DNA of 64,000 nt from Ephemerocybe angulata (taxonomy: Eukaryota > Basidiomycota > Agaricomycetes > Agaricales > Psathyrellaceae): the NCBI GenBank assembly GCA_013368325.1, contig JAACJK010000067.1, forward strand, positions 271,158 to 335,157. Reading direction: 5' to 3'. Below the pieces are notes generated by a model that was not told the DNA's origin, did not search any database, and saw nothing but the letters and a program-made list of their open reading frames with translations. The translations under genes were made by a program, and so were the position numbers. Shown in pieces: positions 1-64,000 of the stretch (the first letter of the stretch is position 1; each line of letters starts with the position of its first letter).

Positions 1-108
1 ACGATATCGTGGTTGCGGAAAGAGTTACGGGAGTGTGGCTGTGGGAATATCGTAAGTAGATGCCACGCGAACTGAAGCGCTCATCTTGCATTCGTTCCGC
101 CATTAAGT

Positions 109-1104
109 ATGACGGGCTTTGCTGCACTTCCTCTGGCCCAGGAAGAGGGCAATTCGTCCCGGAAATTCAAAGGAGTTGCGAGGATTGTCGGACCACGATG
201 GGCGAACCTCCCGACGATAACGGTTGGGCTGTTGGGTGTGCAGATATTTTGGAGTGTAGAGATGTCCTACGGTATGTCGCCTTCGCTTCTACCTGCTTCA
301 ATGTTAAATTGGATCGCAGCATCCCCGTACTTGCTATCTCTTGGACTCAGTAAATCGAGCATGGCCATCGTATTCGTGGCAGGACCACTTTCTGGTCTCA
401 TCATGCAACCGTTAATTGGTATGTCAGTACGCTCGCGCTTGCACTATCTCCGGAGACCAATATCCGACTGTCTTCTAGGTATCCTCGCCGATAGCTCAAC
501 CTCGAGATTCGGTAGAAGAAGACCCTACATGCTCCTGGGCACCGTCCTGTGCATGCTCGCTATGCTCCTACTCGGCTTCACCCGCCCAGTCGCCGCGATA
601 TTCACGAGTTTCGGCTCTCATGCCGTACGCCCCACTTCTCCGCAGCCACGGCGATACCTAACACCCAACTAGAACGATGTGTTAACAATATGGCTCGCCA
701 TTCTCGCCATCTACCTCATCGATTTCTCCATCAACGCAGGTAATCCCGACTGTCCTGCTGTACGAACATACCGTAACCCCTGCTCCACTTACAGTGCAAG
801 CCGTGGACCGAGCACTGCTCGTAGACACCCTCCCACCGGTAGACCAGGCCTCCGGAAACGCATGGGCAGCTCATATGCTGGGAGTCGGAAGTGTCGTTGG
901 GTTCTTCGTGTGCGTGATACGGCTTCCAGCCGGGCTGTAACTAACGCAGACTGTAGTGGCAACGTTCAAGACCTTACTCGCGTCTTTCCGGTATTTGGGA
1001 AGACTCAGCTTGAGGTGCTGTCTGTAGTTGTGTCGTTCTTGCTCCTTGCAGGGCACCTTGCCATGGCGTTCCTCGTCAAGGAGCGGGTGTTACTAAAGGT
1101 GGAA
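109..1104 (+). pseudogene. N-terminal half of a sucrose/alpha-glucoside-type H+ symporter (GPH/MFS-like), 3' truncated
   Basis: A spliced reading frame gives the first half of a sucrose-transporter-like protein. Exons 109-271, 320-418, 479-624, 673-739, 795-909 and 957 to about 1100 join in phase across GT..AG introns of 47-60 bp. Recognisable blocks in order are VGPRWANLPTITVGLLG (helix 1), SPYLLSLGLSKSSMAIVFV, the loop signature GILADSSTSRFGRRRPYM between helices 2 and 3, LTIWLAILAIYLIDFSINA, the DRALLVDTLPPVDQASGNAW loop and GKTQLEVLSVVVSFLLLAG before KERVLL. These are family hallmarks of the fungal sucrose/glucoside proton symporters of the plasma membrane. After KERVLL at about 1100 no helix of the second half (normally six more) is visible in any frame; the next recognisable gene at 2553 is of another family. 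I infer a truncated, probably non-functional gene. Confidence 0.72.
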
Positions 1105-2552
1105 GTAGACCCCGCAAGGTTCGTTACACTCCTCAGGTTGGTTGCCGTTCTATCTTCCGTGCCACCAACGAGGGAGGGCGGGGACGACGTGGTCTGCAGA
1201 GATGAGCTTGGACTCATGACCCGTCCTTTATTACTGTCGGCGTTCTGTCCTTCCATTCAACTCCCTGTCCTTCATTTTGACTTCTCCTGGGGTCGCATTC
1301 TTCCCTCTATAATATTCATTTGCCATCATTTCTTCGTCCTGATTTATTCACCATTGAATTTAAATTATTCACGTTCCTTTGGCTACACTTCGCACCCCCT
1401 CAGGCTTCCAGGAGTCAGCGGCCAGCCCACTACATTCCCCCTAGTAGTTGATTTGAAGCTTCACCTCATTCCTTGTTGTATTGTACTCTACTGCCACTAC
1501 TATCTGCTTGTACTAGCTCGTTCAATATCTATCTGGGATAACCCTAGTTCTGTGACTTGCGAATTGCTTGCGAACTAATGTCAAGAGGCTTTCAGTCGGC
1601 TACTAATTTGCGTTGATTCCCGGGAGGGCTGTATAGGAAACTCACGGGGCTGCTCTGCCTTGAACTCAATGCGGATGTAAGTGCCTATGAAAGAATGAAT
1701 GAATATGTCTGACGTCTCGCATCGGTATACAAAATTTCGTTGTTTTAGCCCAGGCCAGGAAGCAAGTAGCCGTGGGTCTATTAGAGCAGAGAACGACTGT
1801 TTTCTCAAAAGCTCGAAATAGAGGCTGGTCAAGGAGACTAGCCGTGGGCGCCAATTCAATATTCAACCCCATCAAGTGCTATTCAATCAGCGTAACATGA
1901 GAAATGCCTCGGGAGGGAATCCGCTTCCTTCCCAACCTGCCACTCTTCACCCTCTCCTCGTCCTAACCACCACCTCACCCATCGAGCTATCGAGGGCCCA
2001 GCACCATTCGCCAGTTCTGTGCCCCAACAAGAGATTACCGGTCCTTCTTCCTCCAAGTACATACGAACCCGGCAAGGCTCACTTCTGGGTGACTTCCCTG
2101 CCGTAGGTTCGACGTGGCCGCAGGAGACTTTTCCTCTGAGCTACCCGACCGACAATGGGAGGCTCAGCAACATCTAAAACTGATACAACCCTCTGGAAGC
2201 ACCCCCGTACCGACTGTTAGGTTTCTGGCACTGTTTGGAACGTGGTGCGCCGCAATGGCGGAATCTTCTCTCGCCGCCTTTAAGGCGCAGGCAATTTGGA
2301 ATGTAAGGCAGGCGTCTTCCATGTAGCCTGGGCGATTGCTGATTCAAACCATTACGCAGTACGCGGTACGCCCTTCTAAAGCTTTTAAACCAGAGGAGAG
2401 CAGCATTGATCAATTTACTCGCATATATCACAATCGCCGACATCTCACCACCGTGGTATTCAGATTATAAGTAGCTGCACCATTGTTGTCAGATAGCTTT
2501 CCTCCTTCTGGCCCCGACACGCTACTCACTTGTTGAGTTCTTCCTTCTTTAG
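1105..2552. other. No recognisable gene
   Basis: The transporter homology stops at about 1100 and I see no further transporter helices. AT-rich patches around 1300-1560 and scattered short open frames have no recognisable motif. The 5' exon(s) of the DUF6533-type gene starting its visible part at 2553 probably lie in 2350-2500 but I could not fix a start codon. Confidence 0.4.
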
Positions 2553-3966
2553 GTTGTGGACTACATCCAAACTCTTCCCGACGAAGTAAGCATCTGTCTT
2601 CGTAATTTCCCAGCCATCTTCAAGTTCACACTTGGTATTAGGTTCGGCTCATGTGGACAGCACCGCTCAGCATCCCTAAACTGCTATTCATCGCTGTACG
2701 GTATTCAATCTTCTTCAAAGTTTTCTCCGCTATGGTAGTGCCTGGTAAGAATTCCCCTTCGTTTCATGAACCCTTTTAACTTGATGCTCATTTTCAGGTA
2801 CTTTCTTTGCGAACGATTTTTCAGTCAACGGATGTCTTCGTTGGTTCAGGCTTACGGGTTGTAAGTTACCCAAGGGATCTGCATACTTCTATTCACTGAA
2901 TAATCTTTAGCAACGTCCCTGTTTATTATGATAACCTCTGAAGGTCAGTGGCTTGGGATACGGGTGACAGCCGTTTCTAACCTGGCCACTCGACTCGCCC
3001 TTTCACAGCGATATTATTCTACAGGGTGTATGCCATCTCCGGGAGGGGCAGACGAATGTTTGTCGCTCTTGCGGTTCAATTTATAGTGAGTTTCCCTCGT
3101 CCGTTACGTTTCCATGACAGGGCCCAGTCTTACTTGACACGACTAGGTTATCCATGCGGTGGTCGCGTATTTCGTTGGTGCACACATATCCTCAGTCAAA
3201 TGTCAGTTTTACTCTTACACGCCATCCCGTATATCCTGTCTCTGGCATACTCTGACTAAGGTACCCTAGTCACAATTTCGCAACTACCGGCCGGAACCAC
3301 CTGCATGATAATAAGCAGCAACGGCCATCTTAACTCAGCCGTATATGCCACCCTCTTGGGCAGTGTCACCATTGCTATGTTTCTCATGGTAGTCTTCCTA
3401 TTTCGCAAACACTGGGGCTTCCATAGCAAGCTCTTGACCGCTTTCTACAGCGATGGAATATCGTACTTCGTGTGCCTCGCAGGTGCGTCAGACTACGAGT
3501 CCTTGAGGAGTCCAGGCGGCGTGGGTACCATAGACTTCTGTCACTGACCAATCTTTTTATGTTACTAGTGCTAATATCTGCCAACGTCGCCGTGAATTGG
3601 GTTGCACAGGAATCGTACAAGTTTATCCTTATACTGTGAGTCAATACGTGGCCCGCTCCAAAAGGCGAACCGCAGATCTAATGACAAGCTCATTGCGCTG
3701 AAAGATTTGAAATGGACGCCCACGCCATCCTTTCCACCCGAATGCTCCTCCACATCCGCAAAGTAGCCGACAAATCATTAGACGATATATCATTCTCCAG
3801 AATCATGGCGCTACTCCCAACAAGTACTGATATAGATCCAGGCCCTCAGCTTCCTCATCCAACGAGACGGGTGTCCGACAACCTATCTACTTTACGCTTC
3901 CGTGCCTTTGACTCACTGCCCGAGCCAACAGGCTCCAGCCTTGGAGCTCAAGCGCCGGTATCATAG
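2553..3966 (+). CDS. DUF6533-type multi-helix membrane protein (copy 1)
   Basis: The + strand carries pieces typical of the large Agaricomycete DUF6533 family, proteins with about seven membrane helices and no established function. After an acceptor at 2551-2552 it reads VVDYIQTLPDEV; a donor after 2586 region then joins in phase to RLMWTAPLSIPKLLF, which is the family signature (tryptophan, then a proline-lysine pair before the next helix). Further exons give a YAISGRGRRMFVALAVQF block near 3026, a long hydrophobic segment at 3305-3480 ending in a DGISYFVCLA block, a VNWVAQESYKFIL segment at about 3590 and the C-terminal HAILSTRMLLHIRKVADKS block at 3715 onward, with the stop at 3964-3966. 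Order and spacing match the family. Exact introns between these blocks and the first exon are not resolved, so intactness is likely but unproven. It ends 21 bp from the convergent TPR gene. Confidence 0.6.
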
Positions 3967-3987
3967 ACCCTTCCCCCTTTAGCAAGT

Positions 3988-4535
3988 TTACAGAGGGCTA
4001 TCAGGCCGAATAAATGTTGGAGTGCCCGTTTCCCGCCCTAATTCATGAATAGCTTTCTCTGCATTTTCAACGCCCTCAGGAAGGCCGACAATCCTCGACT
4101 GATCCAGGCTTTGAGTAAACAGCTCCCTCGCCTTGGTCTGATCCCCAGACACCTGTGAAAACGGCGAGCACTTAGGGCCTTATGGGCGCTTCTAGAGTCA
4201 AGCAAATGCACCTCTCGAATCATGCCAAGGTTGAACAGCATACAGGCATATGCTACTTCACACACCGGGTGCGTCGTAAAACGATCCCTTACGCACTCGG
4301 GACGCGATTTCCAGCCCCTTGTTCGCCCACGCCTCCAACACGCCTCAGCCTGAACGAGTGACTCTGGATCGTTCTTTGTGCGAAGAATAAGCTCGGATAT
4401 GTTGCCCATCAACTGTGCTGCGCGGCACTGGTCTTCCGCGGTGGTAGCTTTAAATTGGGGTGGCGGGGGCATGAGGATAGAGATGGCCTGGAGGTACAGT
4501 GGCATCGCGTAACTGCATAGTGGGGGGGTGATCAA
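3988..4535 (-). CDS. TPR-repeat protein, C-terminal part
   Basis: Minus-strand frames encode tetratricopeptide-like helices. The upstream exon contains CRAAQLMGNISELILRTK and CEVAYACMLFNLGMIRE. A GT..AG intron (donor after the RE codons near 4207, acceptor near 4156) joins in phase to VSGDQTKARELFTQSLDQS and GVENAEKAIHELG, a classical TPR helix pair, and the protein stops at 3988. The middle (about 4265-4360) reads better as TPR sequence in a second frame (EAWANKGLEIAS), with a short GAGGCGTG direct repeat at the frame switch, which suggests two compensating frameshifts or a small duplication without a stop. The N-terminus upstream of 4535 is not identified. Proteins of this type in fungi are often mitochondrial, but nothing here shows a targeting peptide. 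Confidence 0.5.
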
Positions 4536-5140
4536 GTTAGGAGACTGGAGAGCCGCGAGAGGGAGAGGTCGCCATCGTAGCCCAGCACATCGTCGTCGAG
4601 GTCGAAGAGGAGGGCAAATTGATCCGTTGGTGGCCCCACGGAATGGCCGGTGACCAACCGGTGACCTAACTTACTCGGGCGCTTCCTCCTACGGTCTACG
4701 CCCGGCGCTCAGCTTCTCTTGCTCATCCTCAACGAACGCCCCCATCTACACCCACTCCCACGACAAAAGAGAAGTTCATGGAGGCTCAGCCTGACGACGT
4801 CGACATGCAGCATGTGAAGAAGGGCTCCAGCATCCTGGGTCTCCACCCTCACTGACCGCCAGGAAGTAGCGCCCGCCGCATTTCCACCCATCCAGCAGCC
4901 CCCACCGAAGCTGAACCCACGCCCGCCTACCTTTAGATCTAGACTCTCCCCGCTATCGTGACCAGTTCGTCTAATGAAGGGTCTTTGCTACCCCAAGAAA
5001 TCCACCTCCATGCACATGTGGGCTCGTCGTCATCGCCGTACCCGCCTCAGCACCATGTCCCAGCCCGCCGTCCTGCGCCGTAATGCGACCAACTCGGCGC
5101 CCTCTTCTTCCAGGCACCGGCGATTTTACCCTCAGTAGGA
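4536..5140. other. No confident gene; possible missing 5' parts of flanking genes
   Basis: Likely contains the unresolved N-terminal exons of the minus-strand TPR gene (an open frame with a LFDLDDDVLGYDGDLSLS segment at about 4550-4640) and the degraded N-terminus of the plus-strand transporter relic. No frame shows further recognisable motifs. Confidence 0.3.
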
Positions 5141-6107
5141 CTCATTCTCCCCGATCGCGCTGTCTCCGTGCTCCTCGACGCTCGTCACCGGATTCCTCAG
5201 CGCAGGCCTTGCTGCGGCCCTCGTCGGCGTCTGGGCAGACTAGCAGTGCGTAGTGTCTCTGCGACTCGAGACGAAAGATACTGACATTAACTCTTCTACA
5301 GCAGCCGACGCAAACTCTACCTCGTCTTCTGCATAACATACACCCTTTCCTGCATCTGCATAGCAGTGCCTTCCTTCCCTCTCCATCTACGTCCACCCTC
5401 TTCAGCGCCTTTGAGTCATGGCTCGTTTCCTCCTCCTTCTCCGCCGGTGTTATCCCAGCCGCCCTTTCCTCCATCATGGGCCGTGCAACGTTCACCAACG
5501 GGCTCGTCGCGCGTCGCAACAACAGCCGGGATCGTGAGCAACCAGCTCGTGGGGGCGACAGGCTCGGTCGTCGCTACTTACCTTGCGAGTGCAGGCTTGC
5601 TCGGTCTTGCGTCGGTCGGCATTCGGCCGGAAAACTGGGGCAATGGCGGTGGACAGGCGGACACTGGACTTCTTGGTGCGCAGGTACAATATCGCCAAGC
5701 GGGGTACGCGTTTCTCCCTCAGGCTCTCTTGACCTGCTTCGAGGGCAGCACATACCTCTTTGTCTTCCTCCGAGTGCCCGCTCTGCAAGAAGGCAGCGCC
5801 CTCCCCAGCCTGCCCCTCGGCACGCATCTTCTCCGCCTTCACGATCAGCACGATGCTTGGCTCCCTCATCTACACCACCCTCACAGCCCTCTCACGCGGT
5901 GCCCTCCAGGATCCCAGGCGAACAGGAGTACCTTCAGGCGGAGGTGGCTCGCCATTGATGGCGTTTGCAAAGCTGAGCAGTCTCGAGCCGCCTGCCCTCG
6001 CTGCACGCGTCAAATACCAACTTCCACGATGAGAAGCCCAGAAAGTTTCTGGGCGTTTTTTCTGTTTGATGATTGTGTCGGCATTTAGTACCCCAAGGTA
6101 TACTGCA
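5141..6107 (+). pseudogene. MFSD5-type (molybdate-anion transporter) pseudogene
   Basis: Segments of an MFSD5-like major-facilitator protein lie in order but in changing frames: STLVTGFLSAGLAAALVGVWAD at about 5165-5241, RRKLYLVFCITYTLSCICIAVP at 5305-5370, LFSAFESWLVSSSFSAGVIPAALSSI at 5400-5475, VSNQLVGATGSVVATYLASAGLLGLA at 5535-5610, CFEGSTYLFVFLRVPAL at 5730-5790, IFSAFTISTMLGSLIYT at 5827-5877 and FWAFFLFDDCVG at 6047-6085. The family imports molybdate at the plasma membrane. Lesions are visible: a TAG replaces the expected glutamine right after VWAD; the conserved segment between IAVP and LFSAFES is missing; frame changes occur near 5500, 5680 and 5825; the C-terminal helices after DDCVG are absent. 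I call it a pseudogene; sequencing error could explain some frameshifts but not the missing segments. Confidence 0.65.
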
Positions 6108-6729
6108 CGGCACGTAAAGCTACTGTACGTCCCTCTCCCTTTTCTTTCTTCTGGGAAAGAACCCCGCGCTAATGTCGCGCCCTCACCGTAGGTCCGGGGA
6201 CCACCCCAGAAACTGGCATTCGAGGCTCCGCCTGCAACTGCATCTGGCCTTGAACTCTCCCTGCGCAGTGCACTTGATCCGAGCTTGGGTCAAGCAAGAG
6301 TAAATTCCAGCATAGCTCATTGGAAACTCGGGAGCCAGGCAGCAACGATGGCGCCCAACGTCGTAATGTGAGAGAAATATTGAGAGATATGGACTGCATT
6401 AGGCAAGCATTAGGTATTTTCGGTTTACCTTCCAGGTCCTTCCTAGACGCCGGTTCCCACTACATACTTAAGTTCCCATAGACTCTAAAACTTATATATG
6501 GAGACAGTGGACTGCATCCCGCGTTACCATGTTCCCAGGGAGGGTTCAATAACGCCGAGCGAATAGACTCTTACTCCGTCGAGTACTTATCCCTTGTTCT
6601 GGACGTTCACTGGCATTTTCGCCTTCACAGGATCCTTGACTGCATGTCTGGCAAACAGACGCAGGGCGACTTATAGCTCCTTCACTGGCCGCGGCTGGAG
6701 TTCACCCTCGTACTACGGTTTCCGGGATA
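6108..6729. other. No recognisable gene
   Basis: Only short open frames without family motifs. The first exon of the second DUF6533-type gene may begin near 6720. Confidence 0.4.
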
Positions 6730-8526
6730 GATGGTCGCTATAATCCAAAAGTATTTCACTGCATCGTGTTTGACGCTCCTGGTACGTGGCCGACACACTC
6801 GCATCGCGCCTGATGATTAAAAATTACCTTTACTGCAGGTATACGACTATGCTCTCACTTTTGAGACAGAGGCCCAGCTCACTCGCTCCAGTTCAACTCT
6901 TTCCCGCAGGTCACAACTATTTGGACATCACCATGGTCTACCGGCATCCCACTGTTCTATTTCGGCCGTTACTTGCCTATAATCGACGAAGCCATGCTAG
7001 TCTACTGTACGTTTTACTCTTGGCATATTGGTAGTCCCCTTGATAGAGCTCTCATACCCGGGGGATAGATGGTCGCTCGACTGAGAGTGCAAAGGTATGG
7101 CTTTCTCAGAGGAAAACAGGCCTTGGTTTTCATCTTCTTATTCTCCAGACATGCGAAGCTGTATATAAGACTGCAATATGTAAGCAATGCTGTTTATACT
7201 GTGAAGCACTTGACTAATACACATCTATGATACCTAAAGGGATGGCGTCGGTGGGAGGCATTGCGTGCCATGGTATGTGCGACCAATATGCGAATTGCGA
7301 AGTCAACATCGGATTCTGACGTTGGTGCAATCAGTGATCATATACTTGCACACATGTGCCCTCTGGGGTCGCACCCGTTTCGTCGTCTTCCTGCTCGGAA
7401 GTCTCCTTCTGGTAAATCATCTTCTCTCTCACAGCGGGTTCGATTCAATGACATTCTCGCACCAGGTAGCCAGCCTTGCAGTGATTGTGCTGACCGCACT
7501 GCAGGGCATCACCATATTTTGTGAGGCCTATTCCTTGCACTTACTACTAACTAGGCTAATGTGAATTGACGCTCCGACAGTTCTGGGGGCTTACGACCAA
7601 CCGCTCGCGCCCACACCAGGATGTCGAATTATGTCTAGAAAGGCTCCATATTTACAAGGAATATATGCCGCGGGGGTAGCCGCTGAGGCAGGTGCGACTT
7701 CTCCTTCGGAGGCCTCGATAATATGTAGACTGAGAGACCTTCGATAAACAGTGACGGTGGTGCTCATGCTGGCTCGTGGTCTTCAACACGGTACGCTCAT
7801 GAGATGCTCAAAGCAGCAGCCAGACCCACTTCTGACGCTACTCTTCCGACTCATAGTACGGCAGTCAAAAGATTCGTGGGTGTTCTCGCTCTATGGGACC
7901 GGTGAGTCCGATACCTACAATTGGCGGAATGGGGGCTAACAAAGGATTGGGAAAGGTATCTTGTATTGTGTCGTGATATTGAGTAGATATCTTGGGGTTT
8001 CGTTTCGTGGCACGATGGTCACTGATTTGGTCTACCCCCAGTCCTAGGCATTGCCAATGTAGTCCTGCTCAGCCTACCTGCAATGGTGTGTACCATCAAT
8101 GACAGTGTCGAGCAGCAGCCAAGTTACTGACGACCATATGCAGGTCAGCTTTGCAACGGTTCTCGCGCCGTAGGTTCCACTTCCACCCCTAATTACTAGC
8201 CCACGCATTAACCTACCACCTCGCCACTCTGTAGTCTCCAGCACGCGATGAAGTCCATTCTATGCAGCCGGCTTATGTTTGCGATCCTTAAGCGGCGCAA
8301 TATGGTCCATCGCAATACAGTGCGCAATTTGGACCCGTCCATCGAGCAATCGAGAATCAGAAACGTGGGGGAGCAATCGTTTACCTCGATTGAAGAGTAC
8401 CCCAGACGCACGGTAGATGTGATCGAGCTCCAGGCCTCTGAAGGCGAGTCGACTGGCAGCTATAATACTAGAGCCTATGGTTCCGTCGGTAGCCCTGACC
8501 CTCCACAAGTTGAGCTTAGTAGATGA
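6730..8526 (+). CDS. DUF6533-type multi-helix membrane protein (copy 2)
   Basis: A second family member on the same strand as copy 1. The N-terminal block reads VYDYALTFETEAQL after an acceptor at about 6838, followed by a segment LFWTSPWSTGIPLFYFGRYLP at 6915-6985, which is the family signature. A CALWGRTRFVVFLLGSLLL helix at 7350-7410, a VASLAVIVLTALQGITIF helix at 7465-7525, GCRIMSRKAPYLQGIYAAGVAAEA at 7620-7690, VTVVLMLARGLQH at 7752-7790 and the VSFATVLAP plus HSMLCSRLMFAI block at 8145-8280 follow in family order; the frame stops at 8526. Several GT..AG introns of about 50-60 bp are needed. The cytosolic tail is hydrophilic. The splice model is incomplete, so an intact protein is probable rather than shown. 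The function of the family is unknown. Confidence 0.55.
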
Positions 8527-9240
8527 CACAAATGATAAATCCCACGTTGACATTGGTAAATTGTTAATAAATGGGCGGATGCGATGACGGGGCGCTCGTC
8601 GGCGAGGGGAGAAAAGAGCTGGTGAGGCCGTCGAGCGGCCCGCAGATTAGATCAGATTCAACGTCACTCTATGAGGAATCGTGATTAGTTGCTCTGGGCG
8701 CTTAACCACAAGTTACCCACCAAAATTCTTTCCTATACCAGTTTAACAAGATTTTTTGCGTCAGCATCTATTAGGGATATAAAGAAGCTCTAGCCTGAGG
8801 CGTGGTAAGAGTCCTTTGTCAAGTGCTGAACAATTTCACTGCGGATGATGTCTTCGCACAGTGTCATCAAGATCCCCGAGGCTGAGCGCTCAGCGCTCAT
8901 ACAATTACGCAACCACACGGCCTCCTACATTGGTACAAGGCAGATATATCACTCGTATAACTGTTCCTGTGTGGGTGGCCATTGCGGGGAATCTAAGGCT
9001 TTTTAAAATAGGCCATAAGGTAATGTGTTTGTAGACTGTCTCGTACGGGCGCTTATTTCGTTGTCTTAGCATCCCTGTACAAATCTCTCAGGGTGCGTTA
9101 GAGCGGGGATGAACCAGGCTCCCAGTCCCATCCTTTAAGAGTTGTCCTGGCGTGTATCAGACTTCTGTACTTGGTCGCTGGGTGCCAGGTGGCCGGCCGG
9201 CGGCGCCTAAAGACTAACGCGGAACATCCCAACAAGCGAT
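8527..9240. other. No recognisable gene
   Basis: Open frames are short and lack motifs. A GC-rich palindromic patch (GGCCGGCCGG) lies at about 9191. Nothing else is recognised. Confidence 0.4.
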
Positions 9241-9246
9241 AAAAAA
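9241..9246 (-). terminator. RNA polymerase III terminator of the tRNA-Met gene
   Basis: On the minus strand a run of six T follows the tRNA 3' end by seven bases, the usual Pol III stop signal. Confidence 0.8.
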
Positions 9247-9253
9247 GAATGGA

Positions 9254-9341
9254 TAGCAGCAACTCGTTTCGATCGAGTGACCTCGGAGTGACACGCGTAA
9301 TACGCTATGAGCCCCGCGCGCTACCACTGCGCCATGCTGCT
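9254..9341 (-). tRNA. Initiator tRNA-Met (CAT) with a 16-nt intron
   Basis: Read on the minus strand the gene folds into a complete cloverleaf: acceptor AGCAGCA pairs with TGCTGCT, the D stem is GCGC/GCGC with loop AGTGGTA, the anticodon stem is CGGGG/CTCCG around loop CTCATAA, and the T arm is ACTCG with loop ATCGAAA and CGAGT. Removing 9290-9305 (16 nt, directly after the base 3' of the anticodon, the canonical tRNA intron position) leaves exactly 72 nt. The A at the first T-loop position (AUCGA instead of TUCGA) and the A1:T acceptor-end pair are hallmarks of eukaryotic initiator tRNA, so I assign the initiator rather than elongator species. It delivers the first methionine in cytosolic translation. 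Confidence 0.95.
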
Positions 9342-9596
9342 ATGTTATACCTGGTTTAAAAGCCCTGAGGAAAGAGCGTTCAATGACCCCGGATAATGGA
9401 TTGCGGCTGATGATGAACATCAACCACGGGTCAACCGAGTCTCTCTTTCCCCATGGCCTGCAAGTTCTCCCTGTCTCCTGGTCATTAGCGATCGGAAGAC
9501 TCGTCATTATATCGCAGACTAAATCATGTGGGGCTGTAGGTATGAGCCTGAGACCGAGTCGATCAAGGGGTGTATGACTACGTCTCGCCCCTCAAA
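9342..9596. other. Spacer upstream of the flavin oxidoreductase
   Basis: Contains short open frames only. It forms the shared upstream region of the minus-strand tRNA and the plus-strand oxidoreductase. Confidence 0.4.
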
Positions 9597-9639
9597 TGTC
9601 TCGCGAAGTTTCAGCTCAGTACTGAAACTTCGCGAGACA
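9597..9639. repeat. Perfect inverted repeat, 18-bp arms, 7-nt spacer
   Basis: Arm 9597-9614 (TGTCTCGCGAAGTTTCAG) and its exact reverse complement at 9622-9639 flank CTCAGTA. The structure lies 71 bp before the oxidoreductase start codon. It could be a DNA cruciform, a hairpin in the 5' leader, or a paired operator; no protein is known to bind it. Confidence 0.85.
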
Positions 9640-9710
9640 GTCTCAAACTCTTCATTCTATATAAATGTCAGTGAGGGCTGTCTCTCCTTATCCTCACTCA
9701 CCCTCTCATT

Positions 9711-11248
9711 ATGTCGTCTAAAGCCCGCAACGTCCCTGCGCCTGGCATTCCCTACTTTACTCCCGCCCAGCGCCCCCCGGCAGGAAGCGCGTTTTTCCCA
9801 CAGCCGAGTGGGAGGGACATCCCCAAGGTCTTCCAACCCTTGAGGATCCGTGGTGTCGAGTTTCATAATAGGATCTTTGTACGTTGTTCAACTATCCCTT
9901 TTTGTTCCCAATCTAATCTTGTGGGCCAACGTTAGCTCTCGCCTTTGTGTCAGTATTCGGCGGACAATGGCAAGATGACACCCTGGCATATGGCTCACAG
10001 TGAGTAACTCTATGTCTATATCTCCATCGCTCTGAAAATTCTCATGAATTTAGTTGGAGGAATTGCCCTCCGCGGCCCAGGCTTGTCCTGTATCGAAGCC
10101 ACAGCTGTTCTCCCCGAGGGTCGTATCACCCCAGAAGACGTCGGCATATGGTCGGACGAGCACGTTCAAGGCCTTTCTGAGCTCGTGACCTTTGTACACT
10201 CCCAGTCACAGAAGATAGCCATCCAGCTCGCTCATGCGGGCCGCAAGGCGTCCACCCTCGCACCCTGGATTGCTGGTGATTCCGTTGCCAGCGAGGCCGC
10301 CGGAGGGTGGCCCGACAACGTCTGGGGACCCTCGGACATTCCTTACAATGAAACGTTCCCTGTCCCGAAGGTCTTCACAAAGGAGGGTATCAACAAGGTT
10401 ATCAAGGCGTTCGAGGATGGTGCGAAGCGCGCTCTCAAGGCCGGGTTCGACGTCATCGAGATTCATAGTGCTCATGGCTATCTGCTTGACTCCTTCCTCA
10501 GCCCTGCCTCCAATAAGCGCACTGATGAATATGGGGGCAGCTTCGTGAACCGAATCCGTTTGCTGCTCGAGGTTGTTGACACGGTTCGACGTGTTATTCC
10601 CGAGACCATGCCTTTGTTCGTCCGGTGAGTAACATCCACGTCTCATTATCCTTTAATCAGCCTGACCAGTGTTTTTCGTACCACTCAAGGATCTCTGCCA
10701 CGGACTGGCTCGAGGAGTCTTTACCCAACGAGCCATCTTGGCGCTCCGAGGACACTGTTCGACTTGCCCCCATCCTTTACGAGCACGGTGTAGACCTTCT
10801 CGACTGCTCCACCGGCGGCAATCACGAGAAGCAAAGGATTAAAGGTGGCCCCGCCTACCAGACCCCCTTTGCTCACGCCGTCATGCAGGGTATTGGAGCC
10901 AAGGAGAGCTTTCCGATGAATACGCAGTCCCCCATGACTGGCAACGGCAGGCTTCCTCGTCTCATTGTGTCCTCTGTTGGCGCCATTACCACCGGGCCGC
11001 TTGCGGAGAAGTTGTTGCAGAACGGCCACCTCGACGTAGTCTGCGTGGGGAGGCAGTTCCTCAGGAACCCGTTCACGGTGTGGGCGTGGGCCGATGAGTT
11101 GGAGAGGGAAGGCGAAGAGGTTCAGCTGCAACTGCCGGCCCAGATTGGGTGGGGTTTCAAGGGACGTGGAAAGAGGTGCAGCGATGGCAAGGAGGATTGT
11201 GCGAGCAAGCCAGAGAATTGCCAGCGCGTTGGAGGGTGCAAGGTCTAA
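9711..11248 (+). CDS. NADH:flavin oxidoreductase / old yellow enzyme family (YqjM-like), 453 aa
   Basis: Exons 9711-9878, 9936-9999, 10054-10624 and 10690-11248 join in phase to 454 codons including the stop. The product is a single TIM-barrel FMN enzyme that uses NAD(P)H to reduce activated C=C bonds of enones and related electrophiles, most likely in the cytosol. Visible motifs: SPLCQYSA with Cys61 in the position of the regulatory cysteine of YqjM-type enzymes; QLAHAGRKAS; the paired active-site histidines His215 and His218 in EIHSAHGYLLDSF; SNKRTDEYGGS; and a C-terminal phosphate-binding block VGAITTG plus GRQFLRNP. Length fits the family (about 370-450 aa), with a short N-terminal extension and a Lys/Cys-rich tail. 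An 18-bp palindrome lies in its upstream region. The closely spaced P450 relic hints at a former small metabolic cluster, but this is only inference. Confidence 0.93.
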
Positions 11249-11639
11249 GCGAGACTTGTCAGGCTGGTTAGCATTCGTAGTTGGTGTAAGTTGAATGTCT
11301 ATAGTATAGTTTATGACTTGAATTACGCGCTCTGCGCCTATTCTTCAGATGTGAAGTTAGTAAAGGGTTGCATGGCATTTCCTAGTTTTAAGTGTTAACA
11401 AAGACGTGTTGATTCTTTCAAGGTGAATCCAGTAGTCGAAGTGGGACTGCGAACCCCTTCCTCTAAGTGCACTTCCGTTCGCACGTCTTTCCGTATACCC
11501 ATTTGCCATTCATTTCGAAACACGGCCGGGAGGCTGGTAGCACCGTCCTATGTGCACAGGGACAAAGTTAACATTGGATTCGACCCGAATGGCTAGATTG
11601 TGCTTACCACAGTACTGTTCATGATCCCTCGAATTTCTT
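11249..11639. other. 3' flank, no recognisable gene
   Basis: Holds the 3' region of the oxidoreductase and the presumed C-terminal or 3' region of the minus-strand membrane protein gene. No other signal seen. Confidence 0.35.
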
Positions 11640-13080
11640 CTCGGCACAGCAGTGTGTCCATCAAAGTCTGGTATGACCATATGAGTGACCGGTTCGATAC
11701 GAGTTTGCCAAATCAACACTACTAACGCAAGTATAAGCACGGCCAATTGGGACCCCAAAGGTACCGTAGAAAAGTGTCTTCGGGGAACCCAAGAAGAACA
11801 CTAGGGCGAGAATAGCCATGATACTGGTAAACACCCCTTTTGAGTTAACTCTATCAGCTAATATGTGGTTCAATCATCCATCGGCGACCTACCAGACTGA
11901 ATGGCGCTTCTGCCTAAGCGGTTCAGGACTGCATCAGACCGCCGGAACCCCGTCCGAGATTGCTGGAGCGTTATGAACAGCACGGCTACGCATAGGGAAC
12001 GAAGGGTGAGCTCGTCAGTCGAGGATGCTCGTCTCCAAGTCAGGGCTATGGCCGATACCGCAGGGTGGCGTACCGGATATGGTCGTATCGAGAGCAACCT
12101 CCATTGTCAACCATGCTGTGAGCTGGGGCTTCACCGTCATGTACTCTGCAAGGCTGATGAGGTCTAATCAGCAAACAAACGGACGAGGATCAGACTAGGG
12201 AGCTCACTAATCCATCGTCATCAGCTTCACCCCAAGTGCAAATCCTAGAATTGCAGTCCCCGTGCTCACACAGCCAAAAAGGATGAGGAGCCATTTCTGA
12301 TCAAGTAATCGGTAGATTCTAGCATACGGGTAGGGAATTCGTGTGAGATGGAGCTTTGATATGAAGGGCAGACCAGGCTTTACCTCAGGGATAAGAAGTT
12401 CTGAACGCCGACTGCAATTATTGATATCACGATGGCGCTGAATGGAAGCGGCCATACTGAATCTAGAGTAAAGGATTAGAATCTGAACCACCGATGGTAT
12501 CGGCCATGACCGAAGGAATCATCGTACGTGCAACGAAGGTTGGGTCACCCATGTTCTCTATCCTTTCAGAACACAGCTTCAGTCAAACGGAATCCGGACG
12601 CAGAAGTGAACTCACAGGTATACCCATACCATATATATGACCCTGTTCCGCTGCGCGTAAGCCCGATGATGCCCAAGGTGGAGATGCAGCGAGATGCCTC
12701 ACGAGATGCTGTGAACTGTGTCAACACAGAACAGAGCTCCAACAGCTGACCTGGGAGGCGCTCATTAACATAACATCCTCAAAGAGACGAAAAAGGCGAC
12801 ATACTTGATCCACAATGGGTCGTTGAACTCTACACGAGCTGGATGTCAGACTGTATCCACGATGAAATGCAGCGCAGCACATACCCGTGTTGTAGTAGGT
12901 TCCATACTGAAACGTTGTCAGGCCGTACAGGTATGTGTTCACTTCATAGGCTCCTTGAGAATCCAACTTTGAGAAGCGCTGGAACGAAGATGCTTACAGA
13001 CAGCACATAGGAGAAGCGCGCCTAGGCCAAGCGAGTGAGCGACCGCTCGGCAGAGAGACTCAGAGAGTCGACTGAGAACG
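11640..13080 (-). CDS. DUF6533/DUF6534-type membrane protein, minus strand (copy 3)
   Basis: Minus-strand blocks follow the order of fungal DUF6534 proteins: HSLGLGALLLCAV (about 13050-13010), GAYEVNTYLYGLTTFQYGTYYN (about 12955-12890), then across a GT..AG intron EFNDPLWIK (about 12825-12800), ALFCVDTVHSIS (about 12735-12700), a YPYARIYRLLDQKWLLILFG helix pair with GTAILGFALGVKLMTM (about 12335-12210), a segment around AWLTMEVALD (12110-12080) and SRTGFRRSDAVLNRLGRSAIQSG (11960-11890), which is the strongly conserved cytosolic motif of the family, followed by a final helix SIMAILALVFFLGSPK. Donor and acceptor sites between blocks are mostly visible and in phase. Start codon and last exon are not resolved. 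Function unknown. Confidence 0.55.
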
Positions 13081-14081
13081 CACCTAGTGTCGTATCGAAC
13101 GCACCCATTGGGGCTGAAAGCTAGAAAGCGGGATTGCGCAGCTCTAACGCTCGAGGTTATGGTGGGGGGAGGGGAAAGCAGTGGGGTGACAACGGCGCTG
13201 AACCTCATGTTAAGAGATGATATGACCTGCTCTGTACTGTACATACCCAATGGTCTTGGCTCCACTACTAATTCAATGTTTTATCTAACTTGACAGATAT
13301 CACTATTCCCGAACGGGAAGCGAACAACGCCGTGAGGCGCTTCGTGCCCTGGATCTTCCGAGTGAGGTTGAGCTAACTTCATGGGCGAACACTGTAACAG
13401 GGCCGTGAAGACTGTACTGTGAAGGGAATGAGAGGCAGGAGATAGCTAGCGCATATGCAAGAGACCGACTGTCATCTATAGTAGCTATGAGGGACAGAAG
13501 ATCCTACTATGAACATACTGTCAGCATAACGTTTTGCCGGTGGCGGCGTCGCCGCGAGCCTGTAGAAAATAGTAAAATGAGATCAGAAAGGACATGCCAG
13601 CATAGATAAAGTACGAACAAGAAGGCAATAAGAATGTTTGACACTCACGACCTTCACGTCCGCCGCCATTTGCAGCCTTCATGTAACCACGGAACATGAT
13701 CAAAGCAAGATGAAGCTGAAGTCAAGATAGATACTTATCTTACTCTGGTTCTCATTCAGTTAACAGTGGACAGAAAGAACGGCGGCGGACATACAAGCCA
13801 GATATCCATACGTTGTGCGCGAGGCCTACGTTGTGAGGTGCTTCGAGCTGGGCTTGCTCTCGCTGCATGGCGCGATCGCGAGTCATGATCATGGCCGTTC
13901 AAGATCAAAACGAAGATGTGGGAAAAAAGGTCAAAACACAGCCTCAGGCACGATTTAGGCGCCCATCCTTCCCCAGTCTAAACTGACGATGAGGAGGAGA
14001 ATCGAAGGTGGGTAGCTAAATTAACGGACGGTAAAGGGGCTGAAAAAAGACATATGGAAACATCGAGCCATTTGAACGCCA
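13081..14081. other. No confident gene
   Basis: Minus-strand hydrophobic stretches at 13560-13620 (an ISFYYFLQ segment) could be leftovers of another membrane protein, but no family block is recognisable. Otherwise nothing is seen. Confidence 0.3.
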
Positions 14082-15826
14082 TCACTCGGCCCCTGCCTTC
14101 GCCAGGCGAACCATGAGAGGAAGCTCGGTACTGCTGATGCCAGCCCGGTATGCGTCAACCCCGTATCCTCCGTGGTCGGCTGCATAACTCCGTTTTTCAG
14201 GCAGACATCCTTCTTTCCACTCGGCAAGAACTTGAGCCTTTGTATAAAAGGGCTCAGAACGACCTCTAGTTAACAAAGTTCACAGAAAGCGAATAGCAAG
14301 TCAGATCATACGGCATTGAAACATCAATAGAGTTCGGGAGTCAAACGTACTCATCTCGAGCTGGGTGAACTTGAACCCGACGCACGAGCGGCTCCCTCCA
14401 AGGAACGTCATCCTACCAAAAATATAAGCGCGCCGCTAACAGTGCCAAGCCACGATTTTGCTTTCAGGCGAGAGTACATCCCTGGACCAGACACTCCTGC
14501 TTCTGCGATGGAAGTAGGGAGGGGGGGGGAGATCCAACGCTCCGGTTTCCACTCGGCGGCGTCGGGGCCCCAGGTGTCACGGTCTCGATTGCAGTTGCGC
14601 AACGGTGAAGGCTGCAGGGCTTAACATTTCCTTTGCTTGCGGTACTCCTCGCCTAGATCAGTCCGGGAGTGCTTCAACATTGACTAGTACAAAGCTGTAT
14701 CTCCCGCCGTGTTGACTTACCAGTCACAGACGGCAAAGCGCTACCAAAGACCACCTTGTTTAGTAACCTGCGAAAAGGAAGAGTCTGGCCAGTCGCGATT
14801 GAATAAGTCCTCAGATGTTGAATGTACCTGATGAACTCTCTTGAGTCTCTTCGAAGCCGGTATGGTGATCCTCGTATATGCATCAGAACCTGGCTATAGT
14901 GAAGAGGTCCTCAAAGGTACCTTGGTGAAGATGCTGTGAAGCGCCTTGGGGTCATACATGTGAAGCATATCTTCCTATTCATTAACTTAGCCCAGGCTCA
15001 CGCTGACGGGGTCTGAGGACACCTCTAATAACACAGAAACTTACATTCTTGAACTCATGAATTTTGAAGAGCTTGCCGTCTGCGAAACGAAAGTGAGTCG
15101 CATGAACACCAATTCCAAAAAGTTGGGTTGACACGCACAGGCTTTGGTTAAATTGTCATGATTAGGTAGACCTTTTTTGTCAAGGAGGGTCTTCATGTTT
15201 ATATTGGTTTGAGCAGGCTACGAGAGTCAACAAGTGGAACATGATCAGTCGGGGTCACCTGCGAAGAATGAGTCTGAAGAGGCGGTCCAGGTATCTTCGA
15301 GAGGGAGGGCCAGGCAAAAAAGTTACAGAAAGGAAAACAAGCGACTGTTGGCCAGCTGATACCTCTCTGATATCTAAAGAATGAACAGATGCTACAAAAC
15401 TTACGCTTTCTTCTTAGTCGTTCGGTTGAGTACCGAGAGTCCTCGAGAGCTACACCAAAGCGCTGAGCCAGCCTTCCCCCCCTTCCCTCCTCGGTGTACG
15501 GCTTCGCACCATTTGCGTCAGCAAATGACAATGGTAGGTCGTTCCGAGAGAGGGAATGTCATAACTAGGGATCGGCGAAAACGAATCCCAAGAGAGGTCT
15601 GTCTTGAGATCGACGGTGAAGTTCTTCCGTGAACCATGGGTCCGAGCGAATCATCCAGGGGTTTTCCTTGCTGGCGTGCAGAGGGCGGGGTTATAGTGGG
15701 ATCACTACCGTAGCCGCTGGTCGACCAACCATGCGCGGGACGAGGGACCTGTATAGTATTAGTAGAGACACACAACAGCGTGGATACGCCGATGCCCAAT
15801 GCTGACTGCAAAATTAAGGTATTCAT
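14082..15826 (-). pseudogene. Cytochrome P450 pseudogene with the central part deleted
   Basis: Minus strand. A hydrophobic N-terminal anchor starts at 15826 (MNTLILQSALGIGVSTLLCV). The proline-rich hinge SLSKIPGPP lies at about 15305, DGKLFKIHEFKN at about 15085-15048, DMLHMYDPKALHSIFTK at 14975-14925, VVFGSALPSVTG at about 14760-14725 and GEEYRKQRK (helix C) at about 14660-14630. Directly after it comes NCNRDRDTWGPDAAEWKPERW at about 14595-14535, then the haem-binding loop FLGGSRSCVGFKFTQLE at about 14408-14355 with its cysteine ligand, and a C-terminal STELPLMVRLAK block to 14082. Everything between helix C and the post-K-helix loop, including the I-helix proton-relay region and the ExxR motif, is missing, and one base is lost in the QRKML region. 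An active monooxygenase is therefore not expected. Confidence 0.8.
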
Positions 15827-15979
15827 TATGATAAGTATGATGTTATAGCTATAGAGTGGTGAGTGTGGCCATAAAAGACATGGACGTAGGTAGAACTAGC
15901 CTCCAACAGAGCAGCGTAGCGTGTTCGTACTTTTACAAAGAACCGAAGCGATTGCACGGCGAAACGTTCCTCCCCACGA

Positions 15980-17008
15980 TTAGACCTCGACAAAGTTCTT
16001 GACCTTCTGGAGCCACTTGACGTACTCGTTCTGCTCCTTGAACTCGGCGTATTCGGGGATGAAGAGGGCGATGCTCTCGTTGATGCCACGCTCCTGGAGG
16101 AACTTGTCGATCTCTTCCTGGAGGCCGAGGTCGAGGGTGTCGAACTATCACAGAGTCCGTCAGCGACACTATTCTTTGGAGGGTAGCTAGCTGCCAACAC
16201 TCACCTCAGGCCCAATGTACATGCCACGGCGCTTCCAGTCAGCCTCAGCGGTGAGCTCAGTGCCGACCTTGGCATCGTCGTAGAACGACATGTTCTCAGT
16301 GATAAACTGTCCCTCCTGCACGACAGCGTCGATGTTGAGAGCACCAGGTGCGTTCGCCTGGCGGGAGTTGTTCAGCCCCATTTCACACACGAGAGAGGCG
16401 TGTGCGCGTCACGAACCTTGGTAATGGAAACCGACACACGAATGGGGTAGTCAGCAGTCGACTGCTCGGCCTCCTCACCCTCCGCAGCCTCAAGGTCTTC
16501 AGGCTCAGACTGAATGTCCGCAATGGAGAAGATCAGGCGAATGCTAGCATAGAAACCAAAACAAGTCTGTGGTAAGTATAAGAACTTTCTAGAACCAGCA
16601 AGCACAACGCACGTTTCCTGACCAAACTTGCGAGTCAAAGCAACCTCGTCCTGTCCAGGAACGTCCTCCACACTCCAAACACCCTGCGACGTAAGCTCCT
16701 TCACGAATTCGGGTGTCGACGAAGCCGCGTTCTCCGTGGTCTCGTACTCCAACTCCTGCTGGAGCTTCTGCGCAAGGCTGACGTCGGCTACATACAATGC
16801 CCCGTCAGAACCAACCAAAAACCCAACTATTTAGAGACTCACTAGAACCGCTGCCGAATCGCAAAGCAGACACGGAGAAAGTTCTTGTGGCAGCAGCGAT
16901 TTGACGGGTCGCGGCGGGACGCAGCACAGCGGCGCTGCGAGCAGCAGTGGAGAAGCCGGTGCGTGCAGAGACGCGGGTGACCTGGCGGAGAGCACGGAAA
17001 GCGGACAT
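15980..17008 (-). CDS. MAM33: Mitochondrial matrix acidic protein MAM33 / p32 (C1QBP) family, 261 aa
   Basis: Five exons on the minus strand (17008-16843, 16787-16613, 16543-16417, 16357-16205, 16144-15980) join to 262 codons including the stop. The first 45 residues are rich in Arg, Ala and Ser and lack acids, as expected for a cleaved mitochondrial presequence. The mature part shows the family order: LAQKLQQELEYE, a GVWSVEDVPGQDEVALTRKFG strand region, IRLIFSIADI, an acidic linker of about 15 residues (EPEDLEAAEGEEAE), RVSVSITK, and the C-terminal helical block FDTLDLGLQEEIDKFLQERG followed by YVKWLQKVKNFVEV. The family forms doughnut-shaped trimers in the mitochondrial matrix and supports ribosome assembly and oxidative phosphorylation. 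Length and domain order are normal, and the gene looks intact. Confidence 0.93.
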
Positions 17009-17493
17009 GGTGGTAGAAGGAAGAGGTTTAGAAAATTTGAACCCGGAACGCTGGCAGGTGAGAGTTCCATTCATTTCTACGTCACGCGGAATGTTTGTTG
17101 TTGTTGAATTCCAAGGATGTCGGTCTCCGGTTTAGCGCGCGGGCGACATTCGGGGTCTCAGACGCCCAAAGCCCCAGCTGCGGCCACTGGCAGCGGAAGA
17201 GGAAAGAAGCGCTCAATTCTACCTCAGGAATCAAGTCTGACTACATGTATTATATCCAAATGAATAGCTATACGTTGCAAAAGTAAATACACTTAGATAT
17301 TGCTTAGATATTGTTAAATTCCTCCTTCCGACGCCCAAACCGATTCCGAGCCAGAAACCCGAGAAAAATAGCCCAGAATACTGAAGCGTGCTCAGCATAT
17401 CTATCCTAATGTTCGTCAGTTGATCCATCCACATATAGTATCGTACACTTCAAGTGCTGTTCGTCAGTCTTGAATATATATCTTCGTCGCACT

Positions 17494-17525
17494 GTTCGTT
17501 CGTTCGTTCGTTCGTTCGTTCGTTC
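17494..17525. repeat. (GTTC)8 microsatellite
   Basis: Eight uninterrupted GTTC units lie 21 bp beyond the stop codon of the WD40 gene, in its 3' flank. Confidence 0.95.
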
Positions 17526-17545
17526 TTGATCTTGATCCCGTCCTT

Positions 17546-20500
17546 CTAGTTAACCCTCAACTTCAAGGACGAGTCCGAGCTCGAAAAGCTGTCCGTCCGC
17601 TTCGGCGGCCTCGACCGCCTAGGCTCCCGATACCTCTCCTGGTCACTATCCCTATCAATCATCCCAATACTCCCATGCGTACTATGCACCGAATTATTAT
17701 CCTCGTCCACACTGACCGGACTCGCCGACCGCGGGCCCATCCCCCACTGGTAATTCTGGAACGTCCTCAGCCGCGGCAGCGCAAAGTCTGCCGTATGCGT
17801 CGGATCCTGCTCGTCAGGCGGCCTCGTCCACACCCGCACGCCTCCGTCATGGCTTCCAGTGGCAAACATATAGGGATCTTCGGCGGCGGGGTTCCACGCT
17901 ATACAGGTAAGGTCCCCTCCATGCACTTTAGTGGCACGGATGGCGTGGACGGGCGTCGCAGACTCTCGATCCCAGATATGGATATCGCCACCTGTCGTCA
18001 TAAAGTTAGGAAGCCGGATTAACTGAAGATTAAGCTGAGCGCGTGCCTTTGGTGGTACATAATACCAGTTCGTTATTTTTCCCGCCGAAGTAACTTGGTC
18101 CTGAGAAGTTGGCTGGTTTCTTCGGCATGTACGTGTGTCTACAATGCATCTGAGTAAGGGAGCAAGGTGCGAAGGGAAGGTAACTCACCGCAGCGTCAGC
18201 CTCGCGACCGTGGCATTGTTCTCCCGGTCCTTCACGAGCTCGATCTTCCAGAGCTGCGGCGACGCCTTGTTCTCGTAGCTCACCAAAGCCATCAAGTGGT
18301 TTCTAGTACGAGCAATGGTAATATCCCGCACGTCGTTCAGGAGCGGCGTTTGACTGGTAAGGTTTACCGTTAGTATCGACAGAAGCTATTGATGACGGTA
18401 TATATACCTTTCGACCTCTTTTGTTCCGATATTGTAGACTGATAGAAGCTAGCTGTTAGGAAGGCTACTCTTGATACGCCAGAAACCACGTACCAACAAG
18501 TCGTTTCTCTACCCTGGATTTACTAGGCTGGAGACCAGTCGGAGATTCCATTAAATGCCCAACACCAATGATTCTCGATGAGTCCGGCATTACGGCGACG
18601 TCTTGAAGTTTGACGCGACCGAATTCGTACTGGTCCAGAACTTCACCTCGAAGACCCTATTGATACACGAATCAGTATGAGCGGTTCCGTGCGCCCAGGT
18701 CCACGAGAGAAAATAACGCACAAGTTTGGTGACAGTCGACTCCTCTACGGAAAGGAAGGCTGGAATTGGGGTTTAAGATCAGTGGGTGAATAGGAGAAAG
18801 ACCAAAGCAATGACGCACCTTCTCCGTCTGGCATCCATGTTACTGTCTCTACATTTCTCTTGCGGTTAATGGTTTTCTGGCACACTCCGTCCTTTGAGAC
18901 ATGTCAATGAAGGGCCCGGAGCGCAACGAAAGTGACAATGTCATACCTCAGCAGTCCAAACCTTTATGCCTCGGGCAAGCTTCGTCAATAAGATGTTCCC
19001 GAGCGGAGACCTAGTCAACAGACGCATGAGAATATGAAAATCGACTTCTTGGAAAGTGATGCGTACCAAGCGACTTGCTGGACAAAGCCCTGAGTATGCG
19101 CCAACACGGTATGCGTTTTGAACGGATCCCCCACTTCGAAAATCACACTCGTCCGATCCCAACTACTCGTCGCCAAATACTTTCCATCCGGCGAGAACTG
19201 AATATGCTTCACAAGCGCATTATGCGCAGGAAGTTCCTGCGTCGTCTCCAAGCCCATCACAGACGGCTTCAGCGCGGAGAGACGCGACCTAGCAGTCATA
19301 ACGGGCTCCGGAACGCTCAAGAGAGTCGCACTGCGCTTCGCACGGTCCCTCGGGTCGCCCTGACCACCAGCCGTACTCGAAGAAGCAGTATCCTTGCGTA
19401 TAGGCGTAGGCCTAGGCGCCCCGATTCCGAAAGGAGTAGCAGAAGATGCGGTGATATTCGAATGCATTTTGACAGTCCGGAGTGCGTTCTTCCAGAGGAG
19501 CTTGCCGTTACTTGGGGGTGGTGCCGTAGTGGGTACCTCGGGCAGCGCCTTCTGTGCGATAGACTCGGCCGCCTCTCCTAGCTCGTCCATTGCCTGGAAT
19601 CCTGGGGACATGGGCGAGTTCACTGGGGGCGGCGGTGGGCTTCTCGGTGAGAACGGGGGAGAGAGGGGTCCCTGAGACGTCGTCTTCGTGGCAGGTAGCT
19701 CATCGTGCAGAGTTGCTGACGAGCGGCGAGCTTTGCCATCTTCCGCGGGGAGCTTGGAAGCGTACTTTTCATTCGGTTCGTCCCCACCTGAGCTCTGCGC
19801 TGAGCCTGTAGCAGCTTCGACGTCGTCATTGTCGTCATCTGCCTGCCTGTGGAAACACCACAGATCAGCCACGCAGGAGAAGGCTTGCAGGCACAAGCGA
19901 TTGAACCGAACAAGGCTCCGGGCAAGGAACTTGGACAATTTGTAGATCCAGCTCACTCCCGGATGGCGAATGAACTCTCCTGCGGTCTCCGTCAAGACAT
20001 CGCTAAGCCATTTTTGACCCCTGTGCCGGGAGAATGCCCAACGTTCGGATGCAAACCAAGCAGAAACAGCTGCGAGGCCAAAGGACGTAAACGCCGTTAG
20101 GACCGTTGTAAGCGTGGACGTAATGTGGGCCTTTTAGATTTCGACGAGCAGAGACAATGGGGGGTGGGGGAGTGAGTGTTTGTTGCGATACAACATGCTG
20201 AGCATGAACTACACACCTGCTTGGAAGCGTAGGTAAAGACGCAGAGTCCAACGGAGAAACAGGCAACGGAGAGCACGAGGAACACGAGGGGTGAGCGCTT
20301 GATCCAGATCAAGACCCACCAGGGCACACGATGCCCTGGCGAACGACTATAGCGAGGTGAGTTTCCCTTGGCACAGATAAGGAGGCAGGATGAATGATAG
20401 GACTCACTACATGGCCTGTTTCCAGGTTAGTCCCAGAAGACTGTTCACAGCTGCCGCAATGCTGAAGACCAATGATGCGAACCAGAAACAGTTCACGACA

Positions 20501-21760
20501 GCAGCCAACGCCTCTTTCGGATCGAGTTCGTACGAGAACTGCATGGTCGTGGCGGTGACTGCTGAGAAGAATGTTGCAATGGTCGAGAGGTTAAGGAGGT
20601 TCGTAGAGCCATGTTTCTGGGCAAAGCGAATAGTAGGAACACCTGTTGTTCATAGTTGTTTGAGCCGAGGGGGAGATACGATGCAACATCATGCTTACCA
20701 ACTTCGATGAACATGCAAAGGGATGACGTGATATTATCGACATGGTCTTTCATTTCCTGCGAGAGATCGTGGATGTATCGTTGGACGGCAGGGTAGCGGA
20801 ATTGACCTTCAAAAGGTCAGGGGAAGGCTCGTAAGCAGCTGAAAGGCACTCACCCGTGTACTCGCGCAAGCACGAGGACCAATACATAAGGTCCCCTTCG
20901 AAAGAAAGGATGGATTGGTTGACGCCTTCGTCAGTAAATTCCGGGAATTCGTTCAGGCAGTTGAGGAACGTTTTGACATCTTTCGCTAAGGCTTCAAGAT
21001 GGTCGGGAAAGTCCTCTGGGTCTAGGTTATCGGAGACGGTAGGTCGTGGAACGAGAAGGTGGGCTGCCTTCCCCCATCTCCGTTTTGTTTTCTTTCTGCG
21101 GGCCCCTGGAGGCTGGGGAATCGTATTCAAGTCGCGGGAGACGTGCGAGACCTTTCGCGGGAATAAATCTGCAGCGTTCTCTCGGTATAAGATGCGTAAT
21201 TGGGCCAAGCGTTCGCGAAGGCGAAACCCTGACGAGAGGATCGCGACAGAGCTTCCAAGTTGTCGGGCAGCATTTGCAAAGTTTCGAAGCTTGATTTGAT
21301 CTTAATGAGTGTGAGCTTGAGGGATAGCGAACGATACGCACCTCCTTGTCCAGAGCATCCAGTGATCTGCTGAGCGTTAGTGGTAATCGGTGACCCGGAT
21401 GTGCTCACACCGACCTTGAGAATCGGTTGAAGGCCGCTGCACCGGCGTCTTGAAGATATTCATCAACGCTTGCTAGAATCGGTCAGCACAGCGACGAAAA
21501 AGAGCTCAAAGGATCACACTCACGGACATCTCTATCATCCTCAAAGCTAGGGGTCTGCGTTTTGACTGGTCCCTTTTAGGGCGGTGAATGGAACAAGGGG
21601 GACGACCGAACTCACCTCGAGCTGCATTTTCACTCTCTTGCAATAGCATTTGTACTAGGCTGATAATAGTATCTTTCCTTGAGGGCGAATGCCGCCCGGA
21701 AGGAGACTCTGGGGAGGTCGGGACCTCCGCTGGTTCCGTGATGTCGGTAGTCGAGGCCAT
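17546..21760 (-). CDS. Large WD40-repeat protein with membrane-spanning N-terminal half (WDR26/Gid7-like propeller)
   Basis: The minus-strand gene starts at 21760 (MASTTDITEPAEVPTSPESP) and ends with a TAG at 17546-17548, with many short in-phase introns. In order: a Ser/Pro-rich N-terminus; a helical region (SFETLQMLPDNLEAL at about 21285, FPDHLEALAKDVKTFLNCL at about 21000); hydrophobic segments at about 20615-20540, 20525-20430, 20290-20220 and 20105-20040 that predict about four membrane helices; a disordered Ser/Pro-rich linker (19850-19270); then WD repeats such as LPAHNALVKHIQFSPDGKYLATSSWD at about 19225-19150 and a last pair around DIHIWDRESATP and MFATGSHDGGVRVW at 17990-17820; a Ser/Arg-rich tail. 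The C-terminal repeats most resemble the WDR26/Gid7 propeller of the GID/CTLH ubiquitin ligase, but that is inference. A membrane-tethered propeller scaffold is the plain reading. Confidence 0.75.
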
Positions 21761-22591
21761 AATTGCAATTTCTTGCTCGTCCTGCGAGAATGTGGGGGAA
21801 GAATAAGGTCGTGAAAAGTCGTCTGGAGCGTGAAGAGATTTAAAGGGTATCCAAGTTGCCTCGAGGTGATAGAAGGAAGGCAAGCCACGGAGAGAACGAT
21901 GCCGTCAAGTTGCGCCAAACGCGTGGTATGAGGTTCCGGATTTAGACGCGCGCCCGGGGAAAGCATGCACGTGACCGGAAATTGTTTGTACACCCTTCGG
22001 TGTACAAAGAACGCGAGGACGTCCAAATATCTGGATAAACTCGCAAAACGAGGCAAATAGAACTGATAAGCATCCAGACGACAGGATGTAATCTGAGATA
22101 GTCCCTTGAAGGAGCTCACCCGCCTTTACCGTTGTCATGGCGGGGGTAAAACTCCTATGACAAGGAGGACACGGTTGGAGGCTGTAATGGGATTTGTGCT
22201 TTTGAAATCAACCTGGGCTCCAGTAATTAATGGGGCCCCTCTAAAATCGTACAAGGCGCGTACAGAGTGAACCTGTGGAAGTGGGTGAAGGTGGAAGTAC
22301 GGGTTCAAGAAGCAATCCAGGCTTCGGAACCTGTCACGCGCCCGTGACCATGTCCGTGCGCAGGTCCTAGCGCGCGCCTAGTTACATATATAGAGCATAT
22401 CCACGTACCTAGATTATTTGTCTCTTGGTCGAATCAACGCGTTTTCCCCGTTTCCCGCATCCTCGCCTCGTCCCTCGACCTTGCCCGTACTTAACAGAAC
22501 GCGTCTTCATTGGGCGAGAGAACAAAGATGTACAAACAGCGCGACACCTCGTGATCTGCGACTTTCTCTCTTTCTGCAAGCGTCGTCAAAG
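21761..22591. promoter_or_regulatory. Former divergent intergenic region, left half
   Basis: Together with 41710-41940 this is what remains of the spacer between the minus-strand WD40 gene and the plus-strand UBE3D-like gene; the nested transposon splits it. It includes a 10-bp stem with CTTC loop at 21985-22008 (TTTGTACACC and its complement). No conserved gene is seen; the minus open frame at 21905-22138 has no recognisable motif. Confidence 0.45.
22584..22591. repeat. 8-bp target-site duplication of the outer transposon, left copy (CGTCAAAG)
   Basis: Identical to 41710-41717 on the far side of the element. Confidence 0.95.
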
Positions 22592-22627
22592 AGGACCCCT
22601 GAGAACTGGGGATTAGGTAAGATACGC

Positions 22628-22778
22628 GTCCACTCCTCAAAGGGCGCCGAAGGCGCCCGACCTCAGATACTAGCATAGTGAGCGTCCGCTCCTCGGCCGC
22701 ACCGCCACGATGGGTACCTTAGATACATAGTCCACTCCTCGGACCATTGCCGGGGAGGTTGGATACAGTCCACTCCTC
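22628..22778 (+). repeat. Left subterminal repeats of the transposon (4 units)
   Basis: GTCCACTCCTC or a one-base variant occurs at 22628-22638, 22684-22694, 22730-22740 and 22768-22778, each preceded at a distance of 1-15 bases by (A/G)GATAC. A GGGCGCC-GAA-GGCGCCC hairpin lies at about 22642-22658. Such arrays are typical transposase-binding sites. The inner copy carries the same array in reverse at 38647-38797. Confidence 0.85.
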
Positions 22779-25700
22779 ACCGGCTATGCCGGGGATCAGG
22801 GGGCAGCTGAGTAATATACGCAATTTCAAATCCCGACTCATCAATGCGATCACATACCCATTGTTCACTCACAAAGAACGGCTTTTGAATCTCAAACCAC
22901 GGTTGTTCCTGTACTACAACATAGGTTGACGACGATTTTTCATTCCCCTTGCCTCATCGACAGAGCCCTTCAATGCCGCCCACTCCTCCAGATCCTCTGG
23001 GCATTCTCGAGCCCTGGATTGGTAAAGGGAAGACATACAAAGATGTTCCCGACGATATCGCAGATGCTGTTACTGCCAGAGTAACCCTTAGCTCGACAGG
23101 CTTGGAGCATCTCCTCCCTTCAGTTGTCGGATGTACAATCCAGCAGCTCGTAAGCCACGAACTTCCAAAACGGTCCCATGCAACAACTATCTTCAACCCG
23201 AGAAGCCGCTACCACCCCAACCAACCAACAACCACGCTATCTGTCCTCCTTAAATGCAGCGACTGGTGTATTCCACCTCAGGCAACTTTGGATGGTCTTC
23301 GTGATGTCTCTGGCCAGGCTATCCTTGATGGTTGCAACTCGATCAAGGTCTGGGACATGAAGGATGCTATTTACGCGCCTTTGAGTGTCATCGGTCTATG
23401 GGCATTTCTCCTCGTTGCATCGACATCTCAAGCCAAATGGAAACTCGCACTACAGTGGCTCAACTCTGCCGCGGTTGATACAAGCTTGAAGGAGCGAGCA
23501 ATCTCAGCAATGGGACGCGTCCAATGGCAGGGAAAGTTACCTGCCATCTCGGATTGGCTTGATGTCAGTCGTGCACCGGAGTTCCTCAGCAACAGTTATT
23601 TGTCCACGTCGCATGTCAATGCAATGCTCTACCTGGTTCGTGAGCGTGTATCAAGAACCTCCGCAATATCGTCGACCACTTTGATATCATCTACGGATCT
23701 TGCGGACAGACTGTCGCACACGGATACAACCTATCCGAAGAATTCAATATTCGAAGCTCAAACATTTGGTACGTTCTCATATAGTTCCCTGGTTGACTAT
23801 TTTCTCATTCAGTATGTGCAGGGAATCAATTCTCGTCTGAACCGCAGAGGTACCAGTTGCTCACGGTCGCGTACTCACCACCAAACCACTGGGCAGCTAT
23901 GCGCTTGGACTTGCGAGGAAAAAATATCTCTGGCTCGTGGGGCGACTCTCTGGGCTGGAAGCAGCCGAAAAAGCTAGTCAAAGGCATCGGCATCTGGCTT
24001 GATTATCATGTACCCCTTCGACGATACACATTCTCGGATGACTTACCATGCGCGGTTCAAACGGACAGTTTCTCTTGTGGGATAGTTGCAGTCAACGCGC
24101 TCAAACACAACCTCTTTGGCGACCCTCTTTGGACGGCGCAATCAGCAGCGAAGCTACGTATCAAAGAGTTCTGCGATATTATGGATTCCGAATATCCGTG
24201 CCCCAATATCCAGCCATCCCTTGCCGAAACGTCTAGTGAACGGACTCTGATATCAGCAGTACCATTGGAAATTCCTCGTCCGGTCCAGGGCTTGCTCGTC
24301 CCTACTCCTTCCACTCAAGATAAGCGCTCGGTACATCCATTCTTTGGTGCTCCACGCCAGCCCCCCAAGCGCAAGCCAAGTCCTACGAACGAAACAAGCT
24401 CAAAGCCGACCAAAGCGCCACGTTTGGTCGCACCAAAGCCCACGAAGGTCAACGACAATCCAACAAGCAAGTCAAGTGGCCCGAAGAACACGTTAACCGG
24501 AAGATCTCGCTCAACTCTCGCTAAAAGGGACATAAATGAACAAGTTGCAAATGGAACATTCGTACGGTCTGACACCAAGTGGGAAGCCTACTTAACGAAG
24601 CTCAGGGGGCTTGATCCCGACGTTGAAGTGAACGAACGGGATATCACCGAGATACGCAAAGCCCGTCACTCGCAGTGTGCGCAGTGGATTACCCAGGACG
24701 AGCCATACAACATCTGGAAATTCAAGAAGCACCTTTTGACGTGTAAAGGAAAGGCCTCGAGCCGGCCAGCTGGAAATACCCGGACTCTAATTGCTATGGA
24801 TGCTGTGTCATTCATTCCGACACTAGACGCCGAGCCCAGTATGGTTGCAGCACAATCGACTTCACCTAGCAAGAAGCCAGCAGATATTGAGACATGGCCA
24901 TGTCCCGGTCTCAGCCAAGAGGATGATCCCCGTATCCCGCAATATTTCTCCCGCACAACTCAGCCCTCTGCTGGTGGAGTAAAGGCCAATATACTCGCAC
25001 AGTCTATGTTTGGTGTTGCATCAACTCGAGATCTCGACGAAAACCAGAGCAAGGCTCTTGCACTTAGGCAGCAGGCAACACACCGATGGCGCTTAGATCA
25101 TGGCGAGAAGCGGATATTTGCGATGGGAGAGCATCCATGTCATATCAACGTCACAGCAAAGTCCTTGGAAAACATCAAGCCGTGCCCCGCATGCAAGGAT
25201 CTGCTCTCGCTTCGCGCATTCCTCACCGCTATTCACAAGCCAATTCCTGAGGACAAGAATCGTATATACACACCTCACCAATTCCAATCTGCCTCTATTG
25301 GAAAGCAATTTGCAACAATTAAAGGCTTATCCTCACTCTTCAATGATACGGTACGTCTCAGAGATCTCAGATGTCCGACTACCCCATCATACTAATAATT
25401 TAACTACAGAACACAGTCGGACCACTTCTCCAAAGGTTTGTGCGAACGAGCTCCGACCTTGAGAGTAAGCCTGTGTTTAAAGGCATGCTCGAGGTAATGA
25501 TCGACAGGTCGGAGCGCGAGTCAAAAGGAAAAGGGCTTCAGAACATGAAGTATAGTCCCGCCTTTGATGAATGGGTCCACGAGCTGTGCTGTATAAGCCC
25601 AGAGGCCTATCGTTCTTTCCGAGATCACTTTGGCGGAAGAACCGAGCGCAGTTTTCGAGAGATCAGAGCGAAGCAACCTTCATTCAAGGAAGGATTTAAT

Positions 25701-25931
25701 CCTGAACAGTTGCTTTCTCGAGCCCGACAATACCTACAAGATCATGGCTACCCGCCATCTGGTCCACTATCGATGTCCGTTGATGACACGAAACTACATC
25801 CTTCGCTTTCACCATATTTCGACAACGAGCAGAAGCGATGGTACTTACTGGGATCAACACGGGGACCTCAGCTTGTGGATAGCTACGAACAGATCCCCGA
25901 GATCATGGCTCAGGAAAAGGATTTCAAGGCA

Positions 25932-25939
25932 ACTAAGCT
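25932..25939. repeat. 8-bp target-site duplication of the inner transposon, left copy (ACTAAGCT)
   Basis: Duplicated at 38834-38841. The unbroken sequence in the inner element's own gene has this 8-mer once, proving the insertion. Confidence 0.95.
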
Positions 25940-28900
25940 AGGACCCCTGAGAATCCCGGCCGAGGTCAGATACCAAAATCGGCGATCCGGGGTCTCGGGG
26001 AGTGGACGGAAAATTGCGATTTTTCGGCTTCCGGGGAGTGGATGCGGTATCTGACCTCCGAATTCGTACCTCGGGGAGTGGACTCCGTATCTGACATAAA
26101 TAAATGCCAGAAAATCGAAAATAATTCATAATAAAATTCCTACGCGCACTTTCTACATATCTACGTGAATTACAGATCTGTTTCGGGTGCTTCCTTGCTT
26201 TTCCGCAGTGTTGCAGTCAACTTGTCGATAGCAGCGCCAATCTGGGTCTGTTGGGAGCGGTACTTCATGAATACGCTGTCGTAGAATGACTGGTTTAGTT
26301 CCAACATCCCATTTTGCAAGGTGGACACATATTTGGCCGGGATGAAGTGGAGGAATCGTGAGGCAGGGAGATGCGCAAACCGGGGAAGCGACAGGTGTAT
26401 TGAGTGCCAGATAGCGCGGAACTGGCGCCTTCCCGGTATGTGCTGCCAGACCTGGATTGGGATGTATGAAAGACCGCCGATGGAGCTGACTTCCGACACC
26501 CATGCGTGTCGTGCTGTCTTTCCGCCGCCTTTCTCGTACATTGTGAGGACTGTAAATATATTTAATATCATATAACCTCATGTCTTAGCAGAAGAACATA
26601 CCTTTCCCAACCATTAACTGCCCATCAACGAAGACGATCCCGAAACTGGCCCCAACAAGGGTTGTGAGAGCGTCAATCTTTGCTGTTGCAAGGTCACCTC
26701 CACCGGTAATAGAAGCGAATGCTTGACGCCGTTTGTTGATAACCTATCGAACAGGTGAGCCTCATATTAAACCTGTAACTGGAAAGTGAACGACGCACTG
26801 TTGTTGCAGATGCTTTTGCGACAGCACTGGCATTCGCCGCATTGCCTGTAAGTGTGTCTGTCCGCACATACGCTGATGTGAGCTCATCGACTGAGGCTGC
26901 CGCAGTTTTCTCGTAGCGGAAGCGGCGATTTAGGCCTGACGCAATTCGGAACTCGATGTCCCTCTTCAAAACTGACTGGATCTTGCGTGCCAGTAGCTTC
27001 CGATCCGACGTGTCTGTCGTTGCCTCGTTCGATGAGTCTACATTCTTCTGGGCGGATCTGCGGACGGCGAGTCGTGCCTCTTTCGTTTCGTTTGCCTTTC
27101 GAACGTGGAACAAGGTCTTCAGCTCGAATCCAGAGAGATCTAGAGCGAAGGGCTGTGCATCAACTGGAGCTGGCTCGGCCGGGGTTTGAACTGAGTTAAG
27201 AAGTGCTGCCACGGCTTCTGCCCCTCGCTCGCTGTGGCGCGCAATTGCAGTTAGATACTCCTGCACGGCAAGTTGAATCTCGCGCATTGCTTCTGGGTCA
27301 TCCTCAGGGAGACTTTCACTAACTTTGATGTCAGTCAAAAGCTAATTGTTAATCTTGACAGAATACGCACATTGTCTCGTAGTCGGCAAACGAAAGTGAT
27401 GCCGCTGCGTACCCGCACTCTTGAATAGCCTCTCGGCACTCTTCCAATGGAGAGATATCTGCGCAGTACCTCTCTGCGAGATCCAGAGTCTCCTCAACCT
27501 CAAGACGGTCATCAGAAATAAGTGGTTCTGGATCGATGGGACGGCCCTTGGGATCAGCTGTTGCTCGTGCTGCCAGTATGTCTTCATCTTCATCGAGGCT
27601 CTCGTCGTTCACAGCTGAGGGGGCCGCTGGAGTCATAGTTGGCGGCGATGGTGCACCAGAGCTGAAGAAATACCCCAGCAAGGACCACAGAGTCACCGCC
27701 TCATCGTAGCCACCCTTGATGGCACTGTTAATCTCTTCATCGGGCGGGAAGTCCATGAGGGTTTGGAAATTGATGTCGTCGAAGTCAAAGTAGAAATGTG
27801 AGTATCCACTGGCTGTTTTCTGGAAGTCGACGTTGACCTGCTTTCTTCGACACGCTGCCAGTAGCCGCACGCGGATTTTGGGTACAAGTCGAACGAAGTC
27901 CAGAAACGAGAACTCGGGAACCATCACCCTGGTGAACCCAAAGGTATGTTCATTTGACTCGCTGCCGACAGTCCATGGTAACAATGGATATCTCCCTTCA
28001 AGGTGGTCACGGAAGATGAACAGAAGAGACATGTATCCATTGACGAAGATGTCAATGATGTCGTCAGCTTCGCGAGAAATGTAATGCTGTGCCTCCGAGT
28101 ACCCCGCCTCTTTCAAGAATGTCTTCCAAATCTCCTTGAAATAGAACGCTCGGTATAGCATCTTGATCCTATCGAGATGTGGGAGAGATCGGTTCTGGTA
28201 TGCGTCAACCATCTCACCGAAGATAAATAGGTATACCGTCAATCCCAAGTTCTCCGAGAACTGATCAATTGCATAGTCAAGGGTCGATGCTGAGAAAAGC
28301 CTGGCTGCAGCACGGTCATCTTGGCGGTCCAACTTCTCAACATCGCGAACGTAAAGTGGAGATCTCTCTTCGTCGATGGCCATCAGACGAATATGCTCGT
28401 AGAAAACAGTGAAGTTGCCCAGAACAAGAGTGCGAGCGCCCGACATGAGATTATTCCGACAAGTCTTTCGGAGGTGTTTCGCATCCTGGATGACGGCCAT
28501 GAGTGATCCTCGCACCGAGAGCATCTTGATCTCCAGAGTTGGAGTAAGCTGTAGGTCAGGAGAGGAGAGTCTTTTGACTTCCTCTTCAGCATATCCAGAG
28601 CGGACAGAAGCCCGGCGAGAGTCGCGTTCTACACTGGTACCGTCAGAACCAAGTGAGATTACACAGAACCCAGCAGGCAGAAGAACATCCAGTATCGCGG
28701 CTTCGAACTCGGCTAGCTGGACGGCGTTGATCTTCCCCGGAATGCCCTTTGCAGCAAGAATGAGTGGGGGTACTGCCGGAAGGGGGATATTCAATGTCCA
28801 TAGGCGCAGCTTAGTTGCCTTGAAATCCTTTTCCTGAGCCATGATCTCGGGGATCTGTTCGTAGCTATCCACAAGCTGAGGTCCCCGTGTTGATCCCAGT

Positions 28901-29649
28901 AAGTACCATCGCTTCTGCTCGTTGTCGAAATATGGTGAAAGCGAAGGATGTAGTTTCGTGTCATCAACGGACATCGATAGTGGACCAGATGGCGGGTAGC
29001 CATGATCTTGTAGGTATTGTCGGGCTCGAGAAAGCAACTGTTCAGGATTAAATCCTTCCTTGAATGAAGGTTGCTTCGCTCTGATCTCTCGAAAACTGCG
29101 CTCGGTTCTTCCGCCAAAGTGATCTCGGAAAGAACGATAGGCCTCTGGGCTTATACAGCACAGCTCGTGGACCCATTCATCAAAGGCGGGACTATACTTC
29201 ATGTTCTGAAGCCCTTTTCCTTTTGACTCGCGCTCCGACCTGTCGATCATTACCTCGAGCATGCCTTTAAACACAGGCTTACTCTCAAGGTCGGAGCTCG
29301 TTCGCACAAACCTTTGGAGAAGTGGTCCGACTGTGTTCTGTAGTTAAATTATTAGTATGATGGGGTAGTCGGACATCTGAGATCTCTGAGACGTACCGTA
29401 TCATTGAAGAGTGAGGATAAGCCTTTAATTGTTGCAAATTGCTTTCCAATAGAGGCAGATTGGAATTGGTGAGGTGTGTATATACGATTCTTGTCCTCAG
29501 GAATTGGCTTGTGAATAGCGGTGAGGAATGCGCGAAGCGAGAGCAGATCCTTGCATGCGGGGCACGGCTTGATGTTTTCCAAGGACTTTGCTGTGACGTT
29601 GATATGACATGGATGCTCTCCCATCGCAAATATCCGCTTCTCGCCATGA

Positions 29650-29654
29650 TCTAA
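29650..29654. repeat. 5-bp target-site duplication of the chromovirus (TCTAA), left copy
   Basis: Matches 36328-36332 on the other side; 5 bp is the usual size for Ty3/Gypsy integrases. Confidence 0.93.
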
Positions 29655-30152
29655 TGTCAGCGAACGACCGGTCTGGTGCGCTGCTAACCCTAACTTAGGA
29701 CAGAAGACGAGAGAGAGAGAAGAGGCGAGAGAATCAAGGCGAGAGACTTGTAGACAAGGCCGTGATATTGACCAGCTAAAGACTGGGGAAATACAGTGAG
29801 ATCTACCTAGGTTATATACTGCTATGCTTCGTGACCGTGACGTGACTATGGCTATACGAGGCTGTACATACTGTGCAGAAGCTGTGGAATGCTATGTAAG
29901 GAATGACCGTGTATGAGTCGAAGAGCTGTGCGAGTGCTGTGCATATGATGTCATGCTGACTGAGGTGCTGACTGATGCTGTGCCGGTCCCGTGATGTAGC
30001 AGGTGACCTGTGCATGTGATCGCACGTGCTGTGTCACGTGACCGAGACGCGTCTTGTAAATAGTAGAGAAATGAAAGACAAGAAATAAAGGAAAAAGAAA
30101 AGAAAAGGAAAAGAAAAGGAAAAAGAATAAATAGATCATCCAGGTCGTAACA
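29655..30152 (-). repeat. 3' LTR of the chromovirus
   Basis: 498 bp, same sequence as 35830-36327. It contains a purine-rich AAAAGG-type stretch at about 30087-30127 and repeated ACGTGA/CACGTG-like motifs. Confidence 0.95.
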
Positions 30153-33100
30153 TCACCCCCCCTTTAGCTTCGTCGTCCTCGACAATTTCAGCCTCTCTCC
30201 CCCTCGCTCGGTAGTGTCGGATTTCCTTCAGTTTCCCATCTGTCCAGTCAAAGATCGCTCTCTTGTTCTCGGTAAGGTTCTCGTACGGGATAAAGCGGAG
30301 TTGGTGTGGTTGGATCCGTCTTGGTGCACTCGGGTGTTTTCGGTGGAAGTCAGCTATAGCGTCCGCTGCATTATCAACGTTCCGTTCCGGTTCCCATGTT
30401 CGTTCTTCCTCAGGGTATCCAGCCCACTCTACGAGGTAATGGAGCTTCCCTCTGATGAACTTTGAGTCGTGGATGGCTTCAACTTCGTATCGTTCCTCTG
30501 TTTCATCAACAGGTGGTGGTGGCGGTGGTTTCTGTTGAGAGGGGAATTCGGGTTTTTTGAACAGAGTTAGGAGTGATTCGTTAAAGACAGGGTGGATGGA
30601 TTTCCACTTCGGAGGGAGTTGGAGTTGGTAAGCAGATTGTCCGATCTTCTTGACAATGGGGAATGGTCCATAGCGTTTATCCGAGAGCTTCCGAGAAGGA
30701 CGAGTGATCGAGATGTTGGTCCCTTCGAGGTAGACCTTGTCTCCGGGTTTGTAGTTTATGGCATCCCGGCGATGTCGGTCATAGTTCTCCTTCATCTTCT
30801 CAGCTGCTGCCTTGAGGCTGGAGCGTGCATCCTCGTGTACTTGTTTCATCCGCTCGGCGAATTGTTGCGCAGGTTCTGATTTTACACGTGTCCGGGCCTC
30901 TTTTCCTTTCCAAGGGTGCTGTCCGGAGTTGAGGAAGAATGGGGAGTAGCCTGTTGCTGAGTGGACCTTGTCGTTGTATGAGAAGACTGCTAATGGGAGC
31001 CATTCTGCCCAATCATCCTGTCGTTCGCTGATGAAGAGTCGGAGGTACTGTTCAAGCTCTTGGTTGATACGCTCGGTTTGTCCATCGGTTTGTGGGTGGA
31101 AGGCAGTGGATCGGTTGTGCTTTATTCCCAGAAGAAGAAGTAGATCTGTCATGAAGTTGGAGACGAATTGGGTTCCTCGATCACTGATGACCTTTTGGGG
31201 AAGACCGTGGTGTCGGAAAACATAGTCCCTGTATAGTTCGGCTACTCCTTTAGACGTAAGCTCGGTGGTTGTGGGTATGGCTTCGATCTTTTTGGAGAAT
31301 CTGTCGACAATCACAAGTATGGCGTTGCTTCCATTGGACTCAGGTAATGGGCCGATCATATCGATAGAGACGATCTCCCAGGGTCTGGATGGGATCTCGT
31401 TTGGGACTAATGGGGCTGCTGGGGAGGTACGCTTGGGTTTCGTCCTTTGACAGGCTTCACATCCTTCTACATATCGTCGAACTGAGTCCTGGATCTTTGG
31501 CCACCAGTAGTTTCGTGTGATGAGTTCACGGGTTTTGTACTGTCCTGGGTGTCCAGCGGTGGGGGCGTCATGGTGTTGTCTGATGATTTCTTCCCGTAGC
31601 TTCTTGTCGACTGGTACGTAAATCCGTCCTTTCCAGGTGATGATGCCATCTTCTGTCTCTTCCCATCCATCTTCTTTCTGTGAGAGTGCTTTTTCTACCG
31701 ACTTGTCCCTATTCCTGCACACCTTCAAGATCCGTCGCATGATGTCTTGGTCTGTTTCAATGGAAAGCGCTCGGAACCACTCGGATTTCAGGACCGTGAC
31801 GTTCTCATTATCCTGTTCTCCTCTGTCATGGCCATCTCGTCTGGACAGGGCATCTGCCTTGGCCATGGTCCTCCCGGGTCGGTGATGGAGCGTGAAGTTG
31901 TAGTCCTGCATTTCTGTGGTCCATCTCGCTTGTCTCCGGTTGAGCTTCTGAGGCTTCCTAAAGTAGCTAAGGTTCTTGTGGTCTGTGTGACATTCGAAGA
32001 TCTCCTCAGCTCCAAGTAGGTATTGTCTCCATTCAGATAGCGCAGTCATGATGGCGAGTAGTTCCTTATCGTAGATCTCGTAGTTCCGCTCCGTTGGGTT
32101 AAGGGCGTGCGACAAGAATGCAATCGGTTTCCATTTCCCATCTAGCTGTTGCTGTGATAGAATGGCACCGATGGCGAAGTCTGATGCATCACATTCGATT
32201 CGGAATTTCCCTTTGTCGTTGGGCATGGTAAGTACAGGTGCCGTCGTGATTCTCCGTTTTATCTCCTTGAAGGCTTCCTCTTGCTCCTTTCCCCACTCCC
32301 ATTCCTTCTTTCCCGTGAGTCCCGAGAGCGGTCTCGCTAGTCCTCCAAACCCTTCGATGAATCTTCGGTAGAAGTTGGCGAATCCCAAGAACTGCTGGAC
32401 TCCTTTGACGGATGTCGGAGCTGGCCAGTCTCTGACGGCTTTGACCTTTTCTGGATCCATGCGAACTTTGTTGTGGGAGACGATGACTCCAAGGTATTCG
32501 ACTTCCGTTTGTTCAAAGGAGCACTTGTCAGGCTTGGCAAAGAGCTTGTATCGCCGTAGCCTTTCCAGAACTTTGGTGACTAGTTTCCGATGTTCCTCCA
32601 GAGTGTCTGTGAAGATCAGGATGTCGTCCATGTAGATGACAACGTGTCCATCATTGATGAGATCTCTGAAGAGGGCGTTCATCATGGTCTGGAATGTGGC
32701 AGGTGAGTTCTTGAGACCGAAGAACATGACGAGGGGTTCAAACAGCCCACGGTTAGTGCGGAAGGCTGCTTTCCATTCATCTCCTTCTTTGATTCGGACA
32801 TTATTGAAACCCCATCGGATGTCGATCTTGGAATAGTACCGCGCTCCTCGGAGTTTGTCGATGAGTTCTTGGATGAGTGGAAGGGGATATCGATTGGTGA
32901 TCGTAATCTCATTCAGCCGTCTGTAGTCTTGGACAGGTCGTAGAGTACCGTCTTTCTTTTTGACGAAGAAGAGGGGTGCTCCCATCGGTGACTTCGATGG
33001 TCTGATCCTTCCTGATTTGAGGTTTTCTTCCAGGAAGGCATCTAGTTGCTTCTGCTCTTCTGGGTTCAGGGGATAGATTCGACTGTCCATTACTTCTGCT

Positions 33101-34083
33101 CCGGGTATGAGTTCGATCGCATGATCCCATGCTCGCCTTGGAGGGAGTTCATCAAAGGCTTCCTTTGAGAAGACGTCCTTGAAGCCATGATAGCATTTCG
33201 GGACTACTTCTTCAAATGTGCGCTCTTTGGTTGCCTTGTGTTTGGTTTCGGCAATTTTAGAGGCAGTGGTTTGGAAAGCCCTTATCTTGATCTCTCCTTG
33301 GATATCGATGGCTAGCAGTCGATCTCCAACCTCGATCTCTTCCCATTTGATCTCGTCTGATTCGGGGTCACCAGTTATGAGTGGCGTGCATTCGAGTGGG
33401 CATCGGTTGAATAAGATCTCTTTCTTCTGCCAATCGATAGAGGGGTTGTGCTTCTCCAGCCAGTCCATTCCTAGGAAGATCTTCGACTTGTCAAGGTTCG
33501 AAACGGCTAGCTCAATGCGTTCCGTGTGGTCCTTGATTTTGATGAAGAGTTCCACTACTTCGGTAATGGGTCCGTTGTTGTTTGGACTTCCATCAGCGTT
33601 ATAGACTGGTATAGGAAGGGGTAGCTGCCGCGTGTTGATCCCTTCTTCTTTGACGAATGCAGCATCGATACAACTTCCGGTAGACCCACAATCGATAAGA
33701 CCTTCGATAGAGAAGCTTCGCTTATCATCGCGTGTGCTTGCGACAATGTTGGCTGTAAGCTGTCTGTCCGTCCTTAAACTCCTTATGTATTGTTTGGGAG
33801 TTGCAAGACCGTTCAGTGCTTCTACTACTTCGGTGTCTGTGAGCTTTCGGAGTTTGGCAACGAGTTCATCTCCTACTTCTCGGACCTTCTTGTGATGTGT
33901 CCATGCAAGAAGAAGTCCTACTGCTCGATCGGGGCTATCATCAAGTCGCTGTGCGACCCATTCTGCCGTTCCTGGTTTTCCTTTCTTTCCTTTAAATCTG
34001 CCCTGGTTCTCTGATTCTTCGTCGAAATATAATTTATTGGGGATGGGGCATATTACGTCGGGTATCAGAATCTGAGAGTCCAT
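30136..34083 (-). CDS. pol: Chromovirus Pol polyprotein (protease, RT, RNase H, integrase, chromodomain), 1,315 aa
   Basis: An uninterrupted minus-strand frame from ATG 34083. Domains in order: retropepsin-like aspartic protease with active-site region LIDCGSTGSCID (Asp131; the usual DSG/DTG is here DCG); reverse transcriptase with VVIYMDDILIF (catalytic YMDD, residues 484-487); RNase H starting at IECDASDFAIGAILS; integrase with an HHCC zinc-binding block (HPGQYKTRELI ... CEACQRTK) and the DDE core (SIDMIGPLPES, ISDRGTQFVS, HPQTDGQTERIN); and a C-terminal chromodomain (YEVEAIHDSKFIRGKLHYLVEWAGYP followed by TWEPERNV), shown here in two parts of a longer block. The chromodomain steers integration to modified histones in relatives. 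The frame differs from that of gag, with 32 nt between gag stop and pol ATG. The last codons run through the polypurine tract and the stop TGA (30136-30138) lies inside the 3' LTR. Confidence 0.96.
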   Translation of the reverse strand: MDSQILIPDVICPIPNKLYFDEESENQGRFKGKKGKPGTAEWVAQRLDDSPDRAVGLLLAWTHHKKVREVGDELVAKLRKLTDTEVVEALNGLATPKQYIRSLRTDRQLTANIVASTRDDKRSFSIEGLIDCGSTGSCIDAAFVKEEGINTRQLPLPIPVYNADGSPNNNGPITEVVELFIKIKDHTERIELAVSNLDKSKIFLGMDWLEKHNPSIDWQKKEILFNRCPLECTPLITGDPESDEIKWEEIEVGDRLLAIDIQGEIKIRAFQTTASKIAETKHKATKERTFEEVVPKCYHGFKDVFSKEAFDELPPRRAWDHAIELIPGAEVMDSRIYPLNPEEQKQLDAFLEENLKSGRIRPSKSPMGAPLFFVKKKDGTLRPVQDYRRLNEITITNRYPLPLIQELIDKLRGARYYSKIDIRWGFNNVRIKEGDEWKAAFRTNRGLFEPLVMFFGLKNSPATFQTMMNALFRDLINDGHVVIYMDDILIFTDTLEEHRKLVTKVLERLRRYKLFAKPDKCSFEQTEVEYLGVIVSHNKVRMDPEKVKAVRDWPAPTSVKGVQQFLGFANFYRRFIEGFGGLARPLSGLTGKKEWEWGKEQEEAFKEIKRRITTAPVLTMPNDKGKFRIECDASDFAIGAILSQQQLDGKWKPIAFLSHALNPTERNYEIYDKELLAIMTALSEWRQYLLGAEEIFECHTDHKNLSYFRKPQKLNRRQARWTTEMQDYNFTLHHRPGRTMAKADALSRRDGHDRGEQDNENVTVLKSEWFRALSIETDQDIMRRILKVCRNRDKSVEKALSQKEDGWEETEDGIITWKGRIYVPVDKKLREEIIRQHHDAPTAGHPGQYKTRELITRNYWWPKIQDSVRRYVEGCEACQRTKPKRTSPAAPLVPNEIPSRPWEIVSIDMIGPLPESNGSNAILVIVDRFSKKIEAIPTTTELTSKGVAELYRDYVFRHHGLPQKVISDRGTQFVSNFMTDLLLLLGIKHNRSTAFHPQTDGQTERINQELEQYLRLFISERQDDWAEWLPLAVFSYNDKVHSATGYSPFFLNSGQHPWKGKEARTRVKSEPAQQFAERMKQVHEDARSSLKAAAEKMKENYDRHRRDAINYKPGDKVYLEGTNISITRPSRKLSDKRYGPFPIVKKIGQSAYQLQLPPKWKSIHPVFNESLLTLFKKPEFPSQQKPPPPPPVDETEERYEVEAIHDSKFIRGKLHYLVEWAGYPEEERTWEPERNVDNAADAIADFHRKHPSAPRRIQPHQLRFIPYENLTENKRAIFDWTDGKLKEIRHYRARGREAEIVEDDEAKGGVMLRPG
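30156..30165 (-). other. Polypurine tract
   Basis: AAAGGGGGGG on the minus strand, three bases before the 3' LTR, is the expected plus-strand DNA primer. It overlaps the 3' end of the pol reading frame. Confidence 0.85.
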
Positions 34084-34115
34084 GACCAGCTCGCTTGGGC
34101 GTTCGAGTGGTCCCT

Positions 34116-35270
34116 TTAAAAATCCTTCAACTTGGCTTTGAGGGCCTCAATCTCGGATTCGGGCATAGCGGAAAGGTCGAAGTCGTTGACGCGGGTGTAC
34201 TGGGGAGGGGCAGTGGTGTCTTTGGTGAATGGAGCAAAGGGCTTCTTGTTGGGAGACTTGCAGTCGGCGATCTTGTGTCCTTTGGCTTTGCAGTAGGCGC
34301 AGCTGACGTCGGGTACAGCCTGCCTGCAGGAGTCGGATCGGTGACCGGGTTTCCCACAAGTGTAGCAGATGAGAGGGGAGCGGTTGCGATCTATGTCCAT
34401 GGCGTTGGGGTCGCGAGCCGGGGTCGTGGCGTAGTGTGTGGGTCGATTGTTCTCCCTGGGAGTCCATCTCCTTTGGGTAGTCTGTTCGTTGTTCCGTTCC
34501 CCTTTCGCTAGGCGGAACTGTCTGTCCAAGGTGCATGCTTTCTCAGCCCATTCGGCTAAGGTCGTGGGCATCGGGATCAGTCCATAGATCTTGTCCCTGA
34601 GTGCCTTGTTCAGTCCTCGTTTGTACTCGGCAAGCATGGCCGGTTCGTTGTATCCAGCCTGGGTCGAGTATCCTTGGAAGAGGATGGTGTACTCTTCGCA
34701 GGTAGAGCTGCCTTGGACCAGGGTGCGCATCTTGTCGATGGCAGCTTCCGAGACGTTTTGGATAACGAAGTGGCTGTTGAAAGTAATGACGAATTGCTTC
34801 CAGTTCTTGAAGTAGAATGGTTCGGCGTCTGTTGCTTCATGGTTCTTGATGAAAGTTCTCTGGCTGTCTGCCCAGTGACTAGCCATGTCGTTCGTTCCTC
34901 CTTTGATCTTTGAAAGGGCGAAAATGATCCGTTGCTTCGTGTCGTCGACGTCCATGATGTCGTAGTACATCTCTAGTTCTGCGATGAAGCCTCCTGCTCT
35001 TTCAGGAGCTCCATTGAATTCTTTCGGAGGGTCGGGTTTCAGTTTCTTGAGCGCAGAAGTGGCTCGTTGCTTGGCAAGTTCCTCGGCGAGTTGGGTCTGT
35101 CTTTGGGTGAGGACGGCCTGTTCGTCGGAGGCTGCAGCGAGGTTGGTTGCTGCAGTGGAGAGTTGTGTGGTGCTTCGGTCGAAGGTTGTTGCGAAGGAGG
35201 CGACGATACTTCCAAGATTGGTCATAGTTGATGCCAGGGTGGCCATAGCGGCTTGGAGGGCTTCTGCCAT
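34116..35270 (-). CDS. gag: Chromovirus Gag, 384 aa
   Basis: An open frame from ATG 35270 on the minus strand. The N-terminus is Ala/Thr-rich and likely helical. The middle (RAGGFIAELEMYYDIMD ... WADSQRTFIKNH ... FKNWKQFVITFNSHF) is a retrotransposon capsid-type domain. The C-terminus has a CCHC zinc knuckle CYTCGKPGHRSDSC and a second, similar knuckle CAYCKAKGHKIADC. The product forms the virus-like particle and binds the RNA genome. It ends 32 nt before the pol ATG, in another frame, so Pol is made by reinitiation, frameshifting or readthrough; the sequence does not decide which. Confidence 0.95.
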   Translation of the reverse strand: MAEALQAAMATLASTMTNLGSIVASFATTFDRSTTQLSTAATNLAAASDEQAVLTQRQTQLAEELAKQRATSALKKLKPDPPKEFNGAPERAGGFIAELEMYYDIMDVDDTKQRIIFALSKIKGGTNDMASHWADSQRTFIKNHEATDAEPFYFKNWKQFVITFNSHFVIQNVSEAAIDKMRTLVQGSSTCEEYTILFQGYSTQAGYNEPAMLAEYKRGLNKALRDKIYGLIPMPTTLAEWAEKACTLDRQFRLAKGERNNEQTTQRRWTPRENNRPTHYATTPARDPNAMDIDRNRSPLICYTCGKPGHRSDSCRQAVPDVSCAYCKAKGHKIADCKSPNKKPFAPFTKDTTAPPQYTRVNDFDLSAMPESEIEALKAKLKDF

Positions 35271-35816
35271 GATAGGCGATGTGGGATAGGGGGTTGCTTG
35301 TGCGGATACTCGGTCCGATCCTATGCGTCAGGCTGCAGGATATACCGTACAGTCTACGCAATGCGATTTGCTTGAGGTCGTGGAGATCGAGTTGCTATCT
35401 CCGAGATGGCGACTCTTACGGAATGTGTCTACGTAGACTAGAGTGACCGTTGACAAACTACAAAGGGCCTAATTGGGCAGGAGAAAAGGGGTATTTGTAA
35501 ACTAAGCCCGAGCCGTAGCTCTTGATCGCTCTGAGTACCGGTTACCAGGTTCTTAGCTTCCCGTTATCGAAGATCACAACGAACGGGGAAGATCAGAAGT
35601 CTGGGCCTCTCACAGTGGGGCTTCTACGCTACGTGCTTAAGACCTAAAGTCTCGCGCTCTCCAAGGTGCTGCCTCCTACAGAGGGGCGTTGCTTGGGATA
35701 AAAGAGGATAGTGTGAAAATGGAATAAAGGGACACACGCCTAGGCGCGGGCAAGGTTTGATGGTTGTTGAGAGTGGTGATGGTGTCGAGGATCGAGGTGA
35801 TCGGCGACAAAGGAGA

Positions 35817-35827
35817 AGTCTTTAGCT
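35817..35827 (-). other. Primer-binding site, probably self-primed (Tf1-like)
   Basis: Two bases inside the 5' LTR the minus strand reads AGCTAAAGACT, the exact complement of AGTCTTTAGCT inside the LTR (35949-35959 and 29774-29784). The upstream TATATAA lies 34 nt before that LTR copy, so the 11-mer should be the first bases of the transcript. No TGG-type tRNA 3'-end complement is seen at the usual position. Confidence 0.75.
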
Positions 35828-35829
35828 AT

Positions 35830-36327
35830 TGTCAGCGAACGACCGGTCTGGTGCGCTGCTAACCCTAACTTAGGACAGAAGACGAGAGAGAGAGAAGAGG
35901 CGAGAGAATCAAGGCGAGAGACTTGTAGACAAGGCCGTGATATTGACCAGCTAAAGACTGGGGAAATACAGTGAGATCTACCTAGGTTATATACTGCTAT
36001 GCTTCGTGACCGTGACGTGACTATGGCTATACGAGGCTGTACATACTGTGCAGAAGCTGTGGAATGCTATGTAAGGAATGACCGTGTATGAGTCGAAGAG
36101 CTGTGCGAGTGCTGTGCATATGATGTCATGCTGACTGAGGTGCTGACTGATGCTGTGCCGGTCCCGTGATGTAGCAGGTGACCTGTGCATGTGATCGCAC
36201 GTGCTGTGTCACGTGACCGAGACGCGTCTTGTAAATAGTAGAGAAATGAAAGACAAGAAATAAAGGAAAAAGAAAAGAAAAGGAAAAGAAAAGGAAAAAG
36301 AATAAATAGATCATCCAGGTCGTAACA
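35830..36327 (-). repeat. 5' LTR of the chromovirus
   Basis: 498 bp. It carries a TATATAA box at 35987-35993 (minus strand), giving a predicted transcript start at about 35959, exactly at the self-priming 11-mer. Confidence 0.93.
35987..35993 (-). promoter_or_regulatory. TATA box of the chromovirus LTR promoter
   Basis: TATATAA on the minus strand, 34 nt upstream of the predicted start at 35959. The same box is at 29812-29818 in the 3' LTR, where it could drive transcription out into the inner transposase exons. Confidence 0.65.
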
Positions 36328-36332
36328 TCTAA
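36328..36332. repeat. 5-bp target-site duplication of the chromovirus (TCTAA), right copy
   Basis: Matches 29650-29654. Confidence 0.93.
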
Positions 36333-38833
36333 GCGCCATCGGTGTGTTGCCTGCTGCCTAAGTGCAAGAGCCTTGCTCTGGTTTTCGTCGAGATCTCGAG
36401 TTGATGCAACACCAAACATAGACTGTGCGAGTATATTGGCCTTTACTCCACCAGCAGAGGGCTGAGTTGTGCGGGAGAAATATTGCGGGATACGGGGATC
36501 ATCCTCTTGGCTGAGACCGGGACATGGCCATGTCTCAATATCTGCTGGCTTCTTGCTAGGTGAAGTCGATTGTGCTGCAACCATACTGGGCTCGGCGTCT
36601 AGTGTCGGAATGAATGACACAGCATCCATAGCAATTAGAGTCCGGGTATTTCCAGCTGGCCGGCTCGAGGCCTTTCCTTTACACGTCAAAAGGTGCTTCT
36701 TGAATTTCCAGATGTTGTATGGCTCGTCCTGGGTAATCCACTGCGCACACTGCGAGTGACGGGCTTTGCGTATCTCGGTGATATCCCGTTCGTTCACTTC
36801 AACGTCGGGATCAAGCCCCCTGAGCTTCGTTAAGTAGGCTTCCCACTTGGTGTCAGACCGTACGAATGTTCCATTTGCAACTTGTTCATTTATGTCCCTT
36901 TTAGCGAGAGTTGAGCGAGATCTTCCGGTTAACGTGTTCTTCGGGCCACTTGACTTGCTTGTTGGATTGTCGTTGACCTTCGTGGGCTTTGGTGCGACCA
37001 AACGTGGCGCTTTGGTCGGCTTTGAGCTTGTTTCGTTCGTAGGACTTGGCTTGCGCTTGGGGGGCTGGCGTGGAGCACCAAAGAATGGATGTACCGAGCG
37101 CTTATCTTGAGTGGAAGGAGTAGGGACGAGCAAGCCCTGGACCGGACGAGGAATTTCCAATGGTACTGCTGATATCAGAGTCCGTTCACTAGACGTTTCG
37201 GCAAGGGATGGCTGGATATTGGGGCACGGATATTCGGAATCCATAATATCGCAGAACTCTTTGATACGTAGCTTCGCTGCTGATTGCGCCGTCCAAAGAG
37301 GGTCGCCAAAGAGGTTGTGTTTGAGCGCGTTGACTGCAACTATCCCACAAGAGAAACTGTCCGTTTGAACCGCGCATGGTAAGTCATCCGAGAATGTGTA
37401 TCGTCGAAGGGGTACATGATAATCAAGCCAGATGCCGATGCCTTTGACTAGCTTTTTCGGCTGCTTCCAGCCCAGAGAGTCGCCCCACGAGCCAGAGATA
37501 TTTTTTCCTCGCAAGTCCAAGCGCATAGCTGCCCAGTGGTTTGGTGGTGAGTACGCGACCGTGAGCAACTGGTACCTCTGCGGTTCAGACGAGAATTGAT
37601 TCCCTGCACATACTGAATGAGAAAATAGTCAACCAGGGAACTATATGAGAACGTACCAAATGTTTGAGCTTCGAATATTGAATTCTTCGGATAGGTTGTA
37701 TCCGTGTGCGACAGTCTGTCCGCAAGATCCGTAGATGATATCAAAGTGGTCGACGATATTGCGGAGGTTCTTGATACACGCTCACGAACCAGGTAGAGCA
37801 TTGCATTGACATGCGACGTGGACAAATAACTGTTGCTGAGGAACTCCGGTGCACGACTGACATCAAGCCAATCCGAGATGGCAGGTAACTTTCCCTGCCA
37901 TTGGACGCGTCCCATTGCTGAGATTGCTCGCTCCTTCAAGCTTGTATCAACCGCGGCAGAGTTGAGCCACTGTAGTGCGAGTTTCCATTTGGCTTGAGAT
38001 GTCGATGCAACGAGGAGAAATGCCCATAGACCGATGACACTCAAAGGCGCGTAAATAGCATCCTTCATGTCCCAGACCTTGATCGAGTTGCAACCATCAA
38101 GGATAGCCTGGCCAGAGACATCACGAAGACCATCCAAAGTTGCCTGAGGTGGAATACACCAGTCGCTGCATTTAAGGAGGACAGATAGCGTGGTTGTTGG
38201 TTGGTTGGGGTGGTAGCGGCTTCTCGGGTTGAAGATAGTTGTTGCATGGGACCGTTTTGGAAGTTCGTGGCTTACGAGCTGCTGGATTGTACATCCGACA
38301 ACTGAAGGGAGGAGATGCTCCAAGCCTGTCGAGCTAAGGGTTACTCTGGCAGTAACAGCATCTGCGATATCGTCGGGAACATCTTTGTATGTCTTCCCTT
38401 TACCAATCCAGGGCTCGAGAATGCCCAGAGGATCTGGAGGAGTGGGCGGCATTGAAGGGCTCTGTCGATGAGGCAAGGGGAATGAAAAATCGTCGTCAAC
38501 CTATGTTGTAGTACAGGAACAACCGTGGTTTGAGATTCAAAAGCCGTTCTTTGTGAGTGAACAATGGGTATGTGATCGCATTGATGAGTCGGGATTTGAA
38601 ATTGCGTATATTACTCAGCTGCCCCCTGATCCCCGGCATAGCCGGTGAGGAGTGGACTGTATCCAACCTCCCCGGCAATGGTCCGAGGAGTGGACTATGT
38701 ATCTAAGGTACCCATCGTGGCGGTGCGGCCGAGGAGCGGACGCTCACTATGCTAGTATCTGAGGTCGGGCGCCTTCGGCGCCCTTTGAGGAGTGGACGCG
38801 TATCTTACCTAATCCCCAGTTCTCAGGGGTCCT

Positions 38834-38841
38834 ACTAAGCT
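38834..38841. repeat. 8-bp target-site duplication of the inner transposon, right copy (ACTAAGCT)
   Basis: Matches 25932-25939; after it the outer transposase frame resumes. Confidence 0.95.
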
Positions 38842-41565
38842 GCGCCTATGGACATTGAATATCCCCCTTCCGGCAGTACCCCCACTCATTCTTGCTGCAA
38901 AGGGCATTCCGGGGAAGATCAACGCCGTCCAGCTAGCCGAGTTCGAAGCCGCGATACTGGATGTTCTTCTGCCTGCTGGGTTCTGTGTAATCTCACTTGG
39001 TTCTGACGGTACCAGTGTAGAACGCGACTCTCGCCGGGCTTCTGTCCGCTCTGGATATGCTGAAGAGGAAGTCAAAAGACTCTCCTCTCCTGACCTACAG
39101 CTTACTCCAACTCTGGAGATCAAGATGCTCTCGGTGCGAGGATCACTCATGGCCGTCATCCAGGATGCGAAACACCTCCGAAAGACTTGTCGGAATAATC
39201 TCATGTCGGGCGCTCGCACTCTTGTTCTGGGCAACTTCACTGTTTTCTACGAGCATATTCGTCTGATGGCCATCGACGAAGAGAGATCTCCACTTTACGT
39301 TCGCGATGTTGAGAAGTTGGACCGCCAAGATGACCGTGCTGCAGCCAGGCTTTTCTCAGCATCGACCCTTGACTATGCAATTGATCAGTTCTCGGAGAAC
39401 TTGGGATTGACGGTATACCTATTTATCTTCGGTGAGATGGTTGACGCATACCAGAACCGATCTCTCCCACATCTCGATAGGATCAAGATGCTATACCGAG
39501 CGTTCTATTTCAAGGAGATTTGGAAGACATTCTTGAAAGAGGCGGGGTACTCGGAGGCACAGCATTACATTTCTCGCGAAGCTGACGACATCATTGACAT
39601 CTTCGTCAATGGATACATGTCTCTTCTGTTCATCTTCCGTGACCACCTTGAAGGGAGATATCCATTGTTACCATGGACTGTCGGCAGCGAGTCAAATGAA
39701 CATACCTTTGGGTTCACCAGGGTGATGGTTCCCGAGTTCTCGTTTCTGGACTTCGTTCGACTTGTACCCAAAATCCGCGTGCGGCTACTGGCAGCGTGTC
39801 GAAGAAAGCAGGTCAACGTCGACTTCCAGAAAACAGCCAGTGGATACTCACATTTCTACTTTGACTTCGACGACATCAATTTCCAAACCCTCATGGACTT
39901 CCCGCCCGATGAAGAGATTAACAGTGCCATCAAGGGTGGCTACGATGAGGCGGTGACTCTGTGGTCCTTGCTGGGGTATTTCTTCAGCTCTGGTGCACCA
40001 TCGCCGCCAACTATGACTCCAGCGGCCCCCTCAGCTGTGAACGACGAGAGCCTCGATGAAGATGAAGACATACTGGCAGCACGAGCAACAGCTGATCCCA
40101 AGGGCCGTCCCATCGATCCAGAACCACTTATTTCTGATGACCGTCTTGAGGTTGAGGAGACTCTGGATCTCGCAGAGAGGTACTGCGCAGATATCTCTCC
40201 ATTGGAAGAGTGCCGAGAGGCTATTCAAGAGTGCGGGTACGCAGCGGCATCACTTTCGTTTGCCGACTACGAGACAATGTGCGTATTCTGTCAAGATTAA
40301 CAATTAGCTTTTGACTGACATCAAAGTTAGTGAAAGTCTCCCTGAGGATGACCCAGAAGCAATGCGCGAGATTCAACTTGCCGTGCAGGAGTATCTAACT
40401 GCAATTGCGCGCCACAGCGAGCGAGGGGCAGAAGCCGTGGCAGCACTTCTTAACTCAGTTCAAACCCCGGCCGAGCCAGCTCCAGTTGATGCACAGCCCT
40501 TCGCTCTAGATCTCTCTGGATTCGAGCTGAAGACCTTGTTCCACGTTCGAAAGGCAAACGAAACGAAAGAGGCACGACTCGCCGTCCGCAGATCCGCCCA
40601 GAAGAATGTAGACTCATCGAACGAGGCAACGACAGACACGTCGGATCGGAAGCTACTGGCACGCAAGATCCAGTCAGTTTTGAAGAGGGACATCGAGTTC
40701 CGAATTGCGTCAGGCCTAAATCGCCGCTTCCGCTACGAGAAAACTGCGGCAGCCTCAGTCGATGAGCTCACATCAGCGTATGTGCGGACAGACACACTTA
40801 CAGGCAATGCGGCGAATGCCAGTGCTGTCGCAAAAGCATCTGCAACAACAGTGCGTCGTTCACTTTCCAGTTACAGGTTTAATATGAGGCTCACCTGTTC
40901 GATAGGTTATCAACAAACGGCGTCAAGCATTCGCTTCTATTACCGGTGGAGGTGACCTTGCAACAGCAAAGATTGACGCTCTCACAACCCTTGTTGGGGC
41001 CAGTTTCGGGATCGTCTTCGTTGATGGGCAGTTAATGGTTGGGAAAGGTATGTTCTTCTGCTAAGACATGAGGTTATATGATATTAAATATATTTACAGT
41101 CCTCACAATGTACGAGAAAGGCGGCGGAAAGACAGCACGACACGCATGGGTGTCGGAAGTCAGCTCCATCGGCGGTCTTTCATACATCCCAATCCAGGTC
41201 TGGCAGCACATACCGGGAAGGCGCCAGTTCCGCGCTATCTGGCACTCAATACACCTGTCGCTTCCCCGGTTTGCGCATCTCCCTGCCTCACGATTCCTCC
41301 ACTTCATCCCGGCCAAATATGTGTCCACCTTGCAAAATGGGATGTTGGAACTAAACCAGTCATTCTACGACAGCGTATTCATGAAGTACCGCTCCCAACA
41401 GACCCAGATTGGCGCTGCTATCGACAAGTTGACTGCAACACTGCGGAAAAGCAAGGAAGCACCCGAAACAGATCTGTAATTCACGTAGATATGTAGAAAG
41501 TGCGCGTAGGAATTTTATTATGAATTATTTTCGATTTTCTGGCATTTATTTATGTCAGATACGGA

Positions 41566-41652
41566 GTCCACTCCCCGAGGTACGAATTCGGAGGTCAGAT
41601 ACCGCATCCACTCCCCGGAAGCCGAAAAATCGCAATTTTCCGTCCACTCCCC
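41566..41652 (+). repeat. Right subterminal repeats of the transposon (3 units)
   Basis: GTCCACTCCCC or a one-base variant occurs at 41566-41576, 41606-41616 and 41642-41652; the first two are preceded by TCAGATAC. They are in the same orientation as the left array, not inverted. Mirrored in the inner copy at 25997-26083. Confidence 0.85.
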
Positions 41653-41709
41653 GAGACCCCGGATCGCCGATTTTGGTATCTGACCTCGGCCGGGATTCTC
41701 AGGGGTCCT

Positions 41710-41717
41710 CGTCAAAG
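41710..41717. repeat. 8-bp target-site duplication of the outer transposon, right copy (CGTCAAAG)
   Basis: Matches 22584-22591. Confidence 0.95.
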
Positions 41718-41940
41718 ATGCACACACGTTGCCCGCCACTACTACTATGCTATCCCCCTATTTCTAGACACCCTTGAACGAACCCCAGTAACGCCACTCA
41801 TTTATCATCTCTAATTACAGGCACAGACAGCGAGGTGCGCGCAATCGCCGCCAGAGAAGTTCTGTATTTGAGCCAAAGGCAAGTGCCAACAAATAGCTCA
41901 GCCTCTGCGATCTGACACCTTCTCTCATCACAGACCACCA
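41718..41940. promoter_or_regulatory. Proximal upstream region of the UBE3D-like gene
   Basis: The right half of the split intergenic region; only 223 bp separate the transposon's duplication from the start codon, so any more distal promoter elements are now 19 kb away. Confidence 0.4.
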
Positions 41941-44900
41941 TGGCTACTCTGACCAGACCAAGAACGGCGCCGGCCGCCTCTGAAGTTGTCTCGGGAGTCC
42001 CAGCGCCGTTTCCAACTGAATTGCTGGAGCGACGATCGAAGGAGAATCCGTTCATAGCCCGAGAGGAACGTGTAGAGGAAGTCGAGCCCCAGGAGCAGGA
42101 GCATGTCGCCGAGGAGGGCACAATGGTACGTTGAGCAGTCGAAATCCTGCGACACGACTCAGTATACCCCTAGGCAGACATCATGCCATCCATCTCGACG
42201 CTGGAAAAGTCTTGTATCCTTACCCTGAACACCCTTCTTTCAGGGTCAGACGAGTGGAAGCTCATAGTCCCGGAACGACGACACTCGATGCCCTCGTCTC
42301 CTGGTACTTCTAGTGTCCACCAACTGGAGACAGAATCATCGACCAGTGCCCTTGGAACGTTAGTTGCAAACCTTCGCATGAAACAAGCAACAGACCAAAT
42401 GCTGCAGTTCCAACCTCCCACCTCCGAGTCCGACCTCGCGTTTGAACTACGGGAAAGAGTCCACAAGGCATCTCCGCTGTTATCGCCAAACGACGCTGCC
42501 TTGGCGAACTCGTTGGCCACCATTCTAACCTATTTCGGCCGTCTCTTATCTCTCCACTCCCTACACCCCACCATCTCTACATCTACAAACACGCCTCGGA
42601 CGACAGATCTCCCACCACCAGCTGATATGTACGAAGCCCTCAGCCGCCAACTCAACGACCTCCAATTCGAGCGCCTAACATCTCAACCTTCCTCCTCGAC
42701 ATCCTCAAACCAGACCGAAATGGCTATCCTATGGAACCAGATCGATCGCGAACTCGAAAGCATCGTTTCCATGTGCAAGGAGCGAACAGAACGCCTCCCC
42801 ATGTTCTACCAGGAAAACCAACCTCCGCAATACGACTACGAAGACGAACTGTACGATTTCGAGAGTCTTCCAGAGTACGACGGGGCGGGGCGACCTTCTC
42901 TTGACAAGTACAGGGATAGGAAGCTGGAGAGAGAAATCGCCTCTCCGAGTACGAGTTCCCGATTGTCGGACGAGAAGATGCGTCTGGATCTGGAAGGGGT
43001 GGCGATGGCGATTGACCGCCTCTACCTCGTCGCGCCGCAGCTCCACAACCAGCGCGTCGAGCTCAAGAGTTCGAAGCTCGCGCAGCTGGAGAAGGCGCGG
43101 AAGGAGGGGTCGGTGTCGAGTGGGCGCAAGGGGAAGGAGAGGGAGAAGCAGGAGCTTGAGAACATCATCGAGATGCTGGGCAAGGCTTCTGAACGTACTT
43201 TGAAAGATCAGTCTGTTGTTCTTGAGCATGGGATGCAGAGTAGGCTGGAGAAGGCGAAGATTAAAGACCTTGCCAAGGTACGCTCGATTGCCCTTGTTGA
43301 GATGATTCTAGCTAAAAGGCGTCTTAGCGAGAAGCTTTTGTGGAAGGTCTTATTCAACACTCGGCAGCCGGTCGATTACACGGACAGGATGCCATTCTAA
43401 CACCGAGAACGAAGGACCCACAGGCCAAGCTGACCTTCCCCGAGTTTATCCGGGAGTCCATCCCTCCCGACTCAGACCTGCTGAAAGACCCTTCCATTAT
43501 GCTCACCTTGCCCGAGTTTGTTGCTCAGCATCAGCCACCAGAAGATGTTGGGCGGGTGCGGGACGAGGTTGATTACAGCGGGAAGTCCAAGAAGAAGAGC
43601 AGCAGCAGGCACCGAAGTTTGTCGGCTCCGCCCCTCGCGTGGCTCCGGTCGATATCGAGTTCCAGCCAGGGAAGTGGTACGTCTTCACCGAAGCATAAGA
43701 ACCACGAACATGGTGAGCCTATCACGTCAGGGCTCGCTCCCCTGGGCCATTGCTCACTTTGCTGTTTTATAGCGTTCGATATTGTGTATGTCGCGGAGAA
43801 CCATGAGAATCTTCATCATGTCCTTGTCTTCTTCACCGCGACAGGACAGGTGCCAAACAACAACCTCACAGCGGAGATCTTGCCTCCGTTCCCAGAGCAT
43901 ATTTCCACGGGCGGAGACAACCTCGTTATCAAGAGCGGGTCTAGCGCTTCTCTACCTCTTATTCTACCCGCTCGGACGACCCCTGGAAGGAAGGAAATCC
44001 ATGCCCAGCCCGGCCATTTCGAGATCAAGCTGAGCACGGTGGCAACGCCGGGTGCTCTGATCGACGACGGGGCGGATATCAACTCGCCTTTGCTGGATGC
44101 GACCAAGTTGACGGCTGTGAACCCTAGTTCATTTATCTGTGCGAGCTGCTCGTTGCCCTTGATCCAGGTCCAAGGCTCTCCGTCTGCCCCGTCCTCCCCT
44201 TCGCCTCCACCGCCTTTGTCGCGTTCAACGTCGTCATTGTCGTCGTCGTCGGCATCGGTACATCCCAAGATGACATATCGAGACCTCCCGTCGGAGCATT
44301 GGGAAGAACTGGTGGAGGCGTGGATGTGCCACTCGGACCAGAAGTTGCACGATCAGGTTATGAAGCATGGGAAAGCTGGGTTTTGGCCGCAGCCTGGTCA
44401 GGCGTTTGTGGGAGGGAGTTATATCTTGTTTGAGGAGAGTGCGGTTGCGAAGCAGAACCTTCTCGCTGCTGTGGACGATAAGGTAAGCTTCCCTCTCATG
44501 GTTTTGCTTTGTCCTTCGGGTTCCCTTCCCTGCCCTTTCAATGTTTTTTCTCTCTTAGTTAGACGGACGTTCAAGAAGACCGGCGTTGGGGCTCTACCGA
44601 CGGCCGATGTCCTTCCCAATGCCATATGGGCGTTTGGTCGACTGGTTCCGGCCCTCCTGGTTTGTTCCTTAACGTCTGGGAAGCCCTCGCAGGTTTCCTT
44701 TGCGTTTCGGCGGCTGGTTGGGTTCGTCGGACTGGTTGGCGAGGTGCTCATGCTCCGTGGCTGCGGGAGGGCTCGGTGTACCGGTTGATACAAAACTTCC
44801 AAAATTGATGTTGTCCTTTGGACGTCCATTTAAACAACCCTCACGATGCGAGCTTAATGATGTGGGGGCTACACCTGTGGATACATTTTCTTGTTCACGT

Positions 44901-45734
44901 TTTGACGTTATCTCTTACTTTACTTTCTCTTTATTTTCCTTTCTGCAGTTGTGATTGTGGGTGCTGACATGTTGATCTTGTTTTTGTAGCATGACGACAA
45001 CTGGCAAACGCGCAGATGTCTGTGTGGGGCTATCATTGGAAGGTCGACGACGAAGACCGACAACGCGACTACCACGACGTGTTTTAGGGTATTGAAGTAT
45101 GCTATTCGACCAGTTACGCCTAATCCTTCCGAGTACGTGTTCAACCCACTTTTAGCTCTGAACCCCCATTGACAACTTCGATCGAACAGTTCCTTGAAAA
45201 TCCCGCTATCCGCGTTCATTGTGGAGGATATGATGGAGTATGTCCACGCACATGCTTCATACCGGTTTGTCATCCAAGACGAAGAGGACGAAAAGGCTAG
45301 GATTTTGGTATGCGAACTTCAAAGTGGCGTAGATCATTGCTGATTATGTATGTGTCCGATAGATCTGGTTGTTCAAGCCTAAAATTCGGCTGTCGTATAC
45401 AACCCCGCGATCGCGCGCAATACCCAAGAGCGGTTCTATAACTGCAGCGAAGGTTCTTTACAAGCTCCTCGGGCCCAACGAGGCCAAGGTGGATTTGAAG
45501 ACGTACGTTATATCGTATCCCACACTCAACATTTTGGAGGCGTATTCTGACTGACGCTTTGCTTTGATTAGGTTGTTGAACAAGTATCCTGGGTTTCCGC
45601 AAGCGGAATACCTTTCGTACCCTATGTCTATATGTCGTCGTGTCGCGTCGTTGTTGAAGGAGAGTAATTCGGCGTATCCGGAGGGGTTGAGGATGATGAC
45701 TGGGTTGGAGGTGGGGTGGCTTCATCGTCGGTGA
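41941..45734 (+). CDS. E2-binding, HECT-like E3 ubiquitin ligase (UBE3D-type) with a long N-terminal region
   Basis: Exons 41941-42125, 42174-43277, 43328-43712 and 43773-44482 join in phase, followed by several smaller exons to the TGA at 45732-45734. The N-terminal 500 residues (acidic start, coiled-coil-rich QLEKARKEG and KQELENIIEMLGKASERT segments, then LTFPEFIRESIPPDSD) are not a family I recognise. The C-terminal part carries UBE3D-type signatures: SFICASCSLPLI, YRDLPSEHWEELVEAWMCHSDQ, GQAFVGGSYILF, WQTRRCLCGAIIGRS with paired cysteines, ITAAKVLYKLLG and a terminal GLRMMTGLEVGWLHRR. Such proteins bind ubiquitin-loaded E2 enzymes and act as E3 ligases. The region 44483-44990 is the least certain: splice sites there are ambiguous. 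It could alternatively be two adjacent genes joined by this model. Confidence 0.72.
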
Positions 45735-45968
45735 GGGGTTGTGGTGTTAGGTTGTACTTTTTTTCTGGGACAGTCTATGTGTATCGTTCGTTCCGTTCAT
45801 TTGCTATCGTTGTATTCTTCATTGTATTGACTCTTCGTCGCTCGGTCGACTCACCCACTCTCAATTGCTATCCATTCACCTGACAGAAATAAATAAAGCC
45901 AAGATATCGTGTTTATAGGCAGGTATGTACGAGCGGCCGCTGATGCATCCAAATTGCTACATAGCAGT
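45735..45968. other. Convergent 3' intergenic spacer
   Basis: Separates the 3' ends of the E3 ligase gene and the calpain gene; T-rich with no other feature. Confidence 0.5.
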
Positions 45969-48900
45969 CTACTTGAAAGCACTGTCCGTTGGGATACGAC
46001 TGGAAATTTCTGCGGGATCCTTCGTCTGGGTATAGACCCGCAAGCCAAGAACGATACTGCCCGTCTCGTCTTTCAAGAGATCCTTCCACTCCTGACGTGA
46101 TGTGAAGGTGGTGTTGCCTCCGCGAGGTTCTGCAGGCCGGGGGGGCAAAGGAGAGAGGTGAGTTGGTGGGGTGGGGAAGGAGCCTCCGATGGGTGAGGGG
46201 GGTTCGATTATTAGCTTTGGGGAAGCCTGAGAGGATATGGAGATGTCGCTTTCTGTGTCGGAGTCGATGGCGATGTATAACAGGGCGGGATCTTCATAGG
46301 GAGTTGTTTGTTCTGGGATCCCGTTTGAATTTGGTATGGTTGGCTCGTCTGGGGGAGGTTTTTGAGGAGTCGTCTCTGGGGTGGTGAGGATGAGAGTCAA
46401 ACCGAAGAGTGCTAGGAGGTTTAGAAAGCCGATTTTGAATAGGTTGAGGAGTGTCTCGAGTTGTTGGAGCTCGAGGGGCCCTATTCGGCGGGGCAGGATC
46501 ATCTTTTCCTTGGTGTCTTCTTGAGGTTGTTCGGGCGTCGGTGCATCTTCGACCCGTTGGGGTTGAGCAGCGTCAAGAGTTGTAGCTTTGATTCCTGAGT
46601 TGAGAGCATCGGCCTCTGGAAGACGCAACAGTAACAGCTCCTCTCCGTCGGCTCCCTCCTCCTCTTCCGGTAGTGTGCTGGAGCGGCTCTGGCGGCCCCT
46701 TGGAGGAGATAGATTGGACCCAAATTCTTCTGGAAGTTCGATCTTGGTGGCCAATGCCGACTTCATTTCGATCTCGTCCAGGTCTTGCTGTATGACTGCT
46801 TCCAAAGACTTGGCAGTGAAAGCAGCCTTTGCTCTGCAGAGAGAAATCAGTTATAATAAGGGTCGAACATGGTTTGTTTCCACCACCCACCCGAAGTCCC
46901 AATCTGATAGGGTAGAGATGAGTATAAAAGGTTGATGAATAGTTTATGTGCGTTGAATGGACATACTTTCAGCTAGAGAATAAGCCTCTACTTTCCGCGA
47001 GAGCACTCTTGAGAGGACTCGGCTACTTGCATGGGGTCTGATTGGGGGTGCCCCTGGTGTGTAAGGGCCAAAGCCGTCGAGCGGGTAAGGTTCGTGGATT
47101 GGGACAAAGTGTGATTGGTCAAACCGAACCTGAAAATATAATTAATATCGATTCAGAAACGTGAGTTCCCAAACGAAGTGGGTGGACGGACGTAGACAAA
47201 GTAATCTCCCTCGTCGAGGTCGAGCTCCACGGTGATCGACCTGCACACCAATGGTCGGGCTTGGGACGCGACTTCTAAGGGTACCTTGTCGCCTTTTTTC
47301 ACGACAGCGAGGTCCAGTAAGACTAAAGACGACTTGGGGATGCTCCGAAAGGCGCGCTCGTTGAGCTGGGAGAGGACGAGTATTGCCTTGGAGCGACTAG
47401 GGATTGTAACATCAACTGGATGAGGAGACAATATGAATGGGGGCTCAGATATTTGGGATAAGTTGAGGACGTACATGTAAGGCCTCCGTACGACCACGCC
47501 GTTGGCTGCTTGGTTAGCCGAACGTGGACCCACTGGGAAGAGAGGATCCATGTGTCGTCAAACAGATATGTTCGCTCAACCATGGTAAAACAATGCAGAA
47601 ACTCATCATCTACCATGTAATGCTCAATTTCACTGGTCGTTCTAAAATTGGGCGAACACTTACAGTCCATCACGAACTGGCCGTCATTTCCAAAGGTGTG
47701 TTGCAGCTCTGGAAGGATTTTCAGCCATTCGGCTGTCCACTCCTTCGATCCATCCGACCAGGCACCAGTCCATTCGCCGTGTCCCCATGGGTTGCGAAGT
47801 ACAACGAACCTCTTTCCCAGGCACTCGACTGCCCGTAGCACAGAGTAGGCGTGGCCACCATGCAGCCCGTTGACGGTCTTGTTCTTTTCACCCGCGTCGT
47901 CCGGGAGAGATGGGAGTGGGTCGAAGGAGCATGCGAAGAGGCGATCTTGGTTGGCCTTGAGGAGCTCTTCCCTCCAGAACCGGTCCCCGTCGAGGATATC
48001 CTTCGTGATGAACGCCTTCGCAACTCCCCTAGTAGGCCCCGCAGTCGATGAGTCAGCGAAGGGGGAGAAGTGAAGACACGCACCCTGTGAGGTCCTCCAC
48101 TGCTTCTCGCGTCCACCCTCCTTCAATGTGAGAGAAGTTGCCGTAGAACTTAGCATATGCCTTCTCGATGAGGGGCACCCAGGTTTCTTGCTGCGAGCCG
48201 GCCTTGGCGTAGAGCAGAGATGATCCGTGCTTTCGGGAAACCCTGTGGTACTGATCCTTGTCCCCGTGGTACAACGCTTGCGTGGTGTCGTCGAGCTCCT
48301 CGAACTTCGGTACATTAGTGAAGAGCATACTATGGGCCCTCTGAGTACATTTTGAGTAGATGACTTTCCAAATGACTGGACTCACTCATCAACGATAATA
48401 CTGGTCCAGCCCCTGTCTCCATGGAAGATAAACCCATAGATGCCCACCCATTCGTCTCTCTACCAGAGGATAGCTTGAGACAAGGCCTGGCATTTGAACA
48501 GAGTGGAAACATGCTCACAGCAACGCAGATTTTCTCGATGAGGTTCGGGACGCACGATACCGTCGCCAGCGCGGACAAGAACCAGCAGTCTCCCAACTCC
48601 CCCTGCTTGATTGCATTCGAGTTGGCGGCACCTCCGAGTGGGAAGAAATGGGGGTCGTCGAAGATTTCAGTGACACGTTGAACGTCCTTTCCTGGCCCCT
48701 GAGAAACCTCGCTCCCAGGGAACCCGTGAAGACAGAGCTTCTCGTCGAACTCGATGTCGAACTCCAAATCTCTGCGGAACCTGATCTCAGCTTCCCCTCC
48801 AACGAATCAGGGCTGATCAGGATAACACCCACCTGAACTTCTTGTTCCGTGCTCTACACTCCTTCGCGATTCGCTGAACCTTCTCTGTACACTCCTCGAT

Positions 48901-49020
48901 TGCCAACTTCAGCTCCTTCGTTACGAAGAGTCCTACCGGCTTCGACGGTGCCGCTTGAAGCACCTTCGTTCTTGGTCGAGGCCTGAAGCGTCCTGAGCGA
49001 TTCCGCTTCAGTTTCGGCAT
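45969..49020 (-). CDS. Calpain-type (C2) cysteine protease
   Basis: Starts at ATG 49020 (MPKLKRNRSGRFRPRPR, a very basic N-terminus) and stops at 45969, with many short introns. The catalytic core is complete: Cys in GELGDCWFLSALATV (about 48600), His in GLHGGHAYSVL (about 47860) and Asn in LRNPWGHGEWTGAWSD (about 47780), with a DFDIEFDEKLCLHGFPG-like segment before it and the YAKFYGNFSHIEGG block between. A beta-sandwich region resembling calpain domain III follows (RSKAILVLSQLNERAFR ... DLDEGDYFVYVRP). The last exon adds an acidic, Pro-rich extension with one hydrophobic stretch (LLNLFKIGFLNLLALFGLTLIL) that could anchor it in a membrane. No EF-hand domain is seen, as is usual for fungal calpains. 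Substrates are unknown; it does not show the extra domains of PalB/Rim13. Confidence 0.87.
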
Positions 49021-49729
49021 TGTTGTGTTGTTGGGAGGGAAGAAGGAAGACACAGCCCATTCTTTTGCTAACAAGCGCCCACGGGACCACCGTCCAACGT
49101 CCGAAATTCGAAGCCTTGTTGTGTATGTGACAGCATCACCGCCCACTTAAGCGCTCAGCGCCCATGCCTTCTTTCGGAAGGCATTGTCCCGAGGCGCCTC
49201 CTCATGGAGGTTCCTTTCAAGCTGGCTGCCTCTGGGCGACAGCCCTGGCAAAAATAGATCTGATGTTCTCTCTTTGTCAGAGTGTGAACGTCAAACGGGC
49301 ACGTCATCGAGGCGAGATTGGGCGCTTAAATCTTGAAACAAAGAGGGGTTGTCTGATTAGAAGGCATGTGCGTAAGATACCGAGGGAGAGTAATTTGCGA
49401 ATGAGTCACTGATGGGGGGTATAGAGAATGTATACGGAAAGAGAGCAGTCTAAAGAAGGAGGTGAGGGACGGTCAAACGCCAAGAATCTGAAACAACTGG
49501 AACCCGAAACGGCTGCGCCGGGAGGAGGACTGCGAAAGGACCTCTAACTAGAAAACAATGGCCCTCTGGGCAGTCCTGGACACTGCCAGTAGCCAATCGG
49601 ACGAGGCGGATCAAATCAATGGCCTGGTATACATTCTACGCTAAAACCCAAACACTATTCTACGCTAAAACCCAAACACTACAAAAGTGACGGGATAAGG
49701 TTTGGACCAAGGGAGCCGATTCAGTGGGC
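49021..49729. other. No recognisable gene; short tandem repeat
   Basis: The upstream region of the calpain gene and 3' flank of the next gene. Apart from the 24-bp direct repeat at 49633-49680, nothing is recognised. Confidence 0.45.
49633..49680. repeat. 24-bp perfect tandem duplication (2 units)
   Basis: Unit at 49633-49656 is repeated exactly at 49657-49680 (starts ATTCTACGCTAAAACCC). Confidence 0.95.
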
Positions 49730-50914
49730 TCAAGGGAAAGAACGCTTCCACCATGCACTGACCACCTTCCCAGACCTCCTATCAACTGGGGCATAATACT
49801 CGACCCACACCCCTCCTGGTCTGAAAGTGTTCATGTACCATTTATCGCCTGCAACTTGCACCACGCCTGGCATGATACCGTTTTTGCACTTCTCGGTCAC
49901 ACGCCGTCCCAATTGCCAGGAGATGATGGGAGACACCGGCGAACCGACAGGGCACACTTGAAAAGATACTCTAGCGATCCATCTATCGTCGCTCCTCCTC
50001 GATGCCCACTGGCAGGCTCCTTTTTCAACCCCAGACAGGACCGTCGCGTGGATGGAGTGCAGATAGGAGCAGTCGGCGTGCACATCGAACCCTCGACTGA
50101 TCCACTTTCGGTTCTGTCCCGGTTTGTGAATGAGTGTGAACTCGGGATGGAGATTTGATAATCCTGTGGGCCAGAACGCATAAGTACCCAATACCATGAT
50201 TTAAGAAAGATACGGTTACCTACCGGAATAATTTTCGGTGAGGGCCGAATAGAGGCAGACGACGTCGTGGCCGCTCACGTAGTTCATAACAAATGAAGCG
50301 TGGAAGAATAGGAGCGGCACCAAGGGCGATTCTGCGATCGATTCGCAGAGAGTGATGACCTTGCCTGTAATCGTGTGATGAAAAAGGTATATCTTGCGGA
50401 CCCCGCGGTTCACGTCGAATTTGCTGAAGGGCGTTCGCTCGGCTCCGACTTTCTTCACGGGGAGAGGCACCCGTCGAATATCAGGATTTTCTAGAAAATA
50501 TTGGGCGACAGTTTTGGCGGTTCCTTTGGGGCAGTACATGTTGAGGTCTGTCGGGTTGCAACTACCAGGCACGGCGATTTTGAGCGCTGCAGATCCAGAA
50601 AGGATCGTCCCTGTCTCAGACATCATACTCAAACAGGTGTCTGGGTCCAACGAAAAGCATCGCAACGTGTGATGCACCCTGCCTTTAAGGTGAAGCTTGA
50701 TCACTCCATCCATTAAAGGGAGTTTCGAGAGCGTCCTGAGACTGGACAGGGGAAGTAAAGGTAGTATCTCCTCCTGGATGTCGACAGGGAGCGGTTCGTG
50801 TAGACGGTCTTAGGTTCGTAAGACGTAGCAAGGAAAGAGACAAATGCAGGTGCGAAATTAGCGAGGTTTCCACGGCAAGACAAATGCCCTTGGCTTACTG
50901 TAGAGAAAATACAT
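49730..50914 (-). CDS. F-box-like protein with nucleotidyltransferase-like core motif, paralogue B (344 aa)
   Basis: Three minus-strand exons, 50914-50899, 50808-50224 and 50163-49730, join to exactly 345 codons including the stop. The tiny first exon (16 nt) is supported by an identical arrangement in the neighbour at 51339-52494. Residues about 10-35 (EPLPVDIQEEILPLLPLSSL) look like an F-box helix, normally binding Skp1. Then comes TILSGSAALKIAVPG with DLNMYCP (Gly77-Ser78 and Asp93-Leu-Asn95), a pattern like the GS...DxD strand-turn of nucleotidyltransferase-fold enzymes with the second acid changed to Asn, followed by RTPFSKFDVNRGVRKIYLF, FFHASFVMNYVSG and a Trp-rich C-terminal half (CQWASRRSDDRW, WVEYYAPVD). 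Biochemical function unknown. Confidence 0.75.
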
Positions 50915-51338
50915 TGTGCAGCCGGGTGAGGAAGGTGAGACGCGGGGTAATGTTTAGCACGCAGAAACAGTCAGAATACAGACGTTAACGGCCATCCGTG
51001 GGTCGTAGCCGTAAGCATGTCTACAAATTTTCTGGCTGGAGCGCGCCCCCGATCATTGAGGGACTATGCAGAAGTGGTTGCTTGGGCGTCAATCAGCGCA
51101 TGAACGACAGGTCGTGAAAGAACGCGACGAAGTCTATCAGAGGAACTCCAACTCAGGTATTTTCGATTCAGAATCTCGAGCACTCCTTACTGATCATCGT
51201 CTGGACTGTAACGACCACGCCTTCTATAATTATGCAAACCCTGCTTGAAGTACTGAAAAGGGGAGGTGACCGTATTTTACACGAGAGTTTACTGACACAG
51301 GAAGTATAAAGCTAGTTGAACCGCTACGGTGCGATAAG

Positions 51339-52494
51339 TTACTGGGGGAACGATCGCTTCCAATTTGCGCTGTCGATTGCGCCGGTAGCTTTATCAATAG
51401 GCGCATAGTACCTGACCCACTCCACCGCAGCCTTGTACAGACACATCTTGAACCAGTCCTCGTGAACCAGATGAACACTAGTCTTGTGGTGCATGACCTC
51501 CTTCCTCCCTCGGTATCGATGTCCCAATCGCCATGCCAAGGTCGGACCTAATTTCACCCTCGTTCCGGTCCGGAAATTCATTCTCTCCGTCCATTGGTCG
51601 TTGGTCTGCCGGTATGCCCACTGGCACATCCCTCGTCGTACATTAGGAGAGACACTTGGGTGGTCCTGGTGCCATTCCTCACAATCGTCGCATATCTCCA
51701 TGCCCAACTGCTTCCAGCGGTTCAGAACGTCGGGCTTGTGAATCTTCTCAAATTCCTGCGAATAATTGAGAAGGCCTGCAAACACCAGCGTGTCAGGTAC
51801 CCCTGAAAGACGCAGATAGACGATACGAAGACGACTTACCGGCACAGCGATAGGTGAGCTCTGGGTAGAAGGCTGTCGCGCCGCTTCCAGACACGTAGTT
51901 CATCAAGAGGGTCGTATGAAAGAATAGGATTGGCGCCAAAGTGGAAGTCGAGATCGATTCGGAGAGCGTCACAACTTTAGAGGAGGGAACGTGGACGAAG
52001 CGGTAGATACGCTTGATTCCGTTGTTAACTTCGAACTTGCTGAAGGGTGTACGCTCAGTCATAAGCGCTTTGAGTGGGGAAGGCGTTTCGACGAAGCCCT
52101 TAGTACCGAGGATGAGCTTGATAGCCCCGTGAGCGGCACCTGCCGCGCAGTACAGGTTCAAGTCGCGAGGCTCGCATGATCCAGGAGCCACTATGGCCAA
52201 CGCCGCCGACCCAGATATAATGGTACCCGTGGAAAACATCATATCCAACGATTTCTGGCCATCCAAGCCGTACGACACGAAGAGCCTAATTATGCGGGCC
52301 TTCAAGTGAGTCTTCATGTCGTCGTTGAGCCTGGGGATGGCGCGCAAGGCGTTCAAATCGCGGAGGGGAAGAAGGCGGATAATGCGTTCTTGCAGCTCCA
52401 CCGGAAGGGGGTAACAGCTCAAATTGGCTAGGGAGGTACAATTAGTAGAGGTCTAAACACAGTTAAATCACTCACCTCGGAGGAACAGCAACAT
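51339..52494 (-). CDS. F-box-like protein with nucleotidyltransferase-like core motif, paralogue A (347 aa)
   Basis: Exons 52494-52476, 52427-51840 and 51775-51339 join to exactly 348 codons including the stop. N-terminal F-box-like helices YPLPVELQERIIRLLPLRDL lead into TIISGSAALAIVAPG and RDLNLYC (Gly79-Ser80, Asp95-Leu-Asn97), RTPFSKFEVNNGIKRIYRF, FFHTTLLMNYVSGSGATAF and then a C-terminal half with CDDCEEW, RGMCQWAYRQTNDQWTER and VEWVRYYAPIDKATG. Intron positions match paralogue B, 0.4 kb downstream, so the two are a tandem duplicate pair. As in B, the second acid of the DxD-like motif is Asn, which would argue against metal-dependent catalysis. Confidence 0.77.
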
Positions 52495-52767
52495 GAAGGA
52501 GAAAAAGGGAAGAGGCAGATGCTGACATACCTCTAAGGATAGCACACACCTTATATACAATCGAAAGTTCAGCATAATCCGACTCGATATTGGCACCTAG
52601 CTACTCTACACATCCGGAAGAAGCAAAGATAGGTAGGGAGGTCAGGTAGCATCAAGTGGGAAGGTAACAACCATAGCTAGCTTCGAATCTGGAACGTATA
52701 TACCTTACGAGCACTATTCCCCATCAATTCCGTTCAATCTCCGATCGGGTCCGCGACCTTGATGAGA

Positions 52768-54384
52768 TCACTGCTTCCTCTTGACGTTACGAGTCGCCCT
52801 CTTCTCAGGGCTAGTAGCAGGGGCCTGGCGCTTGCCGGCTTTGCCAATCTTCGGTTTGAGAGGGGCCTTCCCTGCCCCTTTGGAAGTACCCTGCCGGCTT
52901 TGACCTGCCTTTCCATCGACGCGACTTCCGCCTCGTGGCCTTGTAGATACTCTGACGTATTCCAATGGGTGATCACCTTCAACTTCGTGATCTGAAACGA
53001 CCGGACTTCCTCGGAAGGAGCTGAGAGGGCTACCGTCGACGGGAGTGATTGAGACCCAAGAGAGACTCCTACGCTCTCGACGGTCAGTGTGTACTGGCGA
53101 ACTACCATTCGGGTCGTAAGTTGACGATCCGGACACATCCTCCTCGATCTCCGACAAATGCTCGCTGTGGCTAGGGGATTGGTCGCCCTTGGGTTTAATC
53201 TCCTTCTCTTCGCGCTTTTCTTCCCGCTTTTCGACGACAGGGGAGCTAACTTTGCTATTTTCGGGCGTCTTAGCTTCGGCAGAGGAAGGACCTTAGGAAC
53301 ACGAAAGGTGAGCTCGTCGATACGCAACCCCTAGAACTTCCTAACCTTACCTGTCACCGGTTTGAGCTTTTCTCCCTCCTTGGGAAGGTCCAGTCTCCCG
53401 CGGTCTTCCGCGTCACCCACCTTACCCAGAACTTGAGCGGATATCTGTCCCATGCGGATGGCCTGAATCGGCGAGAACGACATTTGCCAATAGGTTCCGG
53501 CGGCGCTGAAGGTCACTTTGAACGTCATCACCACCAGGTCTCCAGGAACGAGCTTAGGGTTGGTCGACTTCTCAATACTAATGAGAACGTCGTTCTTCCT
53601 CCGATGCATGAACCTCGCCAAATTTGGGTTGGGAACCCAGGATGGATTGTGGGGGACGCAAGCGTTCTCGACCCAAGGGTGAACATCGTACCCGACAACG
53701 TATTTGTCGTCGGTTACATTGAAACCGGTTCGCTTTTGGAACAAAGGGGAAGAGACAGTGAACCTGGTCTGAGTCGCCACAGCGTAAGGCGAGTTCCATG
53801 GATTCCTGGACTTGTTTTCAGTCGAAAAATCCCCTTTAGTCTTTCCCCACTCTTCGAGAAACTGATGCAAATGGTGCTGTGAGTCGCCATCCCACCTTTT
53901 TCGGTAGACGTCATAACTTACCGACAGATGCTCATGGAGTGTAGGATCTACCCTGGTGTCGAACGTCAAGGATACTTGAGCAGCGAGACTGGGCTCCATT
54001 TTCCTGGGTCTGTCGTGAGCGGAATTCGTACACCCGCAACTACCTACTTACCTCATTTGACCCTTAAACTCCATAGGCGGATTCTCTCCGTCGGGGCAAA
54101 AGTTTCCAGTATCCAAGGGGGTCGCGTACAGAATTACGAAGGCGTGCGTACATATCACCACTTCGTCTCGAACTCGATCCCAAAGCTGACCTGAATGAGC
54201 AGGAGGTACGAGCGTCTGACGCCTTTGAGCTCACCATAAAACTACTGGTGAACTGAGTTGAACGTTTCAACGTGTATTTCTTGCTGCCAGATTTCAAAGC
54301 ATCCATGATGTCTAACAACGGAACCTCCTTCTGGGAATATCGCATTCGTTTCAACTTCTCGAAATCCTTAAGGGACGTAGCCAT
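52768..54384 (-). CDS. Unrecognised protein with a basic, disordered C-terminal tail
   Basis: Minus-strand gene from a likely ATG at 54384 (MATSLKDFEKLKRMRYSQKE) to a stop at 52768. The largest exon ends in the TYWQMSFSPIQAIRMGQISAQ block; its donor (about 53349) joins in phase to PSSAEAKTPENSK and a long Lys/Arg-rich tail ending RATRNVKRKQ, suggestive of nuclear localisation. A central block with many Trp, Tyr and Pro (VENACVPHNPSWVPNPNLAR, GDLVVMTFKVTFSAAG) suggests a beta-rich fold. I do not recognise the family. The exons between 54250 and 54000 are ambiguous: the obvious frame hits a stop after FEIETKW-like sequence unless another intron is used, so a broken gene cannot be excluded. Confidence 0.5.
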
Positions 54385-55011
54385 CTTTAGAGAATGGGCG
54401 TGTATCGAACGGGGACTGAGGGAAAAGGAAAGGGGAGAACGCAGCCCTTTTTATAGGCGGGACGTTTGCGGAGTTGAAATGGAGAAGAGAGAAGCACCAT
54501 ACTCAGTACGCTTCAAAGAGATGGTATAGGTTGGGACCTGAGGTACACGGGTATGGTCTTCAGGATGACCTGAAGACGACCATACTGTCCGAGGGCCACT
54601 AGACCGGTGCAAAGGTAGAGGATGTAAGTAGGTCTCGGAAGATAAGAAGGTGAGCATCCGAGCTGATGGTAGAGAGGCATAGAACGAATGGTGTGGACCT
54701 ACCACTGCGACATTCTAGATGTAATGGACCAAGCCACAAGGTCCTCAGGTCGCCATATACCTCTGGCACAAGACGTGACACAAGGTCTGGATCGTATACA
54801 GTTACAAAAGGTAAGAAGGAGACGCGCGAAAACAAACGTTGGAACCTTGCCTGAGGCGGTCGAGCACAATAAAGCTATGTACCACCCGATGCGGCACAAC
54901 CAAAGAGGACATGACAAAGGTCGATGGCGTTTAAATAGCCGTGTGTTGAACTGACGCTGTATTCTAGTCTCTCATCACAGCCCGTAGGCCGTCGTCCGCA
55001 CCGGCAAGTCG
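54385..55011. other. Divergent intergenic region
   Basis: Lies between the minus-strand gene at 52768-54384 and the plus-strand paralogue C; a short GGTCTTCAGGATGACC-type inverted repeat (GGTCTTCAGG/CCTGAAGACC) occurs at about 54556-54580. No gene seen. Confidence 0.45.
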
Positions 55012-56161
55012 ATGTCATCCATCAGCAGCCTCGAACGATTTCTGGCTACCTCACGGACTTCCCTTCACTTAAAAGTCTTCGATCGTTTGTCAGCCGCGGA
55101 CGTCGTAAGACTATCAAAGACTTCTACACTCATCCGTGACGCCCTGAAGATATACAAAGAGAGAAAGTGGAACATCGACGAATTCTTGGCGTGCTGGTTC
55201 GAGGACGGTCAATCATTCCGAGCCACAATGGCTCTCGCCGGGGCTGTTATAAGCGGATCCCAAGCTCTTCGATTTATGGACCGTCTAGGACCCGCCCCGC
55301 GGTCGGATTTAGACGTAGTGACACGAGTGGGAGGAGTGCTTGCGTTAGCCCGCTATATCGAATCGGAAGGGTACAAACGTGTAGAGCGGCCAGCCCAGCC
55401 AGGAGACAAATACCCTCTGATTACCGACGTGTTATCCATGACATCCTCAAGTCGATTCTGTTCTGGAGGAGGAAGGGACGGAATTGTAGAAATTTTCGAT
55501 TTTGAACGCCCCACCTGGGGAGTGCTGAATCAATTCACGCCGACTCTGAAGGTTCAAATAATAGCCGTAACCCAGAATCCAGTACACCATTTGATATACA
55601 CTTACCACTCCAGTAAGAATTGGTTTTCGGTCTTATTGCAAATTGGCTAACCTCTGGTTCCTCGTCCAACCTACAGCTCTGGTGATGAACTACCTATCAC
55701 ACAAGGAGGCTGTATCTATATTCCCCCGAGCCACGTTCCTCGAAAAGACTGCCTACCCATCGTCCAGGCCGAATCTGGGCCCCGAATGGGATCCAGCCTG
55801 GAAGATCAAATACGAACGCCGAGGCTATCGAGTAGTAACAGATAACTCTGCGCCAAGTCTGGTGTTAGGGGAAAGGCACTCGAAAGATGGTCAATGTTGG
55901 ATTATTCCCTTCTCAAGTGAGCATGCTTGTCCCACTTAACAGTCGAGTCTGCGCTTATGCACGAGGCGTATAGAAAGCCAACGCGCCGTAACGGCGCGAG
56001 AAGAGGCTCGCAGTCAGTACAAGGAGGGATCAGACGCGAAAGAGGCTTTCGAACTCAGTTTACTTCACGAGAAGGGCAAGGGGGACAAGGTTCGGTATCG
56101 ACTGGGTGTATTTGAGCCTGAAGTCTGGGGTTACCTGTATCCATGGTACATTCTTCAGTGA
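55012..56161 (+). CDS. F-box-like protein with nucleotidyltransferase-like core motif, paralogue C
   Basis: Exon 1 runs 55012-55612 and joins in phase over a 64-bp intron to 55677. After an F-box-like N-terminus (RFLATSRTSLHLKVFDRLSAADVVRLSK order, in shorter pieces) it has GAVISGSQALRFMDR and RSDLDVV: Gly82-Ser83 and Asp99-Leu-Asp101. Unlike A and B it keeps both acids of the DxD-like motif. It also has GIVEIFDFERP in the place of the third-carboxylate strand and TLVMNYLSHKEAVSIFP matching the MNYVSG block of the paralogues. The 3' end is unclear: one frame stops at about 55939, but an open frame ending DKVRYRLGVFEPEVWGYLYP at 56159-56161 looks like the true C-terminus reached by one more small intron. 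It is more diverged than A and B are from each other. Confidence 0.65.
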
Positions 56162-56724
56162 GGTCGATCGTCAGTTCATATCAGCTATAAGTCAGAGACT
56201 GACGTCTCAGGAGAGACGTGTGTAGATACAGATATATTACGGTTAGAATTACGCTGTCGTCATATATATAAATACAGAAGATACTCTTATTCTGTGTAGA
56301 GAGCAGATCGACCGTGAATAAAATTAAAATACTAGACATGGAATGGTTATGACAATTAAGAGGAGTGGAAGGATGGGGAGACAAGTATTAGCAGATGATG
56401 TATGACGTCAGAAAGGTATTGAGCGTGCCAGAAATATGAATCACGGTGGGCGGACTAACCCGTTGAAGACACCGTCCCTCCTCTACCAGCCCGATTACGA
56501 TGGTCGGCGGACGGTGACGGGTCCGGCACTGAGAGAACGACAGGAGGGGTGCACAGGCACGACGAAGGATGACCATGTCGCGAAGGACTGAAGCCCATGG
56601 TATATGTTATAATCATCCGCGAGAAAGGTGCCACCGTAGGAAGCACAGTGTTGACCGCGTACAATAGGAACGAGCTGTTGAGGTTGAGAGATAAGGATTG
56701 TTCAACCATCGTATCTAAGAGCCG
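56162..56724. other. No recognisable gene
   Basis: AT-rich 3' flank with only short open frames. Confidence 0.45.
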
Positions 56725-57525
56725 TTAAGACTCAGTAGGGAACTGCACATCCCAATAAATCGACGCACCTCTGAGAGCTACCATTGAGACTCCTTCAACA
56801 AGTTTGGGTGGCACCTTGCAGCGAGTGACCCGTTGGTATCGTGGTCCGTAACAGCTGATCTTGGTTCGTGCGGCGGACAGTACCCTTCCGGTCCTTTTGT
56901 CGATAAGTCTGAAGTCGCAATCGCAATTGAATAGCCACGGCGCAAAAATGTCGATTACTCCGCCGGCAAAAGGGCTCCCGTCGATCGACGCACGGAAGAG
57001 GGACAAGATAGACGGTGGGGTCGGAGGGGACGGGCCCGGAAGACACAGCGTTGGGCACCCGGGTTCCTGAGAGTCAAGGACCAGCTCGAAGGCACTTCCT
57101 CCGGCGGAAGGGCAGACCAGGTAGCCCACGTTACACACTGAGGGGATGAAACTGGGGTTGCGCCCACCTGCCACTTCCTGAGGAAGCCCCAGATGCAGTA
57201 TGAGCCCAGGATCTAATTGAGAGGACGAATCGCGGGACGTAGCGATGTGGAGACCGGTAGGAGGAAACATGGGGGGTGCTTTGGACAATCGATGTATCCT
57301 TCCAGTGACGGTTTTGCGGCTGTCGTCTTCGCCATACTTGAGCACGAGGTACATCCACACGAAGGACGTTCTCATATCCTCGTGCCCCCCGCCACACTTC
57401 ACGCCCCATCGTGCCGGATCCCTAGCGGCTAGTATTCGCTTAGACGCCTGATACGCACACATGCCTAGTAGGGGAAGGAGGGAATCGTCAACGCAGACCA
57501 TGCAGAGGAACGGTATGTGACTCAC
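56725..57525 (-). CDS. Unrecognised protein, probable terminal exon(s), 266 aa open frame
   Basis: A long minus-strand frame ending at 56725. It is rich in Pro, Gly, Cys and hydrophobic residues. Notable blocks are HEDMRTSFVWMYLVLKYG, GRIHRLSKAPPMFPPTG, CNVGYLVCPSAGGSAFELVLD, and near the C-terminus FNCDCDFRLIDKRTGRVLSAARTK and WDVQFPTES. The length without stops and the even residue use support coding. The start shown may be internal: an upstream exon could lie in 57580-57700. I do not recognise the family; its position beside F-box-like paralogues is the only context. Confidence 0.5.
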   Translation of the reverse strand: MSHIPFLCMVCVDDSLLPLLGMCAYQASKRILAARDPARWGVKCGGGHEDMRTSFVWMYLVLKYGEDDSRKTVTGRIHRLSKAPPMFPPTGLHIATSRDSSSQLDPGLILHLGLPQEVAGGRNPSFIPSVCNVGYLVCPSAGGSAFELVLDSQEPGCPTLCLPGPSPPTPPSILSLFRASIDGSPFAGGVIDIFAPWLFNCDCDFRLIDKRTGRVLSAARTKISCYGPRYQRVTRCKVPPKLVEGVSMVALRGASIYWDVQFPTES

Positions 57526-60500
57526 CTTCTGCTGTTCTATCCAGGATCTGTGAACATGCTATCGCCTTCATTATCGGTGTGGATCCTAGATTGGACGTAA
57601 ACCACTAGTTGAGAAGGCGTCAAATCAGACCAGCACACCTAATCCGCGCAGATGGGAGGGTTTTCGCAGCCCGGGTCTCTATGGTCCGAAAGAAGGTTTG
57701 GGGTAATTTGTTCGAGATCCACAAGCAGCTTTCTGACGAACCATGTCTAGAAAAATTCCCAGAGGGACGCGTTGGAAGTCAACTACTCGCACCAGCCGCC
57801 TGTGGCGGCTATCAGATACAATCACCTCCCCCCTCCTCTTGGAGTTAAGAAGACGGACTCTCTCTGTTTACAGAATGTCAGCTACTTGGCCTATTTCCTT
57901 CCTCCATACCTCCCACACCCTCACCCTCTTCCCTTCGTCATCTCCCGCTTCCCAATCCACAAGGACTGCGGACCACGCTGTGCGTTCGATAGATCGCCAC
58001 GGCGAGTGAAGACTAGTTGGATAAGGGAAGATGGCAAGAGAAACTGACCGACGGGGTTGTTAGGGACGAGGGTGAACGATTACTCGCCACAGGGTGCGGA
58101 TTGTAGGACCAGCACAAACCCCAAGTGGCAAGTGGAGGGACACCTTGCAGTTGAGAAGATGCACTGGCGTGCGCGATCACCAAGGGCCCAGCAAATAATG
58201 GTGCAGACCGAGAGAGACCCGCTGAACGACATGCTGACCATGATACCCTAGGTAGTCGCAACACAAACATCAGGAGCAACCAGAATCTGGACCAACGGAA
58301 CCGCCGAGACGGAAGGATAGGAATAGAGGTGCCACAGAAGGGACGGCGACAGCTAAGACCATCACCAACTCAGAGGGCTAGTTCGCCCCCACATCACCGA
58401 CTCAGAGGGCTAGTTCGCCCCCACTAAAGCAATTCCAGGCAGACGGGTCCATCGTGGAGAAGAAACTACACCCGAAATAAGGTCAGACGTTACCAGGAGG
58501 GGTCGCCCAAGTTCCGCATCCTGGAACCACTACCGATAGGGCGGGAAAATGCCCAAAACTCGAGAGTCGTAAACCAACGAAGGTGATGGTGTCGGGTATA
58601 GTTGAGTAAGGTTTGATGATCTTGAGTTGAAGCAAGCGACCTGAGGATAACATCTTCAGCGTGGTCTTTCGCGCCCATTGTTCAGAGCAAGCACAGTCGT
58701 CGCACCTTCCCCCTCCTGCGAAGCGTTGGAAAAATCAACCGTCGACGAAGAAACCTACCTATGAATCGATCTCCCTCAAGCGTGAAGCTTGATTTCAACA
58801 TTATGCTGGCCGCAAGGAGGTGTGCCCTATGCGCATGTCACACCGACCTGTATGACGAGGAGTTGCAGCATATCAGTATGCTGATAACAAATAACAGTCT
58901 GCCGACATACACGCAGATACTCCCCACACCCCACCCCCACAGTTGGGTACCTTGAGACCTGCTTGGAACAAAGATCCTTGGTTGATCTTAGCCCCGAGCC
59001 AAGCTGGTCGAGATCCGGGAGCATTCAAGGAATCGTGGCCCTCGATCGCGGCAACATATCGCCTTCTATAAGAGGTCCAAGAACGGACTTCCTAAGGAGG
59101 TGAACACGTAGACCTCGCATTACAACGCGGCCAACCAGACGGGGAGTTTCTTCCAGGGTGCCCTCATCACATACAGGTTCGAGGGGATCAAGAGTAGTAC
59201 GGGTTGCAATTGCACAACAGAAGACTGACCATCTTCATCCTCGAGACCTCTGTGGAGCTATTCCTGTCGCCAAGTCTTGTATTGTTGCCTTGAGAGGACG
59301 GGTAGTAGTGACCAAACCAAATCACAGGACATAGCCGGAAGACTTGACTACCCTGTTCATTCCTCGAATCGATTCCAAGCGGCGACCTACGAACTGTAAG
59401 AACTGTGAGATAGGAGGAGGTATACTAGACTACGAACGAAGAACAGATAGGGATAATCCTGCTGTTCGCAAATATGGCACTAGACACGGGGTAGACACAA
59501 AGCTTAGACAATGGCTCCGCGAGCAGGCCAGGCCGGGCCCGTTGAAACTGACCCGAAATCGGTCCGGGCCGAATCAGCATTCCTAGAGCGCTCTTACGAT
59601 GGCCATCATCTTTCTTCTAACCACAATCATATCTTCCCGCTGCCGCAGTGCCGCTGCCTGCCCTTGCACATTCGCCCAACAACTCCACCACTGCTCCCTG
59701 CCGTCGCGCAACACAAGCCATGAGTCTCGCACCAAACCCAGCGTTGGTACTGGGTGAACTAGTCACAGAGGGGTGGTCGCATGTGCCGAACTGAGGTCAG
59801 TGAGTAGAATCTCTCCACAGACAGGCGGTGGACTCACCTTTGTGTGGTTCGTTCCCGTAGTAGATGACTCTCTACCAACCACGACCGTGCCTGCTGAACT
59901 TAAAAAGAGTCAGACGTGCTCAGCCCGTGCGCAATGGATATCAGCCCAGCCCATCGAATAAAAGAAGGATCGATGCCACAGGCCTAGTCACGACTACGCT
60001 ACGCACGATCGCTCGCGCTCACGCCTACGCACAGTCTAGGAACGGCCTTATGGTTAGTTTGGCCAGCCCATTTGAATTCATCTCCTTCCTTGGTACACAT
60101 CAATCGCATCCGCACCCATTGCAAATGGACCCCAACCCAGAACGTGTAGAATTACGAGCATGGCGATAGAGGGCGCAGAGGGTGGTGGTGGACTGTGCGG
60201 AGATTCGAAACGATTGAGGTCAGTCAGTATACTCTCTTGTAAAGCAAGTTCTGGACTCATGCGCGTTCAGCGCTCGATGAACGGCCCACTCCACTTGCAG
60301 CTTTGCCGTCTATTTCAAGACCGTTGTTTCACTCAAGCTCATCGACTTGCGTAGCTGTTCAACGACGCGCCTCTCGTCCCATTAGCATCGACACGCCCCA
60401 GTCGCCAATCGCCTACGCACGAGCACAAGACTCGGCCATCGCAGCCGACCACTAGAAATGGGACACGCACAGGCGCGCGCAACGCACAAGGCGGCGACCA

Positions 60501-60733
60501 CCCCGGCGCATCGAGGGTGGCATGCGTGTTGGCATGTGCGCCAACCTGTCGTGAAATTATTGTTGGTAGCCCGACTCGAATGTATCTAACACTGAAACCT
60601 TGCAACAGCCGCTTCGATTTGCGCAGATCGACTAGCTCGGTTTCCTCAAGTATGAACATTGAACACCAACACGTAGACTTGCTGGCCCATTGAATATGCC
60701 TTTACGCAGACCTACTCATCATATTGTTCCAAA
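57526..60733. other. Gene-poor region
   Basis: About 3.2 kb with only short, unsupported open frames on both strands. It contains a 32-bp tandem repeat (58360-58423). No transposon ends, RNA genes or protein motifs were recognised. Confidence 0.4.
58360..58423. repeat. 32-bp tandem repeat, 2 units, one mismatch
   Basis: Units 58360-58391 and 58392-58423 share ACTCAGAGGGCTAGTTCGCC; they differ at one base (CAACT versus CGACT). Confidence 0.93.
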
Positions 60734-61520
60734 TGCCTGGGGCACAGGGGAAGAAGTTCGGCGAGCTCGTTGCCTGTGCAGAGATGATCGAGAACATGAA
60801 GCGTGTCGCCTCTTCAGACCAGGAGCTCACCGTTGAGGAGCGCAACTTGCTCTCTGTTGTCTACAAGAACGTGATCGGTGCCCGCCGCGCATCGTGAAAT
60901 GAAACGAGGCCCAGGTTCAGATAATCAAGGGCTACAGAGAGAAGATCGAGCGCGAGCTCGCCAAGATCTGTGAGGACATCCTTGACGTCCTTGACAAGCA
61001 CCTCATTCTACCGCCGCCTCTGGCGAATTGAAGGTCTTCTACCCAAGTTGAAGATGTGCGTTTTCCCTCTCTTCCCATGATCATGTGCCGGTGCTAATCG
61101 TACAATCAGGATCGGTTGACTACCAATACCTCGCCGAGTTCGCTACTGGCGACAAGCGCCAGGGCTCCACCGACAAGTCCCTCGCCGCCTACAAGGCCGC
61201 CTCCGACGCTGTTATGACCGAGCTCGCCCACACACCCCACCCGTCTCGGCCTCGTGCTCAACTCTCCGTCTTCTAACTACGAAATCCTCAACAGACCCGA
61301 CCGTACTTGCTACCTCGCCAAACAGGCCTTCGACAAGCAGGCCTTCGACGGCGCCATCGCCGAGCTCGGCACCCTCTCAGAAGAGAGCTACAAGGACTCC
61401 ACCTTGATCATGCAGCTCCTCCGCGACAACCTTACGCTATGGACCTCTGACATGCAGGATTCTGCTGACAAGCCCGGCCACGCCAAAGACGAGGCCGGTG
61501 ACGCACCCGCGGACGAGTAA
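60734..61520 (+). pseudogene. 14-3-3 protein pseudogene, copy 1
   Basis: The 5' part reads [35 protein letters not shown], unmistakably helices 2-4 of a 14-3-3 protein, the phosphoserine/threonine-binding dimeric adaptor. A stop follows immediately where the family has WRIVSSIEQKEESKG; that block (normally containing a splice junction) is deleted. Later helices appear in shifting frames: [71 protein letters not shown]..., [20 protein letters not shown] and [16 protein letters not shown], ending at a TAA at 61518-61520. The intron at about 61048-61110 is retained, so this is not a retrocopy. At least five single-base indels break the frame. The N-terminal first exon of the family is not recognisable. 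Confidence 0.85.
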
Positions 61521-62244
61521 CTGCATAATTAATATCCATCATGTCTCTCTGTATCGGAACGTGATCGGTGCCCGCCGCGCATCGTGAAATGAAACGAGGC
61601 CCCAGGTTCAGATAATCAAGGGCTACAGAGAGAAGATTGAGCGCGAGCTCGCCAAGATCTGTGAGGACATCCTTGACGTCCTGACAAGCACCTCATTCTA
61701 CCGCCGCCTCTGGCGATTGAAGGTCTTCTACCACAAGTTGAAGATGTGCGTTTTCCCTCTCTTCCCATGATCATGTGCCGGTGCTAATCGTACAATCAGG
61801 ATCGGTGACTACCAATACCTCGCCGAGTTCGCTACTGGCGACAAGCGCCAGGGCTCCACCGACAAGTCCCTCGCCGCCTACAAGGCCGCCTCCGACGCTG
61901 TTATGACCGAGCTCGCCCACACACCCCACCCGTCTCGGCCTCGGTGCTCAACTTCTCCGTCTTCTACTACGAAATCTCAACAGACCCGACCGTACTTGCT
62001 ACCTCGCCAAACAGGCCTTCGACAAGCAGGCCTTCGACGGCGCCATCGCCGAGCTCGGCACCCTCTCAGAAGAGAGCTACAAGGACTCCACCTTGATCAT
62101 GCAGCTCCTCCGCGACAACCTTACGCTATGGACCTCTGACATGCAGGATTCTGCTGACAGCCCGGCCACGCCAAAGACGAGGCCGGTGACGCACCCGCGG
62201 ACGAGTAACTGCATAATTAATATCCATCATGTCTCTCTGTATCG
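60868..62244 (+). repeat. Tandem duplication (about 690 bp, 2 units) of the 14-3-3 3' part
   Basis: The unit starting at GAACGTGATCGGTG (60867) recurs at 61557 and runs to a shared CTCTCTGTATCG (61556 and 62244). The two units differ mostly by one-base insertions or deletions. Confidence 0.9.
61559..62208 (+). pseudogene. 14-3-3 protein pseudogene, partial copy 2
   Basis: A second, 5'-truncated copy beginning at the NVIGARRAS codons and ending at the same C-terminal stop context (TAA 62206-62208). It shares the deletion after RRAS with copy 1, so the deletion predates the duplication. In several places where copy 1 has lost or gained a base (GGTTGACTACC versus GGTGACTACC, TCTAACTACG versus TCTACTACG, CTCAACTCTCC versus CTCAACTTCTCC) copy 2 has the family-like base count, and in others it is the reverse (GACAGCCC versus GACAAGCCC). 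It lacks the start region and cannot make a 14-3-3 protein. Confidence 0.83.
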
Positions 62245-64000
62245 CATGTCATTTTTCATCCTTGCATTTTACTGGCATTCCTGTTCGACAAAGTAATAGC
62301 GTATTACCTTTCTTCTTGAATCAACCTTCAATATCAGATTCGCAACGGCTGATCAGACCATCCGGTTGAAGCAACAACACTCCTCTTTGTGCTATTGTAC
62401 CTAGACGGCCGCCGCCAAGAACCCACTGTAGCAGTACAAATTGAACCCGCGCCGCGGCGTTCCTTATCACCGATAGAAGAGATAGACGCCATGGGACGTA
62501 GTATTAGTAGATTAGACGCCTTGATAGATAGAGGATTTAGATTAGATAGAGATCACATCAGTGGCAGTACGAGCTGCTCGGTGCAGGCTATGAGCAAAGA
62601 GCACGCCTGTTTGCCAAAAGCGCAGCAAGGAGTCCACGAGGGTCTGAATACGGGATCATCTGATCGAAGTTCGGCTCGTTGGGTCCTGGAATGGTGCAAT
62701 TAGATACACATTCTCCACTCGATAGCGCAGATGGATTGGTAGGTTCATACACACCATGTAAGTCCTCCAACACTTACATGCTTTCCCCGCTGCCAGTGTT
62801 CTTTGTCCCCAAGGCTTGAGCCAATCCACGTTCAGCGTGAATGCCAGTCGAAGCTCCCCGGCGGGGCGGCCATAAATGGCTTCCCATCGTGCTCCAGAAG
62901 CCCTTTCAAAGAAGAGCCCGAAGCATATCCTTGACTGTCACAGCCCCTTGTGCCTAAACCTCGTGAACTCTCATATCGACTAGGCGCCTAACAGTTCCAC
63001 CGCATGGGTATATTACGTAAGCGCTCGTGTTTCTTGCTGCACACGTAAGCTTGGCGCTTCTGCTTTCCCTGCATACACTTTACACGACAACTTCGGCTTG
63101 TGTTCTGTTCTGTTTCCTCTTCAACATCATGCACTCTGGGCGTGAATACTAAGAGAAGGCACTGCTGTACCACCGTCGAAACTGATGGAGTATACACTCC
63201 GTAATCACTCGACGCCATTTTACTGCTCGGCTGCACTCAAGATAAGAATTCAGTTGACGTTCTCGCGAGTCAGATAAGTATTGAGGCTACATTACTACAT
63301 TCAGTCTACAGGCTATCGACTGCGCTACAAGCAAATAGGATTTGTGATGGACCCAGGTCTGTCCGCTCGCTGCCTTTCAGGTCCTCTGAACACCCCGGAA
63401 GGAAGCGAGATAGGGAAGGGCGCGTTACTCGTCTTGATTCGGAGGTGTCGGACCCCAACGGAAAGGCCGCCTTGCCATGCTTGAGAAAGGAGCTCCCCCT
63501 GAAAATACAGACGCCTCTCGTTAGCACAGGTCATTCACACGCTGCGGGCAGTGTGTAGGAAACGGGCGTGATATCAACTACGTACCAAATGGTGGGGCAA
63601 GGTTTATGCAAGTACAATCGTACGTCCTGTGCGCGACACAAGAAAGGAGCCCGCTCCAGCGCGAACCGAATAATAGTCGACTGTTCTATATCCCACACGG
63701 TCCTATAGGCGGATCGAACAGAAGACGGTACTTTGGCCATCGTTTGGATAGAGCCTGGAAGAACCATAGAAGGAGGGGTCAACAGATGGCAAGAAAAAGA
63801 ATCCAATCTGCACGAACCTCTATGCTCGACGATACGGTCTCGGACTTCATCGTCCCATAGGTTCGATCGTTCAAGAGCCCCCATAAAACGCCGGGGTATA
63901 TTTACGAACAGCCCCGACGGCCCGTTGAGGACGGCTATGAGGCTTGAACGCAAAGTTAGACTGTGCTGGACTGAGTAGTCACTAAAGTCGATATGCGTAC
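62245..64000. other. No recognisable gene
   Basis: Includes a purine-rich AGATTAGA/GATAGA-type stretch at about 62470-62550. Open frames are short and without motifs. Confidence 0.4.

Follow-up and report, generated by a model that had tools for sequence, protein, structure and literature searches.

The 64-kb stretch of Ephemerocybe angulata DNA analysed here (hereafter, the window) contains a nest of three layers, in which an outer P-type DNA transposon is interrupted by a reversed copy of the same element, and this inner copy is interrupted by an LTR retrotransposon of the chromovirus type. The two transposon copies are identical, and the element is predicted to encode a P-type transposase fused to an Ulp1-like protease; the inner copy probably arrived when the copy on one sister chromatid moved, by cut-and-paste over a short range, into its counterpart on the second chromatid. 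The distinctive point of the locus is that no full copy of the transposon was found outside the nest.

The outer element (22592..41709, plus strand; 6,216 bp net) is broken by the inner one (25940..38833, minus strand; 6,216 bp net), and the latter by the LTR element (29655..36327, minus strand). As claimed in the preliminary description, each of the three insertions is flanked by an exact target duplication: CGTCAAAG for the outer transposon (8 bp; 22584..22591 and 41710..41717), ACTAAGCT for the inner one (8 bp; 25932..25939 and 38834..38841) and TCTAA for the LTR element (5 bp; 29650..29654 and 36328..36332). The inner 8-bp duplication is itself sequence of the outer element. The chance match rate in the window is only 3e-5 for random 8-mers (1.1e-3 for 5-mers), so the two 8-bp matches lying exactly at terminal-repeat borders are not a product of chance. 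The terminal repeats (for the outer copy, 22592..22625 on the plus strand, paired with 41676..41709 on the minus strand) had also been described as exact, which is true of the first 14 bp; over 34 bp the two ends of one transposon agree at 76%. The equal net length and opposite orientation of the two copies were both found again on comparison, and taking the inner pieces to 29649 and from 36328, as was done originally, counts TCTAA once and yields 6,216 bp too. The alignment then proposed for counting substitutions revealed 0 differences between outer and inner copies over 6,216 bp net; the copies were compared in unjoined pieces of 2,506, 847 and 2,876 bp (0 differences in each), which overlap slightly and span the full length. 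The order of insertion (outer, then inner, then LTR element) holds. A 1.6-kb probe from the left flank matches the nest locus and, over 54 bp only, one other place in the assembly, and the single match of a 1.4-kb right-flank probe is the nest locus. Since the flank probes fully match this locus alone, no empty-site allele is seen.

In the outer copy the transposon gene runs on the plus strand, beginning with an open frame for the N-terminal region and the start of the Ulp1-like domain (22949..23977), followed by the remainder of this domain and Cys/His clusters (23857..25395, with NHW at 23884, GDS at 23941 and the Cys codon at 24076) and by the start of the transposase domain (25440..25939), which is truncated by the inner insertion and resumes beyond it (38842..41496). 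The earlier claim that self-insertion breaks the outer transposase gene thus stands, the gene being cut at 25939/38842. In the inner copy (minus strand) the Ulp1-like and Cys/His part (36333..38476) is separated by the LTR element from a 652-aa open frame with a predicted RNase H-like transposase domain (27349..29307) and from the C-terminal part of the transposase gene (26153..27338), which is spread over several frames that follow the order of P0001 and P0138 collinearly. Transposase and protease are predicted to form a single spliced fusion protein; the model of the protease-to-transposase stretch has a pLDDT of 75.5 and a pTM of 0.38.

The assignment of the protease to the Ulp1 (C48) type rests on profile matches combined with the His-Asp-Gln-Cys residues, which are conserved in 30-33 of 34 members. 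A profile search matched the Ulp1 structure 1euv at E 9.9e-12, and the window frame matched XopD at E 6.7e-4. In the Pfam scans, PF02902 exceeded the cut-off for L017, L019, P0181, P0126 and P0131, whereas P0138, P0121 and the frames of the window itself gave no such match. The Cys/His clusters are conserved among family members, for which Pfam scans gave no THAP match. If this protease cleaves SUMO or a similar tag, it may offer a lead on how a P-type element deals with host chromatin or silencing.

The LTR element carries two identical 498-bp LTRs on the minus strand (3' LTR, 29655..30152; 5' LTR, 35830..36327), a gag-like frame with a zinc knuckle (34116..35270, minus; gag PF03732) and a pol-like frame (30136..34083, minus). 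Two pieces of the latter, outside the integrase stretch, were scanned and match an aspartyl protease and reverse transcriptase (PF00078), and a chromodomain (PF00385, E 1.6e-14). No primer-binding site was identified at the start of the interior. The original identification of a chromovirus (Ty3/gypsy) is borne out by these matches.

Three probes of the assembly recovered no full copy of the 6.2-kb transposon outside the nest, the copy counts of the genome search being lower bounds. Elements of this kind measure 6.2-7.1 kb, and nesting in their own kind is absent in the other four with located ends (L017, L019, L020 and L022), a point against the local-hop reading. With only two full copies found, identical and one inside the other, the transposon probably jumped over a short range and in doing so wrecked the copy it came from, and we infer that this hop was local and post-replication. 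After replication, one sister copy would have excised and inserted in reverse into the other, the local hopping reported for P elements favouring a landing in the nearby sister copy. This insertion would have broken the outer transposase gene at a time when the inner copy was still whole. The chromovirus would later have split the inner gene between its protease and transposase parts, which would account for the fact that no unbroken copy of the subfamily is seen in the assembly. The nested pair would make a clean example of a low-copy transposon broken by a self-hit.

A distant donor is the strongest competitor of the local hop, although we give it considerably less credence: an identical copy elsewhere would have struck the nest copy by chance and later been lost or segregated away. 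Cut-and-paste elements vacate the site from which they jump, and copies that are unlinked can disappear from a sexual fungus; a third copy may formerly have been present and then lost. The identity of outer and inner copies demands merely that the donor was recent. On the other hand, no further full copy was found in the assembly, and the chance that a random insertion strikes a given 6.2-kb copy is 1.06e-4, an argument which is made after the fact, as the nesting itself drew attention to the locus.

Because the inner copy is reversed, the transposase gene contains an 847-bp perfect inverted repeat (first arm, 25093..25939, plus strand; second arm, 28808..29654, minus strand) with a loop of 2,868 nt, a possible source of hairpin RNA. 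By analogy with the maize Mu killer, the backward self-insertion might have built its own off switch, the 847-bp double-stranded RNA feeding RNA interference against the transposase, silencing the subfamily and so explaining why no free copy exists; we consider this unlikely. The size of the repeat and its place within the transposase gene, the presence of Argonaute, RNA-dependent RNA polymerase and Dicer domains in the genome and the failure to find an additional full copy are all in its favour, and Mu killer is reported to carry a ~1.3 kb inverted duplication of mudrA (PMC3440606). However, according to the same report, plants in which Mu killer silenced MuDR had short antisense transcripts unable to form a large hairpin, and simpler causes exist for the lack of other copies. 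The locus lets one test whether an inverted self-insertion seeds RNA silencing of a family.

It is quite improbable that the insertion is older and that its arms have been kept identical by gene conversion. Such conversion is possible between close inverted copies and, if it acts, the 0 differences over 6,216 bp give no age; the upper bound for the pair of ~241,000 to 24,000 years, at assumed rates of 1e-9 to 1e-8 substitutions/site/year, is not relied on. Yet the later-inserted LTR pair is identical as well, which fits plain youth. The least credible account is that separate copies or strands were misjoined in an assembly artefact: a locus such as this one, where identical sequence forms a large near-palindrome, is difficult to assemble, but we reject the artefact in view of two independent exact 8-bp duplications, one for each insertion and the inner one made of outer-element sequence, and of flanks with one full match each, while LTR copies at 93-100% identity are resolved in many places, which suggests long reads.

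The DNA transposon had been left unnamed in the preliminary description; the predicted fold of its transposase now gives the P superfamily. In the model an RNase H-like core carries a large helical insertion, and the fold search favoured P. The catalytic D, D, E are kept in the family (D116 in 52, D222 in 53 and E453 in 51 of 54 members), their pairing with P element residues being by position in the model (core strand ends and helix start) and not by residue-level alignment. All six insertions whose ends could be placed (outer, inner, L017, L019, L020 and L022) show an 8-bp target-site duplication; for L018 and L021, two of the five relatives with a transposase match, terminal repeats and a duplication were searched for and not found. 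Of 54 members, 6 matched the P-type helix-turn-helix PF12017 at E<=0.1 (best, 5.2e-4), and no such match was obtained for the window's protein, residues 34-76 of which correspond to a weak match in P0119 (E 0.023, below the cut-off). THAP gave no match in Pfam scans of the window frames and family proteins, and a Pfam scan of five of the element's frames returned no match. With A1 as query, a profile search against PDB sequences yielded chance-level matches only and did not recover the P element. A genome search with PF21787 (the P-type RNase H model) gave no match, but neither did its controls, so that it is uninformative. At the sequence level, support for P membership is weak. Overall, these elements appear to be a mushroom P-type lineage poorly recognised by Pfam models, whose transposase gene also encodes an Ulp1-type protease.

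We know of no solved KDZ structure. Both KDZ and hAT were considered for their 8-bp duplications or mushroom host, and the structure search favoured P; there is no hAT domain match, hAT is not the closest fold of the transposase, and no KDZ match was obtained with Pfam at E<=0.1 in 54 members. Membership in either superfamily appears very doubtful, even if Zisupton (in KDZ) and hAT are reported to generate 8-bp duplications as well, and Kyakuja and Zisupton to occur in Agaricomycetes (PMC12730594). Zisupton thus resembles the present element in its duplications and differs in Pfam matches and in fold, predicted here as P-type. Plavaka, reported to make 2-3 bp duplications (PMC12730594), was likewise rejected, the structure search favouring P.

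Among known systems, P-superfamily elements have been reported in rust fungi (Repbase P-1_PSt and P-1_MLP; PMC3164196), which share with ours a basidiomycete host and 8-bp duplications; the mushroom element has AGGACCCC ends. A literature search of titles and abstract openings, with Repbase outside its scope, revealed no mushroom P element and no P element with Ulp1. The Drosophila P element (PDB 6p5a, 6pe2) is alike in its 8-bp target duplications, its short terminal repeats and, by the model, a predicted fold in which a large helical insertion separates the second acidic residue from the third. In contrast, identity to it is 13%, and the mushroom elements are 6.2-7.1 kb in size and have an N-terminal Ulp1-like protease and Cys/His clusters with no THAP match. 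Self-insertion into the transposase gene, as originally claimed, does occur here; its description as unusual has to be qualified, since P constructs such as P{lacW} are reported to self-insert in Drosophila (PMC4744444). There too a P-type transposon lands in its own copy, in that case an artificial construct rather than a natural full-length element. In the maize Mu killer, too, part of a transposase gene is duplicated in inverted form (PMC3440606), but it is a rearranged MuDR with shown silencing, whereas the present locus is a nested insertion whose silencing role would be conjectural.

Repeat finding across 21.5-43.0 kb returned three perfect inverted pairs (2,876, 2,507 and 847 nt), and base-level inspection resolved an outer predicted P-type DNA transposon (22592-41709, flanked on both sides by CGTCAAAG), an inner copy of it (25940-38833, flanked on both sides by ACTAAGCT) and, within the latter, a chromovirus LTR element (29655-36327, flanked on both sides by TCTAA). 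These borders bear out the exact 8-bp (both transposons) and 5-bp (LTR element) duplications reported in the preliminary description; by random draws, the chance match rate in the window is 3e-5 for 8-mers and 1.1e-3 for 5-mers. Its other claims held as well: the inner copy is reversed, as the perfect inverted pairs indicate, the net length is 6,216 bp for outer and inner alike, and the order outer, inner, retrotransposon is given by the nesting itself. The substitution count that it had left to alignment is now available: outer and inner show 0 differences in pieces of 2,506, 847 and 2,876 bp, which overlap slightly and together span the whole 6,216 bp. The proposed self-insertion into the transposase gene is likewise seen, the outer frame being broken after residues FKATK, in a stretch conserved across the transposon family. 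The inner insertion would thus have cut the outer frame at this point, and the chromovirus, whose 5-bp duplication corresponds to transposon positions 2,502-2,506, would later have divided the inner gene. Since the other copy carries each insertion point unbroken, the frames can be seen to be open there without joining pieces.

Next to the outer insertion are a minus-strand frame to its left and plus-strand frames to its right (intervals 22119-22591 and 41718-42183), possibly with a shared promoter. Further right, a frame at 43340-44788 matches HECT_2 (E2-binding, E 1.8e-20).

In the assembly (58,665,410 bp, 232 contigs), 1.4-kb probes taken from the right end, the left end and the middle of the transposon, whose counts are lower bounds, gave full-length matches only to the two nested copies, the middle-probe match in the inner copy being divided by the LTR element. 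Each flank matched in full at a single place, and the left one also gave a 54-bp match elsewhere; no empty-site allele was therefore seen in the assembly.

A uniformly placed insertion would hit one given 6.2-kb copy with a chance of 1.06e-4. Drosophila P elements are described as preferring sites ~50-150 kb away and as showing promoter preference (PMC7776569), and self-insertions of P constructs are recorded (PMC4744444). If landing sites were spread evenly over distances of up to 50 or 150 kb, the chance would be ~552-fold or ~192-fold higher than for uniform placement across the genome, an argument made after the fact. We therefore prefer a post-replication origin, in which the element would have left one sister copy and landed in the other sister's copy; such a hop would need no third copy and would explain the zero divergence.

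Separate pieces of the LTR element matched gag with zinc knuckle, aspartyl protease with reverse transcriptase, and chromodomain, and its two 498-bp LTRs are identical. The 40 LTR hits scored, of 76 candidates in the genome, share 93-100% identity, and among 14 pairs of same-strand neighbours, 12 are spaced 6,147-6,272 bp apart; the family is thus common and looks young in this genome. Two wider pairs (G000:C107 91288-103546, 11.8 kb; G000:C218 78196-93679, 15.0 kb; versus ~6.2 kb) may reflect additional nested insertions or else separate copies.

Five other loci in the genome matched the transposase in a protein search (32-50% identity). Three of the five, L017 (6,750 bp), L020 (6,770 bp) and L019 (7,149 bp), carry AGGACCCC ends and are flanked by exact 8-bp duplications; a search for element ends at L018 and L021 found none. 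A 1,323-bp element, L022 (G000:C22 4218-5540), matched by the right- and left-end probes (72% and 70% over ~200 bp), has AGGACCCC ends and the 8-bp duplication AATTTGGG, and is probably non-autonomous. Its 35-bp ends match each other at 91%. Exact 8-bp duplications thus accompany 6/6 insertions with located ends, and none of the other four such elements is nested in its own kind. Parts of P0181, a related protein annotated in Ephemerocybe angulata, match an element on contig C220 at up to 100%.

The window frame 23857-25392 matched the Ulp1-like protease XopD (E 6.7e-4), and a 34-sequence profile matched yeast Ulp1 (1euv, E 9.9e-12), with conservation of the protease His (33/34), Asp (30/34), Gln (32/34) and Cys (33/34). 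PF02902 was above cut-off in three of five full-length gene models scanned and in both N-terminal frames examined from relatives within the genome, and was precomputed for 21 of 120 proteins among the matches listed (manual count). P0138, a 1,611-aa Candolleomyces aberdarensis protein, is collinear with the element over window positions 23006-25958 and continues through the transposase at ~40-60% identity; protease and transposase are therefore predicted to form a single spliced fusion gene. Conserved Cys/His clusters lie between the two parts; no THAP match was found in Pfam scans.

The reversal of the inner copy makes 25093-25939 and 28808-29654 the two arms of an 847-bp perfect inverted repeat, which lies in the transposase gene and encloses a 2,868-nt loop. 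A transcript from the outer 5' end, or a minus-strand transcript leaving the 3' LTR, would, if long enough, carry both arms, and Argonaute, RNA-dependent RNA polymerase and Dicer domains were found in the genome. Two Piwi-domain stretches with identical scores, 17.6 kb apart (G000:C146 1490033-1491033 and 1507629-1508629), are perhaps a recent Argonaute duplication. Maize Mu killer, which carries an inverted duplication of ~1.3 kb of its transposase gene, silences MuDR, although the silencing plants had short antisense transcripts unable to form the long hairpin (PMC3440606). That the nested pair acts as a similar silencer, through hairpin RNA against the transposase, we consider improbable.

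Literature searches, with Repbase and most subscription papers outside their scope, found no P elements from mushrooms or with a Ulp1 domain. P-superfamily elements, reported as previously unknown in any Dikarya, were described from rust fungi in 2011 (PMC3164196). The window's transposon resembles these in its 8-bp duplications, and the nested pair resembles Mu killer in presenting an inverted repeat of a transposase gene, of 847 bp here versus ~1.3 kb in maize.
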